Of a stretch of DNA of 64,000 nucleotides, positions 1-64,000 are shown piece after piece. The notes beneath the pieces are model-generated. The model made no database searches and was not told the origin of the DNA. It was given only the letters and a program-made list of their open reading frames with translations. The translations under genes were made by a program, and so were the position numbers. The DNA is from Ailanthus altissimus (lineage: Eukaryota > Streptophyta > Magnoliopsida > Sapindales > Simaroubaceae): positions 5,161,001 through 5,225,000 of the forward strand of contig CAMPEX010000001.1 in NCBI GenBank assembly GCA_946807835.1, written 5' to 3'. Every line of letters starts with the position of its first letter. Positions within the stretch are counted from its first letter, which is position 1.

Positions 1-1511
1 CGCCAGAACATCGCCCCAGCGATGGAGACTCAGCGCGGCAGCGAAAATTGACCAGGGAAGTCTCTTACTTTCACTTCTTTATTTTTCGACATTGGGGACA
101 ATGTCTAAATTAAGTTTGGGGGTGGGAAACACTTTCTTGTGTTCATTTTTCTGCATGATTTGAGTGGTCATTCTTGTGGGTTAAAATTTTTTTTTTAGTT
201 ACTTAGTTTTTTTTTTTTTTTTTGTTTAGTTAATTCATTTTTATTAGGTTTTGATAAGATGATCATTAGTCTATGATAAGAAAAAGAATACATGGTTGAA
301 TTTATTTTTACACATCCATAGGGAATGATAGATACTTGAGACAATTTTGATTACCTAAGTTTAGGAACAAATTTGACCTTACTTATAATCACCATTTTTT
401 TGAGCACCTTATAAGCATGAATAGTTATAACTATTACTTAGAGATACTTATGCTTTAGGGAGTACACCACAGTCTCGAAGACCGATACTCTAGAACTTGT
501 CTTTAATTACTACTTGAGGCGAAATTCTAGAAAACACATGAATAGGGAAATGACATTAGGCCATCTTTGGACCGATTGAGCCTTTTTAGCCTACCATTTT
601 AGAGTATATTTATCCCTAGTACCCTATTTTGAGCCTAATTACCCATTCTTTGGTTTAACCACATTACAAGCCCAAGACTTAAAGATTACTTATCTAGAAA
701 TTTGCCCATAACACCATAAACCTTGCATTTACTTAGAAATACTCTTGAAAAGAAAAAAGGTTGTGGTGATATGAGAAAAATAAAGTTTGGGTGGTATTTA
801 TCAATCTAAGTTTGGGGGTATATAAAATTGAAAAAAAAAAAGAAAAAGAAAGAAAAAGAGAAAATAAAATACCCCCAGCTTAAGAAAAAGAAGAAATTCT
901 TTGAAAAATAAAAGGTTGAAAAGAAAGATGGGAACACAATAAGTTTGGGGGAAGAGATAATATAAGGAAAAGAAGATCAAGAGGTTTCTAGGTAAAATCT
1001 AAGTGTTCATGGTGTAATTTGAACTTCATATATTTATCCTTTTATCCCACCTTGACCCTAGCCTTACATTACAAGCTAAGTAAAGTCCTAAATAGATCCC
1101 TAGACATGTGATTTTCTACATTAGTGGAGAGTGGTAATAAAGACAAGCTTATGGAAGTGTCATTATACAAATTAAATGCCGAGACATCATCTTTTCTGTA
1201 CAAACTAAAGTATAAAGTAAATCAAAGTATGGTTTTCGCTATTTGCTTGCTGCTTGCACACACACACATGGTGATTATTTATGAGGAAGAATGAGGGACT
1301 AAATAAAGATAGTTGAGAATTGTTAATAGCTATTTATCGATCTTAAGGATTTGTATCATTTCGTCAGCCTTTGAGACAATGATTTTGATCATCTTACTAG
1401 TTTATTATATTTTGTTTTATTTTGTTAAATAAGTCAAGTATAACCCTTTGTTTCTCTCTTAGTTTTATTTTATTGCTTGAGGACAAGCAAGTATTTAAGT
1501 TTGGGGGAATT
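1..1511 (+). mobile_element. 3' internal part of an upstream unit of the tandem Athila-like array (truncated by window edge)
   Basis: This stretch matches 5978-7488 and 11956-13466 base for base as far as I can compare by eye. It is the non-coding 3' third of the same element, entered partway through its GC-rich motif array. It contains an AAGTTTGGGGG motif at 112-122, 808-818, 941-951 and 1497-1507, and no coding sequence. It ends at the polypurine-like tract that precedes the LTR at 1512. It shows that at least one more unit, or the 5' part of this one, lies to the left of the window. Confidence 0.93.
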
Positions 1512-1691
1512 TGATAAGGGCAAATTTGTCATATATTTTCTCATGTTTTTATTATTGATATTTTATGATTTTATGAGAATAGATGGCTATTTATGTGCAT
1601 TATTGTTATTTATAGGGACTTGAACGAAATTTAAAGAAAGAACGCAAAAGGAGCGAAAACAGGGACTAAAATGCAAAGTTTTCAAAGTATG

Positions 1692-1915
1692 TGTCCATCG
1701 CCTCAGCGCCACAAGGATTTTCGCCCCAGCTCTGAAATAGTGATCGAAATAAGAAAAACGACCTGATTAAGTCGCGTCTAGCGCCCCAGCGGTATACAGT
1801 TACCGCCCCGGCGACGAGCCAGCGCCCCAGCGCTATTAACATAGCGCGCCAGCGGTGAAGGCTTTTTCACGCGTCGCCCCAGCGACAGATGCATAGCGCG
1901 CCAGCGGTAGTGCGA
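1692..1915 (+). repeat. GC-rich CGCCCCAGCG-type motif array in LTR U3
   Basis: About seven to nine imperfect copies of a CGC-CCAGCG core, in variants such as GCGCCCCAGCGC, GCGCGCCAGCGGT and CGTCGCCCCAGCGACA, lie in otherwise AT-rich DNA just upstream of the TATA box. The same array is at 7669-7892 and 13647-13870. A related array is found in the internal region. The function is unknown. Confidence 0.8.
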
Positions 1916-1961
1916 GTCCTAGTCCGACGAGAATTGAGATTTTCAAGCTCAAATCAATCCC

Positions 1962-1969
1962 TATATAAA
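1962..1969 (+). promoter_or_regulatory. LTR TATA box
   Basis: TATATAAA sits 450 bp into the LTR, directly downstream of the GC-rich array, as expected for the U3/R boundary. Identical boxes are at 7939-7946 and 13917-13924. Confidence 0.7.
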
Positions 1970-2952
1970 GCCACTCGTTCCCAGCCTTCAAGAAACAATT
2001 CAAGACGACCCAAGAGCACCAAAAATACAGAGTACGAGTCTTGGAGAGCAATAGGAGCTTAATTGAAGCATCTTTAGAGAGAGATACAAGACGTTCTTCG
2101 GCATCAAGAGTTTCTAGGCAGCGCAATTAAGAGCAATTCGACGTCTATATCGGTTTGCGATTGATTGTATCATGTTTTATAATTATTTCTACTGCTGTTC
2201 TCTTGTAGCCATGAGCTAACTTGTTTTCTAGGGTTAATATTTGAACTCAATATGTGTGCTTAATTGCCATATCTTTTAATATTTGATAAACTTAGTCTTT
2301 TATTATTTAAATTACTTGTGTTTAATGCTTCAATATATCTGGCCAATATATGGTGAATGAGTTGGTAATATTATTGATAAACTCGGAAGAGGAATCATAA
2401 TATTTAGACCTAGGTAATTTGATGCATGATTGTAGAGTAACATTCAATGTTGCATATGCAAGTTTCAACTTAGGATAGGAATATACCTAATTGGCATGTA
2501 TGATCAATAAGACCTAATCTTAATGAATCTTAATTTATTACAAGTACCATAGGAATATAGGTATTTGGTAAACTAAGATATACTTGCATGACCTTGGAAG
2601 AGGCTTGTGAATACATTAGCGTCTTGATCAATAATAAAGACTAAGTGAGTTAAATATTAGAGGATTAATCATTAGAAACATATTGAGGGATAATATTAAT
2701 CCTAGGTTCTCTCTACGTTGCTATATCTTTAAATCTCATTACATTGTGTTTTTACTTTTATATTTTCTACATTCATTCTTGGATTTTTATTTTTCTGAAT
2801 AATTATTAGAAAGACATAATTTTAGTAATTGGTTAATAAGAAGAAATTATCCCTGTGGGTTCGACATCCGACTAATTAGTCTCTTTATTACTTGCATACG
2901 ATAGTGTATACTTGCACTTAATTTATGATATAGAAATATCGCATCAAGTTTT

Positions 2953-2970
2953 TGGCGCCGTTGCCGGGGA
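2953..2970 (+). other. Primer-binding site, tRNA-Asp
   Basis: TGGCGCCGTTGCCGGGGA is the exact complement of the 3' 18 nt, including CCA, of plant tRNA-Asp(GUC) as I know it. It lies 6 bp after the LTR, the usual Athila arrangement. It shows no decay, unlike the PBS of the other elements in the window. Confidence 0.95.
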
Positions 2971-3090
2971 TAATTAACTACTTTTTCGCCAATATTAATA
3001 CCAATCTTTCTAGTTTTTACTTCAGAATTTTTTTATTTTATTTTATTTTATTTTTATTAATTTAGTTTTACTTTCTTTCTTACGAGGTAC

Positions 3091-3231
3091 ATGCGAAGAT
3101 CGAAAAGTGAAGACTTGATTGCTTTTGATCCAGAGATTGAAAGAACTTTAAGAAGAATTAGAAGAGAGCAAAATCAAGTTAACACCATGGAAAATCAAGT
3201 ACCAATTGCACCTGACAATGAAGCAAACTAA
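3091..3231 (+). pseudogene. Detached N-terminal Gag fragment
   Basis: The reading frame starts MRRSKSEDL and continues with an FDPEIERTL-type sequence, the conserved start of Athila Gag proteins. It stops after 46 codons. Compared with the diverged copy at 33263-33427, where the frame runs on into a PLKEY segment, this copy lacks four bases near 3226. The main ORF is therefore out of frame with it. The same break is in the unit at 9068. Confidence 0.75.
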
Positions 3232-3329
3232 AGGAGTATGCTGTTCCCTTAGTCAATGGAATCCATTCAAGCATTCAAAGACCAACTGTTCAAGCTAATA
3301 ACTTCGAGATCAAGCCAAGCACAATTCAA

Positions 3330-5666
3330 ATGCTCAAGGATTCGGTACAATTTGGTGGACTGCCCAACGATGATCCAAACATGCACATTATCAACTTCTT
3401 GGAGATATGTGACACATTTAAATACAATGGGGTGTCCGATGATGCAATTCGACTAAGATTGTTTCCCTTTTCCTTGAAAGACAAAGCAAAAAGCTGGCTG
3501 TTATCACTTCCATCTGGATCTATAGCTACATGGGATGATCTTGCACAAAAGTTCCTCGCCAAATATTTTCCACCTGCTAAAACTGCCAAGATGAGGAACG
3601 ACATCACATCATTCCTACAACTAGATGGAGAATCTCTTTATGAGGCATGGGAGAGATACAGGGATATGCAAAGAAAATGTCCTCATCATGGAGTTCCGAA
3701 GTGGTTACTTGTACAAACATTCTACAATGGATTAGCCGGTCAATTCAGAACAATAGTAGATGCTGCAGCTGGAGGAGCACTCATGAATAAATCAACTGAT
3801 GAAGCATATGATCTACTAGATGAGATGGCGTCCAATGCCTATCAATGGCCCACCGAAAGGTCAACTACAAGAAAGATCGCTGGATTACATGAAGTAGACA
3901 CTTTGACTACATTATCTGCCCAAGTCAACCTCTTGACCAAACAATTAAGCAACTTGGGAGTTAATGCCATCAAGAGTCAACCTATCACTTGCGATTTCTG
4001 TGGAGGAAATCATGCTAATGGACAATGCATGGAGACTGCTCAATATGTAGGGGACTTCAACCGCAACAATCCTAACTCTAATTTTTACAATCCTGGATGG
4101 AGAAATCACCCCAACTTCTCATGGAGCAACAATAATCAAGGACAGTATTCCAAAGCTCCTCCTGGCTTCCAACCGCAAATTCAGCAAGAGAAGAAACCAG
4201 ACATTGAAGACATGCTCCTGCAATACATGAAGAAAACAGATGCACTCTTTCAAAGTCAAACAGCTTCACTTAGAGCCTTGGAAAATCAAGTAGGGCAGCT
4301 CGCAACAGCAATAAACAATCGACCTCAAGGAACTCTACCAAGCAACACCGAAGTCAATCCAAAAGGAAGCGTAGAACAGTGCCAAGCCATCTCCCTAAGA
4401 AGTGGTAAAGTCTTACATGACAATACTCCTCAACCACAGCTTTCAGAAATGATAGAGAAGGAAAAAGAACCAGTGGTCCAGCAAGATGACGTGCAACCAT
4501 ATAGACCACCTATACCATTTCCTCAGAGATTACAGCAGCTTAGAAACCAAGAGAAGAGTGATGAGACGCAGAAAAGCATAGAATCTGGTATTCAAGTACA
4601 AGAACAGAAAAGTGAAAATGCAGCAGAAGATACCAGTAGCAACCTGCAGAAGCAACCTATGCAGTCATTCACTCCACCACCTCCATTTCCTCAGAGACTG
4701 CAAAAGAAGAAACTAGATAAGCAATTTTCTAAATTTCTTAATATTTTTAAGAAATTACATATTAATCTTCCTTTTGCAGATGCACTGGAGCAAATGCCGA
4801 GCTATGTGAAATTTATGAAGGAAATCCTATCAAAGAAGAGAAAAATAGATGACTTCGAGACTGTGGCCCTGACAGAAGAGTGTAGCGCCATCCTCCTAAA
4901 GAAGCTACCTCCAAAGCTTAAAGATCCTGGGAGTTTCACCATACCATGCTCAATTGGGAATTATGATTTTGGGAAAGCACTTTGTGATCTGGGAGCCAGC
5001 ATTAATCTTATGCCATTGTCCGTGTATAAAAAGTTGGGACTGAGAGAAGCCAAGCCAACAAATATCACACTTCAGTTAGCAGATCGTTCTCTCACCTATC
5101 CTAAGGGATTAATTGAAGATGTGTTGGTTAAGGTCGATAAATTCATCTTCCCTGCCGATTTTATTGTTTTGGATATGGAAGAAGACAAGGAGATCCCAAT
5201 CATCCTTGGAAGACCCTTCCTAGCCACTGGAAGAACAATTATTGATGTGCAAAAAGGGCAGTTGACCATGAGAGTACAAGAGGATACAGTCACTTTTAAG
5301 GTCTTCAAGGAGATCAAATTACCAGCTGAAAATGAAGACTGTTTCTGCATTAATGTGGTGCATCCAAGCGTTAAGCAAATTAAAGATATGGAGACATTGG
5401 ATCCTCACATCCGAAAAAGAGCATTAAAGCATAGGAAGGCAAGAGAGAAAAAGAAAAAGCAGCATCACGACGAAGCAAGCAAAGAGAAAGAAAAGGAAAA
5501 ACCATCTCCTCAGTCTAAGATTAAAGTCTTTCCGGAGAGACATAAGGAGAATCCAGCAAAAGATACTGCCCGAGATTTAATTACAAAAATATGGAAGCCA
5601 AAAAAGAAGAAAGCCAGCAAGATCACTCACACAAATGCTTCCACCAACATCTTCGACCCACCATAA
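3330..5666 (+). CDS. gag-pro: Gag-protease polyprotein, Athila-like (778 aa)
   Basis: This is the structural protein of a retrotransposon particle with a C-terminal aspartic-protease-like domain. Residues about 10-115 form the retrotransposon Gag core (KAKSWL, WDDLAQKF, YEAWERY). A CX2CX3HX4C zinc knuckle lies at C221/C224/H228/C233. The protease carries DLGAS with the presumed catalytic Asp near residue 553 and an ILGRPFL flap-like motif near 626. The last 100 residues are Lys-rich and could bind nucleic acid. DLG instead of D(S/T)G is usual in this lineage. The frame is open from 3222 but the first ATG is 3330. A separate N-terminal Gag piece (ATG 3091, stop 3229-3231) lies in another frame. 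Relatives at 33263 and 62470 suggest a 4-bp deletion separated the two. No polymerase follows. Confidence 0.92.
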   Translation: MLKDSVQFGGLPNDDPNMHIINFLEICDTFKYNGVSDDAIRLRLFPFSLKDKAKSWLLSLPSGSIATWDDLAQKFLAKYFPPAKTAKMRNDITSFLQLDGESLYEAWERYRDMQRKCPHHGVPKWLLVQTFYNGLAGQFRTIVDAAAGGALMNKSTDEAYDLLDEMASNAYQWPTERSTTRKIAGLHEVDTLTTLSAQVNLLTKQLSNLGVNAIKSQPITCDFCGGNHANGQCMETAQYVGDFNRNNPNSNFYNPGWRNHPNFSWSNNNQGQYSKAPPGFQPQIQQEKKPDIEDMLLQYMKKTDALFQSQTASLRALENQVGQLATAINNRPQGTLPSNTEVNPKGSVEQCQAISLRSGKVLHDNTPQPQLSEMIEKEKEPVVQQDDVQPYRPPIPFPQRLQQLRNQEKSDETQKSIESGIQVQEQKSENAAEDTSSNLQKQPMQSFTPPPPFPQRLQKKKLDKQFSKFLNIFKKLHINLPFADALEQMPSYVKFMKEILSKKRKIDDFETVALTEECSAILLKKLPPKLKDPGSFTIPCSIGNYDFGKALCDLGASINLMPLSVYKKLGLREAKPTNITLQLADRSLTYPKGLIEDVLVKVDKFIFPADFIVLDMEEDKEIPIILGRPFLATGRTIIDVQKGQLTMRVQEDTVTFKVFKEIKLPAENEDCFCINVVHPSVKQIKDMETLDPHIRKRALKHRKAREKKKKQHHDEASKEKEKEKPSPQSKIKVFPERHKENPAKDTARDLITKIWKPKKKKASKITHTNASTNIFDPP

Positions 5667-5712
5667 AAGAAAAGGAAGCCCCGTCAAGCCGATGACATTA
5701 AATCAAGCGCTA

Positions 5713-5730
5713 CTTGGGAGGCAACCCAAG
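5713..5730 (+). other. Conserved post-coding hairpin (CTTGGG / CCCAAG)
   Basis: A 6-bp perfect stem, CTTGGG with CCCAAG, encloses the loop AGGCAA 47 bp after the gag stop. It is preceded by TTAAATCAAGCGCT. The same element occurs at 11690-11707 and, decayed, at 45187-45230 (minus) and 57088-57122 (plus), always just after the coding region. The second copy of this block differs by one SNP (5697 A versus 11674 G). Confidence 0.7.
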
Positions 5731-5825
5731 GAAATTATTATTATTATTATTATCATTTTTTTTAATTTTTTTTTTTTTTTTTTTCAGCATTTAAAAAAAA
5801 ATAAAATAAAATAAACCAAGACTTT

Positions 5826-6022
5826 CAGCGCTCCAGCGGCATGACATGGCGCGGCAGCGATAGGAAAATCGAGCACCACCGCCCCCGCGGTACACGCAAC
5901 ATCGCGCCAGCGCAAATTCCAGTAACTGTGCAGAAATCATCCTTCAGCGCTGCAGCGATAGAAGATTACCGCGGCAGCGCCAGAACATCGCCCCAGCGAT
6001 GGAGACTCAGCGCGGCAGCGAA
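5826..6022 (+). repeat. GC-rich motif array, internal copy
   Basis: Variants of CAGCGCTCCAGCGGC, GGCGCGGCAGCGA and CATCGCCCCAGCGATG follow one another at intervals of roughly 20-30 bp, about 160 bp after the gag stop. It resembles the U3 array but is not an LTR copy. A 99-codon open frame crosses it; I regard that as a product of the GC-rich composition. The same array is at 11804-12000, and its end is at 1-45. Confidence 0.75.
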
Positions 6023-7473
6023 AATTGACCAGGGAAGTCTCTTACTTTCACTTCTTTATTTTTCGACATTGGGGACAATGTCTAAATTAAGTTTGGGGGT
6101 GGGAAACACTTTCTTGTGTTCATTTTTCTGCATGATTTGAGTGGTCATTCTTGTGGGTTAAAATTTTTTTTTTAGTTACTTAGTTTTTTTTTTTTTTTTT
6201 GTTTAGTTAATTCATTTTTATTAGGTTTTGATAAGATGATCATTAGTCTATGATAAGAAAAAGAATACATGGTTGAATTTATTTTTACACATCCATAGGG
6301 AATGATAGATACTTGAGACAATTTTGATTACCTAAGTTTAGGAACAAATTTGACCTTACTTATAATCACCATTTTTTTGAGCACCTTATAAGCATGAATA
6401 GTTATAACTATTACTTAGAGATACTTATGCTTTAGGGAGTACACCACAGTCTCGAAGACCGATACTCTAGAACTTGTCTTTAATTACTACTTGAGGCGAA
6501 ATTCTAGAAAACACATGAATAGGGAAATGACATTAGGCCATCTTTGGACCGATTGAGCCTTTTTAGCCTACCATTTTAGAGTATATTTATCCCTAGTACC
6601 CTATTTTGAGCCTAATTACCCATTCTTTGGTTTAACCACATTACAAGCCCAAGACTTAAAGATTACTTATCTAGAAATTTGCCCATAACACCATAAACCT
6701 TGCATTTACTTAGAAATACTCTTGAAAAGAAAAAAGGTTGTGGTGATATGAGAAAAATAAAGTTTGGGTGGTATTTATCAATCTAAGTTTGGGGGTATAT
6801 AAAATTGAAAAAAAAAAAGAAAAAGAAAGAAAAAGAGAAAATAAAATACCCCCAGCTTAAGAAAAAGAAGAAATTCTTTGAAAAATAAAAGGTTGAAAAG
6901 AAAGATGGGAACACAATAAGTTTGGGGGAAGAGATAATATAAGGAAAAGAAGATCAAGAGGTTTCTAGGTAAAATCTAAGTGTTCATGGTGTAATTTGAA
7001 CTTCATATATTTATCCTTTTATCCCACCTTGACCCTAGCCTTACATTACAAGCTAAGTAAAGTCCTAAATAGATCCCTAGACATGTGATTTTCTACATTA
7101 GTGGAGAGTGGTAATAAAGACAAGCTTATGGAAGTGTCATTATACAAATTAAATGCCGAGACATCATCTTTTCTGTACAAACTAAAGTATAAAGTAAATC
7201 AAAGTATGGTTTTCGCTATTTGCTTGCTGCTTGCACACACACACATGGTGATTATTTATGAGGAAGAATGAGGGACTAAATAAAGATAGTTGAGAATTGT
7301 TAATAGCTATTTATCGATCTTAAGGATTTGTATCATTTCGTCAGCCTTTGAGACAATGATTTTGATCATCTTACTAGTTTATTATATTTTGTTTTATTTT
7401 GTTAAATAAGTCAAGTATAACCCTTTGTTTCTCTCTTAGTTTTATTTTATTGCTTGAGGACAAGCAAGTATTT
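6023..7473 (+). other. Non-coding 3' internal region of unit 1
   Basis: About 1.45 kb of AT-rich DNA has no credible ORF. It holds repeated AAGTTTGGGGG motifs, a purine-rich A/G tract near 6808-6846, and a TACCCCCAGCTTA that could pair with an upstream TAAGTTTGGGGGTA across a 49-nt purine loop (in the first copy, 807-820 with 870-882). Confidence 0.75.
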
Positions 7474-7488
7474 AAGTTTGGGGGAATT
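7474..7488 (+). other. Polypurine-tract-like sequence before LTR 2
   Basis: AAGTTTGGGGGAATT abuts the TG of the LTR, the position of the plus-strand primer. Copies are at 1497-1511 and 13452-13466. Confidence 0.8.
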
Positions 7489-8923
7489 TGATAAGGGCAA
7501 ATTTGTCATATATTTTCTCATGTTTTTATTATTGATATTTTATGATTTTATGAGAATAGATGGCTATTTATGTGCATTATTGTTATTTATAGGGACTTGA
7601 ACGAAATTTAAAGAAAGAACGCAAAAGGAGCGAAAACAGGGACTAAAATGCAAAGTTTTCAAAGTATGTGTCCATCGCCTCAGCGCCACAAGGATTTTCG
7701 CCCCAGCTCTGAAATAGTGATCGAAATAAGAAAAACGACCTGATTAAGTCGCGTCTAGCGCCCCAGCGGTATACAGTTACCGCCCCGGCGACGAGCCAGC
7801 GCCCCAGCGCTATTAACATAGCGCGCCAGCGGTGAAGGCTTTTTCACGCGTCGCCCCAGCGACAGATGCATAGCGCGCCAGCGGTAGTGCGAGTCCTAGT
7901 CCGACGAGAATTGAGATTTTCAAGCTCAAATCAATCCCTATATAAAGCCACTCGTTCCCAGCCTTCAAGAAACAATTCAAGACGACCCAAGAGCACCAAA
8001 AATACAGAGTACGAGTCTTGGAGAGCAATAGGAGCTTAATTGAAGCATCTTTAGAGAGAGATACAAGACGTTCTTCGGCATCAAGAGTTTCTAGGCAGCG
8101 CAATTAAGAGCAATTCGACGTCTATATCGGTTTGCGATTGATTGTATCATGTTTTATAATTATTTCTACTGCTGTTCTCTTGTAGCCATGAGCTAACTTG
8201 TTTTCTAGGGTTAATATTTGAACTCAATATGTGTGCTTAATTGCCATATCTTTTAATATTTGATAAACTTAGTCTTTTATTATTTAAATTACTTGTGTTT
8301 AATGCTTCAATATATCTGGCCAATATATGGTGAATGAGTTGGTAATATTATTGATAAACTCGGAAGAGGAATCATAATATTTAGACCTAGGTAATTTGAT
8401 GCATGATTGTAGAGTAACATTCAATGTTGCATATGCAAGTTTCAACTTAGGATAGGAATATACCTAATTGGCATGTATGATCAATAAGACCTAATCTTAA
8501 TGAATCTTAATTTATTACAAGTACCATAGGAATATAGGTATTTGGTAAACTAAGATATACTTGCATGACCTTGGAAGAGGCTTGTGAATACATTAGCGTC
8601 TTGATCAATAATAAAGACTAAGTGAGTTAAATATTAGAGGATTAATCATTAGAAACATATTGAGGGATAATATTAATCCTAGGTTCTCTCTACGTTGCTA
8701 TATCTTTAAATCTCATTACATTGTGTTTTTACTTTTATATTTTCTACATTCATTCTTGGATTTTTATTTTTCTGAATAATTATTAGAAAGACATAATTTT
8801 AGTAATTGGTTAATAAGAAGAAATTATCCCTGTGGGTTCGACATCCGACTAATTAGTCTCTTTATTACTTGCATACGATAGTGTATACTTGCACTTAATT
8901 TATGATATAGAAATATCGCATCA
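7489..8923 (+). repeat. LTR copy 2 (shared by both units)
   Basis: It is an LTR of the same length and, by eye, the same sequence as copy 1. It serves as 3' LTR of unit 1 and 5' LTR of unit 2. The TATA box is at 7939-7946. Confidence 0.95.
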
Positions 8924-8929
8924 AGTTTT

Positions 8930-8947
8930 TGGCGCCGTTGCCGGGGA
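8930..8947 (+). other. Primer-binding site, tRNA-Asp (unit 2)
   Basis: It is identical to the unit 1 site, an exact tRNA-Asp 3'-end complement 6 bp after the LTR. Confidence 0.95.
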
Positions 8948-9306
8948 TAATTAACTACTTTTTCGCCAATATTAATACCAATCTTTCTAGTTTTTACTTC
9001 AGAATTTTTTTATTTTATTTTATTTTATTTTTATTAATTTAGTTTTACTTTCTTTCTTACGAGGTACATGCGAAGATCGAAAAGTGAAGACTTGATTGCT
9101 TTTGATCCAGAGATTGAAAGAACTTTAAGAAGAATTAGAAGAGAGCAAAATCAAGTTAACACCATGGAAAATCAAGTACCAATTGCACCTGACAATGAAG
9201 CAAACTAAAGGAGTATGCTGTTCCCTTAGTCAATGGAATCCATTCAAGCATTCAAAGACCAACTGTTCAAGCTAATAACTTCGAGATCAAGCCAAGCACA
9301 ATTCAA

Positions 9307-11643
9307 ATGCTCAAGGATTCGGTACAATTTGGTGGACTGCCCAACGATGATCCAAACATGCACATTATCAACTTCTTGGAGATATGTGACACATTTAAAT
9401 ACAATGGGGTGTCCGATGATGCAATTCGACTAAGATTGTTTCCCTTTTCCTTGAAAGACAAAGCAAAAAGCTGGCTGTTATCACTTCCATCTGGATCTAT
9501 AGCTACATGGGATGATCTTGCACAAAAGTTCCTCGCCAAATATTTTCCACCTGCTAAAACTGCCAAGATGAGGAACGACATCACATCATTCCTACAACTA
9601 GATGGAGAATCTCTTTATGAGGCATGGGAGAGATACAGGGATATGCAAAGAAAATGTCCTCATCATGGAGTTCCGAAGTGGTTACTTGTACAAACATTCT
9701 ACAATGGATTAGCCGGTCAATTCAGAACAATAGTAGATGCTGCAGCTGGAGGAGCACTCATGAATAAATCAACTGATGAAGCATATGATCTACTAGATGA
9801 GATGGCGTCCAATGCCTATCAATGGCCCACCGAAAGGTCAACTACAAGAAAGATCGCTGGATTACATGAAGTAGACACTTTGACTACATTATCTGCCCAA
9901 GTCAACCTCTTGACCAAACAATTAAGCAACTTGGGAGTTAATGCCATCAAGAGTCAACCTATCACTTGCGATTTCTGTGGAGGAAATCATGCTAATGGAC
10001 AATGCATGGAGACTGCTCAATATGTAGGGGACTTCAACCGCAACAATCCTAACTCTAATTTTTACAATCCTGGATGGAGAAATCACCCCAACTTCTCATG
10101 GAGCAACAATAATCAAGGACAGTATTCCAAAGCTCCTCCTGGCTTCCAACCGCAAATTCAGCAAGAGAAGAAACCAGACATTGAAGACATGCTCCTGCAA
10201 TACATGAAGAAAACAGATGCACTCTTTCAAAGTCAAACAGCTTCACTTAGAGCCTTGGAAAATCAAGTAGGGCAGCTCGCAACAGCAATAAACAATCGAC
10301 CTCAAGGAACTCTACCAAGCAACACCGAAGTCAATCCAAAAGGAAGCGTAGAACAGTGCCAAGCCATCTCCCTAAGAAGTGGTAAAGTCTTACATGACAA
10401 TACTCCTCAACCACAGCTTTCAGAAATGATAGAGAAGGAAAAAGAACCAGTGGTCCAGCAAGATGACGTGCAACCATATAGACCACCTATACCATTTCCT
10501 CAGAGATTACAGCAGCTTAGAAACCAAGAGAAGAGTGATGAGACGCAGAAAAGCATAGAATCTGGTATTCAAGTACAAGAACAGAAAAGTGAAAATGCAG
10601 CAGAAGATACCAGTAGCAACCTGCAGAAGCAACCTATGCAGTCATTCACTCCACCACCTCCATTTCCTCAGAGACTGCAAAAGAAGAAACTAGATAAGCA
10701 ATTTTCTAAATTTCTTAATATTTTTAAGAAATTACATATTAATCTTCCTTTTGCAGATGCACTGGAGCAAATGCCGAGCTATGTGAAATTTATGAAGGAA
10801 ATCCTATCAAAGAAGAGAAAAATAGATGACTTCGAGACTGTGGCCCTGACAGAAGAGTGTAGCGCCATCCTCCTAAAGAAGCTACCTCCAAAGCTTAAAG
10901 ATCCTGGGAGTTTCACCATACCATGCTCAATTGGGAATTATGATTTTGGGAAAGCACTTTGTGATCTGGGAGCCAGCATTAATCTTATGCCATTGTCCGT
11001 GTATAAAAAGTTGGGACTGAGAGAAGCCAAGCCAACAAATATCACACTTCAGTTAGCAGATCGTTCTCTCACCTATCCTAAGGGATTAATTGAAGATGTG
11101 TTGGTTAAGGTCGATAAATTCATCTTCCCTGCCGATTTTATTGTTTTGGATATGGAAGAAGACAAGGAGATCCCAATCATCCTTGGAAGACCCTTCCTAG
11201 CCACTGGAAGAACAATTATTGATGTGCAAAAAGGGCAGTTGACCATGAGAGTACAAGAGGATACAGTCACTTTTAAGGTCTTCAAGGAGATCAAATTACC
11301 AGCTGAAAATGAAGACTGTTTCTGCATTAATGTGGTGCATCCAAGCGTTAAGCAAATTAAAGATATGGAGACATTGGATCCTCACATCCGAAAAAGAGCA
11401 TTAAAGCATAGGAAGGCAAGAGAGAAAAAGAAAAAGCAGCATCACGACGAAGCAAGCAAAGAGAAAGAAAAGGAAAAACCATCTCCTCAGTCTAAGATTA
11501 AAGTCTTTCCGGAGAGACATAAGGAGAATCCAGCAAAAGATACTGCCCGAGATTTAATTACAAAAATATGGAAGCCAAAAAAGAAGAAAGCCAGCAAGAT
11601 CACTCACACAAATGCTTCCACCAACATCTTCGACCCACCATAA
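9307..11643 (+). CDS. gag-pro: Gag-protease polyprotein, Athila-like (778 aa), second copy
   Basis: The protein is identical to that at 3330-5666, with the same Gag core, CX2CX3HX4C knuckle, DLGAS protease motif and Lys-rich tail. The upstream N-terminal fragment (9068-9208) carries the same frameshift. Perfect conservation of an intact frame in both copies points to very recent duplication rather than to selection on each copy. Confidence 0.92.
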   Translation: MLKDSVQFGGLPNDDPNMHIINFLEICDTFKYNGVSDDAIRLRLFPFSLKDKAKSWLLSLPSGSIATWDDLAQKFLAKYFPPAKTAKMRNDITSFLQLDGESLYEAWERYRDMQRKCPHHGVPKWLLVQTFYNGLAGQFRTIVDAAAGGALMNKSTDEAYDLLDEMASNAYQWPTERSTTRKIAGLHEVDTLTTLSAQVNLLTKQLSNLGVNAIKSQPITCDFCGGNHANGQCMETAQYVGDFNRNNPNSNFYNPGWRNHPNFSWSNNNQGQYSKAPPGFQPQIQQEKKPDIEDMLLQYMKKTDALFQSQTASLRALENQVGQLATAINNRPQGTLPSNTEVNPKGSVEQCQAISLRSGKVLHDNTPQPQLSEMIEKEKEPVVQQDDVQPYRPPIPFPQRLQQLRNQEKSDETQKSIESGIQVQEQKSENAAEDTSSNLQKQPMQSFTPPPPFPQRLQKKKLDKQFSKFLNIFKKLHINLPFADALEQMPSYVKFMKEILSKKRKIDDFETVALTEECSAILLKKLPPKLKDPGSFTIPCSIGNYDFGKALCDLGASINLMPLSVYKKLGLREAKPTNITLQLADRSLTYPKGLIEDVLVKVDKFIFPADFIVLDMEEDKEIPIILGRPFLATGRTIIDVQKGQLTMRVQEDTVTFKVFKEIKLPAENEDCFCINVVHPSVKQIKDMETLDPHIRKRALKHRKAREKKKKQHHDEASKEKEKEKPSPQSKIKVFPERHKENPAKDTARDLITKIWKPKKKKASKITHTNASTNIFDPP

Positions 11644-11689
11644 AAGAAAAGGAAGCCCCGTCAAGCCGATGACGTTAAATCAAGCGCTA

Positions 11690-11707
11690 CTTGGGAGGCA
11701 ACCCAAG
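11690..11707 (+). other. Conserved post-coding hairpin, unit 2
   Basis: It has the same CTTGGG/CCCAAG stem and AGGCAA loop as unit 1. Confidence 0.7.
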
Positions 11708-11803
11708 GAAATTATTATTATTATTATTATCATTTTTTTTAATTTTTTTTTTTTTTTTTTTTCAGCATTTAAAAAAAAATAAAATAAAATAAACCAAGAC
11801 TTT

Positions 11804-12000
11804 CAGCGCTCCAGCGGCATGACATGGCGCGGCAGCGATAGGAAAATCGAGCACCACCGCCCCCGCGGTACACGCAACATCGCGCCAGCGCAAATTCCAG
11901 TAACTGTGCAGAAATCATCCTTCAGCGCTGCAGCGATAGAAGATTACCGCGGCAGCGCCAGAACATCGCCCCAGCGATGGAGACTCAGCGCGGCAGCGAA
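11804..12000 (+). repeat. GC-rich motif array, internal copy of unit 2
   Basis: It copies the array at 5826-6022, displaced by 5978 bp because of the extra T upstream. Confidence 0.75.
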
Positions 12001-13466
12001 AATTGACCAGGGAAGTCTCTTACTTTCACTTCTTTATTTTTCGACATTGGGGACAATGTCTAAATTAAGTTTGGGGGTGGGAAACACTTTCTTGTGTTCA
12101 TTTTTCTGCATGATTTGAGTGGTCATTCTTGTGGGTTAAAATTTTTTTTTTAGTTACTTAGTTTTTTTTTTTTTTTTTGTTTAGTTAATTCATTTTTATT
12201 AGGTTTTGATAAGATGATCATTAGTCTATGATAAGAAAAAGAATACATGGTTGAATTTATTTTTACACATCCATAGGGAATGATAGATACTTGAGACAAT
12301 TTTGATTACCTAAGTTTAGGAACAAATTTGACCTTACTTATAATCACCATTTTTTTGAGCACCTTATAAGCATGAATAGTTATAACTATTACTTAGAGAT
12401 ACTTATGCTTTAGGGAGTACACCACAGTCTCGAAGACCGATACTCTAGAACTTGTCTTTAATTACTACTTGAGGCGAAATTCTAGAAAACACATGAATAG
12501 GGAAATGACATTAGGCCATCTTTGGACCGATTGAGCCTTTTTAGCCTACCATTTTAGAGTATATTTATCCCTAGTACCCTATTTTGAGCCTAATTACCCA
12601 TTCTTTGGTTTAACCACATTACAAGCCCAAGACTTAAAGATTACTTATCTAGAAATTTGCCCATAACACCATAAACCTTGCATTTACTTAGAAATACTCT
12701 TGAAAAGAAAAAAGGTTGTGGTGATATGAGAAAAATAAAGTTTGGGTGGTATTTATCAATCTAAGTTTGGGGGTATATAAAATTGAAAAAAAAAAAGAAA
12801 AAGAAAGAAAAAGAGAAAATAAAATACCCCCAGCTTAAGAAAAAGAAGAAATTCTTTGAAAAATAAAAGGTTGAAAAGAAAGATGGGAACACAATAAGTT
12901 TGGGGGAAGAGATAATATAAGGAAAAGAAGATCAAGAGGTTTCTAGGTAAAATCTAAGTGTTCATGGTGTAATTTGAACTTCATATATTTATCCTTTTAT
13001 CCCACCTTGACCCTAGCCTTACATTACAAGCTAAGTAAAGTCCTAAATAGATCCCTAGACATGTGATTTTCTACATTAGTGGAGAGTGGTAATAAAGACA
13101 AGCTTATGGAAGTGTCATTATACAAATTAAATGCCGAGACATCATCTTTTCTGTACAAACTAAAGTATAAAGTAAATCAAAGTATGGTTTTCGCTATTTG
13201 CTTGCTGCTTGCACACACACACATGGTGATTATTTATGAGGAAGAATGAGGGACTAAATAAAGATAGTTGAGAATTGTTAATAGCTATTTATCGATCTTA
13301 AGGATTTGTATCATTTCGTCAGCCTTTGAGACAATGATTTTGATCATCTTACTAGTTTATTATATTTTGTTTTATTTTGTTAAATAAGTCAAGTATAACC
13401 CTTTGTTTCTCTCTTAGTTTTATTTTATTGCTTGAGGACAAGCAAGTATTTAAGTTTGGGGGAATT

Positions 13467-14901
13467 TGATAAGGGCAAATTTGTCATATATTTTCTCATG
13501 TTTTTATTATTGATATTTTATGATTTTATGAGAATAGATGGCTATTTATGTGCATTATTGTTATTTATAGGGACTTGAACGAAATTTAAAGAAAGAACGC
13601 AAAAGGAGCGAAAACAGGGACTAAAATGCAAAGTTTTCAAAGTATGTGTCCATCGCCTCAGCGCCACAAGGATTTTCGCCCCAGCTCTGAAATAGTGATC
13701 GAAATAAGAAAAACGACCTGATTAAGTCGCGTCTAGCGCCCCAGCGGTATACAGTTACCGCCCCGGCGACGAGCCAGCGCCCCAGCGCTATTAACATAGC
13801 GCGCCAGCGGTGAAGGCTTTTTCACGCGTCGCCCCAGCGACAGATGCATAGCGCGCCAGCGGTAGTGCGAGTCCTAGTCCGACGAGAATTGAGATTTTCA
13901 AGCTCAAATCAATCCCTATATAAAGCCACTCGTTCCCAGCCTTCAAGAAACAATTCAAGACGACCCAAGAGCACCAAAAATACAGAGTACGAGTCTTGGA
14001 GAGCAATAGGAGCTTAATTGAAGCATCTTTAGAGAGAGATACAAGACGTTCTTCGGCATCAAGAGTTTCTAGGCAGCGCAATTAAGAGCAATTCGACGTC
14101 TATATCGGTTTGCGATTGATTGTATCATGTTTTATAATTATTTCTACTGCTGTTCTCTTGTAGCCATGAGCTAACTTGTTTTCTAGGGTTAATATTTGAA
14201 CTCAATATGTGTGCTTAATTGCCATATCTTTTAATATTTGATAAACTTAGTCTTTTATTATTTAAATTACTTGTGTTTAATGCTTCAATATATCTGGCCA
14301 ATATATGGTGAATGAGTTGGTAATATTATTGATAAACTCGGAAGAGGAATCATAATATTTAGACCTAGGTAATTTGATGCATGATTGTAGAGTAACATTC
14401 AATGTTGCATATGCAAGTTTCAACTTAGGATAGGAATATACCTAATTGGCATGTATGATCAATAAGACCTAATCTTAATGAATCTTAATTTATTACAAGT
14501 ACCATAGGAATATAGGTATTTGGTAAACTAAGATATACTTGCATGACCTTGGAAGAGGCTTGTGAATACATTAGCGTCTTGATCAATAATAAAGACTAAG
14601 TGAGTTAAATATTAGAGGATTAATCATTAGAAACATATTGAGGGATAATATTAATCCTAGGTTCTCTCTACGTTGCTATATCTTTAAATCTCATTACATT
14701 GTGTTTTTACTTTTATATTTTCTACATTCATTCTTGGATTTTTATTTTTCTGAATAATTATTAGAAAGACATAATTTTAGTAATTGGTTAATAAGAAGAA
14801 ATTATCCCTGTGGGTTCGACATCCGACTAATTAGTCTCTTTATTACTTGCATACGATAGTGTATACTTGCACTTAATTTATGATATAGAAATATCGCATC
14901 A
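13467..14901 (+). repeat. LTR copy 3 (right end of the array)
   Basis: It is the same 1435-bp LTR with TATA at 13917-13924. It ends CGCATCA and, unlike the other two, is followed by unrelated DNA instead of a PBS. This marks the right edge of the array. Confidence 0.95.
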
Positions 14902-15510
14902 CTATGGCACTCAAAAACTCAATGTTGCGGCGCCCAAATCATAACGTCTAGCATTGTGGCACCAACTTTTCAATGTTGTAGCGGCCAAGATAGAACATTC
15001 AGCAATGTAATGCTAAAAGTTGGAAAACTGGTGCCGCAACACCACAAAATGAATGTTGCAGCCTAGTATGGTTATACTTTATTTCAAACTTTTTATTTTA
15101 GTTGAATTAAACTTCCTTTCTTTTTACAATTCAAACTAGAGTTTGGTTAAGAAGTTAAATACTATAAATAGGCTTTTATATTGGCCTTGAGAGACATCAC
15201 TAACATTAGCAAATTGAGAGATCAATTGTAATCCCTAGAGAAAGAATTCTTTATAATTATTGTAAAGAAAGTTCTTTGTAGGTTCTTATTTTATTCAATA
15301 AAAGAAGCGTGGATCTTATTTCACTGTGAATGTAGGCAATTGTTAAATCATATAAATATTTGTGTGTTTTCTTCTTTCTTACTTTCTCTTATCTTCTTAT
15401 ACTTTCTTTAGTAATGCAAATTATCATACTTTTAAAACGTTTCTGCCAAAGCTTCACTTAGGCTGAATGAGGTACTTCTTTTTTCATATATATATAATAA
15501 TAGCGAGCGC
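14902..15510 (+). repeat. Probable remnant of an unrelated LTR (target of the array)
   Basis: The first 165 bp hold degenerate motifs such as AATGTTGCGGC, CATTGTGGCACC and GTGCCGCAACACC, reminiscent of the GC-rich arrays. A TATA-like ACTATAAATA follows near 15159, then a leader-like segment, AATAAA near 15297, and a GTGAATGTAGGCAATTG segment of the kind seen in plant LTR R-U5 regions. Borders are not determined. The assignment rests on promoter-like layout only. Confidence 0.4.
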
Positions 15511-17091
15511 AGTCGCCATTAGGAATGATAAAACTGATTTAGTCCTTTAACTATCTCCATTTCAAGTATATAAATTAGCAAAAGCAAGGTATGGATTTTA
15601 GATTGAAAAGTAAAACCCAAAATGAAACAAACACAAAACAAAAAAGAATGATGGTGGAAGATGATCGCATAAGGGCCTCGAACATAGCCACTATAAGGCC
15701 AAGCTTGGCCCTCGCAAGGCTTGGCTTGATTAAGCAAGGTCATACATTGTGGCCCTCGTGAGCTTCACATAACCACAATGAAGGTTGTCTGTTCACCATC
15801 CTAGCCACGCATGACCATTTAAACACCAACAATCACTTATTAATTTAGGTTGATTCATTTAGATTTTAGGGTGAAAGAGAGAGGGGATAAAAGAAAAGGA
15901 AAAAAGAAAAATTTTGTGTTTCTAAGATTAGTGTTAATTTTTATTATAATTATTTTAACATTAGGTAATTACATTTTTTTAATCCCTTTCTTACTTAATT
16001 TTGATAGCAAAATTAATGACAAAGGTGTGAGTTATAAATTTTTTTTTGAATAATTGAAAATGCAATGAAATTTGTCAATTTAAATAAACTGGCAAGACTC
16101 ACGAAATTTAGGTCCATTGCAGGTCATGCCATGCCCAAGAACGCAGGCTTAATGTGTTGGGCTCAGACACTATTTTTCATTTACATAGCTCAACTCTATG
16201 AATTATTTTAACTCTCTTTAAAATTTCTCAAATTATTTCATTTTTTTTTAATTTCATTCATCCAATTCTAAATTTTCAACACAATTTTAAATTTCAATAT
16301 TCTTAATATTGAGAGTAATGAATTTGAAGAAAATATGTTAATGTCATCACAAATAGATCTTTCATCTTAAATATTAAATTTTTTATAAATTTTAATACAA
16401 ATATTAATTTTTCATAAATTTTAATACAAATATTAAATTAAAAAAATATAAAAAAGTTTTATTTAGTCTAATGATTAATAACCTTTATTTAGTTAAATTT
16501 TTAGTCATAAATCTAACAAAATTTAATATTTTATAATGGACACTTAATTTATCGTGCTAGCCATGAAGCCAAAATGACTTGTGGACTTAGATTCGTGCTA
16601 GCTCGTGACAGGCCATACCTTGACACGGCCGATTGGGCAGAAAATGTGGTCTAACTAGGTCAAGTCACAACAACCCACAGCACGCTACAAGCATAACTTA
16701 ACCCAATTGTCAACTCTAGTCCGAGCAAAGATTTTCCAATGCATTTAAGTAGAAGAGCAGGACCTCAATTGAAAAAATTGGCCCTCGCAACAAACAAGGA
16801 TACAAATTGAGTAAAATAGCAGCAATCGGCCCAAAATCGAATTCAAAACTTGGAAGTCAAGAGATCAAGGGCCCAATTACATAAAAAACTGAACAGCTAA
16901 ATTGCTTGTCTTCTTCTTCACATAGGCCATCTAAACAATTTCAACAATCACTTTTCTTCGATATCCTCTTCTCTTAACTGATCCTCTTCTTCCTCTTTTT
17001 CGTTAAACCCTCTATCCCTACACCCCCTCCCTCTCATCTCCACTCCCAAAAAACGACGCCGTTATTCCCCAGAGGGAGCCAGTAATCAATC
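15511..17091. other. Intergenic region upstream of TIC110
   Basis: I see no gene here. The region is AT-rich with short low-complexity runs. The segment around 16550-16720 has repeated CGTGCTAG/GACACGG-type words and ends with CAATTGTCAACTCTA, which could be the edge of a decayed DNA transposon; this is unconfirmed. The last 190 bp (about 16905-17091) are pyrimidine-rich (CTTCTTCTT-type tracts) and probably hold the core promoter and 5' UTR of TIC110. I saw no clear TATA box. Confidence 0.5.
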
Positions 17092-20000
17092 ATGAACCAC
17101 ACTTCTCTCCTTACCACTCCCACTTCAAATCGCCCCCTTCTCTTCTCCCCCTTCACCAACCCTTCCCCTATCCGTTTAGCCCCTTACTCTCTCCCTAAAC
17201 GCCGCCGCTTCAAAGTTTCCTTCCCCCGCAATTGCTCATCTTCCGCTTCCACGTCAGCGTCAGCCGCCAAAATTAACTCCGATATTTGGGGACCGAGAAA
17301 GGAACTCGAAGGCATCCAGCCTGTCGTGGATAAATTGTCACCCCCGGTGAGGCTAGCAGCGTCGGCCGTCGTTATTGCTGGTGCTATATTCGGGGGGTTT
17401 AAGTTAGGGTCTAAGTTTGGTGGGTCCCGCAATGTGGCCATTGGTGGTGCCGCCGTTCTGGGCGCTGCTGGTGGGGCCATGGCCTATGCCTTAAACGCCG
17501 CCGTTCCTGAAGTTGCGGCGAAACGGCTGCATGATTACGTGGCAGATTGTGATGATCCTGGCGCTGTCAAGAGAGAGGAGATTGAGGCGATTGCGAATGA
17601 GTTAGTTTATTATTCAGTTCAATCTACTTGCTGTTTAATTTAAAGTTTCTGCCATTTAGTATGTTTAATTTTTGCTTAACATTTTTCTTTTACATATTTA
17701 ATATTGGAGATATGGCGTGAGCAAACAAGATGAAGCATTTAATGCAGAGCTGTTGGATATATACTGCTGGTGAGTCATAAGGAAATTTGTTCTACTTTTG
17801 AATTCCTGAGATGTTAACATTCTTACATGTGTGGTTTATTTGTGTAAAGAAAGAGTGGCTGTTGACCACACCATTTGTGTAAACATGGCGCAATCATATA
17901 ATGCCCTTTTGATTGAATTGCAAATAGTGGTGATATCGCTAGTTGTAATGTGAGCAATGTAAACCATCTGTATACATATTTGTCTACTGTAACTTAAAAA
18001 TTTGAAATGGATCGTTCGTTTCTATTTTTTTTTGGTCTAATTTAATCCAATGATTGTACATATTTGTAGCTTTGTGACTTCAGTCCTTCCTCCCGGAAGT
18101 GAGGATCTTAAAGGTGACGAAGTTGACAAAATCATCCAATTTAAAAATGCTTTAGGTATTGAGGATCCAGATGCAGCTGCCATGCATGTAGAGGTATTCT
18201 AACATTTCTTATCTGTGAATATGTATCTGCAGAATCACTATTTTTGTGGTCAATTTGTTGAAGCTAAATTTGTGATTTTGCACATTGGTTTCTAGATTGG
18301 TCGTAGAATTTTCAGGCAAAGGCTTGAAGTTGGAGATCGTGATTCTGACATAGAGCAGCGTCAGGTAATTAACCTATAATTATGCTAGCTTAAATCCTTC
18401 TCCGTGGTTTAGTTAAGAGATGGGGCTTGACCATTATTGGTGTCTCCAGTGCAGGCATTTCAGAAGCTGATATATGTTTCCACTCTTGTGTTTGGGGATG
18501 CATCATCATTCCTTTTGCCTTGGAAGCGTGTTTTCAAAGTCACTGATTCACAGGTATTTATACGTCAATTATACTTGCTCTCAAATTTAATGCCTTAGGT
18601 CAGCAATATTCTTGTGTTCTGCCAATTAAAGTTATCAAAAGTTCCAACTTTTTTTGGCTATAGGTTGAGATTGCTGTCCGCGATAATGCCAAACGCTTGT
18701 ATGCTTCTAAGCTAAAATCTGTTGGCAGAGGTAATTACATCATTTTTAAGGTCTTTATCACTGTGTTTTGTTGTCGCCTTAAGTGATCTGGCCATACAAT
18801 GAAGAATAAGATTGTGGACACGGACCAATTTTTTAGTTTTATGTTTTGTTGATAAAAAGTGAACACTGAGTGGTTTGGACAGTAATTTTTTTAGATTTAT
18901 GTCTTGTAGGATGTGTTAGCCAATTCCTTTTCTTTTTTCTTCCTTATGATTTAAACTTTTCCTTGGTTTTTTGCATGGAATGATTTGTTTGATTACGTTG
19001 TGTTGGTAAGTAAGTGATATCAAATTGATTACCAAGAAATTATGTATTTGATCAAGGCAGGGGTTAGTTAGGTCGGTAATTTTTAAAATAACTTGTTAAA
19101 TTCTTCTGTACGCGCTGTCATGAACAACTTGAAGTTTTGTTCTTTTCTAAGCTTTTTATTTTTTGGTCAGAGATGTATTGTTTGGTTTTCTAATCTGATA
19201 AATTTAAGTCAAAACATTTTTGTTAATACTTGGGTAGACATTTTGGATGCTAATAAAATTTGAAATATTCACTTTCAGATGTTGATGCAAAGCAGCTTGT
19301 GAGCCTAAGAGAAGCTCAACTTGTGTATCGTCTTTCAGACGAGGTCCCTTCACCGTCTATTATTATTGATGGGCTTATCCACTAAATATTATATATCTTT
19401 GATTTCTGTGATATATTTTGTTTTATACAGCTTGCTGAAGATTTGCTCAGGGAGCATGCAAGGAAATTAGTTGAGGAAAATATTATAACAGCACTCAGTG
19501 TATTGAAGTCGAGAACAAGAGCAGTGTATGGCCACTAATTACCTGGCTCAATTTGTGCTCATACAGCAAAATATTAATTCGTTTTATTGTCCATTTGGCC
19601 ATCTTTTCCCTCATTGAAGTAATTTTGTTATACATTTCCTTCTGTGAGTGTGTCTGAAGAGTAGTGGTCGGAATTCAGATTGAAATGATATTTTGTGGGT
19701 TAGGACCCTAAACATGAACAAGAGAAATCTATTTTTTGCGTGCTAAGGTCAATCGTAACCTGCTAATTTCCTGTTGTTGTAATGTGCCAAATTTCAAGCT
19801 CTACTAAGAACGTGCTTGTTGCATTTTCTTTGAGTATTGTTAGATGTGTTGGTTTGTAGTTTTGTTAATATTTCACAATCTGTTGCATTTCCACAATTTA
19901 ATATTGTAATCTGAATTTCCAGCAAGGGAATCACGCGAGTCGTTGAAGAGCTAGATAAGGTATTGGCTTTTAATAATCTGCTAATCACTTTAAAGGAGCA

Positions 20001-23000
20001 TCCAGATGCTGATCACTTTGCCTGTGGGGTTGGTCCGGTGTCTTTAGTAGGTAGAAACACTTTTGTTTTTGACGAAGTTTCAGCTTTATATATCCTTTAG
20101 CGAGTACTAATGTAAAGTTTTGGCTTAGGTGGTGAGTTTGATGGTGACAGAAAGATGGATGACTTGAAGCTCCTTTACAGAGCATATGTAACGGATGCTT
20201 TATCTGGTGGCCGGATGGAAGAACATAAGGTGAATAAAAATAAGTTGAAGTGTTTGTATAGAATGTATGTGTTGGTTGTTTCCACTTTCTTTAGCTAAGC
20301 CTTTGGTGTCTACTTTGCACACTGGAAGCTGGGCAGAAAAAGAAATTACTTTCTGTTCAGGTAGTATGTTGTATTTTTCTGTTTGATTGGTAGTGCAACC
20401 TGTGGCAGCTGAGAACCTACCTGGCTTGTTTAGCAATTTTGTGCGTCGTGGATTAGGTTGGCAGTGTAAGATGCACCATGCTCAATAAGCTGAGTAATAA
20501 TTTCTTAATTACCTTTTCTCCTTTTGTTAGTTAATCCAACCTTGTCCATGTTCTCTTTAGATAACAGGCACCATAGGCCATCCTATGCCGTCTACATTTT
20601 TATAGAAAACACATTAAATTTCTCAATCTTTCCCAAATTGTCCTTTTATCTATTCAACTAAGGTGATGATCCAACAAAGAGGCAGCTCTGCAGTTTCTAG
20701 ATTGTAATAGGTTGTTGATCAAACTTGTAATGGGTCCTGTATAGGAGGATTTTCTTGTTAGTGGCTAGCAGGTTAGCGGGTGAGCGACATCTTCACTGTA
20801 TACCACTGTCGTCCTCTCCCAGCTGCTCTGTCAAGACTTCGTTAACCCTTTATCTGCCTTAGCTTTCAGTATGCATATCAGGTCTTTGAAGTATGTCTTT
20901 TCCTTTGTTGTCATTTAGAGGATGGAAAGAGGGATAAAATGAAAGAAGAAACACAACTTAAAATTTTAGTCTTCACATGTTTCTGTGATTGGGTAGGATT
21001 TTATTTTAGCAGTCCAAGATTTTTTTACATCTGCTTATTACTTGGAGGGTTGATCCCTTATAAGCATGTGTGGTATGAAATATCATATGTTTTCTGTCCA
21101 GTATATCAACTAAACCTCAAAATTCCACACAATCTTGAAGTAAACATTTCTGATCATGCGAATCCTGTTTTGCTCTATTCAAGGCCATGCTTTTTTAAGT
21201 CGTGTGTTTGTATGATCATTTACTTTGATCATATGTTACTTTACTATTTTAAGTCGTGCGTTTGGCGTTTGGAAGACCTTCTTGTAGGATGGATGGAAGG
21301 GAGAAATCTATTGAAAAAATTCTCATCAGATTTACTTTCTATAAACTATCTTTCCTTTTCCTTTATGGTAGCATGCTGCTTTGCATCAATTGAGGAATAT
21401 ATTTGGTTTGGGTAAACGAGAGACGGAGGCCATCACAATTGATGTCACCTCAAAGGTATACCGCAAACGGCTTGCTCAAGCTGTTTCTGGTGGTGATTTA
21501 GAAGCAGCAGATAGTAAAGCAGCTTTCCTTCAAAATCTTTGTGAGGAGTTGCACTTTGATCCCCAGAAGGCGAGTGAGATTCACGAAGGTAATAAATAGA
21601 GCTGTCAAAGTTTTTTAAACTATGGAAGATTGAATATGAGTTGTAACATTTTTGGTATGGGGAGACAGGAAAAAGAAAAAAAAAATTGGACTTCTCCAAT
21701 TCTGTTTATGGATTTGTTTTGCCAATTGAAGTTTTCTTGTGTTTCAGAAGTGGCTGATATTTTTACTTTATTTTCAGAAATTTACAGGCAAAAGCTTCAG
21801 CAGTGTGTAGCTGATGGTGAGCTGAGTGACAATGATGTTGCTGCTTTGTTGAAGTTACGAGTCATGCTATGTATTCCTCAGCAAACTGTTGAAGCAGCTC
21901 ATTCTGACATCTGTGGCAGTTTGTTTGAAAAGGTTATATATCTTTGTTATATAAGAACCCTTCTTGCAGAATATGTTTTTATCTGGACTGTTCTTTTATT
22001 GGTTTCCTTTCTGACAAATACTGGGACCAAAAAGTTGGAAGTGTGCATTTGGATACTTAATAATGCTTGTCCATTTCATTAGTATTTTCATGTGGGGTCT
22101 AGAATCCAATGGATAAGTGGAGAAATCGATACTTCTCCATGGTCTTCTGATGGGCCTGTATTGTGCAATTAAAGACGTCTTAGATTATCAAAACATGTCT
22201 TCTGATTCCCTTCTAACTTTTAGATCAAATCAGCAAGTGAGACCAGTCTTACTGGAAAGTAGCAAATCAAAGAGGAAATTTCCTTTCTTTCGAAAAGTCG
22301 AACCAATTTGCTTTAGTTGATGCCTGATACAGTGCACTGTCTTATGTGTGCCAGTGACGTTTTCACATGTATGCAGTTTAAGAGCATACTTTTCTAGTTT
22401 GGATTGTTATCAATTTTGACTGATACGTGTATTTTCTTTGAAGGCTTATTGCTCAGTTTAAAATTTTAATTTTTCAAATTTTATATATTGATATATTTTT
22501 TGTTAGAATTTGCATTTATTATAGCTGCATAAGTTATTGAACTGTAGATTCTTCCTATTCATATTTCTGAGAGATGAAGTTCTGTCATGCTAATTATCTA
22601 TTCCCCTTTTCAGGTTGTGAAAGAGGCAATTGCTTCTGGTGTTGATGGTTATGATGCTGATGTTAAGAAAGCAGTGAGAAAGGCTGCACATGGCTTGCGA
22701 TTAACAAGGGAAGCTGCAATGTCTATTGCTAGCAAGGCAGTAAGTATCACTTCTATTACTGGGCTTTTAGAAAATATGTCTGTATTTAACATGTTTCCAC
22801 ATTATTATATTATGTTTCACCTTTTCTATGCAGGTCCGGAGGATATTTATGAACTATATAAAACAATCTCGGGCAGCTGAGAACCGCACTGAGGCTGCAA
22901 AAGTACTTAAGAAAATGATAGCTTTCAACACCTTGGTTGTGACTGAATTGGTGGCAGATATTAAAGGAGAATCTTCTGATGCTCCAGAAGAAGAGCCCGT

Positions 23001-24203
23001 GAAAGAGGAAGAAAAACAAATTGATGAGGATGAGGATGAGGAAGAATGGGAGTCCATTGAGACACTTAGGAAAGTTAAACCTAGTGAAGAACTTGTTGCA
23101 AAGATGGGGAAGCCTGGACAGACAGAGATAACCCTCAAAGATGACCTTCGTGAAAGAGATCGAACTGATCTTTACAAGACATACTTGCTTTATTGTCTAA
23201 CAGGAGAAGTTACAAGAATTCCTTTTGGTGCTCAGATCACCACAAAGAAAGATGACTCAGAGTATGTTCTGCTAAGTCAGCTTGGTGGAATTCTGGGTTT
23301 GACCACCAAGGAGATTGTTGATGTCCATAGGGGCTTGGCAGAACAGGCATTTAGGCAGCAAGCTGAGGTGATTTTAGCTGATGGGCAGTTGACTAAGGCA
23401 AGGATTGAGCAGCTAAATGAGTTGCAGAAGAAAGTTGGCTTGCCTTCAGAGTATGCACAGAAAATAATAAAAACCATAACTACCACAAAAATGGCAGCTG
23501 CTATTGAAACAGCCGTCAGTCAGGGGAAGCTAAATATAAAGCAGATAAGAGAACTCAAGGAGGCAAGTGTTGATTTAGACAGCATGATCTCTGAGAGCCT
23601 ACGAGAGAATCTCTTCAAGAAGACGGTGGATGAAATTTTCTCATCAGGCACTGGAGAGTTTGATGAGGAGGAAATTTTTGAGAAATTTCCATCTGACCTC
23701 AACATTAATGTTGAGAAGGCTAAAGCGGTTGTTCATGAGCTTGCACGGAATAGATTATCGAACTCCCTGATTCAGGCTGTGGCACTGCTGAGACAGAAGA
23801 AACGACAAGGAGTGGTATGGGTTTTATCTATAATATCTCTGTTCTTTTTATTGTCATCTAAAAACTGCTTCTAACTACAAGTAAGATCATAGCATACTAT
23901 TCTTTTTGTTTTCTTTTATATGTATGAATGCTAAGGTTTGACAGGTTTTTTCTTTCATAGGTTTCTTCCCTAAATAATTTATTGGCTTGTGACAAAGCTG
24001 TGCCTTCTGAGCCATTGTCATGGGAAATGCCAGAGGAGCTAGCTGATCTATTCAATATATACATGAAGACGAACCCAGCACCTGAAAAACTGTCGCGCTT
24101 GCAGTATCTGCTGGGTATAAGTGATTCAACGGCAGCTGCTCTTCAAGAGACGGGAGATTCATTGCTATCTGTCGGAGCAGAGGAGGAAAAGTTTGTATTC
24201 TGA
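17092..24203 (+). CDS. TIC110: TIC110, chloroplast inner-envelope protein import component (spliced, 15 exons, 1012 aa)
   Basis: Tic110 sits in the chloroplast inner envelope, binds incoming preproteins and recruits stromal chaperones (family knowledge). GT-AG exons that keep frame throughout: 17092-17600, 17710-17769, 18070-18193, 18296-18364, 18455-18553, 18664-18730, 19279-19343, 19431-19525, 19923-20050, 20129-20229, 21372-21588, 21778-21932, 22614-22739, 22834-23814, 23961-24203. They total 3039 nt, giving 1012 aa, close to the roughly 1016 aa of Arabidopsis. A Ser/Thr/Pro-rich, basic N-terminus (1 to about 60) looks like a transit peptide. Two hydrophobic helices follow at about 86-104 and 115-134. 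The rest is a long helical stromal region with an acidic Glu/Asp stretch inside exon 14. It ends in FVF. No stop or frameshift is present. Introns run from 78 to 1142 bp, the longest being 20230-21371. Exon 8/9 is the least certain splice pair. Confidence 0.96.
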
Positions 24204-24220
24204 TTTTATATGAAATAGGC

Positions 24221-24819
24221 TAATTAGACTTTGAGTGGCTCAATTTTATTTCGCCCTTCAGAAATGGGAGGAAAATAGTGCTGTATGATTGTTAGAGATG
24301 AACTGTCAATGCAAACGTTAGATGTCCAAATTTTGAATACTAATGAACTCAGATCATAGACGATTTTTTTTTTTTTTAAAGAAGTGAGGGCATTATGGCC
24401 ATTAACCAAATAAGTAAAATGTTGGCTGGTTTTGTGGAAATAATAGTTTCTCATTTGTCAATAGAAATATATTTTTCTTAATATCTATTGTGTTTCTCTT
24501 TTGGGTTTTATATTCTGCATTAATTAGACTTTGAGTGGCTCAATTTTATTTCGCCCTTCAGAAATGGGAGGAAAATAGTGCTGTATGATTGTTAGAGATG
24601 AACTGTCAATGCAAACGTTAGATGTCCAAATTTTGATTACTAATGAACTCAGAATATAGAGGATTTTTTTTTTTTTTAAAGAAGTGAGGGCATTATGGCC
24701 ATTAACCAAATAAGTAAAATGTTGGCTGGTTTTGTGGAAATAATGGTTTCTCATTTGTCAATAGAAATATATTTTTCTTATATCTATCGTGTTTCTCTTT
24801 TGGGTTTTATATTCTGCAT
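24221..24819. repeat. 300-bp tandem duplication 3' of TIC110
   Basis: Unit 1 is 24221-24520 and unit 2 is 24521-24819. They differ at a few bases plus one deleted A. Each begins TAATTAGA, and that 8-mer appears a third time at 24820-24827, so the duplication is bounded by microhomology. It starts 18 bp after the TIC110 stop and so probably lies in the 3' UTR or polyadenylation region. Confidence 0.9.
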
Positions 24820-24827
24820 TAATTAGA

Positions 24828-25319
24828 TGGAACAAACTTTTTCTAAAAGAAATTATAACAGGTGTCAAACGAGTTAGCGGTTGTGATTCAGCGGCAAAGG
24901 GCGCATTTTTTTTTTTCAGATAATTTTTTTTATAATTAGCTTATATTTTTAGGAAATCTATTTTTTAAACTATAAATAAATAAATTAATTTTTATTAGTC
25001 AAGAAATGAATAATTGTATAATTATGTTTTTAAATAAAATTTTTTTCTGCTAAATATTCAAACTGACTTTTTTCAAGAAATTAAAATTTTAAATATTTTA
25101 GTTTATTTTGTAAATATATGAATATTAAAATGATAAAGTGAGAGAAAATAAAATAAATGTATGAATAAAAAAGAAATAGGGTGTCTGTTAATGGAATTGT
25201 TAATTGTATTCTTCTTTTTTTAATTAATTTAATTTGTATATTTCTTTTTTTTGTATTCATTTTATTTTCTTTTTAATTATAAATGAATATTTTATTTATT
25301 TATTTAATAATATAATAAA
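24828..25319. other. AT-rich spacer
   Basis: I see no gene or recognisable element, only AT-rich low-complexity DNA between the TIC110 3' repeat and the decayed gypsy element. Confidence 0.6.
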
Positions 25320-25339
25320 CAACAACTAATTGAATAATT

Positions 25340-26220
25340 CCCCATCAAGTGGTGATTCTTCATTTTCTGTGTACTTTTTGATTGGATCCATCTAGCTAGA
25401 GGAATGGTCAATTTGAAGCACCTTTATTGTCTTTTTAATGCTTGGCTCTGAAAACAGTTTTAATGGTATTGATCGAGGTATTAGAGCTTTGTATTAGAGC
25501 TTTCTTGGTTGTAGCTAGTCATGCTAGCACGTTTTTCCACTATTCTCTACTTTTAGAATTTGTTATATCTTAACCCTTTCAAATTGTCCTATGAGTTTTT
25601 TTAACTTTTTAAAAGTATATGGCCATATGTCTTATTTGGCCTTAAAGTCCTTATTGATTTGGTTCACCATTAGTTGCAAATCACTCTTGACAATGATCTT
25701 TTTAGTTAAAATTGCTCAAGTAACCCTAAGTTCGACCAAAAGGGCTTTGTACTCGACCTCATTATTAAAAGTTAAAAAGTTAAATTAGACTATGTATATG
25801 AGGTTATCTCCTTTTAAGGTGATGAGGATGATGCTTACCTTAAACCCTTGGGAATTATATGCCCCTTCAATGTATAGTATCTAGATTGGGGTTAGAGGGT
25901 TCCTATTCATTTGGCCATTTGTGAATGCGTAGGAGAGGCCTTCCTCTGGCATGACTAATTCTCCATGTATGCATTTTACAATAAAGTTTGCGAGGGCTTG
26001 CCTTTTAATGGCAGTCGTCGGTTTGAAATGAATGTCAAACTTACTAAGCTCGATTGCCAGCCTAATTAATCGTTTGAAGAGGTTGGGCTTATGCAAGATT
26101 TGTCTTAGGGAATGATTAATGAGGAAGACAATTGTATGTGCTTGAAAGTAGGGCCACAACTTTTGTCCAAGCATAATTAGTGTGAGGGCTAGCTTATTAG
26201 CTGAAGGATAGCTACTCTTA
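25340..26220 (-). pseudogene. RNase H plus archaeal-type RNase H of the Tat element
   Basis: A 97-codon open stretch at 25881-26174 contains RQILHKPNL, IELSKFDIHFKP and KRQALANFIV-type motifs of the Tat RNase H/connection region. Further left, in broken frames, a segment with LYIEGAYNSQG, NEVEYKALL and SDLQLMVNQI corresponds to the second RNase H. Stops and frameshifts interrupt it. It is followed by a WMDPIKKY-like linker and then lost sequence. Confidence 0.7.
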
Positions 26221-26399
26221 AGGTCGATAAAAGCTTAGCTGGTAAAGTAAATAAACCTCAAAGCTCCTCCTTATTCTTTATTAACACCAAGCTTATAGTT
26301 GTGCCGAAACCCCTAAGTAAATGAATAGTTGGTCCTCGATCTTTGGTACTGTAAGATGGATAGTCTGGGCCAAGTAGGCCTTAAGTTGTTCAAAGGCCT

Positions 26400-27200
26400 T
26401 TCACACTAAGAGATCCACTTTGTCTTTTCTCTTCTTTTGATAGCCTAAAAAAATTCAAAACACTTGTCAGTGGCTTTCAATATGAACTTACTAAAGGTAG
26501 CACTCAGCTTGTTAGTCTATGGATTTCTTTTACTGTACTTAGGGATTTCATCTCTAAATGGCCATAACTTTATCGGGATTAGCTATAATCCCATTTTGGC
26601 TCACCATAAAACCCTAGCATTTAACCCACTCTACCTCGAACGGGTAATTATCTGGATTTAGCTTCATATTATGCTCCTTTAGGATCTCAAATGTCTTTAT
26701 TAAGTCACCCACTTAATCCTCGGGCATCGTTGACTTAGCTATCATATCATCTACATAAAACCTCATGGTATTCCTAATTAAGGGTTTAAATAACTTATTA
26801 AGAAGTATCTGATAAGTAGCTTTAATATTCTTCAACCCGAACAGCATAACCTTGTAACACTAGGTTCCTTATGAGTAATGAATGAAATTTTCTCCTAGTC
26901 TGATAGATATATCATGATCTGATTATATATTGAGAAGGTGTCAACAAAATTAAGGAATGTATGCCCAACTTTGAAGTCGACTGACTAGTCAACCTTTGGA
27001 AGAGACAAACTCTCATTCGGATAGGCTTTGTTCAAGTCCATAAAGTTTACACAAATTATACACTTTCTAATAGCCTTCTTAACTATGACCACATTAGCTA
27101 ACTATTCAGGGTAGTAAACCTCCAAAATAAACTCTATTGCTAAGAGTTTCTCGCCTTCAACCACTATAACCTTATTTCTCTTTTGATTAAAGATCCTCAT
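26400..27200 (-). pseudogene. Reverse transcriptase of the Tat element
   Basis: The minus strand encodes FYVDDMIAKS, with the catalytic YVDD codons at 26746-26757. It is followed by EILKEHNMKLNP-like sequence and, further on, GFMVSQNGIIANPDK. Several in-frame stops make it non-functional, although the catalytic motif itself survives. Confidence 0.75.
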
Positions 27201-27479
27201 CTTTTACTTAAAAAACTTGAAGGATAAGCTAAGGCATTAGAGATTAGGGAAATGTCTATCATTGACATGTCTTCATGTGACCAGGCAAAGATGTCTTAGA
27301 ATTCCCTTAGATAATATTTAACTTTTAGACTTAACTGTGAGCCAATCTTCAACACCTTCTTAGAGGATTTAGGTCTTATCTGAATAGAGAGTAGCTTTTC
27401 AATTGGCTTCGAGGAGTTCTGCTTCTCCTCTTGCCTTGGGTCTATAGTTAAGATACAAAAAGTCTTAGTTACCAAGGTC

Positions 27480-27900
27480 CGTAGTAACCCCTCACCAACT
27501 TTTGATCTTTGGAGATTACTACTACACTATCTTCAATTAAAAACTTCAAATTCAGGTAATGGATAGACATGGCTGTATTAGAATTCCTTATGAAGCGTCG
27601 CCCCATTAAGATCTATAAGGGAATGATTGGTCGACCAAGATGAAGCTTACTATTATAGTCTTCACATAAAACCTTTCCTCTAAGGATATGAGTAAGATAA
27701 CAATTTTAAGCAACATGATGCAACCATTTCCAAACCCATACAAAGGGGTGTGTGTTCTTTCTATATTTAAATCTTTAATGCTGAAGTCATCTTATGCTTT
27801 CCTGAATATGATATTCACCAAAGTCTAGAACATTAATGTCTACTACATGTACCGAGACAACCAACACGTCATTATGTGGGTAATTAATCACTTAGGCATC
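27480..27900 (-). pseudogene. Protease region of the Tat element
   Basis: On the minus strand a PHNDVLVVS segment is followed, after decayed sequence, by a FILVDQSFP segment equivalent to the AILGRP motif of Tat proteases. Frames are broken. Confidence 0.45.
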
Positions 27901-28499
27901 TTTCTTATTAAACATGATAGAGACTAGCTGCATTCATAGCTTTTTAGCAGCTAGGGTATTGCATATCACTTGGTGTCCCATAATAGAGTACCAGGAATAG
28001 TTATTCCTCTGTCTATTAAAGTCTTCAGCCAATTTAGGCCTTTCAACAATTATCATAGTCATCCCTAATTGAACCGAGGCTCGGGATTTAAGTTCTCGAT
28101 TTGTTGAGGTACCTTTTGCTCTTGGTCAACTCTGAACTCTTTTAAGTACCCATTTTTAATGAGTTAGTCTACTTACTTACTTAGGTGGTGGCATTTGTTG
28201 GTGATATTCGTTAGTGGTGTGACCATGAACTTGATCACACTTTTTATCTTTGTTATGCTGAACCATAAGTGCTTTTATGGCAGTCAACTCCTCTAGTAGG
28301 CCTTTTTCTTTGATGGCTTCAAAGACTATCTTTAAAGGGAAAATGAAGGAGGCATTTTTTTTCTTCTTATTGAATGCTTGTCACCCAGGGGGAGATCTCC
28401 TCACCTTTTCATCTCGACATTTTTCATATGGTCGATCTCTCTGAGGGTATTTTTCAATCCTCAGAGGTGTTTAATCTTTTTTTTTTCCCCTTAAACACT

Positions 28500-29300
28500 C
28501 TTATTATCTTCTCAATTCTCTTATTCAAAATCTTTTTCCATCCTCTATCACTGTTGTCCTTTCCTTCTTCGTGAAATCAAAAGCACCTAGCTAGATTACT
28601 TCTTCGTGAAATCAACCCATATGGTCTTTTAAGCTCTCTATTTGGCCTTGCTTGAGCTTCTTAAGCCGCTGAGGATCTTTAACCAATTCACATGCTCCTT
28701 AAAAGTGTTGGAAAAACTTATTTGTTAACTCATTATTAGAGGATATGCTTTTTTATTTCAAACTTTGGTACCAAAGGAAGATTTGTTCTTCCAAGTTCAT
28801 TTGAAACAGATGGCACATCTAGTTTTGCCTTAATTTTACGATGGATAATAGGTCGGTCATTTGGACCACATAATGGTTTTGGTTAGTCATTCCTTTATGA
28901 ATTGAGAGGCTAGGGAGTCAAAAGCCATGAGCAACTCCATGAACTTGGAAGAGAGAGAGAGAGAGAGGTGGGGACTTCTGCTCCTTTTTAGTCACTTTCA
29001 GGGGAGGAAGTTATCGCATTTCTTTACCCTCTATAAGTTCATGTAGCCATTCCTCTAGCCCTTTAACCTTTTCTTCTAAAGGAACTTCTCTCAATGCCAT
29101 GCTCCTCTACCTATCTTTTGCATCTTATCTAATTTTTTTCTTATTCAACAATATTCTTTGAGTATGATACTCATCTAGATCATCCTTGTTCCTTACTTCA
29201 TTTGGGTTTTTTTATTATTCGCCTCAAATCTCTAACTTTTGAGTATGTAGGCGCTTAGTTATCTCATCGTGATCTTTTATTTTGAGGTTAGCTCTTTGCC
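28500..29300 (-). pseudogene. Gag region of the Tat element
   Basis: In the minus strand around 28600-28700 I read RLKKLKQGQIESLKDHMG and a FHEEV-like continuation, the Gag signature of this clade, with stops. A (GA)n tract lies at about 28949-28966. Confidence 0.5.
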
Positions 29301-29899
29301 TTTAACGGTTTATCTCTTTATCTCCTTTTTCTTTTTGTTCTCAAGTAAACTTAGTGGGAAACCTACCATCAAGCAATGAGGGAGGTTCCCAAAGGCTTGA
29401 TGGGCCTACTCGTTAGTTAGTATCTCTTTATGAATTTTATTACTTTTTTAACATTTCGCGTTTCTCCAATACTACTGCTAATAACTTTTTTTTAACTCCT
29501 ATCTCTCCTTTCTCACCACCTCTAATTCTTTTTTAAATTCTACTTGTCAGGTAAGAGCGACCTCCTCTTGGTGTGCCACGTTATCATCATATAACTCTAA
29601 TGGTCATTCCTAGTTGGTTTGGTTAGGATTCTCCATTAATTATTGGTTTTGCTCTTAGTCTCAGGTAGTCTTAGATTAATTAACCATCTTCTTTGTCTTG
29701 GAGGAAATGCCTCTCATGACTTTTTGCACCATTCCTATAGATAACGTCAAGCTGTTAACCATAAAGTTTGAGAAATTTTGGAGTTGAATTTGTTTTGCCT
29801 TAAGAAAAATGGATTGGATCCTCTAAATAGGAGTTAGATGGTCTCTCTTTGACAGACATTGAACCCTATAAGTATTTCTACAACCACAAATATTGTTAG

Positions 29900-30585
29900 G
29901 CCACGTTAAAAATTATTTTAAACGATGACCCTCTGATTCTTAAGTTAGAAATAGGTCTATATGAGAGATGAAGGCTAGAAAATAATAACAATGATGGTAA
30001 AAAAAGAGGTTTTGTATTTTCAAGAATAGGGTTTTTAGTTCTTCAAAAGTCTATTCCTTGTGTAGTCTCCATTTCTTATGTTTATATGCTTTGGTTATAT
30101 TAGGTTATTTAGTACTATTAGAATTATTATACACATTTACCTTCCTGATTTAAATCAACTTCTAGATTGTAGGAGTTTAAATTTATTTGAGATCTTGGAT
30201 ATTCTAAGATTTTTGGGGTTAGGGACAAATTAAAGTCCTGATAAACATGTGCCTCTTCTAGCTTGGTCCTCGAGGATTAGGTGGTCGGCTGGTTTGAATA
30301 TTGAAGACACTAGTTGATGTCAGAGTATTTTTGGAGCTAAGAATTGTGGATAAGTCCTGAGAATGTTCTTCTAACTAGTGCTAAGCCTTTTTTAATCAGT
30401 AAGCTTAAGCCTAGAATGTCTCGATGTAGAGAGCCTTGGTTTGTAAACATCGGGTAAGATCTCCTTCAAAGGTTCGAGCTTAAGGTCTATTGGTTATTTT
30501 GGGTCCTTTTTTGATGGATTAAGCTTGAGCCGGGGCTCTTAGGAAAACACATAGTTTGAAATTTTTTCGAATTAAACTTTTAGAG
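29900..30585 (-). repeat. 5' LTR remnant of the minus-strand Tat element
   Basis: On the minus strand the segment ends with a CTTAAGAATCAGAGGGTC phrase typical of Tat LTR 3' portions, then AACGTGGCC and the start of the internal region. The outer border is not clear and may lie at or inside the fold-back insertion site at 30586. Confidence 0.45.
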
Positions 30586-30594
30586 TTGTTTTTA

Positions 30595-31721
30595 GAGATA
30601 AGTACATCTTTATCCCTCTAATTTGGTCCATTATTCAATTTTGTCCATTTTGTTTTAAAGTACCCAGATTCATCCCTCTCCGTTAGTTCAGTTACAATTA
30701 AATCTTACTATTGAATGGCAAAATCGAAACTTAATAAGAAAAATTCATACACTGTGACACGTGTTAAATGATTATAAATAAATAAATAAAACTCTAATAT
30801 AGACTACCACCATCGCAACAGACATTCGTCGGTGGCTCGCCATCGAACTCTAAAAATAAAAATGATTAAAATTTATATTATTGGACTATATTTTTTGTGA
30901 TCTACACAATGGTGAGATCATTTTTAACCCAAATAAAAGACTAGAAGACAGCCAAATACACAATGAAAGCCATGTGTGACGGCGGCGACCAATGGTGCAT
31001 GTTAAATGAAGCGATTGATGTGCACCATCGGCACTGTTGGATAGATCGGTGGTCTATCTATCTAACAGTGTCGGCGGTGAACCTCACCACTGTTTCCACA
31101 GAGGAAGAAAACGGCCATGGCAGTGCATGTCAACTGTTAATAAATCAACCGTTGATCTATCCAATAGTATTAGTAGTGCACGTCACCGCTGCCTCGTTTG
31201 ACGTGCACTATCTGTGGCCGCACACCTCCCATTGCTCTCATTGCATATTTGGTTATCTTCTGATCTTTTTTGTCAAAATCTCATCATTGTATAGATCACG
31301 AAAAATAGAGTTAATGATATAAAATTTAAACATTTTTATCGTCGGAGTCCAGCCGGATGTCTATGCGAATGAAGGGTCTATGTTTTTAAATAATTTATTT
31401 TAAAAATAAAATTTAAAAACTATTATTAAAATTGAACATATCCAAATATGCCACGTATTCATTTTTTTTAATCAATGACCAATCATTTATTGACACGTGA
31501 ACACTTTAATTATTTTTTTGATGATGTGTCAGTCACTTTAAATATTACAGCATATGCTCATAACTATCAGGGATAAAACATACATTTTATCAAAGTAACT
31601 GCATTTCTGTTAAACTTAATGGCAACTAACTAGCGGAGAGGGATAAATTTGAGTAATTTAAAACAAGAGGGAGAAAATTAAGTAACGGGTCAAATTAGAT
31701 GAAAAAAGATGTCTTTATCCC
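30595..31721. mobile_element. Fold-back, Mutator-like (MULE-type) element, 1127 bp
   Basis: The ends are inverted repeats of about 105 bp. The left starts GAGATAAGTACATC, and the reverse complement of the right starts GGGATAAAGACATC. Flanking 9-bp sequences TTGTTTTTA (30586-30594) and TTATTTTTA (31722-31730) match at 8 of 9 positions, the duplication size of Mutator-like elements. Inverted similarity continues inward (around 30850-30920 with 31270-31345), so much of the element can fold back. The interior holds short inverted subrepeats, including 24-nt arms at 31023-31046 and 31056-31079. No transposase is seen. A 119-codon open frame at 30963-31322 crosses these repeats and is probably not a gene. 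Confidence 0.8.
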
Positions 31722-31750
31722 TTATTTTTATTCTTAATTATTAGAGGTAT
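31645..31750 (+). repeat. Left copy of a 106-bp direct duplication
   Basis: It aligns without gaps to 34523-34628 with roughly 14 differences. It comprises the right end of the fold-back element plus 29 bp of its outside flank. That argues the locus itself was duplicated when the insert 31751-34522 arrived. Confidence 0.85.
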
Positions 31751-31751
31751 T

Positions 31752-33095
31752 TGATGCAATATTTATATATTTTAAGATCAAGCGCAAGTATAAGCCATCA
31801 TAATAAGTAATAAAGGGATTTATAAAGTCGGATGTCGAACTCACATGAATAATTTTTATTTTTTACCAAATACTAAAATTATATATTTCTTGTAATTATT
31901 CAAAAAAATAAAATCTTAATTTTACAATAAATTTAAGTAAAATAAAAGTGCAGAAAAAAATGGCAGCTTAAATAAAATAAGAAAATAGCAATATAGAAAA
32001 AGCCTAGGGTTAATTACTATTCTTCAATATATTTTTTAAAAATTAATCATTTTAATATTTTTATTCTCAATTCTTATTATTGGTCAAGACACTAATGTAT
32101 TCACAAGCCTCTCCTAAGGTCATGTAAGTATATTCTAATTTATAAATACCTATATTCCTGTGGTACTTATAATAAATTAAGATTCATTAAGAACAAATCT
32201 TATTGACCATACATGCCAATTAGATATATTCCCATCTTAATTCGAAACTTGCATATGCAACATTGAATGTTACTCTACAATCATGCATCAAATTATCTAA
32301 GTTTAAATACAATGTTCCGAGTTTATTAAAGTATTACAAATCAATCATAATATTGATCAGATATAATGAAACATTAAGAATAAATAATTTGAATAATGAA
32401 GAATTGAGTTCAAATAAATATTAAAAAGATCCAACAATTAAGCTCACATATTGAGTTCAAGTAATAACCAACCCTAGAAAATAAATTTAGCTCATGATAA
32501 CAAAAAAATTATGACTAAAAAATAAAATAAACATGATACAACCAAAAGCAAACCAATATAGATGTTAATTCGCAGTTGATTAATACGCCAAAGATTCGTA
32601 AATAATCTGTTGTTTTCTTGAATTCCTCTTGTTTCTCTCTTTAAAAATTACTCTTCTTTAATGTGTTATGGCTCGAAAAGCTCTAAGTTGTGTGCTCTCT
32701 TTAGGTTTGAAATAAGAGGCCTTTATATAGAGATTGATTAGAGTATTGAAGTTGTATTTCTTTTTTACTGTAGCGCAATCATTGTTTATAGAATATTGTT
32801 TATGGTTATTATTCCACTCACTGTTCACGAGTTACTGTTCATGCACGTTATTCACCACTAGAATGAAGAGCTTTGGGCATTAGAATTTTGTGGGGGTGAA
32901 GTACTGTTCATCGTTACGGCAATGTTACTGTAGCAAACATACTGTTCATGGAACTGTATTAAGGTACTGCAATAATTTTGATATTTTATCTTATTTTTCT
33001 TAGATTTTTATCACCAATTGCTCAATTGACTCCAAACTTATAAAATGACGATAAAATATATAAAAAATTTAATATTTTTTTTATTAAAATGAACA
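31752..33095 (-). repeat. LTR in minus orientation (left part of the composite insert)
   Basis: The reverse complement matches the U5 and R of the 1512-2946 LTR family through most of its length. It starts TGATGCAATA, the counterpart of ...CATCA, and ends ...TTTATCA, the counterpart of TGATAA. Its U3 differs: in place of the GC-rich array it has repeats of ACTGTTCATG and TACTGTAGC-like words (about 32760-32960). Confidence 0.8.
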
Positions 33096-33130
33096 ATTTA
33101 TCAAGTTAAAAAAGTGAAAATAATAAATAT

Positions 33131-33505
33131 AATTTACGATTTGTCAGGGATAATAATCTACATTTTTCTCAATATTAATACCAATATTTCTAGTTGTTAC
33201 TTCAGATTTTCTTTTCTTATATTTTTTTAAAATCTAGTTTTACTTTCTTTCTTTCGAGGTATATGCAAAGATCAAAAAGTGAAGACTTGATTACATTTGA
33301 TCCAGAAATTGAAAGAACTTTAAAAAGAATTAGAAGAGAGCAAAATCAAGTCAACAATATGAAAGATCAAGTACCAAATGCACCCAATAATGATGCAAGA
33401 CCACTAAAGGAATATGTTATCCCTTAGTCAATGGAATTCATTCAAGCATTTAATAAACAAATGTTCAAGCTAACAACTTCGAAAATCAAGCCAAACACAA
33501 TCCAA
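33131..33505 (+). pseudogene. PBS-to-gag 5' fragment
   Basis: It matches 2960-3310 of the tandem family: a decayed PBS end (TTTGTCAGGGATAAT), the leader, then an ORF starting at 33265 with MQRSKSEDL, which runs on in frame to a PLKEYVIP segment before a stop at 33425-33427. It keeps the four bases missing from the tandem units. It ends abruptly near AAACACAATCCAA, where LTR sequence begins. Confidence 0.8.
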
Positions 33506-34441
33506 GAACATCGAGAACATATAACACAAGTATTAAACAGTAATTAGAGCTTAATTGAAGCAACCATAGAGAGAGATTCAAGGTGTTCATCGGCATCAAG
33601 AGTTTCTTAGGCAGTGCAATCAAGAACAATGCAACGTCTATATCGGTTTGCTATTGATTGTATCATGATTTCTTATTATTTTCTCCGTAGTTCTCTTGTA
33701 GCCATGAACTAATTTTTTTTTCTAAAATTAATACTTGAACTCAATATGTGCGCTTAATTGTCATATTTATTTTTTAATGTTTAATAAACTTAGTTCTTTA
33801 TAATTCAATTTACTTGTTCTTAATGCTTCAATATATCTGGCCAATATATGGTGAATGAATTGGTAATATCTTTGATAAACTCGGAAGAGACATCATTGTA
33901 TTTAGACTTAGATAATTTGATGTATGATCGTTGAGTAATATTCAATGTTGCATATGTAAGTTTCAAATTAGAATAAGAATATACCTAATTGGCATATGTG
34001 ATCAATAAGACTTAATCTTAATGAATCTCAATTTATTACAAGTACTATAAAAATATAGGTATTTGGTAAATTAAGGTATACTTGCATGACCTTGGGAGAA
34101 GCTTGTGAATACATTAGTGTCTTGATCAATAACAAGAACTAAAGGAATTAAATATCAGAGGATTTATCACTGGAAAATATATTGAAGGATAGTATTAACC
34201 CTAAATTTTCTCTATATTGATATCGTCCAAATCTCTTTATATTGTTTCATTGCTTTTATATTTTCTAAATTCATTGTTAGATTTTTTTTTGAATAATTAC
34301 TGGAAAGACATAATTTTAGTATTTGATTAAAAAGTAGAAATTATCCTTATGAGTTCGATATCCAACTCTTTTATCCCTTTATTACTTGCATACGATAGTG
34401 TATACTTGCACTTAATTTTAAGATATAAAAATATAGCATCA
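33506..34441 (+). repeat. R-U5 part of an LTR (no U3)
   Basis: It begins with AAGAACATCGAGAACATA, equivalent to the sequence about 40 bp downstream of the TATA box in the LTR at 38701, and runs to the LTR 3' end ...AGCATCA. It therefore corresponds closely to R plus U5, the content of minus-strand strong-stop DNA. Confidence 0.8.
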
Positions 34442-34447
34442 AATTTT

Positions 34448-34522
34448 TAGTGCTATTATCAGGGATTGAACTTAGGTCACCTGTGTGACAGGCGGAAATA
34501 CTCACCACTATACTACAACAAC
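34448..34522 (-). other. Full-length antisense copy of primer tRNA-Asp(GUC), reverse-transcribed
   Basis: All 75 positions align without a gap to the reverse complement of mature plant tRNA-Asp as I know it, from the CCA end (TAG for TGG) through the TPsiC arm, anticodon (GAC in antisense) and D arm to the 5' nucleotide. I count 16 differences; 15 are C-to-T or G-to-A. The start lies exactly 6 bp after the LTR, as in the functional PBS at 2953. Nuclear plant tRNA genes do not encode CCA, so this came from a mature tRNA. It is not a functional tRNA gene. Confidence 0.92.
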
Positions 34523-34628
34523 AAATTTAAATAATTTAAAATAAGAAGAACAAAATTAAATAACGGATCAAATTAGATGAACAAAGATGTCATTCTCCCT
34601 TGTTTTTATTCTTAATTATTGGAGGTAT
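34523..34628 (+). repeat. Right copy of the 106-bp direct duplication
   Basis: It is the gapless counterpart of 31645-31750 and starts immediately after the last base of the antisense tRNA. Confidence 0.85.
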
Positions 34629-35271
34629 CCCAAGAAATGTAAATACCTTTCACCCAGCTTTAAGAGTTGAAGGCACATTTTTTTTAATGGAGGTTAATTG
34701 TTTGAATGATAAGTTATTCCAATCATATATATATGTAGAAAATGTCAACCTTGGGATTTGATTGCATGTAGAATGATTATTCACTCCCATATTTCTCTAG
34801 CAAAATTCATTGACAAGGAAAAGGAATCAATGTAATTATAATGGCTGAGGAAATTTTGCTCGAAGACCAACAACAACAATTCATTGACACTTTCTCCAGC
34901 TCAATGAGTTACGAGTTGGACTAGTCCTTATCTTTAGTTCAGAGAAGCAAAAACTGCAGACCTTTCAGCAGTACGAAAGTAATGGCCATGGCTTTTACTA
35001 TATTTAACAACAAAGCAAATCCCATTAAACTTATATGCGGGGACAAGGTCAACACATTATGCACACAGAATATGTGATTTGGTAATATTGAACGAGAGCT
35101 ATTAGCTAGGAACATTGGGCTAGTAATATTCAAGGTGGATATAAAATTTAAAGGATAAAATAATTTTTTTTCAAAATGTTAAATTTTAATTATATAAATA
35201 TTATGTGTAGAAAAATATTTTAAAAGTGAAATATTAAAATATTTATTTTTAAAAAATAAAATAGTAAATTT
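34629..35271. other. Unassigned AT-rich DNA
   Basis: I recognise no gene or repeat here. It may be older host DNA between the composite insert and the Tat-type LTR. Confidence 0.5.
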
Positions 35272-35300
35272 TGTTGGGTTTATTAGTAATAAACCCAACA
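35272..35300. repeat. Perfect 29-nt palindrome at the Tat LTR start
   Basis: Two 14-nt arms, TGTTGGGTTTATTA and its exact reverse complement, flank a single G. The first arm carries the LTR-terminal TGTTGGG. Confidence 0.9.
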
Positions 35301-36289
35301 GCCCACCCTACTTAAGGATAAAGTCTACAATATTTTAAAGCAAACATTGGGCCCAAAAAAGAATAAACCAAACCCACTAAGGATAAATAACCTAAAAGCT
35401 AAGTTTGAATAAGAGAAAGCGGTTGGATTAAATCACTTTAAAAGTCCAAGAGAGTAAAAAGAACAAATTACCCTAAAGAAAAGTAAAAAGACCAAATTAT
35501 CTAAGAGATATAAGAGTATGAATACACTTCTTTCTTTGTCTTCAATTTTAATTTTGTTTAAGCATGAACTCTATTAATGATATCTTCTATCTGTTATATG
35601 ATTAATACTTTATCACATGGATGCATAATGATAAGATGATAGGGATCATTATTTTATCGCAAACATAACTACATTCTTTATGAATCAAACTCTGTCACTT
35701 TACATTATAAAAAGCATGCACACTTTCATTTGAAATTCATTTGTAAAATAATTGAAAGGGCATTTATATACATTCAGAAAATAGAGAAATATAAGAACAT
35801 TCAATATCCTCTTGCTTGAAACACTTCACACACCGCACGCTTATATTAATCATATACTAACTTGAGCGTTGAATTTTTTTTTTTTTTTTTTGCAGGAGGA
35901 TGACGCTCTTATTAGATAATTTGTGGCAATTTAAAGAGCTAAGAGGTAATTTCTGGAGTGTTCCGAGTTTGGAGCTTTCGATAGCGCCGTTTGTGGAAAA
36001 CTACCAGAATAAAAAGCCAACCATTTCAGAAGTCATCATGATAGGCAACAACCTGAAATTAACAGAATCTAGAGCTAGTGATGGAGGCCTCATCCCTCCT
36101 AATGGAGATAATCTCCTTATGTATATGCCAGGGATCTTGGTTAATATCTTGAAAGAATTGAAAGATTCATACAAGGAAAACCAAGAGCTCTGCAGTCGTC
36201 TAAAAGCCTTAGAAATTGGAAGAAGCTTCTTAAATGACTATGAATAGCTTTCACCAAGGGACAAGCAGACTAGGAATCCTCAATAATCC

Positions 36290-36900
36290 TTTAAGAACTT
36301 TGAAGGGAAAGGGATGGTAGAATTGTTTGAGGAACTGAGGTGGAAGTAGTAACAAAAAGGTTCTCCAAAGAAGAGGAGTTCAAAGCATCCATTTTAAAAA
36401 AGATATGAGAGTTGTATGAAAAGGGTCTAAAACATAGAAACCTAGATGATACAATTTCTCTAGTGAGAAAGGCCAACCGGGTTCCTTTCATAGAAAAGAT
36501 CAAGAAGGCTAAAAGACCAAGAAAATTTGTGTTGTCAAATTTCACTCCCTATGATGGATCAGGGGACCTTGAGGAACACGTCTTCTACTTTAATTTAGAG
36601 ATGATCATGCACAACGGGGACAAGGCCCTGAAGTGCATAGTTTTTCTTTCCAGCCTCAAGGGTACAGCCTAAAGTTGGTTCCATCGATTAAAGGAGAATT
36701 CTATCACCTCATTCAAGAAACTTACTACAACCTTCATTACACAGTATATTCAGAACAAGAAGAAAAGAAGACCACGTCAGACTTGTTCTTCATGAGACAA
36801 GCTAAAAACAAATCTACGACAGGCTTTATGAATAGATTCAACAAGAAGCTGAGTGAAATCGAAAGCTACGACTCCAAGATAGTAACCTAGGCCCATAATA
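36290..36900 (+). pseudogene. Gag of the plus-strand Tat element
   Basis: The segment FTPYDGSGDLEEHVFYF around 36540-36590 is the conserved Gag core of this clade. A SWFHRL segment after a stop and MNRFNKKLSEIE near 36830 continue it. At least one stop (36670) and a frameshift separate the two open stretches, 36412-36672 and 36633-36890. Confidence 0.75.
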
Positions 36901-37739
36901 AAGTAATCAAACCACCCACTGCTTACTATAGATACTGAGTTTAAAATAATTTCACATATTTCAAATTATTAAACCAAAAATCAGAGCAGTGGATTCGACA
37001 AGAAGAGGATACATCCTTGATGATGAAGGGAAATTCAATGATAACCACCTGAAATGAGGATCAACCATCCCATAACAAAAGGAACAAAAAAAAATAAAGA
37101 CATTCGAATATTCAGAAAGCCAAGGCTGATAGAGATTTCAGACCACTTGAAAGGCCTTAGTAAGACATGCCTATTTCATAAAGAGAAATGACATGATTGT
37201 CCATATGCCTATCATTGAAGAGGCAAATGATTATCCACATGCCTATCATTGAGGAGGCAAATCAATGCCCTGATAAGGAACAGACTCCTTGAGGAGTTCT
37301 AGTTGAAAGAAGAGCCAGATAAGGTAAAATAAGACCCTTTCAAAAGAAATAAAAGCTTATAGGGGAAAGAAAACAGAAGCATATAACATAGCAGCTAAAG
37401 CTATAGATATAGTACATGGATCCATGTATGAATCCATATACTTGTACTACGAGAAAGGCTTCCCATAATTAAAGGGTTGTAAAAAGATAGAAGCCTATCA
37501 CAGAATCAGAAGAGGCGATAGCTACCTTAGTAATGGTAAACCAACACGTGATAGACATGCTATATGGGAGGCCTTCAAAAGAAGAAGAGATGAACAATGT
37601 AGACCATTATTCCAGAAGGCTTTCAAGATACAAAAATCAAGCATAAAAGAGGCCACAACACCTACAATGATGACTATAGAACAAGATCCAAGGTAGATCA
37701 CTTTCTCCAAATAAAACTTAACTGACATCATGTTATAAC

Positions 37740-37860
37740 ACCCAGACCCTTTAGTTATATCCTTAAATATAGATAGGAATGTCGTTCAGATGGTGCTAGT
37801 GGATGGAGGAAGAAATGCATATATCATGCTTTAGGATACATTTAAGAGAATGAGACTAAT
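37740..37860 (+). pseudogene. Protease of the plus-strand Tat element
   Basis: VLVDGGRNAYIML is the active-site segment of Tat proteases (DGG where others have D(S/T)G), followed by a stop and DTFKRM. The domain is broken. Confidence 0.6.
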
Positions 37861-38394
37861 AGAACAAAACATCTGTAGATGTCAACCTGAACTTGTAGCA
37901 TTTGAAGGATCCAGTGTACAAGTCAAGGGGTTATAATGTTGCTTGTTGTAGATGCTAAAAAGGTGTTGAATATCAACTACTTGATAATGGATGCTCTATC
38001 AGCATACAATATAATTGTGGAAAGATTCTAGATCTACTATATAGAAGTAGTACCTTTCACCCTTTACCAAGTGGTAATGTGTATGTCAACGAATAGAAGA
38101 GGAACAATGGATATTAAAGGAAAGCAGGTTAGAGAAAGACAATGTTATGTCAACTCACTATAACCTCCTAAATTGACCAGCAAGAACCCTATTATAGGAG
38201 AAGAGCATTCCAAAGATCTAAGAGAAGGACCAAGAAAAGAAAAGGATACCCGACTCCAACAATTAGGGGATCTATAGGAGCAATAGCAACTACAAGATGT
38301 CTGGTCGAAGGCACTACCTTAAGAGAAAGAAAAGACGAAAAAATACATCCCTCCTCACATGGAAGAAACAAAAGAGTTAGCACTTGATCCCTCA

Positions 38395-38700
38395 TAATTA
38401 GACAGGAAAGTGAGGATCGGAACTATGTTGAGTAAGGACGAGAAGGAATTCTTGATCAAACTCTTGCAACATAACCAAGATGTATTTGCATGGTCACATA
38501 AAGACATGCCTCAGATTGATCCAGAAATCATAACAAAGAAGCTTAGCATATGGAAAGACTTCTAACCCATGAAAAAGAAACAACAAAGGTTTATAGTAGA
38601 GAGAAACAGGATAATCAGTAAGGAATTAGACGGACTCCTCGAAGTAGGCTTCATCAGGGAAGTTCACTGCCCAGAGTGGTTGTAAAACATTATTGCTGTG
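38395..38700 (+). pseudogene. N-terminal reverse transcriptase of the plus-strand Tat element
   Basis: Readable motifs are HNQDVFAWSHKDMPQIDP, a KKQQRF segment, LLEVGFIREVHCPEWL and NIIAV. The frame is interrupted by stops and ends at the insertion site. The catalytic part is absent. Confidence 0.75.
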
Positions 38701-41700
38701 TGATAAGGGCATATTTGTTATATATTTTCTCATATTTTATTTTAATATTTAGTGTTTTATGAGAATAAATGGCTATTTATGTGCATTATTGTTATTTATA
38801 GGGACTTGAATGAAATAAGAAAATCAGAAAAAAAAAAAATGTTTAAGTCGCAGTTTAGCCCTTGCGCCAACTCGCCACCGCACCAGCAATAACCCAGTGC
38901 TCTAGTGCCAGCACCTCATCGCTTTAGTGGTGAGGCCTTTTACACGCAGTGCCCCAGCGACAACAACATAGCGCGCCAGCGGTAGTATGATTCCTAATCC
39001 ATTAAAAATTGAGATTTTCAATCTCAAATCAATCCTTATAAAAGGCCATTCGTCCCCAGCCTTTAGAGAACATCGAAGAACATCAAGAACATACAACATA
39101 AGTCTTAGAGAGCAATGGGAGCTTAATCGAAGCAGCCATAGAAAAAGATTCAAGGCGTTCTTGGGCATCAAGAGTATCTTAGACAGTGCAATCAAGAGCA
39201 ATTCTACATCTATATCGGTTTGTATTAATTATATCATGATTTCCTATTATTTTTACCGCTATTCTCTTGTAGCCATGAACTAAATTTCTTTCTAAGGTTG
39301 ATACTTGAACTCAATATTTGTGCTTAATTGCCATATCTTTTTAATATTTAACAAACTTAGTTCTTTATTATTCAAATTACTTATTCTTAATACTTCAATA
39401 TATATGGCCAATATTGTTAGGGTTAGTGCTTACGTGCCATCCCTGAATATACATATACTTGTGTATTTATACAAGTGTAAATTTTTATTAAATCATTAAT
39501 ACCCATTTATATGGTATTATGCAATGTAACGTTACACACATTGAAGATCTGAAGAAGTTTGGATTAGATCTAAAAGAGTTTAGATAAGGGCTTATGGTTA
39601 GCCATGCTGAAAAATATAAATGTTAAATGTTAGCACAGTTAAGTGTTAGCTGGTTATGATACTCAGCACATCCAAGAGTTGGAGCCTTGTCTGTAATGGG
39701 ACATAGACCTAGGAATATACTAGTAACTGTATAGTTGTAAGAGTTGTAATTAGGTGCCAGAAAATACTAGTTGCGCAAGTATGTTCTTGAATAATTGTCC
39801 CTAATCTATTTCTGTTGATGCGAGTCTGTCGGTGGATACCTTTATATATAGATCAGCATATGTCATACCTATAGGGTATAGATGGTCGTTTCTAGCCAAC
39901 CGTGAGCTTGGAGCTCGTATTGATATATGGGTATCCAGTTAGGATTGGATATGAGACAGACTTATAAGGGCCTCCGATAGACATCCTATATAAGCTGTTA
40001 ACAGAGGGTCCTCTCAAGTTGAGTAGTATACGTGGTCCTTTGACCTGAGTGCCACGGTGGGCTTGTAAATAATCCACCATACTTTGGTTCCACGCATGTC
40101 ACAGACCTTTCATTATATGACCGTTGGGTGTTGTTGGGTATGGTCCGATGCTTATGGAGTCTGGTGTGTACAGATATGGGATCCGTCAGCTCGTATAGGG
40201 AGTTCAATATCTAGATGCTTTGAAACTGTATCTCAAAAAATCTTATGGTCACAAGTATCAATCTCGAAAAAGACTTCCGTTAGGGTAGAGCAATATGGTA
40301 AAAGAGTTTACATATATTGTTCAGTGAGATGCTAGTCTGGAGATAAGACATTGATGAGCACTAGAGGATTTAATGGTGATAATCTATATCCCCGTACATC
40401 TAGGATATCATGACAGAAGAACTATACGTATGTGTTGTAACCTCAACTTGTATGGTTTAACGCGCTGATTTGTATATCCACGACCTGTTTGTGGGGCATT
40501 GCTCACAAACTCATAGAATAGTTCCATTTGATGAATCGAACATAGGACTTAGGGAGTCCCGTGATATGGAGTGTACTCGTTATGCACTAGGGCAGCGTGC
40601 TAGATTAAATTGTTTAATCCAGCAATATTCAGTACTACCACTGGAACGCATACGTGTCTGTATTTAAGTGCTAAATATAATAATTAGTTAATAATTGTTA
40701 TTTACTAATTATATAAGGACACATGACGTATTTTAGACCTTTAGTTAAGTTTATCCAAGTGTGAGATTTGGTGGGACCCACTAAGGGTAAACTTGGTAAC
40801 TATTTATAAGGGGAAAATGGTCATTTCTTACTTTAATTATTTAATAATTAAATAATTAAAATATCTCTCTTATTATATTATATAATATATTATTATTATT
40901 TATATTATATTATATTATTATTATATTATATATATATAAAGAGACAGAAAGAAAAAGTGTGTGTGTGTAGAGTGTTTGGCCATTTGGCCGAGAGAAAGAA
41001 AGAAAGAAATGGAGAGGAGAAAGAGAAAGAAGAAGAAGAAGAAGAAGAAAAATAAGGGAAAATGAAACAAAGTGAAATTGTTTCATTTTTCTCTATGGTG
41101 TCTTGGAAGCAATTCAGAATTGTTTCAGCCTCAATTTCTTATTCTTTAAGAGAAAATGATATAAACACACACCGACCATTTTGGGGATTAAGAGTTAATC
41201 CTATGCTGAATATAGGACTGCTATTCTAGCTCACCAAGCCCACCGAGTTGGTGACTAGAACTGTCCACGAGTTGGTCTCTATGCGGACTCTAGAAAAATA
41301 CGTGTATAATATTACACATTGAGGTGAGTTCTCAAAATTTCTAATATATTAATGTGATTAATATATTTCATTTATTGTGTTTATTGTTTAATTTCACGCT
41401 TCCGTCGTGTATTATATGTATAGGATACGTATATTAGGCACTAGACATAATTACACATGCATACACCCACATGTACTAAATCGCTGCTAAAAAATATATG
41501 GTGAATGAATTGATAATATTTTTGATAAACTTAGAAGAGGAATCATTATATTTAGACCGAGATAATTTGATGCACGATTATAGAGTAACATTCAATGTTG
41601 CATATGCAAGTTTCAAATTAGGATATGGATATTCCTAATTAGCATGTATGATCAATAAGACCTAATTTTAATAAATCTTAATTTATTACAAGCACTATAA

Positions 41701-42073
41701 AAATATGGGTATTTGGTAAATTAAAGTATACTTGCGTGACCTTGGAAGAGGCTTGTGAATACATTAGTGTCTTGGTCAATAACAAGAACAAAGGGAATTA
41801 AATAGCATATTGAGGGATAGTATTAACCTTAGATTTTCTCTATATTGCTATCCTCCAAATCTCTTTATATTGTGTCCTTACTTTTATATTTTCTACATTC
41901 ATTCTTATATTTTTATTTTTCTAAATAATTACTAGAAAGACATAATTTTAGTACTTGGTTAAAAAGAATATATTATCCATGTGGGTTCGACATTCGACTA
42001 TTTTGTCCCTTTATTACTTACATACGATAGTGTATACTTGCACTCAATTTTAAAATATAGAATCATCTAATCA
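38701..42073 (+). mobile_element. Solo LTR of the tandem family, split by a nested insertion
   Basis: It starts TGATAAGGGC and ends ...CTAATCA. It is related over its length to the LTR at 1512, including the decayed GC-rich array (about 38846-38985) and TATAAAAG at 39037-39044. Without the nested element it is about 1290 bp. A perfect 5-bp target duplication CTGTG flanks it (38696-38700 and 42074-42078). No internal region remains, so it is a recombined solo LTR. Confidence 0.88.
39415..41492 (+). mobile_element. Solo LTR-like insertion, family S copy 1 (about 2.1 kb)
   Basis: It starts TGTTAGGGTTAGTGCTTACG and is flanked by AATAT (39410-39414, 41493-41497). Removing it restores the host LTR reading GGCCAATATATGG. 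Inside are an AT-repeat stretch (about 40860-40940), TATATATATAAAG, a (GAA)n tract (about 41025-41055), and the hairpin GAAGCAATTC/GAATTGTTTC (41106-41126). No coding sequence is credible. It is homologous to 52167-54728 and 59390-61505. Confidence 0.8.
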
Positions 42074-42074
42074 C

Positions 42075-43363
42075 TGTGTGAATTCTATGCTAAGCACAAT
42101 TGCATGCTATTGGCAATAAATAATAGAATGTCGATCCCACGAGAAGTTTGTGTATTATTCTTAATCAAGTACTAAAATTGTGTCTCCTTGTATTTATCCA
42201 GACAAATGGAAATTTGATTTGTGAATGTTAAAACTAATCACTAACTTTACAAATCAATCTTAATTGTGTAAGTAGTATAAAGCCTAATCACTATATGAAG
42301 AGTATATAGAACTATAATTATTAATCACTCAGTTAAATTTTGGCCACCACATGAAGCTAATCATAAGTATCTTTCAATGGTCGAGTGATTATACCTTAAT
42401 CTACCAAAATTTTATATTCCTATTGTAATTCGAATAAATCAAGGTTCATTATGAACAAGGATTATTGACCATGTATGCCATATAGGTATATTCCTATCCT
42501 ATATTGAAACTCACAACCATTACGTTGTGATCATGCATTAATTTGTCTAGGTCTAAACATTAGTATGCATTTTCCAAGTTTATCCTAATATTTTCTAATC
42601 ATCTAATAACTCATCAAGTATATAAAAAGCATTAAGAACAAACAACTTGAATAATAAATTAAATTCATAACAATGAGAATCAAATAATTCAATTAAGTTT
42701 ACATAGTGAGTTTAAAACTATAACCCTAGGTAATAAAATTACACCAATATAACAAGAATTTTTTGGCTAAATAACAATAATAAAATATGGTACAACTAAT
42801 CCAAACCAATTTTAAGAAGACAATGAGGCCTCCAATCAATCATTGGCCTTGGTTAAATCCTTTAATGGTTAGTTAAAATGCTCTTGCTTGTGTAATCTAT
42901 TCAAAATAGTTTTAAATGTTATTATTACATAATGTAGGGATTTCTGGGATAGGGACATGTTAAGATTGAGAAAAAATAGATTAGGGATTAGGTTTGGGGT
43001 GGAACTCCTCACTTGGAATCGAAACAGTGGACTTTATAATAAGTCCCAATGCTAAAGCTTTCAATTCTTTAACATTGAGGCGTTCATCCTATATGAATGA
43101 GAGGCTCTGAAGACACTGGAATTTATGCCACATTGTTTATTTTGGATGCCTCGGCGTTGGTACTATGGCAACTCACTATTCACAGTTACTATAGCGATTT
43201 ATATATGTGCCTCAATTTCATTGGATTTTCATCCCTATATGCTCCATTAACCCAAAATCTACAAAATAATAATAAAATACATTAAAAGCCTAATATTCAC
43301 GCTTAAAATAAATAAATGTTAAGTTTACGAAAGCTAAATAATATATGTAAAGTATGCCTATCA
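42075..43363 (-). repeat. 3' LTR of the minus-strand Athila-like element
   Basis: Its ends are TGTGTGAATT and ...GCCTATCA, and it aligns to 47057-48021. It includes AGCGTTG/GGCGTT-type motif remnants near 43075-43165. The TSD of the neighbouring solo LTR overlaps its first four bases. Confidence 0.8.
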
Positions 43364-45186
43364 AAATTTTCCCAAACTTAACAATTTTCTCGTCCTTAAG
43401 TAATGAAAGAGAATAACACACAAAAAAAAAAAAAAACATACATACGAACTCAAACAAATTCAAAAAATCAAAATCATAAAAATAACAAATGGTTGGATTG
43501 ATGATTACACTATTGTCTAAAAAATTGCTTCATTATTCTCAATCCTTTCACAATCAATAAACACTCTAAATAATTGACAAACATCACTATTAAGCACTTT
43601 CATTCTTTCCCATAAGCAATCAACACTGTGTGTGTGAAAAATACGCAATTGTTAACTAAAATTAACCAAGATTAGCTCAAGTGCTCAAGATTGTATAGAA
43701 AAGATGTGCCTCAACATATTTTTAAGCACAAAACACTATAATAAGCTTATTTTTCATACATCTCTCCACTTATACATGTTTAGGTATCTATTAGGTATTA
43801 GCTTGTAATGCATGGTTAAGGTCAAGGTGGGTTATATAGATAAGAATTTAGCTTCATTCACACTATAAACATTAAGCCCTCTTGGCTACCATTTGAACTT
43901 GTTACACTTGATTTAATCTCCCTCCAAACTTAAACCTTTTTACCAACATTGCTTTTATTCATTATTTTGATTTTTTTTTGGAATAATAACTAAATAATAC
44001 TCCCCCAAACTTATAATAATTCCCCTATACTTAAATTAGTGCACATTTACCCAATTTTTTTCTTTTGGCCTTACATAATCATAACTTTACAAATTCCTAG
44101 TATTTCTCATTACACTCAGTGTTTATGGTATTAAGGGTATTTTGGATACTTACATTCAAATTTTAGGTTTATAATGTGATTATTCAAGAAAATAGGTAAT
44201 TCAGGCTCAAAGTGGGTGACTAAAGATAAATATAAATCAAAGGTAGGCTAAAAAGCTCAAACGATGTAAAGATGGCCTAATTTCATCTCCCTATTCATGC
44301 ATTTCTTAGGATTTCGCCTAAGTCGTAATCAAATAAGTTCTAAAGTGTTTGTTTATTCATCTAGATTAGAGTGTACTACTTGAGTATGAGCATCTCTTAA
44401 GCAAAAATTCAACTAACATAAGCTTTATTTAAGGTGCTCGAAAATTGGTGATCATAAACAAGGTCAAATTCTATGTATGTATTAGTGCATGAATCATTTT
44501 GAGTATTTATCATTTCCTAAGGACTTGAAAAATAACTTTTACAGCTATAATCCTCATCATGGACTAGTAATCAACATCATAACTAGCACAAGAAAGACAT
44601 AGCAATTGATAATACAAAAAAAAAAAATTGTTTTACGTAAAAATCAAGTCATATTACTATTGTTTTTCTTCCTCAACTATAAAAGATCAATATAAAAGAT
44701 AACCAACATAAAAATAAAAATAATAAAATTAACATAAAGCAACATAAACAAGGATAAAATGTAAACTGAACATAATATAGAAAATGTTTCCTTACCCTTA
44801 ACTGAAAATATGGTATGGTCCAGATGGTAGCGAAAACAAAATTGAAACTAAAATATACCATAATTTTTGAAATACTGGCTCAGGCATCCCCAAGATCTGC
44901 AAGATTAAATCTCAAATTAGTGTAATCCTCATATCCATGTTTTTTGAGTAAACGTCATGATGCTCTCCTTATAATGCACGGTGTTCATCTTCCCCTAGAT
45001 GAATGCTGAGGTGCTGCAAATATGACACTCTAGCATTGAAGGTCTTGGAATTCACGTTGAAAGGATCTAAAAATGAATGCTGGGGCATTGGCTCGATTCT
45101 ACTCCTTGTTCATAGACTTTACATACTTAAAAAAATAAAAGAAATAATAGTGAGCTAAAACAAAATGGACAACAAAATAAAATTCA
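43364..45186 (-). other. Non-coding 3' internal region of the minus-strand element
   Basis: AT-rich with no gene. On the minus strand it carries AAGTTTGGGGG-type motifs, and near 44995-45095 a decayed GC-rich motif array (AATGCCCCAGCATT-like words), in the same order as in the tandem family. Confidence 0.65.
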
Positions 45187-45230
45187 CCTTAGGTTGCCTT
45201 CCAAGCAACACTTGATTTAACATCATTGGC
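45187..45230 (-). other. Decayed post-coding hairpin motif
   Basis: The minus strand reads GATGTTAAATCAAGTGTTG then CTTGGAAGGCAACCTAAGG, matching the 5695-5730 motif with stem changes. Confidence 0.6.
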
Positions 45231-46860
45231 TTAATGTCTTGCTTTTTGACTTATGGTAGGTCATATTGCATATCTAAGGCATCTTTCTTATAGAACTTAA
45301 ATCAATGTCTTTATGTGTTAACATTCTTTTTCTTTGACTTCTATAACTTCAAGAGATAATCTTTAAAAAGTAGCTTTGACCACTTTGCTTTAAGCTTTCT
45401 TGAAAAGACTTTAATCTTAGATTGGAAGACTAAACCCCATTAGTTAGTATCTATTATTTTTTTTTATGAGCTTGTTTCGCTGTTTCTTGGTTATGCATTT
45501 GTGCGGAGATGCCTTTTCGTGAGCTTAGGGTTGGATGGATTCTATCACCTTTGGCTTATGAGGTGGTTTTACTTTCTCAGGCATTACTATTTTCACCTTA
45601 AAGTAATGGGACAAATTTTTGAGAACTGCCAATGAACAAAGGTCTTCTCTTGGAGTTATTGTGGAAGCGGTAGTGGTGGAGTGTATAGGCTATATTTGAT
45701 TTGAATTGCCACCACTTCCTTTTTTTATGCATTGGCTCCTCTTATGCTTGCCTATTTTATCTATCATGACTCTCCTCCCATTGATATGTTTTAGTAGCTA
45801 ATGATAGTTTTGGTTCACTTCTTGAGGTGGTTGCTTAGCATTGTTCTCTACTGTCTATTAGATTCATCTATGTGTTATTAGGTAATGGGTTTTATGGATG
45901 GATATTCATTGTTGAAGCCAACAATCCAACTTTGGTTTCCAAAGTCTGTAAAGAAGCCTACTTGACTTTGAAAAAGTTTGTTCATTTTATTTATGCATTG
46001 TATCTGTATCTCTTCTATGGTAGATTTCTTTTCATATTGTAGTTGAGGTTGAATTGTAGTAAGATACCTCAACTCTGTATTGTAGTAAGTAAATGCAGGG
46101 TTGTACTATTACTAGTTATAATGTCATTTGTATTATACAGTTTCTACGCATTGGCCATTTGGATGGTTGTCATCACAAAAATCACAAGTGACATGTTCTC
46201 TCCTCTCAGTGACTTCTCTTGGAGCAACATTTTTAGCTGTTCATTGAGAACTGTTGAAGGCCATTTTCTCAAACAAGTCATAAGCTTCATTAACAAACTT
46301 GTTCATTAATGCACCTTTGCTACAACATCAATTACTATCTTTAAATGCCTTACCAACTCATTGTAGAATGTTTGCACAAGTAGCCATTTTAGAATTCCAT
46401 AGTGTGGACACTTTTTCAACAATTCTTTAAATCTCTCCTAAGCTTCATCTAGAGATTTTGAATTATACTACACAAAAGACGTGATGACATTCCTCATCAT
46501 TGTTGTATTTCTCGGTGGAAAATATTTGTTAAGAACTTCTAAGCTAATTCATCCCATGTTGTAATAAACCTTGATAGTAGTGACCTTAGCCAAATATTTG
46601 CTCAGTTTTGAAGTAAAAAATTGAATACTCAAAGTTGTATTGCATCATCCGAGACTCCATTGTATTTGTATAAATAGCAAATTTCTAAGAAATTTACAAT
46701 ATGCTCATTTGGATTCTCATTTAGCAGTTCACTGAATTATACTGAAGGTTTCAACAATTAAATCATCTCTAGTTGGATTTTAAAGTAGTCGACATCTATG
46801 AAAAGTTTTTGGATGATAGACTGTATGTCGCCTATTTGTGGGATAACAAAATCTCATTGA
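45231..46860 (-). pseudogene. Gag pseudogene of the minus-strand element
   Basis: The minus strand contains HIVNFLEICYLYKYNGVSDD, FITTWDELA, a KKCPHYGI-like segment and NKLFQSQVGF in successive but broken frames. These correspond in order to the 778-aa Gag of the tandem family. There are many stops and frameshifts. Confidence 0.75.
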
Positions 46861-47029
46861 AGTCTTTGTGTTTCAACTTAGTGATGCTCTATCATAAAAA
46901 ATGAATCAAACAAACTGAAAAATGAAAACAAAGTAACTATACAAAAACAAATGAAAACTAGCTATACAAAAAAAGTATGAATTAAAAGTAAGATAGATTA
47001 ATATTACCATTGGCAAGAATAAATCAAAT

Positions 47030-47047
47030 TCCCCCGTAACGGTGCCA
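47030..47047 (-). other. Primer-binding site, tRNA-Asp (decayed)
   Basis: The minus strand reads TGGCACCGTTACGGGGGA, with three changes from the perfect site. It lies 9 bp inside the LTR border at 47057. Confidence 0.8.
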
Positions 47048-47056
47048 AAAATCCGT

Positions 47057-48021
47057 TGTGCGAATTTTATGCTAAGCGCATGTGTACGCTATTAGGAACA
47101 AGTAATAGAGTGATGAGTAGAGTGTTGATCCCACGAGAAATTTTTGTATTATTCTTAACCAAGTACTAAAATTGTGTCTCCTTAAATTTATCCAGACAAA
47201 TGAAAATTTAATTTGTGAAAGTTAAAAATAATCACTAACTCTACAAATCAATCCTAATAAGGCCTAATCACTATATAAAAAGTATTTAGAACTATAGCTA
47301 TCCCTCAATATGATTTGTTATCCCATTATTAATTACTCAGTTCAATTATTGGTCATAACATAAAGCTAATTGCAAGCCTTTTCCGATGGTCGAGCAATTA
47401 TACATTAATCTACCAAATTTCTATAATCCTATTGTAACTCGAATAAATGTAGGTTCATTACAAATAAAGATTGTTGACCATTCATGCCATATAGGCATAT
47501 TCATATCCTATATTGAAACTCACAATTACGACATTGTGATCATGCATTAATTTATCTAGGTCTAAATACTAATATGCAATTTTTAAGTTTTTCTTAATAT
47601 TTTCTAATCATCCAACAACTCATCAAGTATATAAAAAGCATTAAGAACAAATAACTTGAATAATAAACTGAATTCATAATAATGAAAGTCAAATAATTCA
47701 ATTAAGTCCACATATTGAGTTCAAAACTATAACCCTAGATAATAAAATTACAGTAACATAATAAGATTTTTATGGCTAAATAACAATAACAAAACATTAT
47801 ACAACTAATCAAAACTGAGTTTATGAAGACAATGAGGCCTTCAATCAATCCTTGGCCTTGGTTAAATCCTTCAATGGTTAGCCAAAATGCTCTTAATTGT
47901 GTAATATCTCTCTCCACAATAGCTTCAAATGTTATTATTGCACCATATAGGGATGATTTCTGGGTTATAGATGTGTTAGGATTGAGAAACAATGGGTTAG
48001 GTTTATGTTAGGGGTAGGCTC
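47057..48021 (-). repeat. 5' LTR of the minus-strand element, truncated
   Basis: It aligns with 42075 onward until about 48020, then switches to an unrelated LTR starting TGATAACTG. The missing U3 part probably lies beyond the right edge of the nested elements. Confidence 0.75.
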
Positions 48022-49420
48022 TGATAACTGTAAGATAGACTAAAGAGAAAAAAATTAGAGATGAATTAGAGGAAAGTAGCAAACATAACTACATTAATGA
48101 AAAAAACGCGCTAGCGTTCCTCTATATAGGATGAATGCCTCAGCGTTGAACACTGAATACCCCAGTGTTTCTATGAATTTGGATGCTGTAGCATTGATAT
48201 AGAGGATGAGTAGCGTTAAAGGCAAAAGTTTTCAAGATTCCCAACTCCCTAGCATTGGAAAGCAACACTGCTGCACCATTTTGTCAATATCCTAGCTCCA
48301 ATTATATAATGCAACAGTGCTAGCACCCCCAACATTACTGAACCTCAACTTTGTTGTGTTCATACATGTTAGCTTGTAACGCTCCTGCATTAGAAAGGAA
48401 AATACTACAGCGTTACAGTTATTTTTTGCACTATATAAAACAACTCTTTTGGATTTCTATGGGAGGAGCGTTTCACCTTTATCTCAGTATTTAGGGAACA
48501 CGTTCTAGGTCAAAACTTTCACCTTTAGATTGCAAAGAAATATATTTCAACACTTATAAATCATTTATAGAAGGATCAACATCATCAATGGAGGTTATTA
48601 CTTGCAAAAGAAGTATTGGAAATAAAGCTTGGGAAAATTAGCTGAACTTTATTTCTATATTATTTTTATTATCTAAACTTGGTTTCATTATATTTTATCT
48701 TGTAATCTATTTCCTAAACTTCTTTATGTTGCAATAGATTCACTTGTCTAGAACTGTAGTATTGAACTTAACTATGTGTTTGTAAATATTCTAACTTTGA
48801 ATGAACGAACTTGGTTTTTATTCATTTTGTTAGTACTTAATGCTTGTATTTGATCTGGCTAATCTTGTGTATGAACATTGGATTCATTGAGATAAACTTG
48901 GAAAAGGTATCTAGCCTAGGACAAAGTGACGTATGATTATAGAGTAGCATATACAAGTTCCAATTAGGATAAGAATATACCTAGTTAACATGCATAGTTA
49001 AGACAACTAGAACCTAATGAATTTCATTTAATATACATATTAGGTTGATTAAAGTAAAATTAGTTGACCATCGAAAGAGGCTTGTAGTAAGCCTAGTGTT
49101 GTGACTAATAATTAACTAAGGGATTGTCATTCAAAGAATATCTATAACAAGTCTGAGTTAAAGGATAACTACATATTCTAGACTTCATTTATCATTAAGA
49201 GTGTTGGAATTTGTATCTTGCTTAGTCAGTTGTTAATTTAGTACTTAGTTTTCTTCTTAATTGAATTAATTTGTTCAGATAAAAATAGGAGAATCAATTT
49301 TAGTACTTGAATAAAGCAAAGTACTAGTCCTCGTGGGATCAACATCCCTTACCCTTTATTACTTGTTACCAATAGCCTGCACTTGCGCTTAGGATAAATA
49401 TTCATATTGTAATATCACCA
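48022..49420 (+). repeat. 5' LTR of the degenerate Athila element
   Basis: It starts TGATAACTGTAAG, has a decayed motif array at about 48108-48415 (AACGCGCTAGCGTT, TGCCTCAGCGTTG and similar), and TATATAAAA at 48432-48440. It ends ATATCACCA before ATAAGTTTT and the PBS. The left border is inferred from where similarity to the neighbouring LTR stops. Confidence 0.75.
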
Positions 49421-49429
49421 ATAAGTTTT

Positions 49430-49447
49430 TGGCACCGTTGCTGGGGA
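49430..49447 (+). other. Primer-binding site, tRNA-Asp
   Basis: TGGCACCGTTGCTGGGGA differs from the perfect tRNA-Asp complement by one G-to-A and one C-to-T. Confidence 0.88.
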
Positions 49448-49551
49448 CTAATGTTACTTTGTTGTGTTTCAATACTAATACTATTTCATCTTGTTTTTAA
49501 TTTGGACTTTTATTTTTGCATTGTGTTGTTTTTAGGTTGACACTCTAGTGT

Positions 49552-50800
49552 ATGCGGAGAGCTCGTAGTCTTGATTCGATTGCTTAAGATCTTAAAATTG
49601 AAAGAATACTCCGAAGGATTCACCAAGAGCAATCATAAAGGGCTAATATAGAAGTTATGGCGATGTACCCCCACTATTAAAGAACAATCCAAGGACTTTT
49701 AGAGAGTATGCAATACCATTAGTGGATGGAATCAACTTAAGAATTAGAAGACCTACCATTGAGATTAAGCCTAGTATTATTTAAATGCTTAATGATTCAG
49801 TTCAGTTTGGGGGGCTTCTAAATGATGATCCAAACAAACACATAATGAACTTCTTGAAAATTTATGACACCTTCAGATTCAATAAAGTTTCAGATAATGC
49901 CATCAGATTGAAGTTGCTTCCATTTTCTTTGAAGGATAAATCAAAAGTTAGTTAATGTCATTTCTTTCGAGATTGATTGTTACGTGAGATAATTTGGCAG
50001 AGGTATATGAGATAGATGCTCTGACATCTTTGATAGTGCATGTTAGCCTTTTTACGAAGAAGGTGGATGCTTTGGAAGTGAATTCAGTAAAAAGCTAGCC
50101 AGTTACTTGTAACTTCTGTAGAGACAGTTATCCTAATGGTCATTGCATAAAGACAGCTTAGTATATGGGTTCAATAGAAATCAGAATAACTCTAACTCCA
50201 ACTCAAACTACTATAATCAGCAATAGAGTAATTACCTAAATTCCTCTTGGAACAATTAAAACCAATTTTCTAGATCAAATAATTCATATAGGTTCCATTC
50301 TCCACCAGTACAACACCCATAAGAGAAGAAGCCAAAATTGAAAGATTCGTTTATGCAGTACATGAGTAAGATTGATCAGTTATTACAGAACCGAGCAGTC
50401 TCTCTCAGAACCTTAGCGATACAAGAGGGATAGTTAGCTTTATCAATCAATAGCCATCCACAAGGTTCTCTCCCAAGCAACAATAAGACCAACTTCTGAG
50501 GTAAAAAGAAGCAATGTAAAATAGTCACTTTGAGAAGTGGCAAAGAGGTGCAATCAAGTGAAGTGCCACCTCTAAGACAGTTGACTACACAAGAAACATA
50601 TATGGGTAGATTTGAAGAAGAAAAAGAGGAAACTAAACTTCATGGGCAAGAAAAAGCTAATAAGGGGAGACTAATGCAACAAAAATGGTAGATTTACATC
50701 CCACTGTCCTTCCTTCAAAGGTTACAAAAAAAAAAGTTTGACAAGTAATTCTCTAAGTTTCTTGAGGTATTCAAGAAGTTACACATTAATATCTCATTTG
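49552..50800 (+). pseudogene. Gag pseudogene of the degenerate Athila element
   Basis: The ATG start reads MRRARSLDSIA then a stop. Later segments give an SVQFGGL-like stretch, KIYDTFRFNKVSDNAIRLKLLPFSLKD, and a zinc knuckle PVTCNFCRDSYPNGHC near 50100-50150 that keeps its Cys/His spacing. Part of the Gag core after SFSLKD appears deleted near 49980. Confidence 0.75.
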
Positions 50801-51480
50801 TCGAAGCACTTGAGTAGATGCCAAGCTATATGAAGTTTATAAAAGACATATTGTCTAAGAAGAGGAAGATAGATGATCATAAGACAATAGCTTTGACAGA
50901 AGAATCTAGTGTCATCTTACAAAAGAAGCTACCTTTAAAATTGAAGGACCAAGGGAGCTTTACCATACCATGTACAATTAGAAATCAGTACTTTAGGAAA
51001 GCCTTGTGTGATTTGGGTGTAAGCATCAATCTCATACCTTTGTCAGTCTATTACAAGTTAAGATTAGATGCAGCCAAGCCTACTAGGGTCACTCTTCAAT
51101 TTGCAGATCACTTACTTATCCAAAATGAGTGATTGAATATATGCTAGTTAAGGTGGACAAGTTTATTTTCCTAGTGGATTTTATTGTTATTGGCATGGAG
51201 AAGGATAGAGAAAGACTTATCATTTTGGGTCAGCCATTTTTAACTACTAAAAAGATATTGATTGATGTAAAAAAAAAAAGAAGAGTTGACTATGAGTCTA
51301 TAAAATAAAGAGGTGACTATTAATGTATTCAAGGCTATACAATTTTCAAGTGAGACAGATGATTATTTTGAGGTAGATGATATTAAGAAAGAGGTAGAGA
51401 GGATTTTTAGAGTGAATGTTATTGAGGACCCCCTTGAGAATGTAATGGTTCATAGAGATGAGGTGAAGACCAAGGAGGCA
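50801..51480 (+). pseudogene. Aspartic protease region of the degenerate Athila element
   Basis: The open stretch 50818-51132 holds MPSYMKFIKDILSKKRKID and, further on, ALCDLGVSINLIPLSVY. The Asp of DLG is preserved while the following A is V. It is followed by a frameshift and an ILGQPFL-like flap. It closely parallels residues 485-640 of the intact Gag-protease. Confidence 0.75.
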
Positions 51481-51699
51481 AAGGAGTAAGTGAAGGCTTT
51501 GAGAGCTACACACACTCTTGGGAACATGAGATCAAAAACTAAACTATTGGAGAAATTGGAAATGAAAGAGTCAAAATTTAAGCCATTTATAGAGTTTCCA
51601 CCCACTTTAGAGCTCAAGCCACTACTAAGCCATTTAAGTATGCTTATCTTGGTGACTCTTCAATATTTCATGTCATTATTTTAGCTAAGCTTGATGAGA

Positions 51700-52166
51700 T
51701 TTAGGAGGAAAAGTTTCTTAGAATACTCTAGGAGCTTAAAAGAGCATTGTTTTGGACTATAATAGATATTCGGGGTATTAGTCCATCACTTTATGTGCAC
51801 AAAATCTTACTTGAGGAAGACCACAAATCCACAATTGAGCAACAAAAAAGGTTGAATTTAATGATGAAATATGTGGTTAAAATGGAAACTATTAAATAGT
51901 TAGATGTAGGAATTATTTATCTTATCTCGGATGGTTTTTGGGTTAGTCTGGTACAATATGTACCAAAGAAATGAGGAGTCATTGTAGTGGAGAATAAAAA
52001 CAATGAGTTAATCCCCACATATATAGTGAGCAGATGAAAATTTTGCATGGACTACTGAAAGCTTAACAAGGTCATTAGGAAGGATTATTTTCCTCTTTCA
52101 TTCCTTGATCAGTTGTTGGATAGACTAGTCGGACATGAGTACTACTATTTTCTTGATAGGTATTCC
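51700..52166 (+). pseudogene. Reverse transcriptase, 5' part
   Basis: Readable motifs are GISPSLYVHKI, a VVVENKNNELIP-like segment, and DYFPLPFLDQLLDRLVGHEYYYFLDRYS before the insertion. The left TSD ATTCC (52162-52166) of the solo LTR interrupts the YSGYNQI motif. Confidence 0.78.
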
Positions 52167-54728
52167 TGTAGGGGTACTTATTAATCCCAGTTCACAACCT
52201 AAACATATTGGGTGTATGCATGTGGTACACGTGTCCATTTAAAATTTTTAATCTATACGTATCAAATTCAAATATGTATATACACAATTTATGCATCTCA
52301 TACATAAATATTCGCAACGGAAGTTAGAAATCTAATTTTTTAAAAATGAACACAATAAATTTTATTTATCACACTAATGAACAAAATATAAACATATTAA
52401 TCAAATTAATATTAATAACTGAGAATCGAGAGATATCACATGACAAGCCTTTGGAACAAATTTGTAGTTGGAGTATCGTATGAAGTAAACCCGTTGGCAG
52501 TTCTAAGACCCAATGTGGTGGGCTTGGGTCATTAGAACAGTAGCCTTTATTTTTCAGCACTCGGTTTAACTCTTAAACCATGGGATTAACTCTTAATCTT
52601 ATAATTATTTGTTTAACCCATGTTTAACTCTTGAACATTTAAACAAATCACTGTTGTTGTTGTTGTGTTATATGGTCTAAAATAAAAGTAAGAAAAGAAA
52701 TATTTGTTTCAACACTTGAAACAAAACTCAAGAAATATTTTTCATATTTATTTTTCTTTCATTTTCCAAACACCACCAAAGGGGAGCAAAGAAGAATTCA
52801 ATTTGTTTCAAAAACAAAAATGAATCCCAAAAGCTCCATCTCCTTATACAATGGCCGGCCACCCTCCTCCAAATATATATTTATCAAATGAATATATATT
52901 ATAATAATTAAGAAATATTCATTATGACATCAATAAGCATGGGTGGCCATACTTCAATGGTGCCATAACTAAACAATGGAATATAAAAACAAAATATCTC
53001 TTTTATTTTATTTAGTCAAACAAGTTTTGCATTTAACATGTATAAAATAATCACAATTATTTTATTCAAAATCATGGTAGTATTTCGGCCACTTGTGATG
53101 ATTTGAAATCAAATGATATTCAAAATATTATTCTAGCCCCTTATGGTTTTATATAATTTTCCTCGACAATATTTACTTTAACTATAATTAATTGCTTAAT
53201 AAAATCTCATTTTATTTGGCAATTAAGTTCTTAATAAAATATTTACTATATTAATCATGAGCTAACAACTAACTCTAGTTAAATTAACTAATCACTTTCT
53301 TAAGTGATCACAAATATTTAGATTATTTAACACTTAAATAATCGATTTAGAGAAATAACCTTTAAGCCTTTAATTAACTCAACGTGGGTTCCACCATACC
53401 TAATACTTGAGTCAATTTTAACCGAAAGCTTGCTATGCGATACGTGTCACTATTTAATTAGTCAACAATAATTATTAACTAAATATTATACTTAACACTT
53501 AAATACTAACACGTGCGCATCCCGAGAGTACTTGAAACAAATATTTGATTTTGCTAGAAATTATTAGATTAAAAAATTCAATCTAGGATGCTGCCATAGT
53601 GCACAATAAGTACACTTTATATTACGAGACTTCTTTGGTCCACGCCCAATTTCTCAAATGGAACTATTCTATAAGTCTATGATCGATGCCCCATGCACAT
53701 GTCACAGATATTACAAATCTGTGCGTTAGACCATATAAGCCAAGGTCACAGCACATACGTATAATCCTTTCGTCATCTACATCCTGAATGTATGGGGATA
53801 TAAATCAGCATTGTCAAATCTCCATGTGCACATACATGAAACTTATCTCTAGATTTGTATTTTTAAGAACAATATACGCAAACATCTTTGCTATATTGTT
53901 CAACCCTTTGGGAAACACCTTTCTCAAGGCTACGAGATTTTTAAAATATAATCTCAGAGTATCTGGATATACTACTCCCCTATGAGAGTTGACGAATCCC
54001 ATATCTGTACATATCAGACTCTATAAGCATCAGACCATACCCAGCGATCACACCATGAAAGGTCTGTAACATGCGTGAAAAAAAGTATGGTGGATCACTT
54101 ACAAGCCCACTATGGCACTTAGGTCCAACGACTATATATACTACTTAACTCGAGAAGACTCACTATTGATGGCTTTATAGGATGTCTATTGGTGTCCTCG
54201 TGAGTCTGTTTAATATTTAGTCCTGACTGAATACCCGTATGTATATACAAGCTTCCAGTAAGTCCATGGTCGGCTAAGAACAACCATCTATACCATATAG
54301 ATATAACATACATTGATCTATATAAAATGAGATCCACCGATAAACCTGCATCGGTAAAGTATATCAGGAACATAGTGTTTGAGGACATATTTGCATAATT
54401 ACATCTCCTAACACCTATTGCAACCCCTTGCAACCATGTCATTACTAGTATACCCTCAGGTCTTTGTCCTATTACAGACAAGGATTAACCATTTAGATCT
54501 AGCGGACTTTTATAACCTGCTAACTCTTAGCAATGCTAACTATTAGTATATTTATAACACTTAGCTTTGCTAATTCTTAGCGCTGGTCTAAACTCATTCA
54601 GATTATACAATGTCTGTCGCTTAACAAGCATTGATATATTAACAATTATACAAAATATTTACTGTATAAATATTAAATAATTAGTATTCATACAATATTA
54701 GAATGACACGTAAGCACTAACTCTAATA
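52167..54728 (-). mobile_element. Solo LTR-like insertion, family S copy 2 (about 2.56 kb)
   Basis: On the minus strand it begins TATTAGAGTTAGTGCTTACG and ends ...CCCCTACA. Target duplications are ATTCC (52162-52166) and ATTTC (54729-54733). Removing it rejoins the RT frame. A hairpin TTTGTTTCAA-CAC-TTGAAACAAA lies at 52703-52725. It has no coding sequence and is longer than the other two copies. Confidence 0.8.
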
Positions 54729-55130
54729 ATTTCAGCTACAATTAAATTGTAATTGCCCTAGAAGACTATATTCACATGTCCCTATAGCACTTTTGCATTC
54801 AAAATGGTGCCATTGGCTTATGCACTGCACCAGCTACCTTTTAATGGTGTATGATGATAATCTTTTCGAACATTGTGGAGTATTTCTTGGAGGTATTTAT
54901 ACCTTTTTGTTTTTGTTTTTGGTGGTTCATTTGATTTATGTTTGAATAACTTAGCATTTGTATTGAATTGAAAAAAATGTCATTTTATGATCAAGGAAAG
55001 CATTGCCCTAGGCCATAAATCTTTAGTAGAGGTCTAGAAGTTGATAGGGCAAAGATTGAAATTATTAAAAAAAATTGCCTCCTCTACTAATGTGAAAGGA
55101 GATCAAAGTTTTCATGGCCATGCAGGTTTT
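54729..55130 (+). pseudogene. Reverse transcriptase, 3' part
   Basis: It resumes with a YNxIVIALED segment (x is a stop), then HMSL/TFAFKMVPLAYALHQLP-like sequence in shifting frames. At 54892-54912 the expected EVFMDDF catalytic segment reads EVFIPF, so the two catalytic aspartates are gone. Confidence 0.7.
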
Positions 55131-55139
55131 TACAAGAGA

Positions 55140-55660
55140 TTCATCAAGGACTTTTTCAAGATCTCCAAGCCCCTTTACAATCTGTTAGAGTAGAATGTGC
55201 ACTTTAATTTTGATAATACTTGTTTGGAAGCATTTGAAGCATTAAGGAAAAAGCTCATTGTAGCTCTTATCATCATAGAACCAGAGTCGGGATCTACCAT
55301 TTGAGTTGATATATAATGTTAGTGATACAACTGTGGGTATAGTGCTTGGTCAAAGAAAATGAAGAGTATTCCAAACCATTTATTATGCAAGCAAGACTTG
55401 AATAAAGCACAAGTGAACTATACTACTATAGATAAAGAGCTTCTAGTTGTGGTATTTTCCTTTGATAAATTCAAGTTTTATTTGATTGTAGTGAAGGTGG
55501 TGGTGTACATGGATCATATAGCTATTAATCATTTGATTGCCAAGAAAGAAGTGAAGCCCTCATTTATTAGATAGGTGTTGCTGTTGTAAGAGTTTGATTT
55601 AAAAATCAGGGATAAAAAGGGACTGAAAACTAAGTAGCTAACCAATTATTTAGGTTAGTA
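55140..55660 (+). pseudogene. RNase H of the degenerate Athila element
   Basis: Motifs in order are FELIYNVSDTTVGIVLGQRK, FQTIYYASKT, NYTTIDKELLVVVFSFDKF, VVYMDH and LKIRDKKG. These are the RNase H of Ty3/gypsy with the expected spacing. The first acidic residue of the CDASD motif is changed (NVSD). The open part is 55359-55574. Confidence 0.78.
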
Positions 55661-55849
55661 GCCCAAAACCTTAAGTTGCCATGGTATACAGATTATGTGA
55701 ATTTTCCTGTGTGTGGTATGGTGCCTCCAGACATGACTTTTTAGCAAAGAAAAAGGTCCCTACATGATGTAAGAGGTACTGTTGGGATGAGCCACTTTGT
55801 TTAGGCACTGTGCAGAATAGTTGTTGAGGAGATGTGTGCCACAAGAGGA

Positions 55850-57078
55850 AGTAGGGAGTATTTTGCACCATTGTCATAATTCAGATCATAAAGAACATTT
55901 TATTGGTAATAAGACAGCAGTAAAAGTGCTAAAAAATAGATTATATTAGCCAACATTATTCAAAGATGTTAACATGTATGTCCTAATGTGCGATAGGAGT
56001 CAAAAGACTAAAAACATTTTAAGAAGGCAAGAAATGCCCTTACAAAGCATTTTGCAAGTGCAAATATGTGATGTTTAGGATATTGACTTTATAGGTCTTT
56101 TCATCTTATCCATTGAGAACAAATACATCTTAGTGGTGGTTGACTAGGTGTTTAAGTGGGTGAAAGTAGTTGCACTCCCCACCAATAATGCCAATGTGGT
56201 GTTGAGGTTTTTGAAGAAACAACTTTAATAAGGCATGGCACCCCAAGGATAATCATAACTGATGAGTGGTAACACTTTTGCAATAAGCACTTTTTATCCT
56301 TTCTTAAAAAATACGGGATAAGATATAAGGTACTCACAACATATCATCCACAAAAAAGTGGCTAAGCGGAGGTCTTAAACTGAGAGATAAAGCGAATTTC
56401 GAAAAACAATTGTGAAGCCTACTTGGAAGGATTAGGGTATGAGACTTGGTGATGCATTTTAGGCATATTGTATGATGTTTAAAATACCTATTAGAATGTC
56501 TTTCTACCAATTAATTTATGGGAAAGTTTGCTATATACTAGTATAAGACTTGGCGATGAATTGTGGACAAATTACATGATGTTTAAAACACCTATTGGAA
56601 TGTCTTTATACCAATTAGTTTATGGAAAAGTTTGCTATATACTAGTTGAGTTAGAGCGCAAGGCACATTAGGCTATCAAGGCTTTAAATTTTGATGTTCA
56701 AGTGACCAGGGAGAAGTATGTGTTGCAACTACATGAATTAAATAAGTTTAGGCTTCAAACCTATGAAAATACCAAGTTATACAAGGAGAAGACAAAGAAA
56801 TGACATGACATAAAGATAGCAATTAGGGAATTTCATTATAGACAGTGAGTACTGTTGTTCAATTTTTGGCTAAAATTATTTTGGAAAAGCTTAAGTCAAA
56901 ATGGTCTAGACCATTTAGAGTTACTAAGGTGTTCTCGCATGGAGCTATTGAGATTGCTGATGAAGAGAGCATGAGGCTATTCAAGGTTAATAGACAGAGT
57001 TTGAAGCATTGTTGGGGAGATGACATTAATCGCATCTCTTGGACTTATCAAGCATTAGGAAGAAAAAAAAGGTATTAA
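55850..57078 (+). pseudogene. Integrase of the degenerate Athila element
   Basis: The N-terminal zinc-binding region (ILHHCHNSDHKEHF, MCDRSQKTKNI) is followed by core motifs DIDFIG, KYILVVVD and VFKWVKVVALPTNNA, and then a C-terminal region with LKSKWSRPFRVTKVFSHGAIEI (open 56845-57078). It is interrupted by stops. It contains a 104-bp tandem duplication (56437-56540 and 56541-56644) covering the FxTPIxMSxYxLxYGK segment. Confidence 0.78.
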
Positions 57079-57087
57079 GCTTAAGAT

Positions 57088-57122
57088 GTTAAATCAAGCG
57101 CTGATTGAAAGGCGATCTAAGG
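57088..57122 (+). other. Decayed post-coding hairpin motif
   Basis: GATGTTAAATCAAGCGCTG then ATTGAAAGGCGATCTAAGG, the same element as at 5695-5730, directly after integrase. Confidence 0.6.
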
Positions 57123-57254
57123 TATAATTTGTGTTTCTTAAGTATAAATTATGTTAGTTAAGTGTTTTTTTTTTGTTTTTTGTATGTTTAGGACTTAAAC
57201 AGGGCAAAACTTTTGAAAATGCCCTAATATTAACACTGAAAACACTGTCTCATT

Positions 57255-57910
57255 TATGTAAAAAGAATGAACGCTGGAGCATCCCAGTTTTTACCGTTCA
57301 TATGTTCATACATAATACCCATGCTGTGGCATTCCTAGTTTTCACCGCCATTGCGTCTCAGCTCAATACTGGGGTGTCAACTTTGTAATGCCCAAATGTG
57401 AATTCCAGAGAGTTCCAAGGGATTTAAAGAGCCTTCAATGCTTCTATGTCAAACCACTTAGCATTCAAAGTGCACTTGAAAGTCAACAATCAATGCTCTA
57501 ATGCAGCCGCATTGCCTAATTTTAGTGCCATTACATCCTAACTCAACGCTAGGGCGTCTATGTTGTAACGCCTCAGCATGAATTTTAGAGAGTTCTAAAG
57601 GAATTGAAAAGCCTCTAACACCCATGCGTCAAGAGAGAATGCCTCGGCATCCATGTCTCAATAGGAAACCAACCATTAGTGCTCCAACACAGTTGTGTTG
57701 CCACAACTCAATGCCTCAACATTTGGCACATTTAAAAAGTGGTTAACTGCTCAATTAAAAATGCCTTTACATTCTATACTTACAATGCAACAACATTTGG
57801 GAGTTTCAAAATTTGAAGAGACAAATTGAAAACACCCTAGCATTCTCTACTTACCATGCCTCTGCGTTTTACACTTTAATGCAGTAGTGTTCACTCAAAA
57901 ATCAGTTTTA
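57255..57910 (+). repeat. Long decayed GC-rich motif array
   Basis: Some twenty words such as AACGCTGGAGCATCC, AATGCCTCAACATT, ACTGGGGTGTCA and AACGCTAGGGCGTC recur every 20-40 bp. It is the longest of the arrays in the window and sits between integrase and the downstream ORF. Confidence 0.65.
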
Positions 57911-58137
57911 AGACCACTATTTCACCATTTCCACTCATCATTACTTCAAAACCTCTTAATCTCTCTCAAGCCTACATCATTCAAAGCTCAAGCTCACCCA
58001 AATTAAGCCTACAAACACTTTTCTTACCACTACACTTCGTTTCCACTAGATCAAAACTTTCAATTATCCGTTAACACTAAATTCCCACATCAAATCTATC
58101 CCAAAAATTAATTTCACCATTTTATTGATTTTCTGAG

Positions 58138-58880
58138 ATGGCACCGACAAAGAGGAGTAGAGCAAGCGTATCAAAGACCCCTTCATTGAATACCTCTCGC
58201 TTTGTCTTACAGAATACAATGAATCATTTTCACAACACGATCCTCTATAAATCTATTATACAAAAGAGAGGATTCAGCCTCAAGGTGGATATTTCTCTAA
58301 CATCCATCAGATGATCATTGCTAGACATTGAGAGACTTTTTGTAAGACAATGGCACTTATAGTTATGCCTACAGTGAGAGAGTTCTATATAAATGCCCAG
58401 AAGCATAAGGGTTTTAGTGTGAGGGTGCGAAGGATGATGGTACCGTTTGACCAGTATACCATCGACCAATTTTTTGGGCTGCTTGTCAATGGGCCCAATG
58501 AATATAATGAGGCAAGGAAAAAGGAATGTTATGATCAAATTATTTAGACCATACTCAAGCCTAACATATAATGAACCAGATCGTATGACCTTCCCATCCA
58601 TTTTCGCTCTAGTGCCTAACCAAGGACGCTAAAGTATGGTATCTTTTTATCTGCTAGCGTTTTATACTAGTTAGATATACTAGCAACGTCATTAAGCCGT
58701 GAGTAGTACTACTCTTTATGATCATGATTGGACAACCCATTAACATCGGTTATATTCTTCGAGAAGAGATTATGGGCTATGCCAGACTGGCCAAGAACAG
58801 CCTATGCCTCCTCTCATTAATCACAACACTATGCAAGAGAGTTGGAGTTCGTTGGGAGGTTGATAGAGGCTCATAGAGAC
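58138..58880 (+). pseudogene. Plant transposon-protein-domain ORF (Athila env-position gene), broken
   Basis: It begins MAPTKRSRASVSK and reads RGFSLKVDISLT, then after frameshifts MPTVREFYINAQ, VRRMMVPFDQYTIDQFFGL (open 58350-58547), and further on NIGYIIREEIMGYA and LLSLITTLCKRVGV. The order of motifs is that of the putative plant transposon protein domain (Pfam Transposase_32-type), which follows pol in many Athila elements. Stops and frameshifts make it non-functional. Its role in intact elements is not established. Confidence 0.65.
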
Positions 58881-58920
58881 TAATATTATTATCCTCTTGA
58901 ACTTAGATTTTGCCTTAAAT

Positions 58921-61900
58921 TGATGAGCATTTAGCTATTTATTTATGTTTATTGATAAAATATAGGTTTTTAACCCACAAAATAAAGATATTGAAAAAAT
59001 CGAACGCAAAATGAAGAAGTTAAAGAGAGTGGCCTAGCACCGCAGTGCCCAAGATAGTAAGTACAACACTACAACGCCCCCGCGCCATGGCCGTGGTGAT
59101 TAAGGTAGAGAGTTGGGCAGCGTAGAGCTCGAGGTAGAGAGTTAAGCACCGCAGTGACCATACACTAGCATCGTGACACCCACGCAACTAAAAGAACTTG
59201 ACCTTTTTAAGTTCTAATACGACTTGGACTCGAAGCTACAGCCCCTAGATTTACGAAGAACTATAAAAGCCCCTTTTTTCATAGTAAAAAAAGAAGAGCA
59301 ATAGAGAAAAGTCAAGAGCAAATACAAAACACCTTTTAAGAGAGATTAACGTAAAAAGATTGAAGATTAAAGAGTAAGGATTGTACAACTATAGGAGATC
59401 TAATATACATGAGTGTATGCATATGTAATTGTGTTTATTGCCTAAAATACGTATCACATACATATTTAACGCGACGGAAGTATTAAAATAAACAATAAAA
59501 ATAATAAATAATATATTAATCACATTAATATATTAGTAAGGTTGAGAAATCACCTGAATATATAACGTTATACACGTATTTCTTCAGAGTCCGCATAGAG
59601 ACCATCTTGTGGGCAGTTCTAGTCACCAACACGGTGGGCTTGGTGAGCTAGAACAACAACCTCATATCCAGCACAGGATTAACTCTTAACCCAAAATGGC
59701 CGGTTATAAGTATTCTTTCTTTTCTCTAAAAGGATAAGAAACAAAAATTGAAGCAATTCACAATTGCTTCTAATGACACCATAGAGAAAAATAAAATAAT
59801 TTCATTTTTTCTATTTGTTTTTCTTCTTCTACTTCTTTCTTCGTTGCCATTTCGTTTCTTTTCTTTCTCTCCATTTTCCATTTCCATTTCCTCCAAAACA
59901 CATACCCTTCACTTACACACATATCTCTCTCTTTATATATCTAATATAATAAAATAATCATATAATATAAATAATAATATAAATAGATGCCAACTATTTG
60001 GCACCATTAAATAAAATAATAATAAATAATATAATATTATATAATATAATAATATATAATTAAATAAAATAATAAGATATTTTAATTATTTAACAATTAA
60101 ATAATTAATGTGTGAAATAACTATTTTGCCCTCATAAATAGTTACCAAATCTACTCTAGTGGGTTCTACCAAATTTCATACTTAGGTAAACTCAACCGAG
60201 AGTTCAAAATACATCACATGTCCCTATATAATTAACAAATAACAATTATTGACTAATTTTTGTATTTAACACTTAAATACAGACACACACGAATTTCTGT
60301 AATAGTGCTGGATATTACTAGATTAAATAATTTAATCCAGTACGCTACCCCAGTGCACAACGAGTACACTCCATATCGCTGGACTCCCTAGGTCCACACT
60401 CGATTTGTCAAATAAAACTATTTCATGAGTCTGTGAGCAATGCCTCACACACATGCCACAGATATTACAAATCAGTGCGTTGAACCATGCAAGTTGAGGT
60501 TACAATGCAAATGTATAGTCCTTCCGTCATGATATCATGGATGTGCGGGGATATAGATTATCACCGTCAAATCCCCTAGTGTTTATCCATGTCTTATCTC
60601 CAGACTTGTATCTCACTGACCAATATGTGCAAACTCTTTTGCCATATTGTTCTACCCTAACGGAAACTCTTTCCTGGGATTAATGCTTGTGGCCATAAGA
60701 CTTTCTGAGATGCAGTCTAGAAGAATCTGGATATCTAACTCCCTTTGCAAGCTGACGGATCCCATATCTGTACACACCGGACCCCATAAGCATCGGACCA
60801 TACCCAGCGACACCCAATAGTCACATCATGAAAGGTTTGTGACAAGAGTGGAACCAAAGTATAGTGGATCACTTATAAGCCCACCGTGGCACTTGGGTCA
60901 AATGACCATGTATACTACTACTAAACTCAAGAGGACCCTCTGTTGATGGCTTACATAGGGTGTCTATCGGAAGCCCTCGTGGGTCTGTCATATATCTAAT
61001 CCTAACTGGATACCCATATGTCAATACGAGCTCCAAGCTCACAGTCGACTAGGAACGACCATCTATACCCTATAGGTATGACATATGCTAATCTATATAT
61101 AAAGGTATCCACTGACAGACCAGCATCAGTAGAAATAGATTAGGTACAATTATTTGAGAACATACTTGCGTAACTAGCATTTCCTGGCACCTGATTGCAA
61201 CTCTTGCAATTATGCAGTTACTAGTATATTCACAGGTTTATGTCCCATTACAGATAAGGCTCCAACTCTTAGATCTTCGCTGAGTATGACATTTAGCATT
61301 TATATCTCTCAGCGTGGCTAACTATGAGCCTTTATCTAAACTCCTTTAGATCTGATCTGAACTCCTTTAGATCGTACAATATCTGTAATGTTACATTGCA
61401 TAGTACCATATTAATGAGTATTGACGATTTAATAGGAATGTATACTTGTATAAATATATAAATATATATACATTCAAAGATGGCACATAAGCACCAACCC
61501 TAAGAACAACATACAAGATAGAAGGAGAAATAATTCAAAGGCATCAACTTTGTATTATTACTTTTATTTTCTTTTACTTGATGTCTTTGTTAGTCATGTC
61601 TTTAATTCATTACTTTGACACTCTTATATTCATTATGAACTAAATTTTATTGATCTAGGTTTAGACTCTTAAACCCAATATGTAGTTGTTTTCTATTATT
61701 TCTTTTAGTTTATGAACTCAATAAAGTAGATTGATTCATTCTATTTTGTGTTTAATGCTTCTTTATATCTAGCCAATATAATGATTGTTTAAGGAACCAT
61801 AATGAACTCGACAGAGGAATTACATGTGTTTAGCCTAAGATAGTTTGATACATCATTATAGGGTAACAACTATAAATTTCATGTAGGATAGAAATATATC

Positions 61901-62328
61901 TAGATGGCATATATAGCATTATTAGACATGTTCTTAATGTATTTTATACTATTCTGATTACCATAGATAGAGGCTTATAACGATATTCATGTTCTAGCCA
62001 ATAATTTATTATTGAGGGATTAAATAAGAGAATAATAGGTTTAATAAAATATTGAGGGATAAGTTGAAACCTTAGATTCCTTTTATATTAGTGAATTTAA
62101 TTTTTGTTTGCTTATTGCTTAAGATTAGATTTATTTTTTTAAATTTAGATTAACTAAAGAACACTTTTCCTTAGATTTTGTCTGATAAAAGTTAAGTAGG
62201 ATTAATTTTAATACTTAATTAGAAGAATTAGACTAAATAAGTCTCAGTGAGAATAATACTTGGACTCAAATATCATATTACTTAGTAAGATAGCGCGCAC
62301 TTGCGCTTAGATTAAAAATACCACATCA
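58921..62328 (+). repeat. 5' LTR of the right-hand Athila-like element (split)
   Basis: U3 has a decayed motif array (about 59030-59190: CACCGCAGTGCCC, AACGCCCCCGCGCC, GCATCGTGACACC) and TATAAAAG near 59265. R-U5 resumes after 61510 and contains the ATATCTAGCCAATATAATG phrase shared with the other LTRs. Confidence 0.8.
59390..61505 (-). mobile_element. Solo LTR-like insertion, family S copy 3 (2116 bp)
   Basis: It is flanked by a perfect 5-bp duplication ACAAC (59385-59389, 61506-61510). On the minus strand it starts TCTTAGGGTTGGTGC and ends ...CTCCTATA. The hairpin GAAGCAATT-CAC-AATTGCTTC is at 59750-59770. It has no coding sequence. Confidence 0.82.
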
Positions 62329-62334
62329 AGTTTT

Positions 62335-62352
62335 TGACATTATTACTAGGGA
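62335..62352 (+). other. Decayed primer-binding site, tRNA-Asp
   Basis: TGACATTATTACTAGGGA lies 6 bp after the LTR and differs from the perfect site at eight positions, all C-to-T or G-to-A. Confidence 0.75.
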
Positions 62353-62468
62353 CTTCTTTATCTATTCTTAGATTAATACTAATACCAAACTATCTTACTT
62401 TTAATTTAGTTTTTTCTTTTATATTCTTTACTATGATTTTTTTTCCAAAATTTTATTTCAATAGTTTA

Positions 62469-64000
62469 TATGAAGGACAAAAAGTGAAGATTTGTCTTCT
62501 TTTGATCTTGAGATTGAAAGAACATTTTGTAGGCTTCTATGTGAACAACACCAACCCAGAAACATAAAAGACAATATCAATAATCCTGTGTATAAACCTA
62601 TGGTAGAACAAAGATCTTTAAAAGATTATGTTGTCCCCACAACAAAGGTGATTCAATCTAGTATTTAATCCACAATACAAACAACTTTGAAATCAAGTCA
62701 AGTACTATTCAGATGCTGAAGGATTCTATATAATTCATTGGCGCACCGAATTATGATCCCAATATACATATCATAAATTTTTTGAAGATTTGAGATACAT
62801 TCAAGTATAACGGAGTCTTAGATGATGCCATTAAACTAAGGTTATTTCTTTTCTCCTTGAGGGATAAAGCCAAGAGTTGGTTGATGTTATTACCTTTCAG
62901 ATCCATATCGACATGGGATGACTTAGTTCAAAATTTTCTAACCAAATTCTTCCTACTAGTGAAGATAGCAAATATAAAGAATGACATCACCTTATTTGTT
63001 CAGATTGATAGTGGGTCATTATATGAGGCATGGGAACCATTCAAGTATATGTTGAAGAAGTGTCCTTATTATATGGTTTCCCCCCTAGTATTCCGGCCAC
63101 TGCAAGAAAATAAGATAGCCTTAAAAGACATGCTCTTATATTACATGAAATCAAATGATACTATTATGCAAAATCATTTTGTAACTTTGAAGAATTTGGA
63201 GACTCAAATAGGATAACCTACTGCAGCCCTGAATAGGAAAACTTAAGGAACTTTACCAAGTGATATTGAGACCTATCCTAAAGGAAGTATAGAGTAATGT
63301 CAAGATGTCTTCTTAAGAAGTCATAAGGACTTACAAGATAAAACATCTTGACCACCATCATCAAGAATGTAGAACAGTAAGGAAAATAAGAAAACATTAC
63401 AAAAAGAAGATGTGTAGCCCTTTATAATTCTAATTCCTTTTCCTCAAAGACTACAGAGGCGTAAAACAAGTGCAAAAGCAAAAAATCAACAGTAAAGCAG
63501 TGTAAAAGCAAGCGCAAGCACAAGAAACAACAACAAAAAAGTGCAGAAATAAATATAAAAAAAGTGTAGAAATTGGTGTTTAAGTACAGAAGAGTACTGA
63601 AGTGTAGAAAAGTGCAAACACAGCAAAAAATACCAGCAAAAACATGCAACACCATCAAGTGTAATCTTTTACTATAACACTACCATTTCTTCAGAGACTA
63701 AAAAAGAAACTAGATAAGCAATTTTAAAAAATTCTTGAAATTTTAAAGAAATTACTAATCTTCTTTTTATAGATGCATTTGAACAAATGTCTAACTATGT
63801 CAAATTTATGAAGAGCATTATTTCAAAGAAGAAGAAATTAGAAGACTATGAGACTGTAGCTTTGACTGAGGAGTATTTCTACAGAAGAAATTGTGGCCTA
63901 AGCTAAAAAATCCTGATAACTTTATCATCCTATGTATCATTAGTAATCCCAACTTCGAAAAAAATTTATATGACTTGAGGGTAATCATCAACTATATGCC
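62469..64000 (+). pseudogene. Gag-protease pseudogene, truncated by window end
   Basis: The start near 62470 corresponds to the MRRSKSEDL N-terminus, here broken. The open stretch 62857-63216 reads KAKSWLMLLPFRSISTWDDL, then a SLYEAWE segment and KKCPY. It then skips the zinc-knuckle region by deletion and continues with LLYYMKSNDTIMQNHF. Toward 63770-64000 the protease lead-in (FEQMSNYVKFMKSI) and a DLRVIINYMP segment, equivalent to DLGASINLMP, appear. It has many stops. Confidence 0.75.

Follow-up and report, generated by a model that had tools for sequence, protein, structure and literature searches.

A complete copy of primer tRNA-Asp behind a retrotransposon LTR in Ailanthus altissimus, very likely a chromosomal fossil of abortive reverse transcription

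We describe a retrotransposon LTR that is followed in the chromosome by a copy of an entire primer tRNA. The window, i.e., the whole stretch of 64,000 nucleotides of Ailanthus altissimus DNA that was analysed, has at 34448-34522 the gap-free reverse complement of a complete tRNA-Asp(GUC) with its CCA end. This copy is fused to an LTR end and spacer, and its register is that of a normal primer-binding site (PBS). We consider it very likely that the locus is the chromosomal fossil of an abortive reverse-transcription product, in which DNA synthesis went past A58 through the whole attached tRNA, with later capture of the product by end joining. The copy is part of a rearranged insert. It is not unique, and the event recurs with several kinds of LTR end. 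Read-through of the whole primer followed by chromosomal insertion had been proposed in an earlier, sequence-only reading of this DNA, and the proposal is supported here by the register, the CCA, the end at tRNA nucleotide 1, the target duplication and the recurrence. What is said below on the enzyme that did the copying, on whether the copied tRNA was methylated and on how the window insert was assembled is inferred.

An ungapped scan of both window strands, with the host's own tRNA-Asp plus CCA as query, gives 60 of 75 identical bases at 34448-34522, while the runner-up site on either strand has 33/75. The sequence-only reading had described a whole, ungapped tRNA-Asp with CCA and an intact anticodon, placed directly after an LTR and a 6-bp spacer. 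All of this is borne out, and its coordinates are exact. The LTR ends in ...GCATCA at 34441 and is followed on the plus strand by the 6-nt spacer (34442-34447), with a spacing equal to that of an intact copy (2947-2952). Then come 18 nt that match host tRNA-Asp and are equivalent to the normal PBS (34448-34465, plus strand), with the CCA complement included and one transition within. The remaining part (34466-34522, plus strand), which is also covered by the Rfam tRNA model, is complementary to tRNA-Asp between A58 and nucleotide 1, both included. It would be the read-through part, and 49/57 of its bases are identical to host tRNA-Asp. The base opposite A58, at 34466, is T, i.e., correctly read. 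All 15 differences from host tRNA-Asp along the 75 bases are C>T or G>A, as expected for decay of methylated plant DNA, and none falls in the anticodon. The earlier count of 15 such changes among 16 differences was right in type and wrong in number, as it is 15 of 15 against the host genes. The Rfam covariance model for tRNA (RF00005) matches the minus strand at 34451-34522 over its full length with 28.6 bits, slightly below the gathering score of 29 (E 0.0024 in a 2-kb search and E 0.077 in the whole window). With ARAGORN, the window yields no tRNA gene.

How the LTR family normally looks can be seen in the same window. Three near-identical LTRs, with ends at 2946, 8923 and 14901, form an array of LTR-internal-LTR-internal-LTR. 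In the intact copy, which serves for comparison, the LTR (1512-2946, plus strand) has the same end and the same 6-nt spacing, and then 18 nt of tRNA-Asp complement (2953-2970) and an unrelated leader. Past these 18 nt, one more base (T) agrees with the tRNA and then complementarity is lost. The second copy in the array is nearly identical to the first, and the third LTR (end 14901) runs into other DNA. Only one ORF as long as 120 aa or longer overlaps the interval 2947-7490 of the intact copy. This internal ORF (3330-5666, plus strand) has gag and aspartic protease domains (PF03732, 2.2e-21; PF13650, 2e-5). The PBS and the gag type suggest that the family is Ty3/gypsy and Athila-like. The array at 1-14901 repeats every 5977-5978 bp, is 99.98% identical over 8924 bp, and is either a very recent tandem retrotransposon duplication or an assembly effect. 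A further LTR of the family, at 38926-42073, is split by a different repeat of ~2 kb at 39415-41492, and this repeat has an inverted relative at ~59510-61506.

Reverse transcription has, as one of its standard steps, a stop at modified A58, which the 2026 review PMC13191261 describes mainly from HIV-1 work. According to that review, plus-strand strong-stop synthesis normally ends at the 18 PBS nt owing to tRNA modifications, m1A58 above all (PMC13191261), and this agrees with the earlier statement that only about 18 nt are copied because of a modified A58. It further reports that copying of in-vitro-transcribed (unmodified) tRNA runs on to the 5' end, that the fully extended product is inactive in transfer, and that HIV-1 synthesis can go beyond A58 when the TRMT6-TRMT61A methyltransferase is mutated, as in TRMT6-mutant cells (PMC13191261). 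We hypothesize that a comparable failure produced the locus in the window. The primer tRNA would stay attached to the 5' end of the minus-strand DNA, and plus-strand synthesis would copy U5, the 18 PBS nt and then the rest of the tRNA, with A58 either unmethylated or bypassed. The 3' end would now have a 57-nt non-homologous tail, and after annealing to the PBS complement it would not be extendable. Because the tail would block extension, the product would as a rule be a dead end. Host end joining would then place it in a chromosomal break.

The target site in the window is consistent with such a capture. The insert spans 31751-34522 between the two copies of a 106-bp target-site duplication, so that tRNA nucleotide 1 is its last base on the right. 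The two copies of the duplication (31645-31750 and 34523-34628, both plus strand) are direct repeats with 93/106 identical bases that exactly flank the inserted material, and the right copy adjoins tRNA nucleotide 1 without a gap. This target DNA belongs to a dispersed repeat, and among the matches listed for it (best 40 of 178 candidates) the right duplication copy is the closest over its length (88%). In an alignment with four other members of this repeat, the family homology stops near 31724, and both window copies keep a common flank to 31750, ~25 bp past the repeat end (both by eye). As this flank beyond the repeat is common to both window copies, they represent a single target site that was duplicated. 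Two unrelated copies of the repeat are ruled out by the same ~25 bp, which are absent in the four other members. None of these four aligned members contains a tRNA gene. The earlier reading had named a tRNA-Asp gene with the same flanks at the empty site in related species as evidence against itself; in this comparison within the same genome there is no such gene, and the insert lies between the copies of the 106-bp duplication.

From left to right, the insert consists of an inverted LTR, a PBS-leader-gag piece, an LTR piece, the spacer and the tRNA copy. The inverted LTR (31751-33135, minus strand) is of the same family and abuts the left duplication with its U5 end and one spacer base. It has 77% identity to the intact LTR by BLAST over 31751-32565 and was followed to 33135 by local alignment; its U3 part is strongly diverged and its start is uncertain within ~30 bp. 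Next, in element sense, are the PBS end, the leader and the start of gag (33141-33505, plus strand; 84% to intact-copy 2961-3329). The gag/LTR junction (33494-33505, plus strand) has a 9-nt microhomology, and the same 9 nt are found at intact-copy 3321 (gag) and 1995 (LTR). The LTR piece itself (33494-34441, plus strand) runs from approximately the predicted R start to the U5 end, with 83.4% identity to intact-copy 2002-2971 over 33494-34466. LTR position 1995 is 33 nt past the start of a TATA box (1962), and the RNA start is therefore expected at about position 1995; this R start is a prediction from the TATA box only. Because the LTR piece begins near the predicted RNA 5' end and has 9 nt of microhomology to gag, the strong-stop DNA may have been transferred to the wrong place, with gag as acceptor where the 3' R would be the normal one. 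Our explanation does not account for the inverted LTR or for the ~30 bp that separate it from the PBS remnant, and both count against it. The locus is not a solo LTR. Solo LTRs come from LTR-LTR recombination, contain no PBS or tRNA sequence and keep the short integrase duplication. The window locus is similar to them in having a single LTR without a coding region, and it is distinguished by the PBS/tRNA sequence after the LTR and by the 106-bp duplication.

A simpler form of insertion is found at L035 (C27:4243723, minus strand), which has a complete LTR, the spacer and a complete tRNA copy within a repeat. Its LTR starts TGATAAGG at 3537 of the oriented locus, and its tRNA copy ends at 4978. 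The same LTR type occurs in L040, where the match starts at the same base as the L035 LTR (94.6% over 148 bp). Five other copies of the target repeat are continuous across the empty site of L035, and the insertion has ~10 bp of target missing and no duplication. Thus, an integrase-type duplication of 4-6 bp at two canonical LTR ends is lacking, with the 106-bp duplication in the window and the ~10 bp loss in L035 in its place. The ~10 bp would have been lost at the break, and the 106-bp duplication would be as from a widely staggered, filled-in break. L039, L034 and L049 also appear to start at or near an LTR start, with no polypurine tract ahead (by eye). In these three loci and in L035, the structure is the one expected if plus-strand strong-stop DNA with read-through was captured.

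The sequence-only reading had proposed a search for other LTR ends followed by more than 18 nt of tRNA complement, and such ends are recurrent. There are at least 15 LTR-spacer-tRNA-Asp junctions with ~60 nt or more of the tRNA, in the window and in L031, L032a, L032b, L033, L034, L035, L037, L039, L040, L042/L049, L044/L050, L057, L058 and L059. Since only the best-scoring candidates were scored, 15 is a lower bound. The genome was searched with the window junction (42 matches listed, best 40 of 45 candidates), the L035 junction (42 matches listed, best 40 of 310 candidates) and the L040 junction (9/9 candidates scored, with the LTR-only matches C6:17494145 and C15:12884422 outside the junction count). 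In addition, a 29-nt pattern with up to 3 mismatches gave 8 matches, and its reversed control gave 0. Of these 8, L031 and L035 repeat matches of the other searches, L042 and L044 are chimeras, L041 and L043 are short extensions, and L046 and L047 have leaders of the normal kind (classed by eye). The short extensions go only ~6 nt past the PBS and were left out of the count.

The tRNA copy reaches mature nucleotide 1 in 11 of the 15 junctions, i.e., the window, L032a, L033, L034, L035, L037, L039, L040, L057, L058 and L059 (the last judged by eye, with an indel). Junctions at this nucleotide indicate that a complete tRNA was attached in these cases. The other four copies end earlier or unclearly, at ~60 nt in L049, ~63 in L032b, ~68 in L031 and ~68-71 in L050. 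The position of the CCA, the spacer and the register recur at all 15 junctions with several LTR ends; the exact TGG is found in 8/15 and a T in the first place in 15/15.

Other arrangements suggest further fates of the read-through ends. L037 has an ordinary LTR-PBS-leader stretch that switches to a partial LTR, and this LTR is followed at its end by a full tRNA copy. L033, L040 and L050 each have an LTR, a tRNA copy and an inverted LTR in succession. In L050 (4760-5100) these are back to back and form a palindrome with the tRNA copy at its center, and the bases right after the tRNA copy (~68-71 nt) are the inverted LTR. L033 and L040 have fillers of ~40 nt that align poorly to each other. L032b (L032:5225-5300) has the PBS and ~45 further nt (a tRNA copy of ~63 nt) and then continues in the family's own leader. 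The letters ACCAC and TAACT are shared at this join, and the leader is without the 116-126 nt that lie between the PBS and the join in three other copies. The L032b tail thus seems to have been rescued by misplaced strand transfer. L058 (reverse complement, 722-800) has a full tRNA copy, A-rich bases and then an apparent second spacer, PBS and leader. For the sequence that follows this tRNA copy, BLAST has no match to the intact element at E 1e-3, and permissive scoring yields a 56-nt alignment of PBS and leader with 71% identity (single-pair E 1.7e-6; PBS 11/18). Judged from this alignment, an old second PBS is likely there. Read-through products may therefore not always be dead ends, as L032b and perhaps L058 were rejoined to the element leader. 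Among the short extensions, L041 (reverse complement, from 1505) has an LTR, the PBS, ~6 nt of overextension and antisense gag-to-leader sequence (intact-copy 3777 to 2817, 71%), and L043 has ~6 nt past the PBS followed by sense gag-protease sequence.

These structures bear on which enzyme copied the tRNA. A host repair polymerase, and not the retrotransposon reverse transcriptase, could have done so while filling a tRNA-bearing cDNA end during end joining. The ~10 bp loss in L035, the 106-bp duplication in the window and the ~40-nt fillers in L033 and L040 are all marks of end joining and agree with this. Against it, the rejoining to the leader in L032b and the microhomology jump from gag to LTR in the window resemble template switching in reverse transcription. 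Copying of ~57 modified RNA nucleotides is also more natural for a reverse transcriptase. We regard a repair polymerase as rather unlikely, and favor copying by reverse transcription.

The loci could also be related by descent, if the tRNA copy were a fixed part of one chimeric repeat family amplified as a unit. In that case they would not be independent. Four of the 15 (L032a, L032b, L033 and L040) do have a common LTR family, and L033 and L040 have a common inverted arrangement. However, the right-hand flanks are different in all 15 junctions, the end points and LTR ends differ as well, and the fillers of L033 and L040 align poorly. We therefore think amplification of a single chimera improbable as the source of the series, and favor repeated events.

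The host tRNA-Asp genes could be another source of the copies. At least 26 of them are present; the 26 inspected (L004-L011, L013-L030) are identical in 72/72 bases, and none encodes CCA. The earlier claim that plant tRNA genes are without an encoded CCA holds for these 26/26 inspected genes. L038 is tRNA-Asp-like with 2 bases different from the 26 genes and is also without CCA, and L036 is a tRNA-Asp match without TGG. The inspection took in the 26 genes and L038, and left out L012, the C1 match, C14:3087341 and C8:23074574. L061 (C6:28245972), a single, decayed tRNA-like sequence out of register, was dropped as a chimera as it has no LTR in front. The window copy itself as a tRNA gene or pseudogene is ruled out by the CCA complement at the junction (with one transition), the LTR flank, the spacer and the target duplication.

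With at least 26 identical genes available, and with 15 nt in common between them and the PBS (CCA part excluded), recombination or gene conversion of a PBS with a genomic tRNA-Asp gene or pre-tRNA could have supplied the rest of the tRNA. Its products should enter the 5' flank of the gene or the pre-tRNA leader, whereas 11/15 go no further than mature nucleotide 1. In the window and L035, target DNA follows immediately after it. Such recombination is therefore largely refuted for the two loci, and we hold it to be very improbable overall. Copying of the attached primer remains the explanation that we prefer. A repeat without an LTR that matches 34466-34522 had been named earlier as evidence against read-through, and none was seen; the inspected matches are tRNA-Asp genes, CCA-less gene-like sequences and LTR chimeras (42 matches listed, best 40 of 45 candidates). 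Among the same inspected matches (best 40 of 45 candidates), no dispersed LTR-free SINE family with a tRNA head, body and tail was seen, which makes a SINE an improbable source of the tRNA part. LTR-free gene-like or decayed tRNA-Asp sequences do occur in the genome (L036, L038, L061), but chance insertion of an LTR beside a tRNA-Asp gene or pseudogene, or a SINE-derived tRNA part, is scarcely credible, because the position of the CCA, the spacer and the register recur at 15 junctions, the 26 genes are without CCA and the aligned members of the target repeat are without a tRNA.

The copies may also retain a trace of how A58 was read. In 14 of the 15 chimeras (L059 omitted for its indel; partial rows cut at or slightly before the match end), 120 differences from host tRNA are C>T or G>A, transitions of other kinds number 5 and transversions 15. 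Just 2 of these transversions lie at A or T sites, each of them a T>A opposite A58 (L035 and L057). In the other 12/14, the base opposite A58 is the normal T, and thus A58 may have been unmethylated in most. It is known that dA is often inserted opposite 1-methyladenosine. The T>A in L035 and L057 is a possible methyl-A signature in the sequence, with small numbers at two loci only.

Taken together, this genome could hold a readable record of how far primer tRNA-Asp was copied. On such a reading, the primer was a whole, 5'-processed tRNA rather than a fragment, and A58 was usually read correctly and sometimes misread as expected for 1-methyladenosine. Misplaced strand transfer saved some of the ends and thereby put tRNA sequence into the leader (L032b; possibly L058). 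We put this forward tentatively, with somewhat less than even confidence. If it is true, primer read-through is a route for tRNA sequence into retrotransposons, as the old SINE-origin model requires. In that model, Ohshima and co-workers reportedly proposed in 1993 that tRNA-derived SINEs came from strong-stop DNA with the primer tRNA attached. The chimeras are the kind of intermediate that it reportedly assumes, i.e., LTR cDNA with the whole primer tRNA inserted in the genome. Unlike in the model, no multicopy SINE derived from the chimeras was seen here among the best candidates, which were scored.

Capture at double-strand breaks is known for yeast Ty1 cDNA. For plants, Vaughn and Bennetzen reportedly described in 2014 how patch-type break repair leaves insertions accompanied by long tandem duplications. 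The window likewise has a long duplicated target, and its insert is rearranged LTR cDNA with a tRNA copy. According to the available part of PMC4516963, retrotransposon cDNA is captured at double-strand breaks in mouse zygotes. Repair insertion is common to break-captured retrotransposon DNA and to our loci, where the tRNA copy also marks the captured cDNA end and the extent of primer copying. The HIV-1 in vitro product P1 in the available part of PMC13191261 is similar in having an LTR and primer complement past A58 to the tRNA 5' end; here the element is a plant LTR retrotransposon, the primer is tRNA-Asp, and the product is fixed in chromosomes at several sites. Helenus and Ajax, LTR retrotransposons derived from small-RNA genes, have a link to tRNA as well, which in the part of PMC10886601 that was available is a matter of PBS choice, e.g., anticodon-loop primers, and not of a primer copy behind the LTR.

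The fossil series would give the end points of synthesis on the tRNA, and would show that in a plant the A58 stop failed often enough for repeated inheritance. Priming by partial tRNAs (tRFs) is described in the recent plant review PMC12786077, and beside it the fossils would show that a complete mature tRNA primed at least these cDNAs. Any assembled plant genome can be screened for such fossils. Full primer copying was already known in vitro. The sequence-only reading had called a chromosomal record of full read-through rarely described, and in agreement with this none of the titles and abstract openings listed from the open-licence literature concerns copies of a full tRNA behind LTRs in chromosomes, most subscription journals being outside this scope. 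A recurrent chromosomal record was likewise not found among the papers listed.

Two other features of the window are worth recording. The Rfam model snoR71 (RF00097) has four matches above threshold, at 3588-3694, 9565-9671, 46394-46500 and 62971-63077. The first of these is antisense within the gag ORF (3330-5666), and RF00097 may in part be retrotransposon gag sequence. A hairpin at 31018-31084 with weak similarity to mir-8 (28.2 bits, with a threshold of 47) is perhaps a MITE-like inverted repeat.
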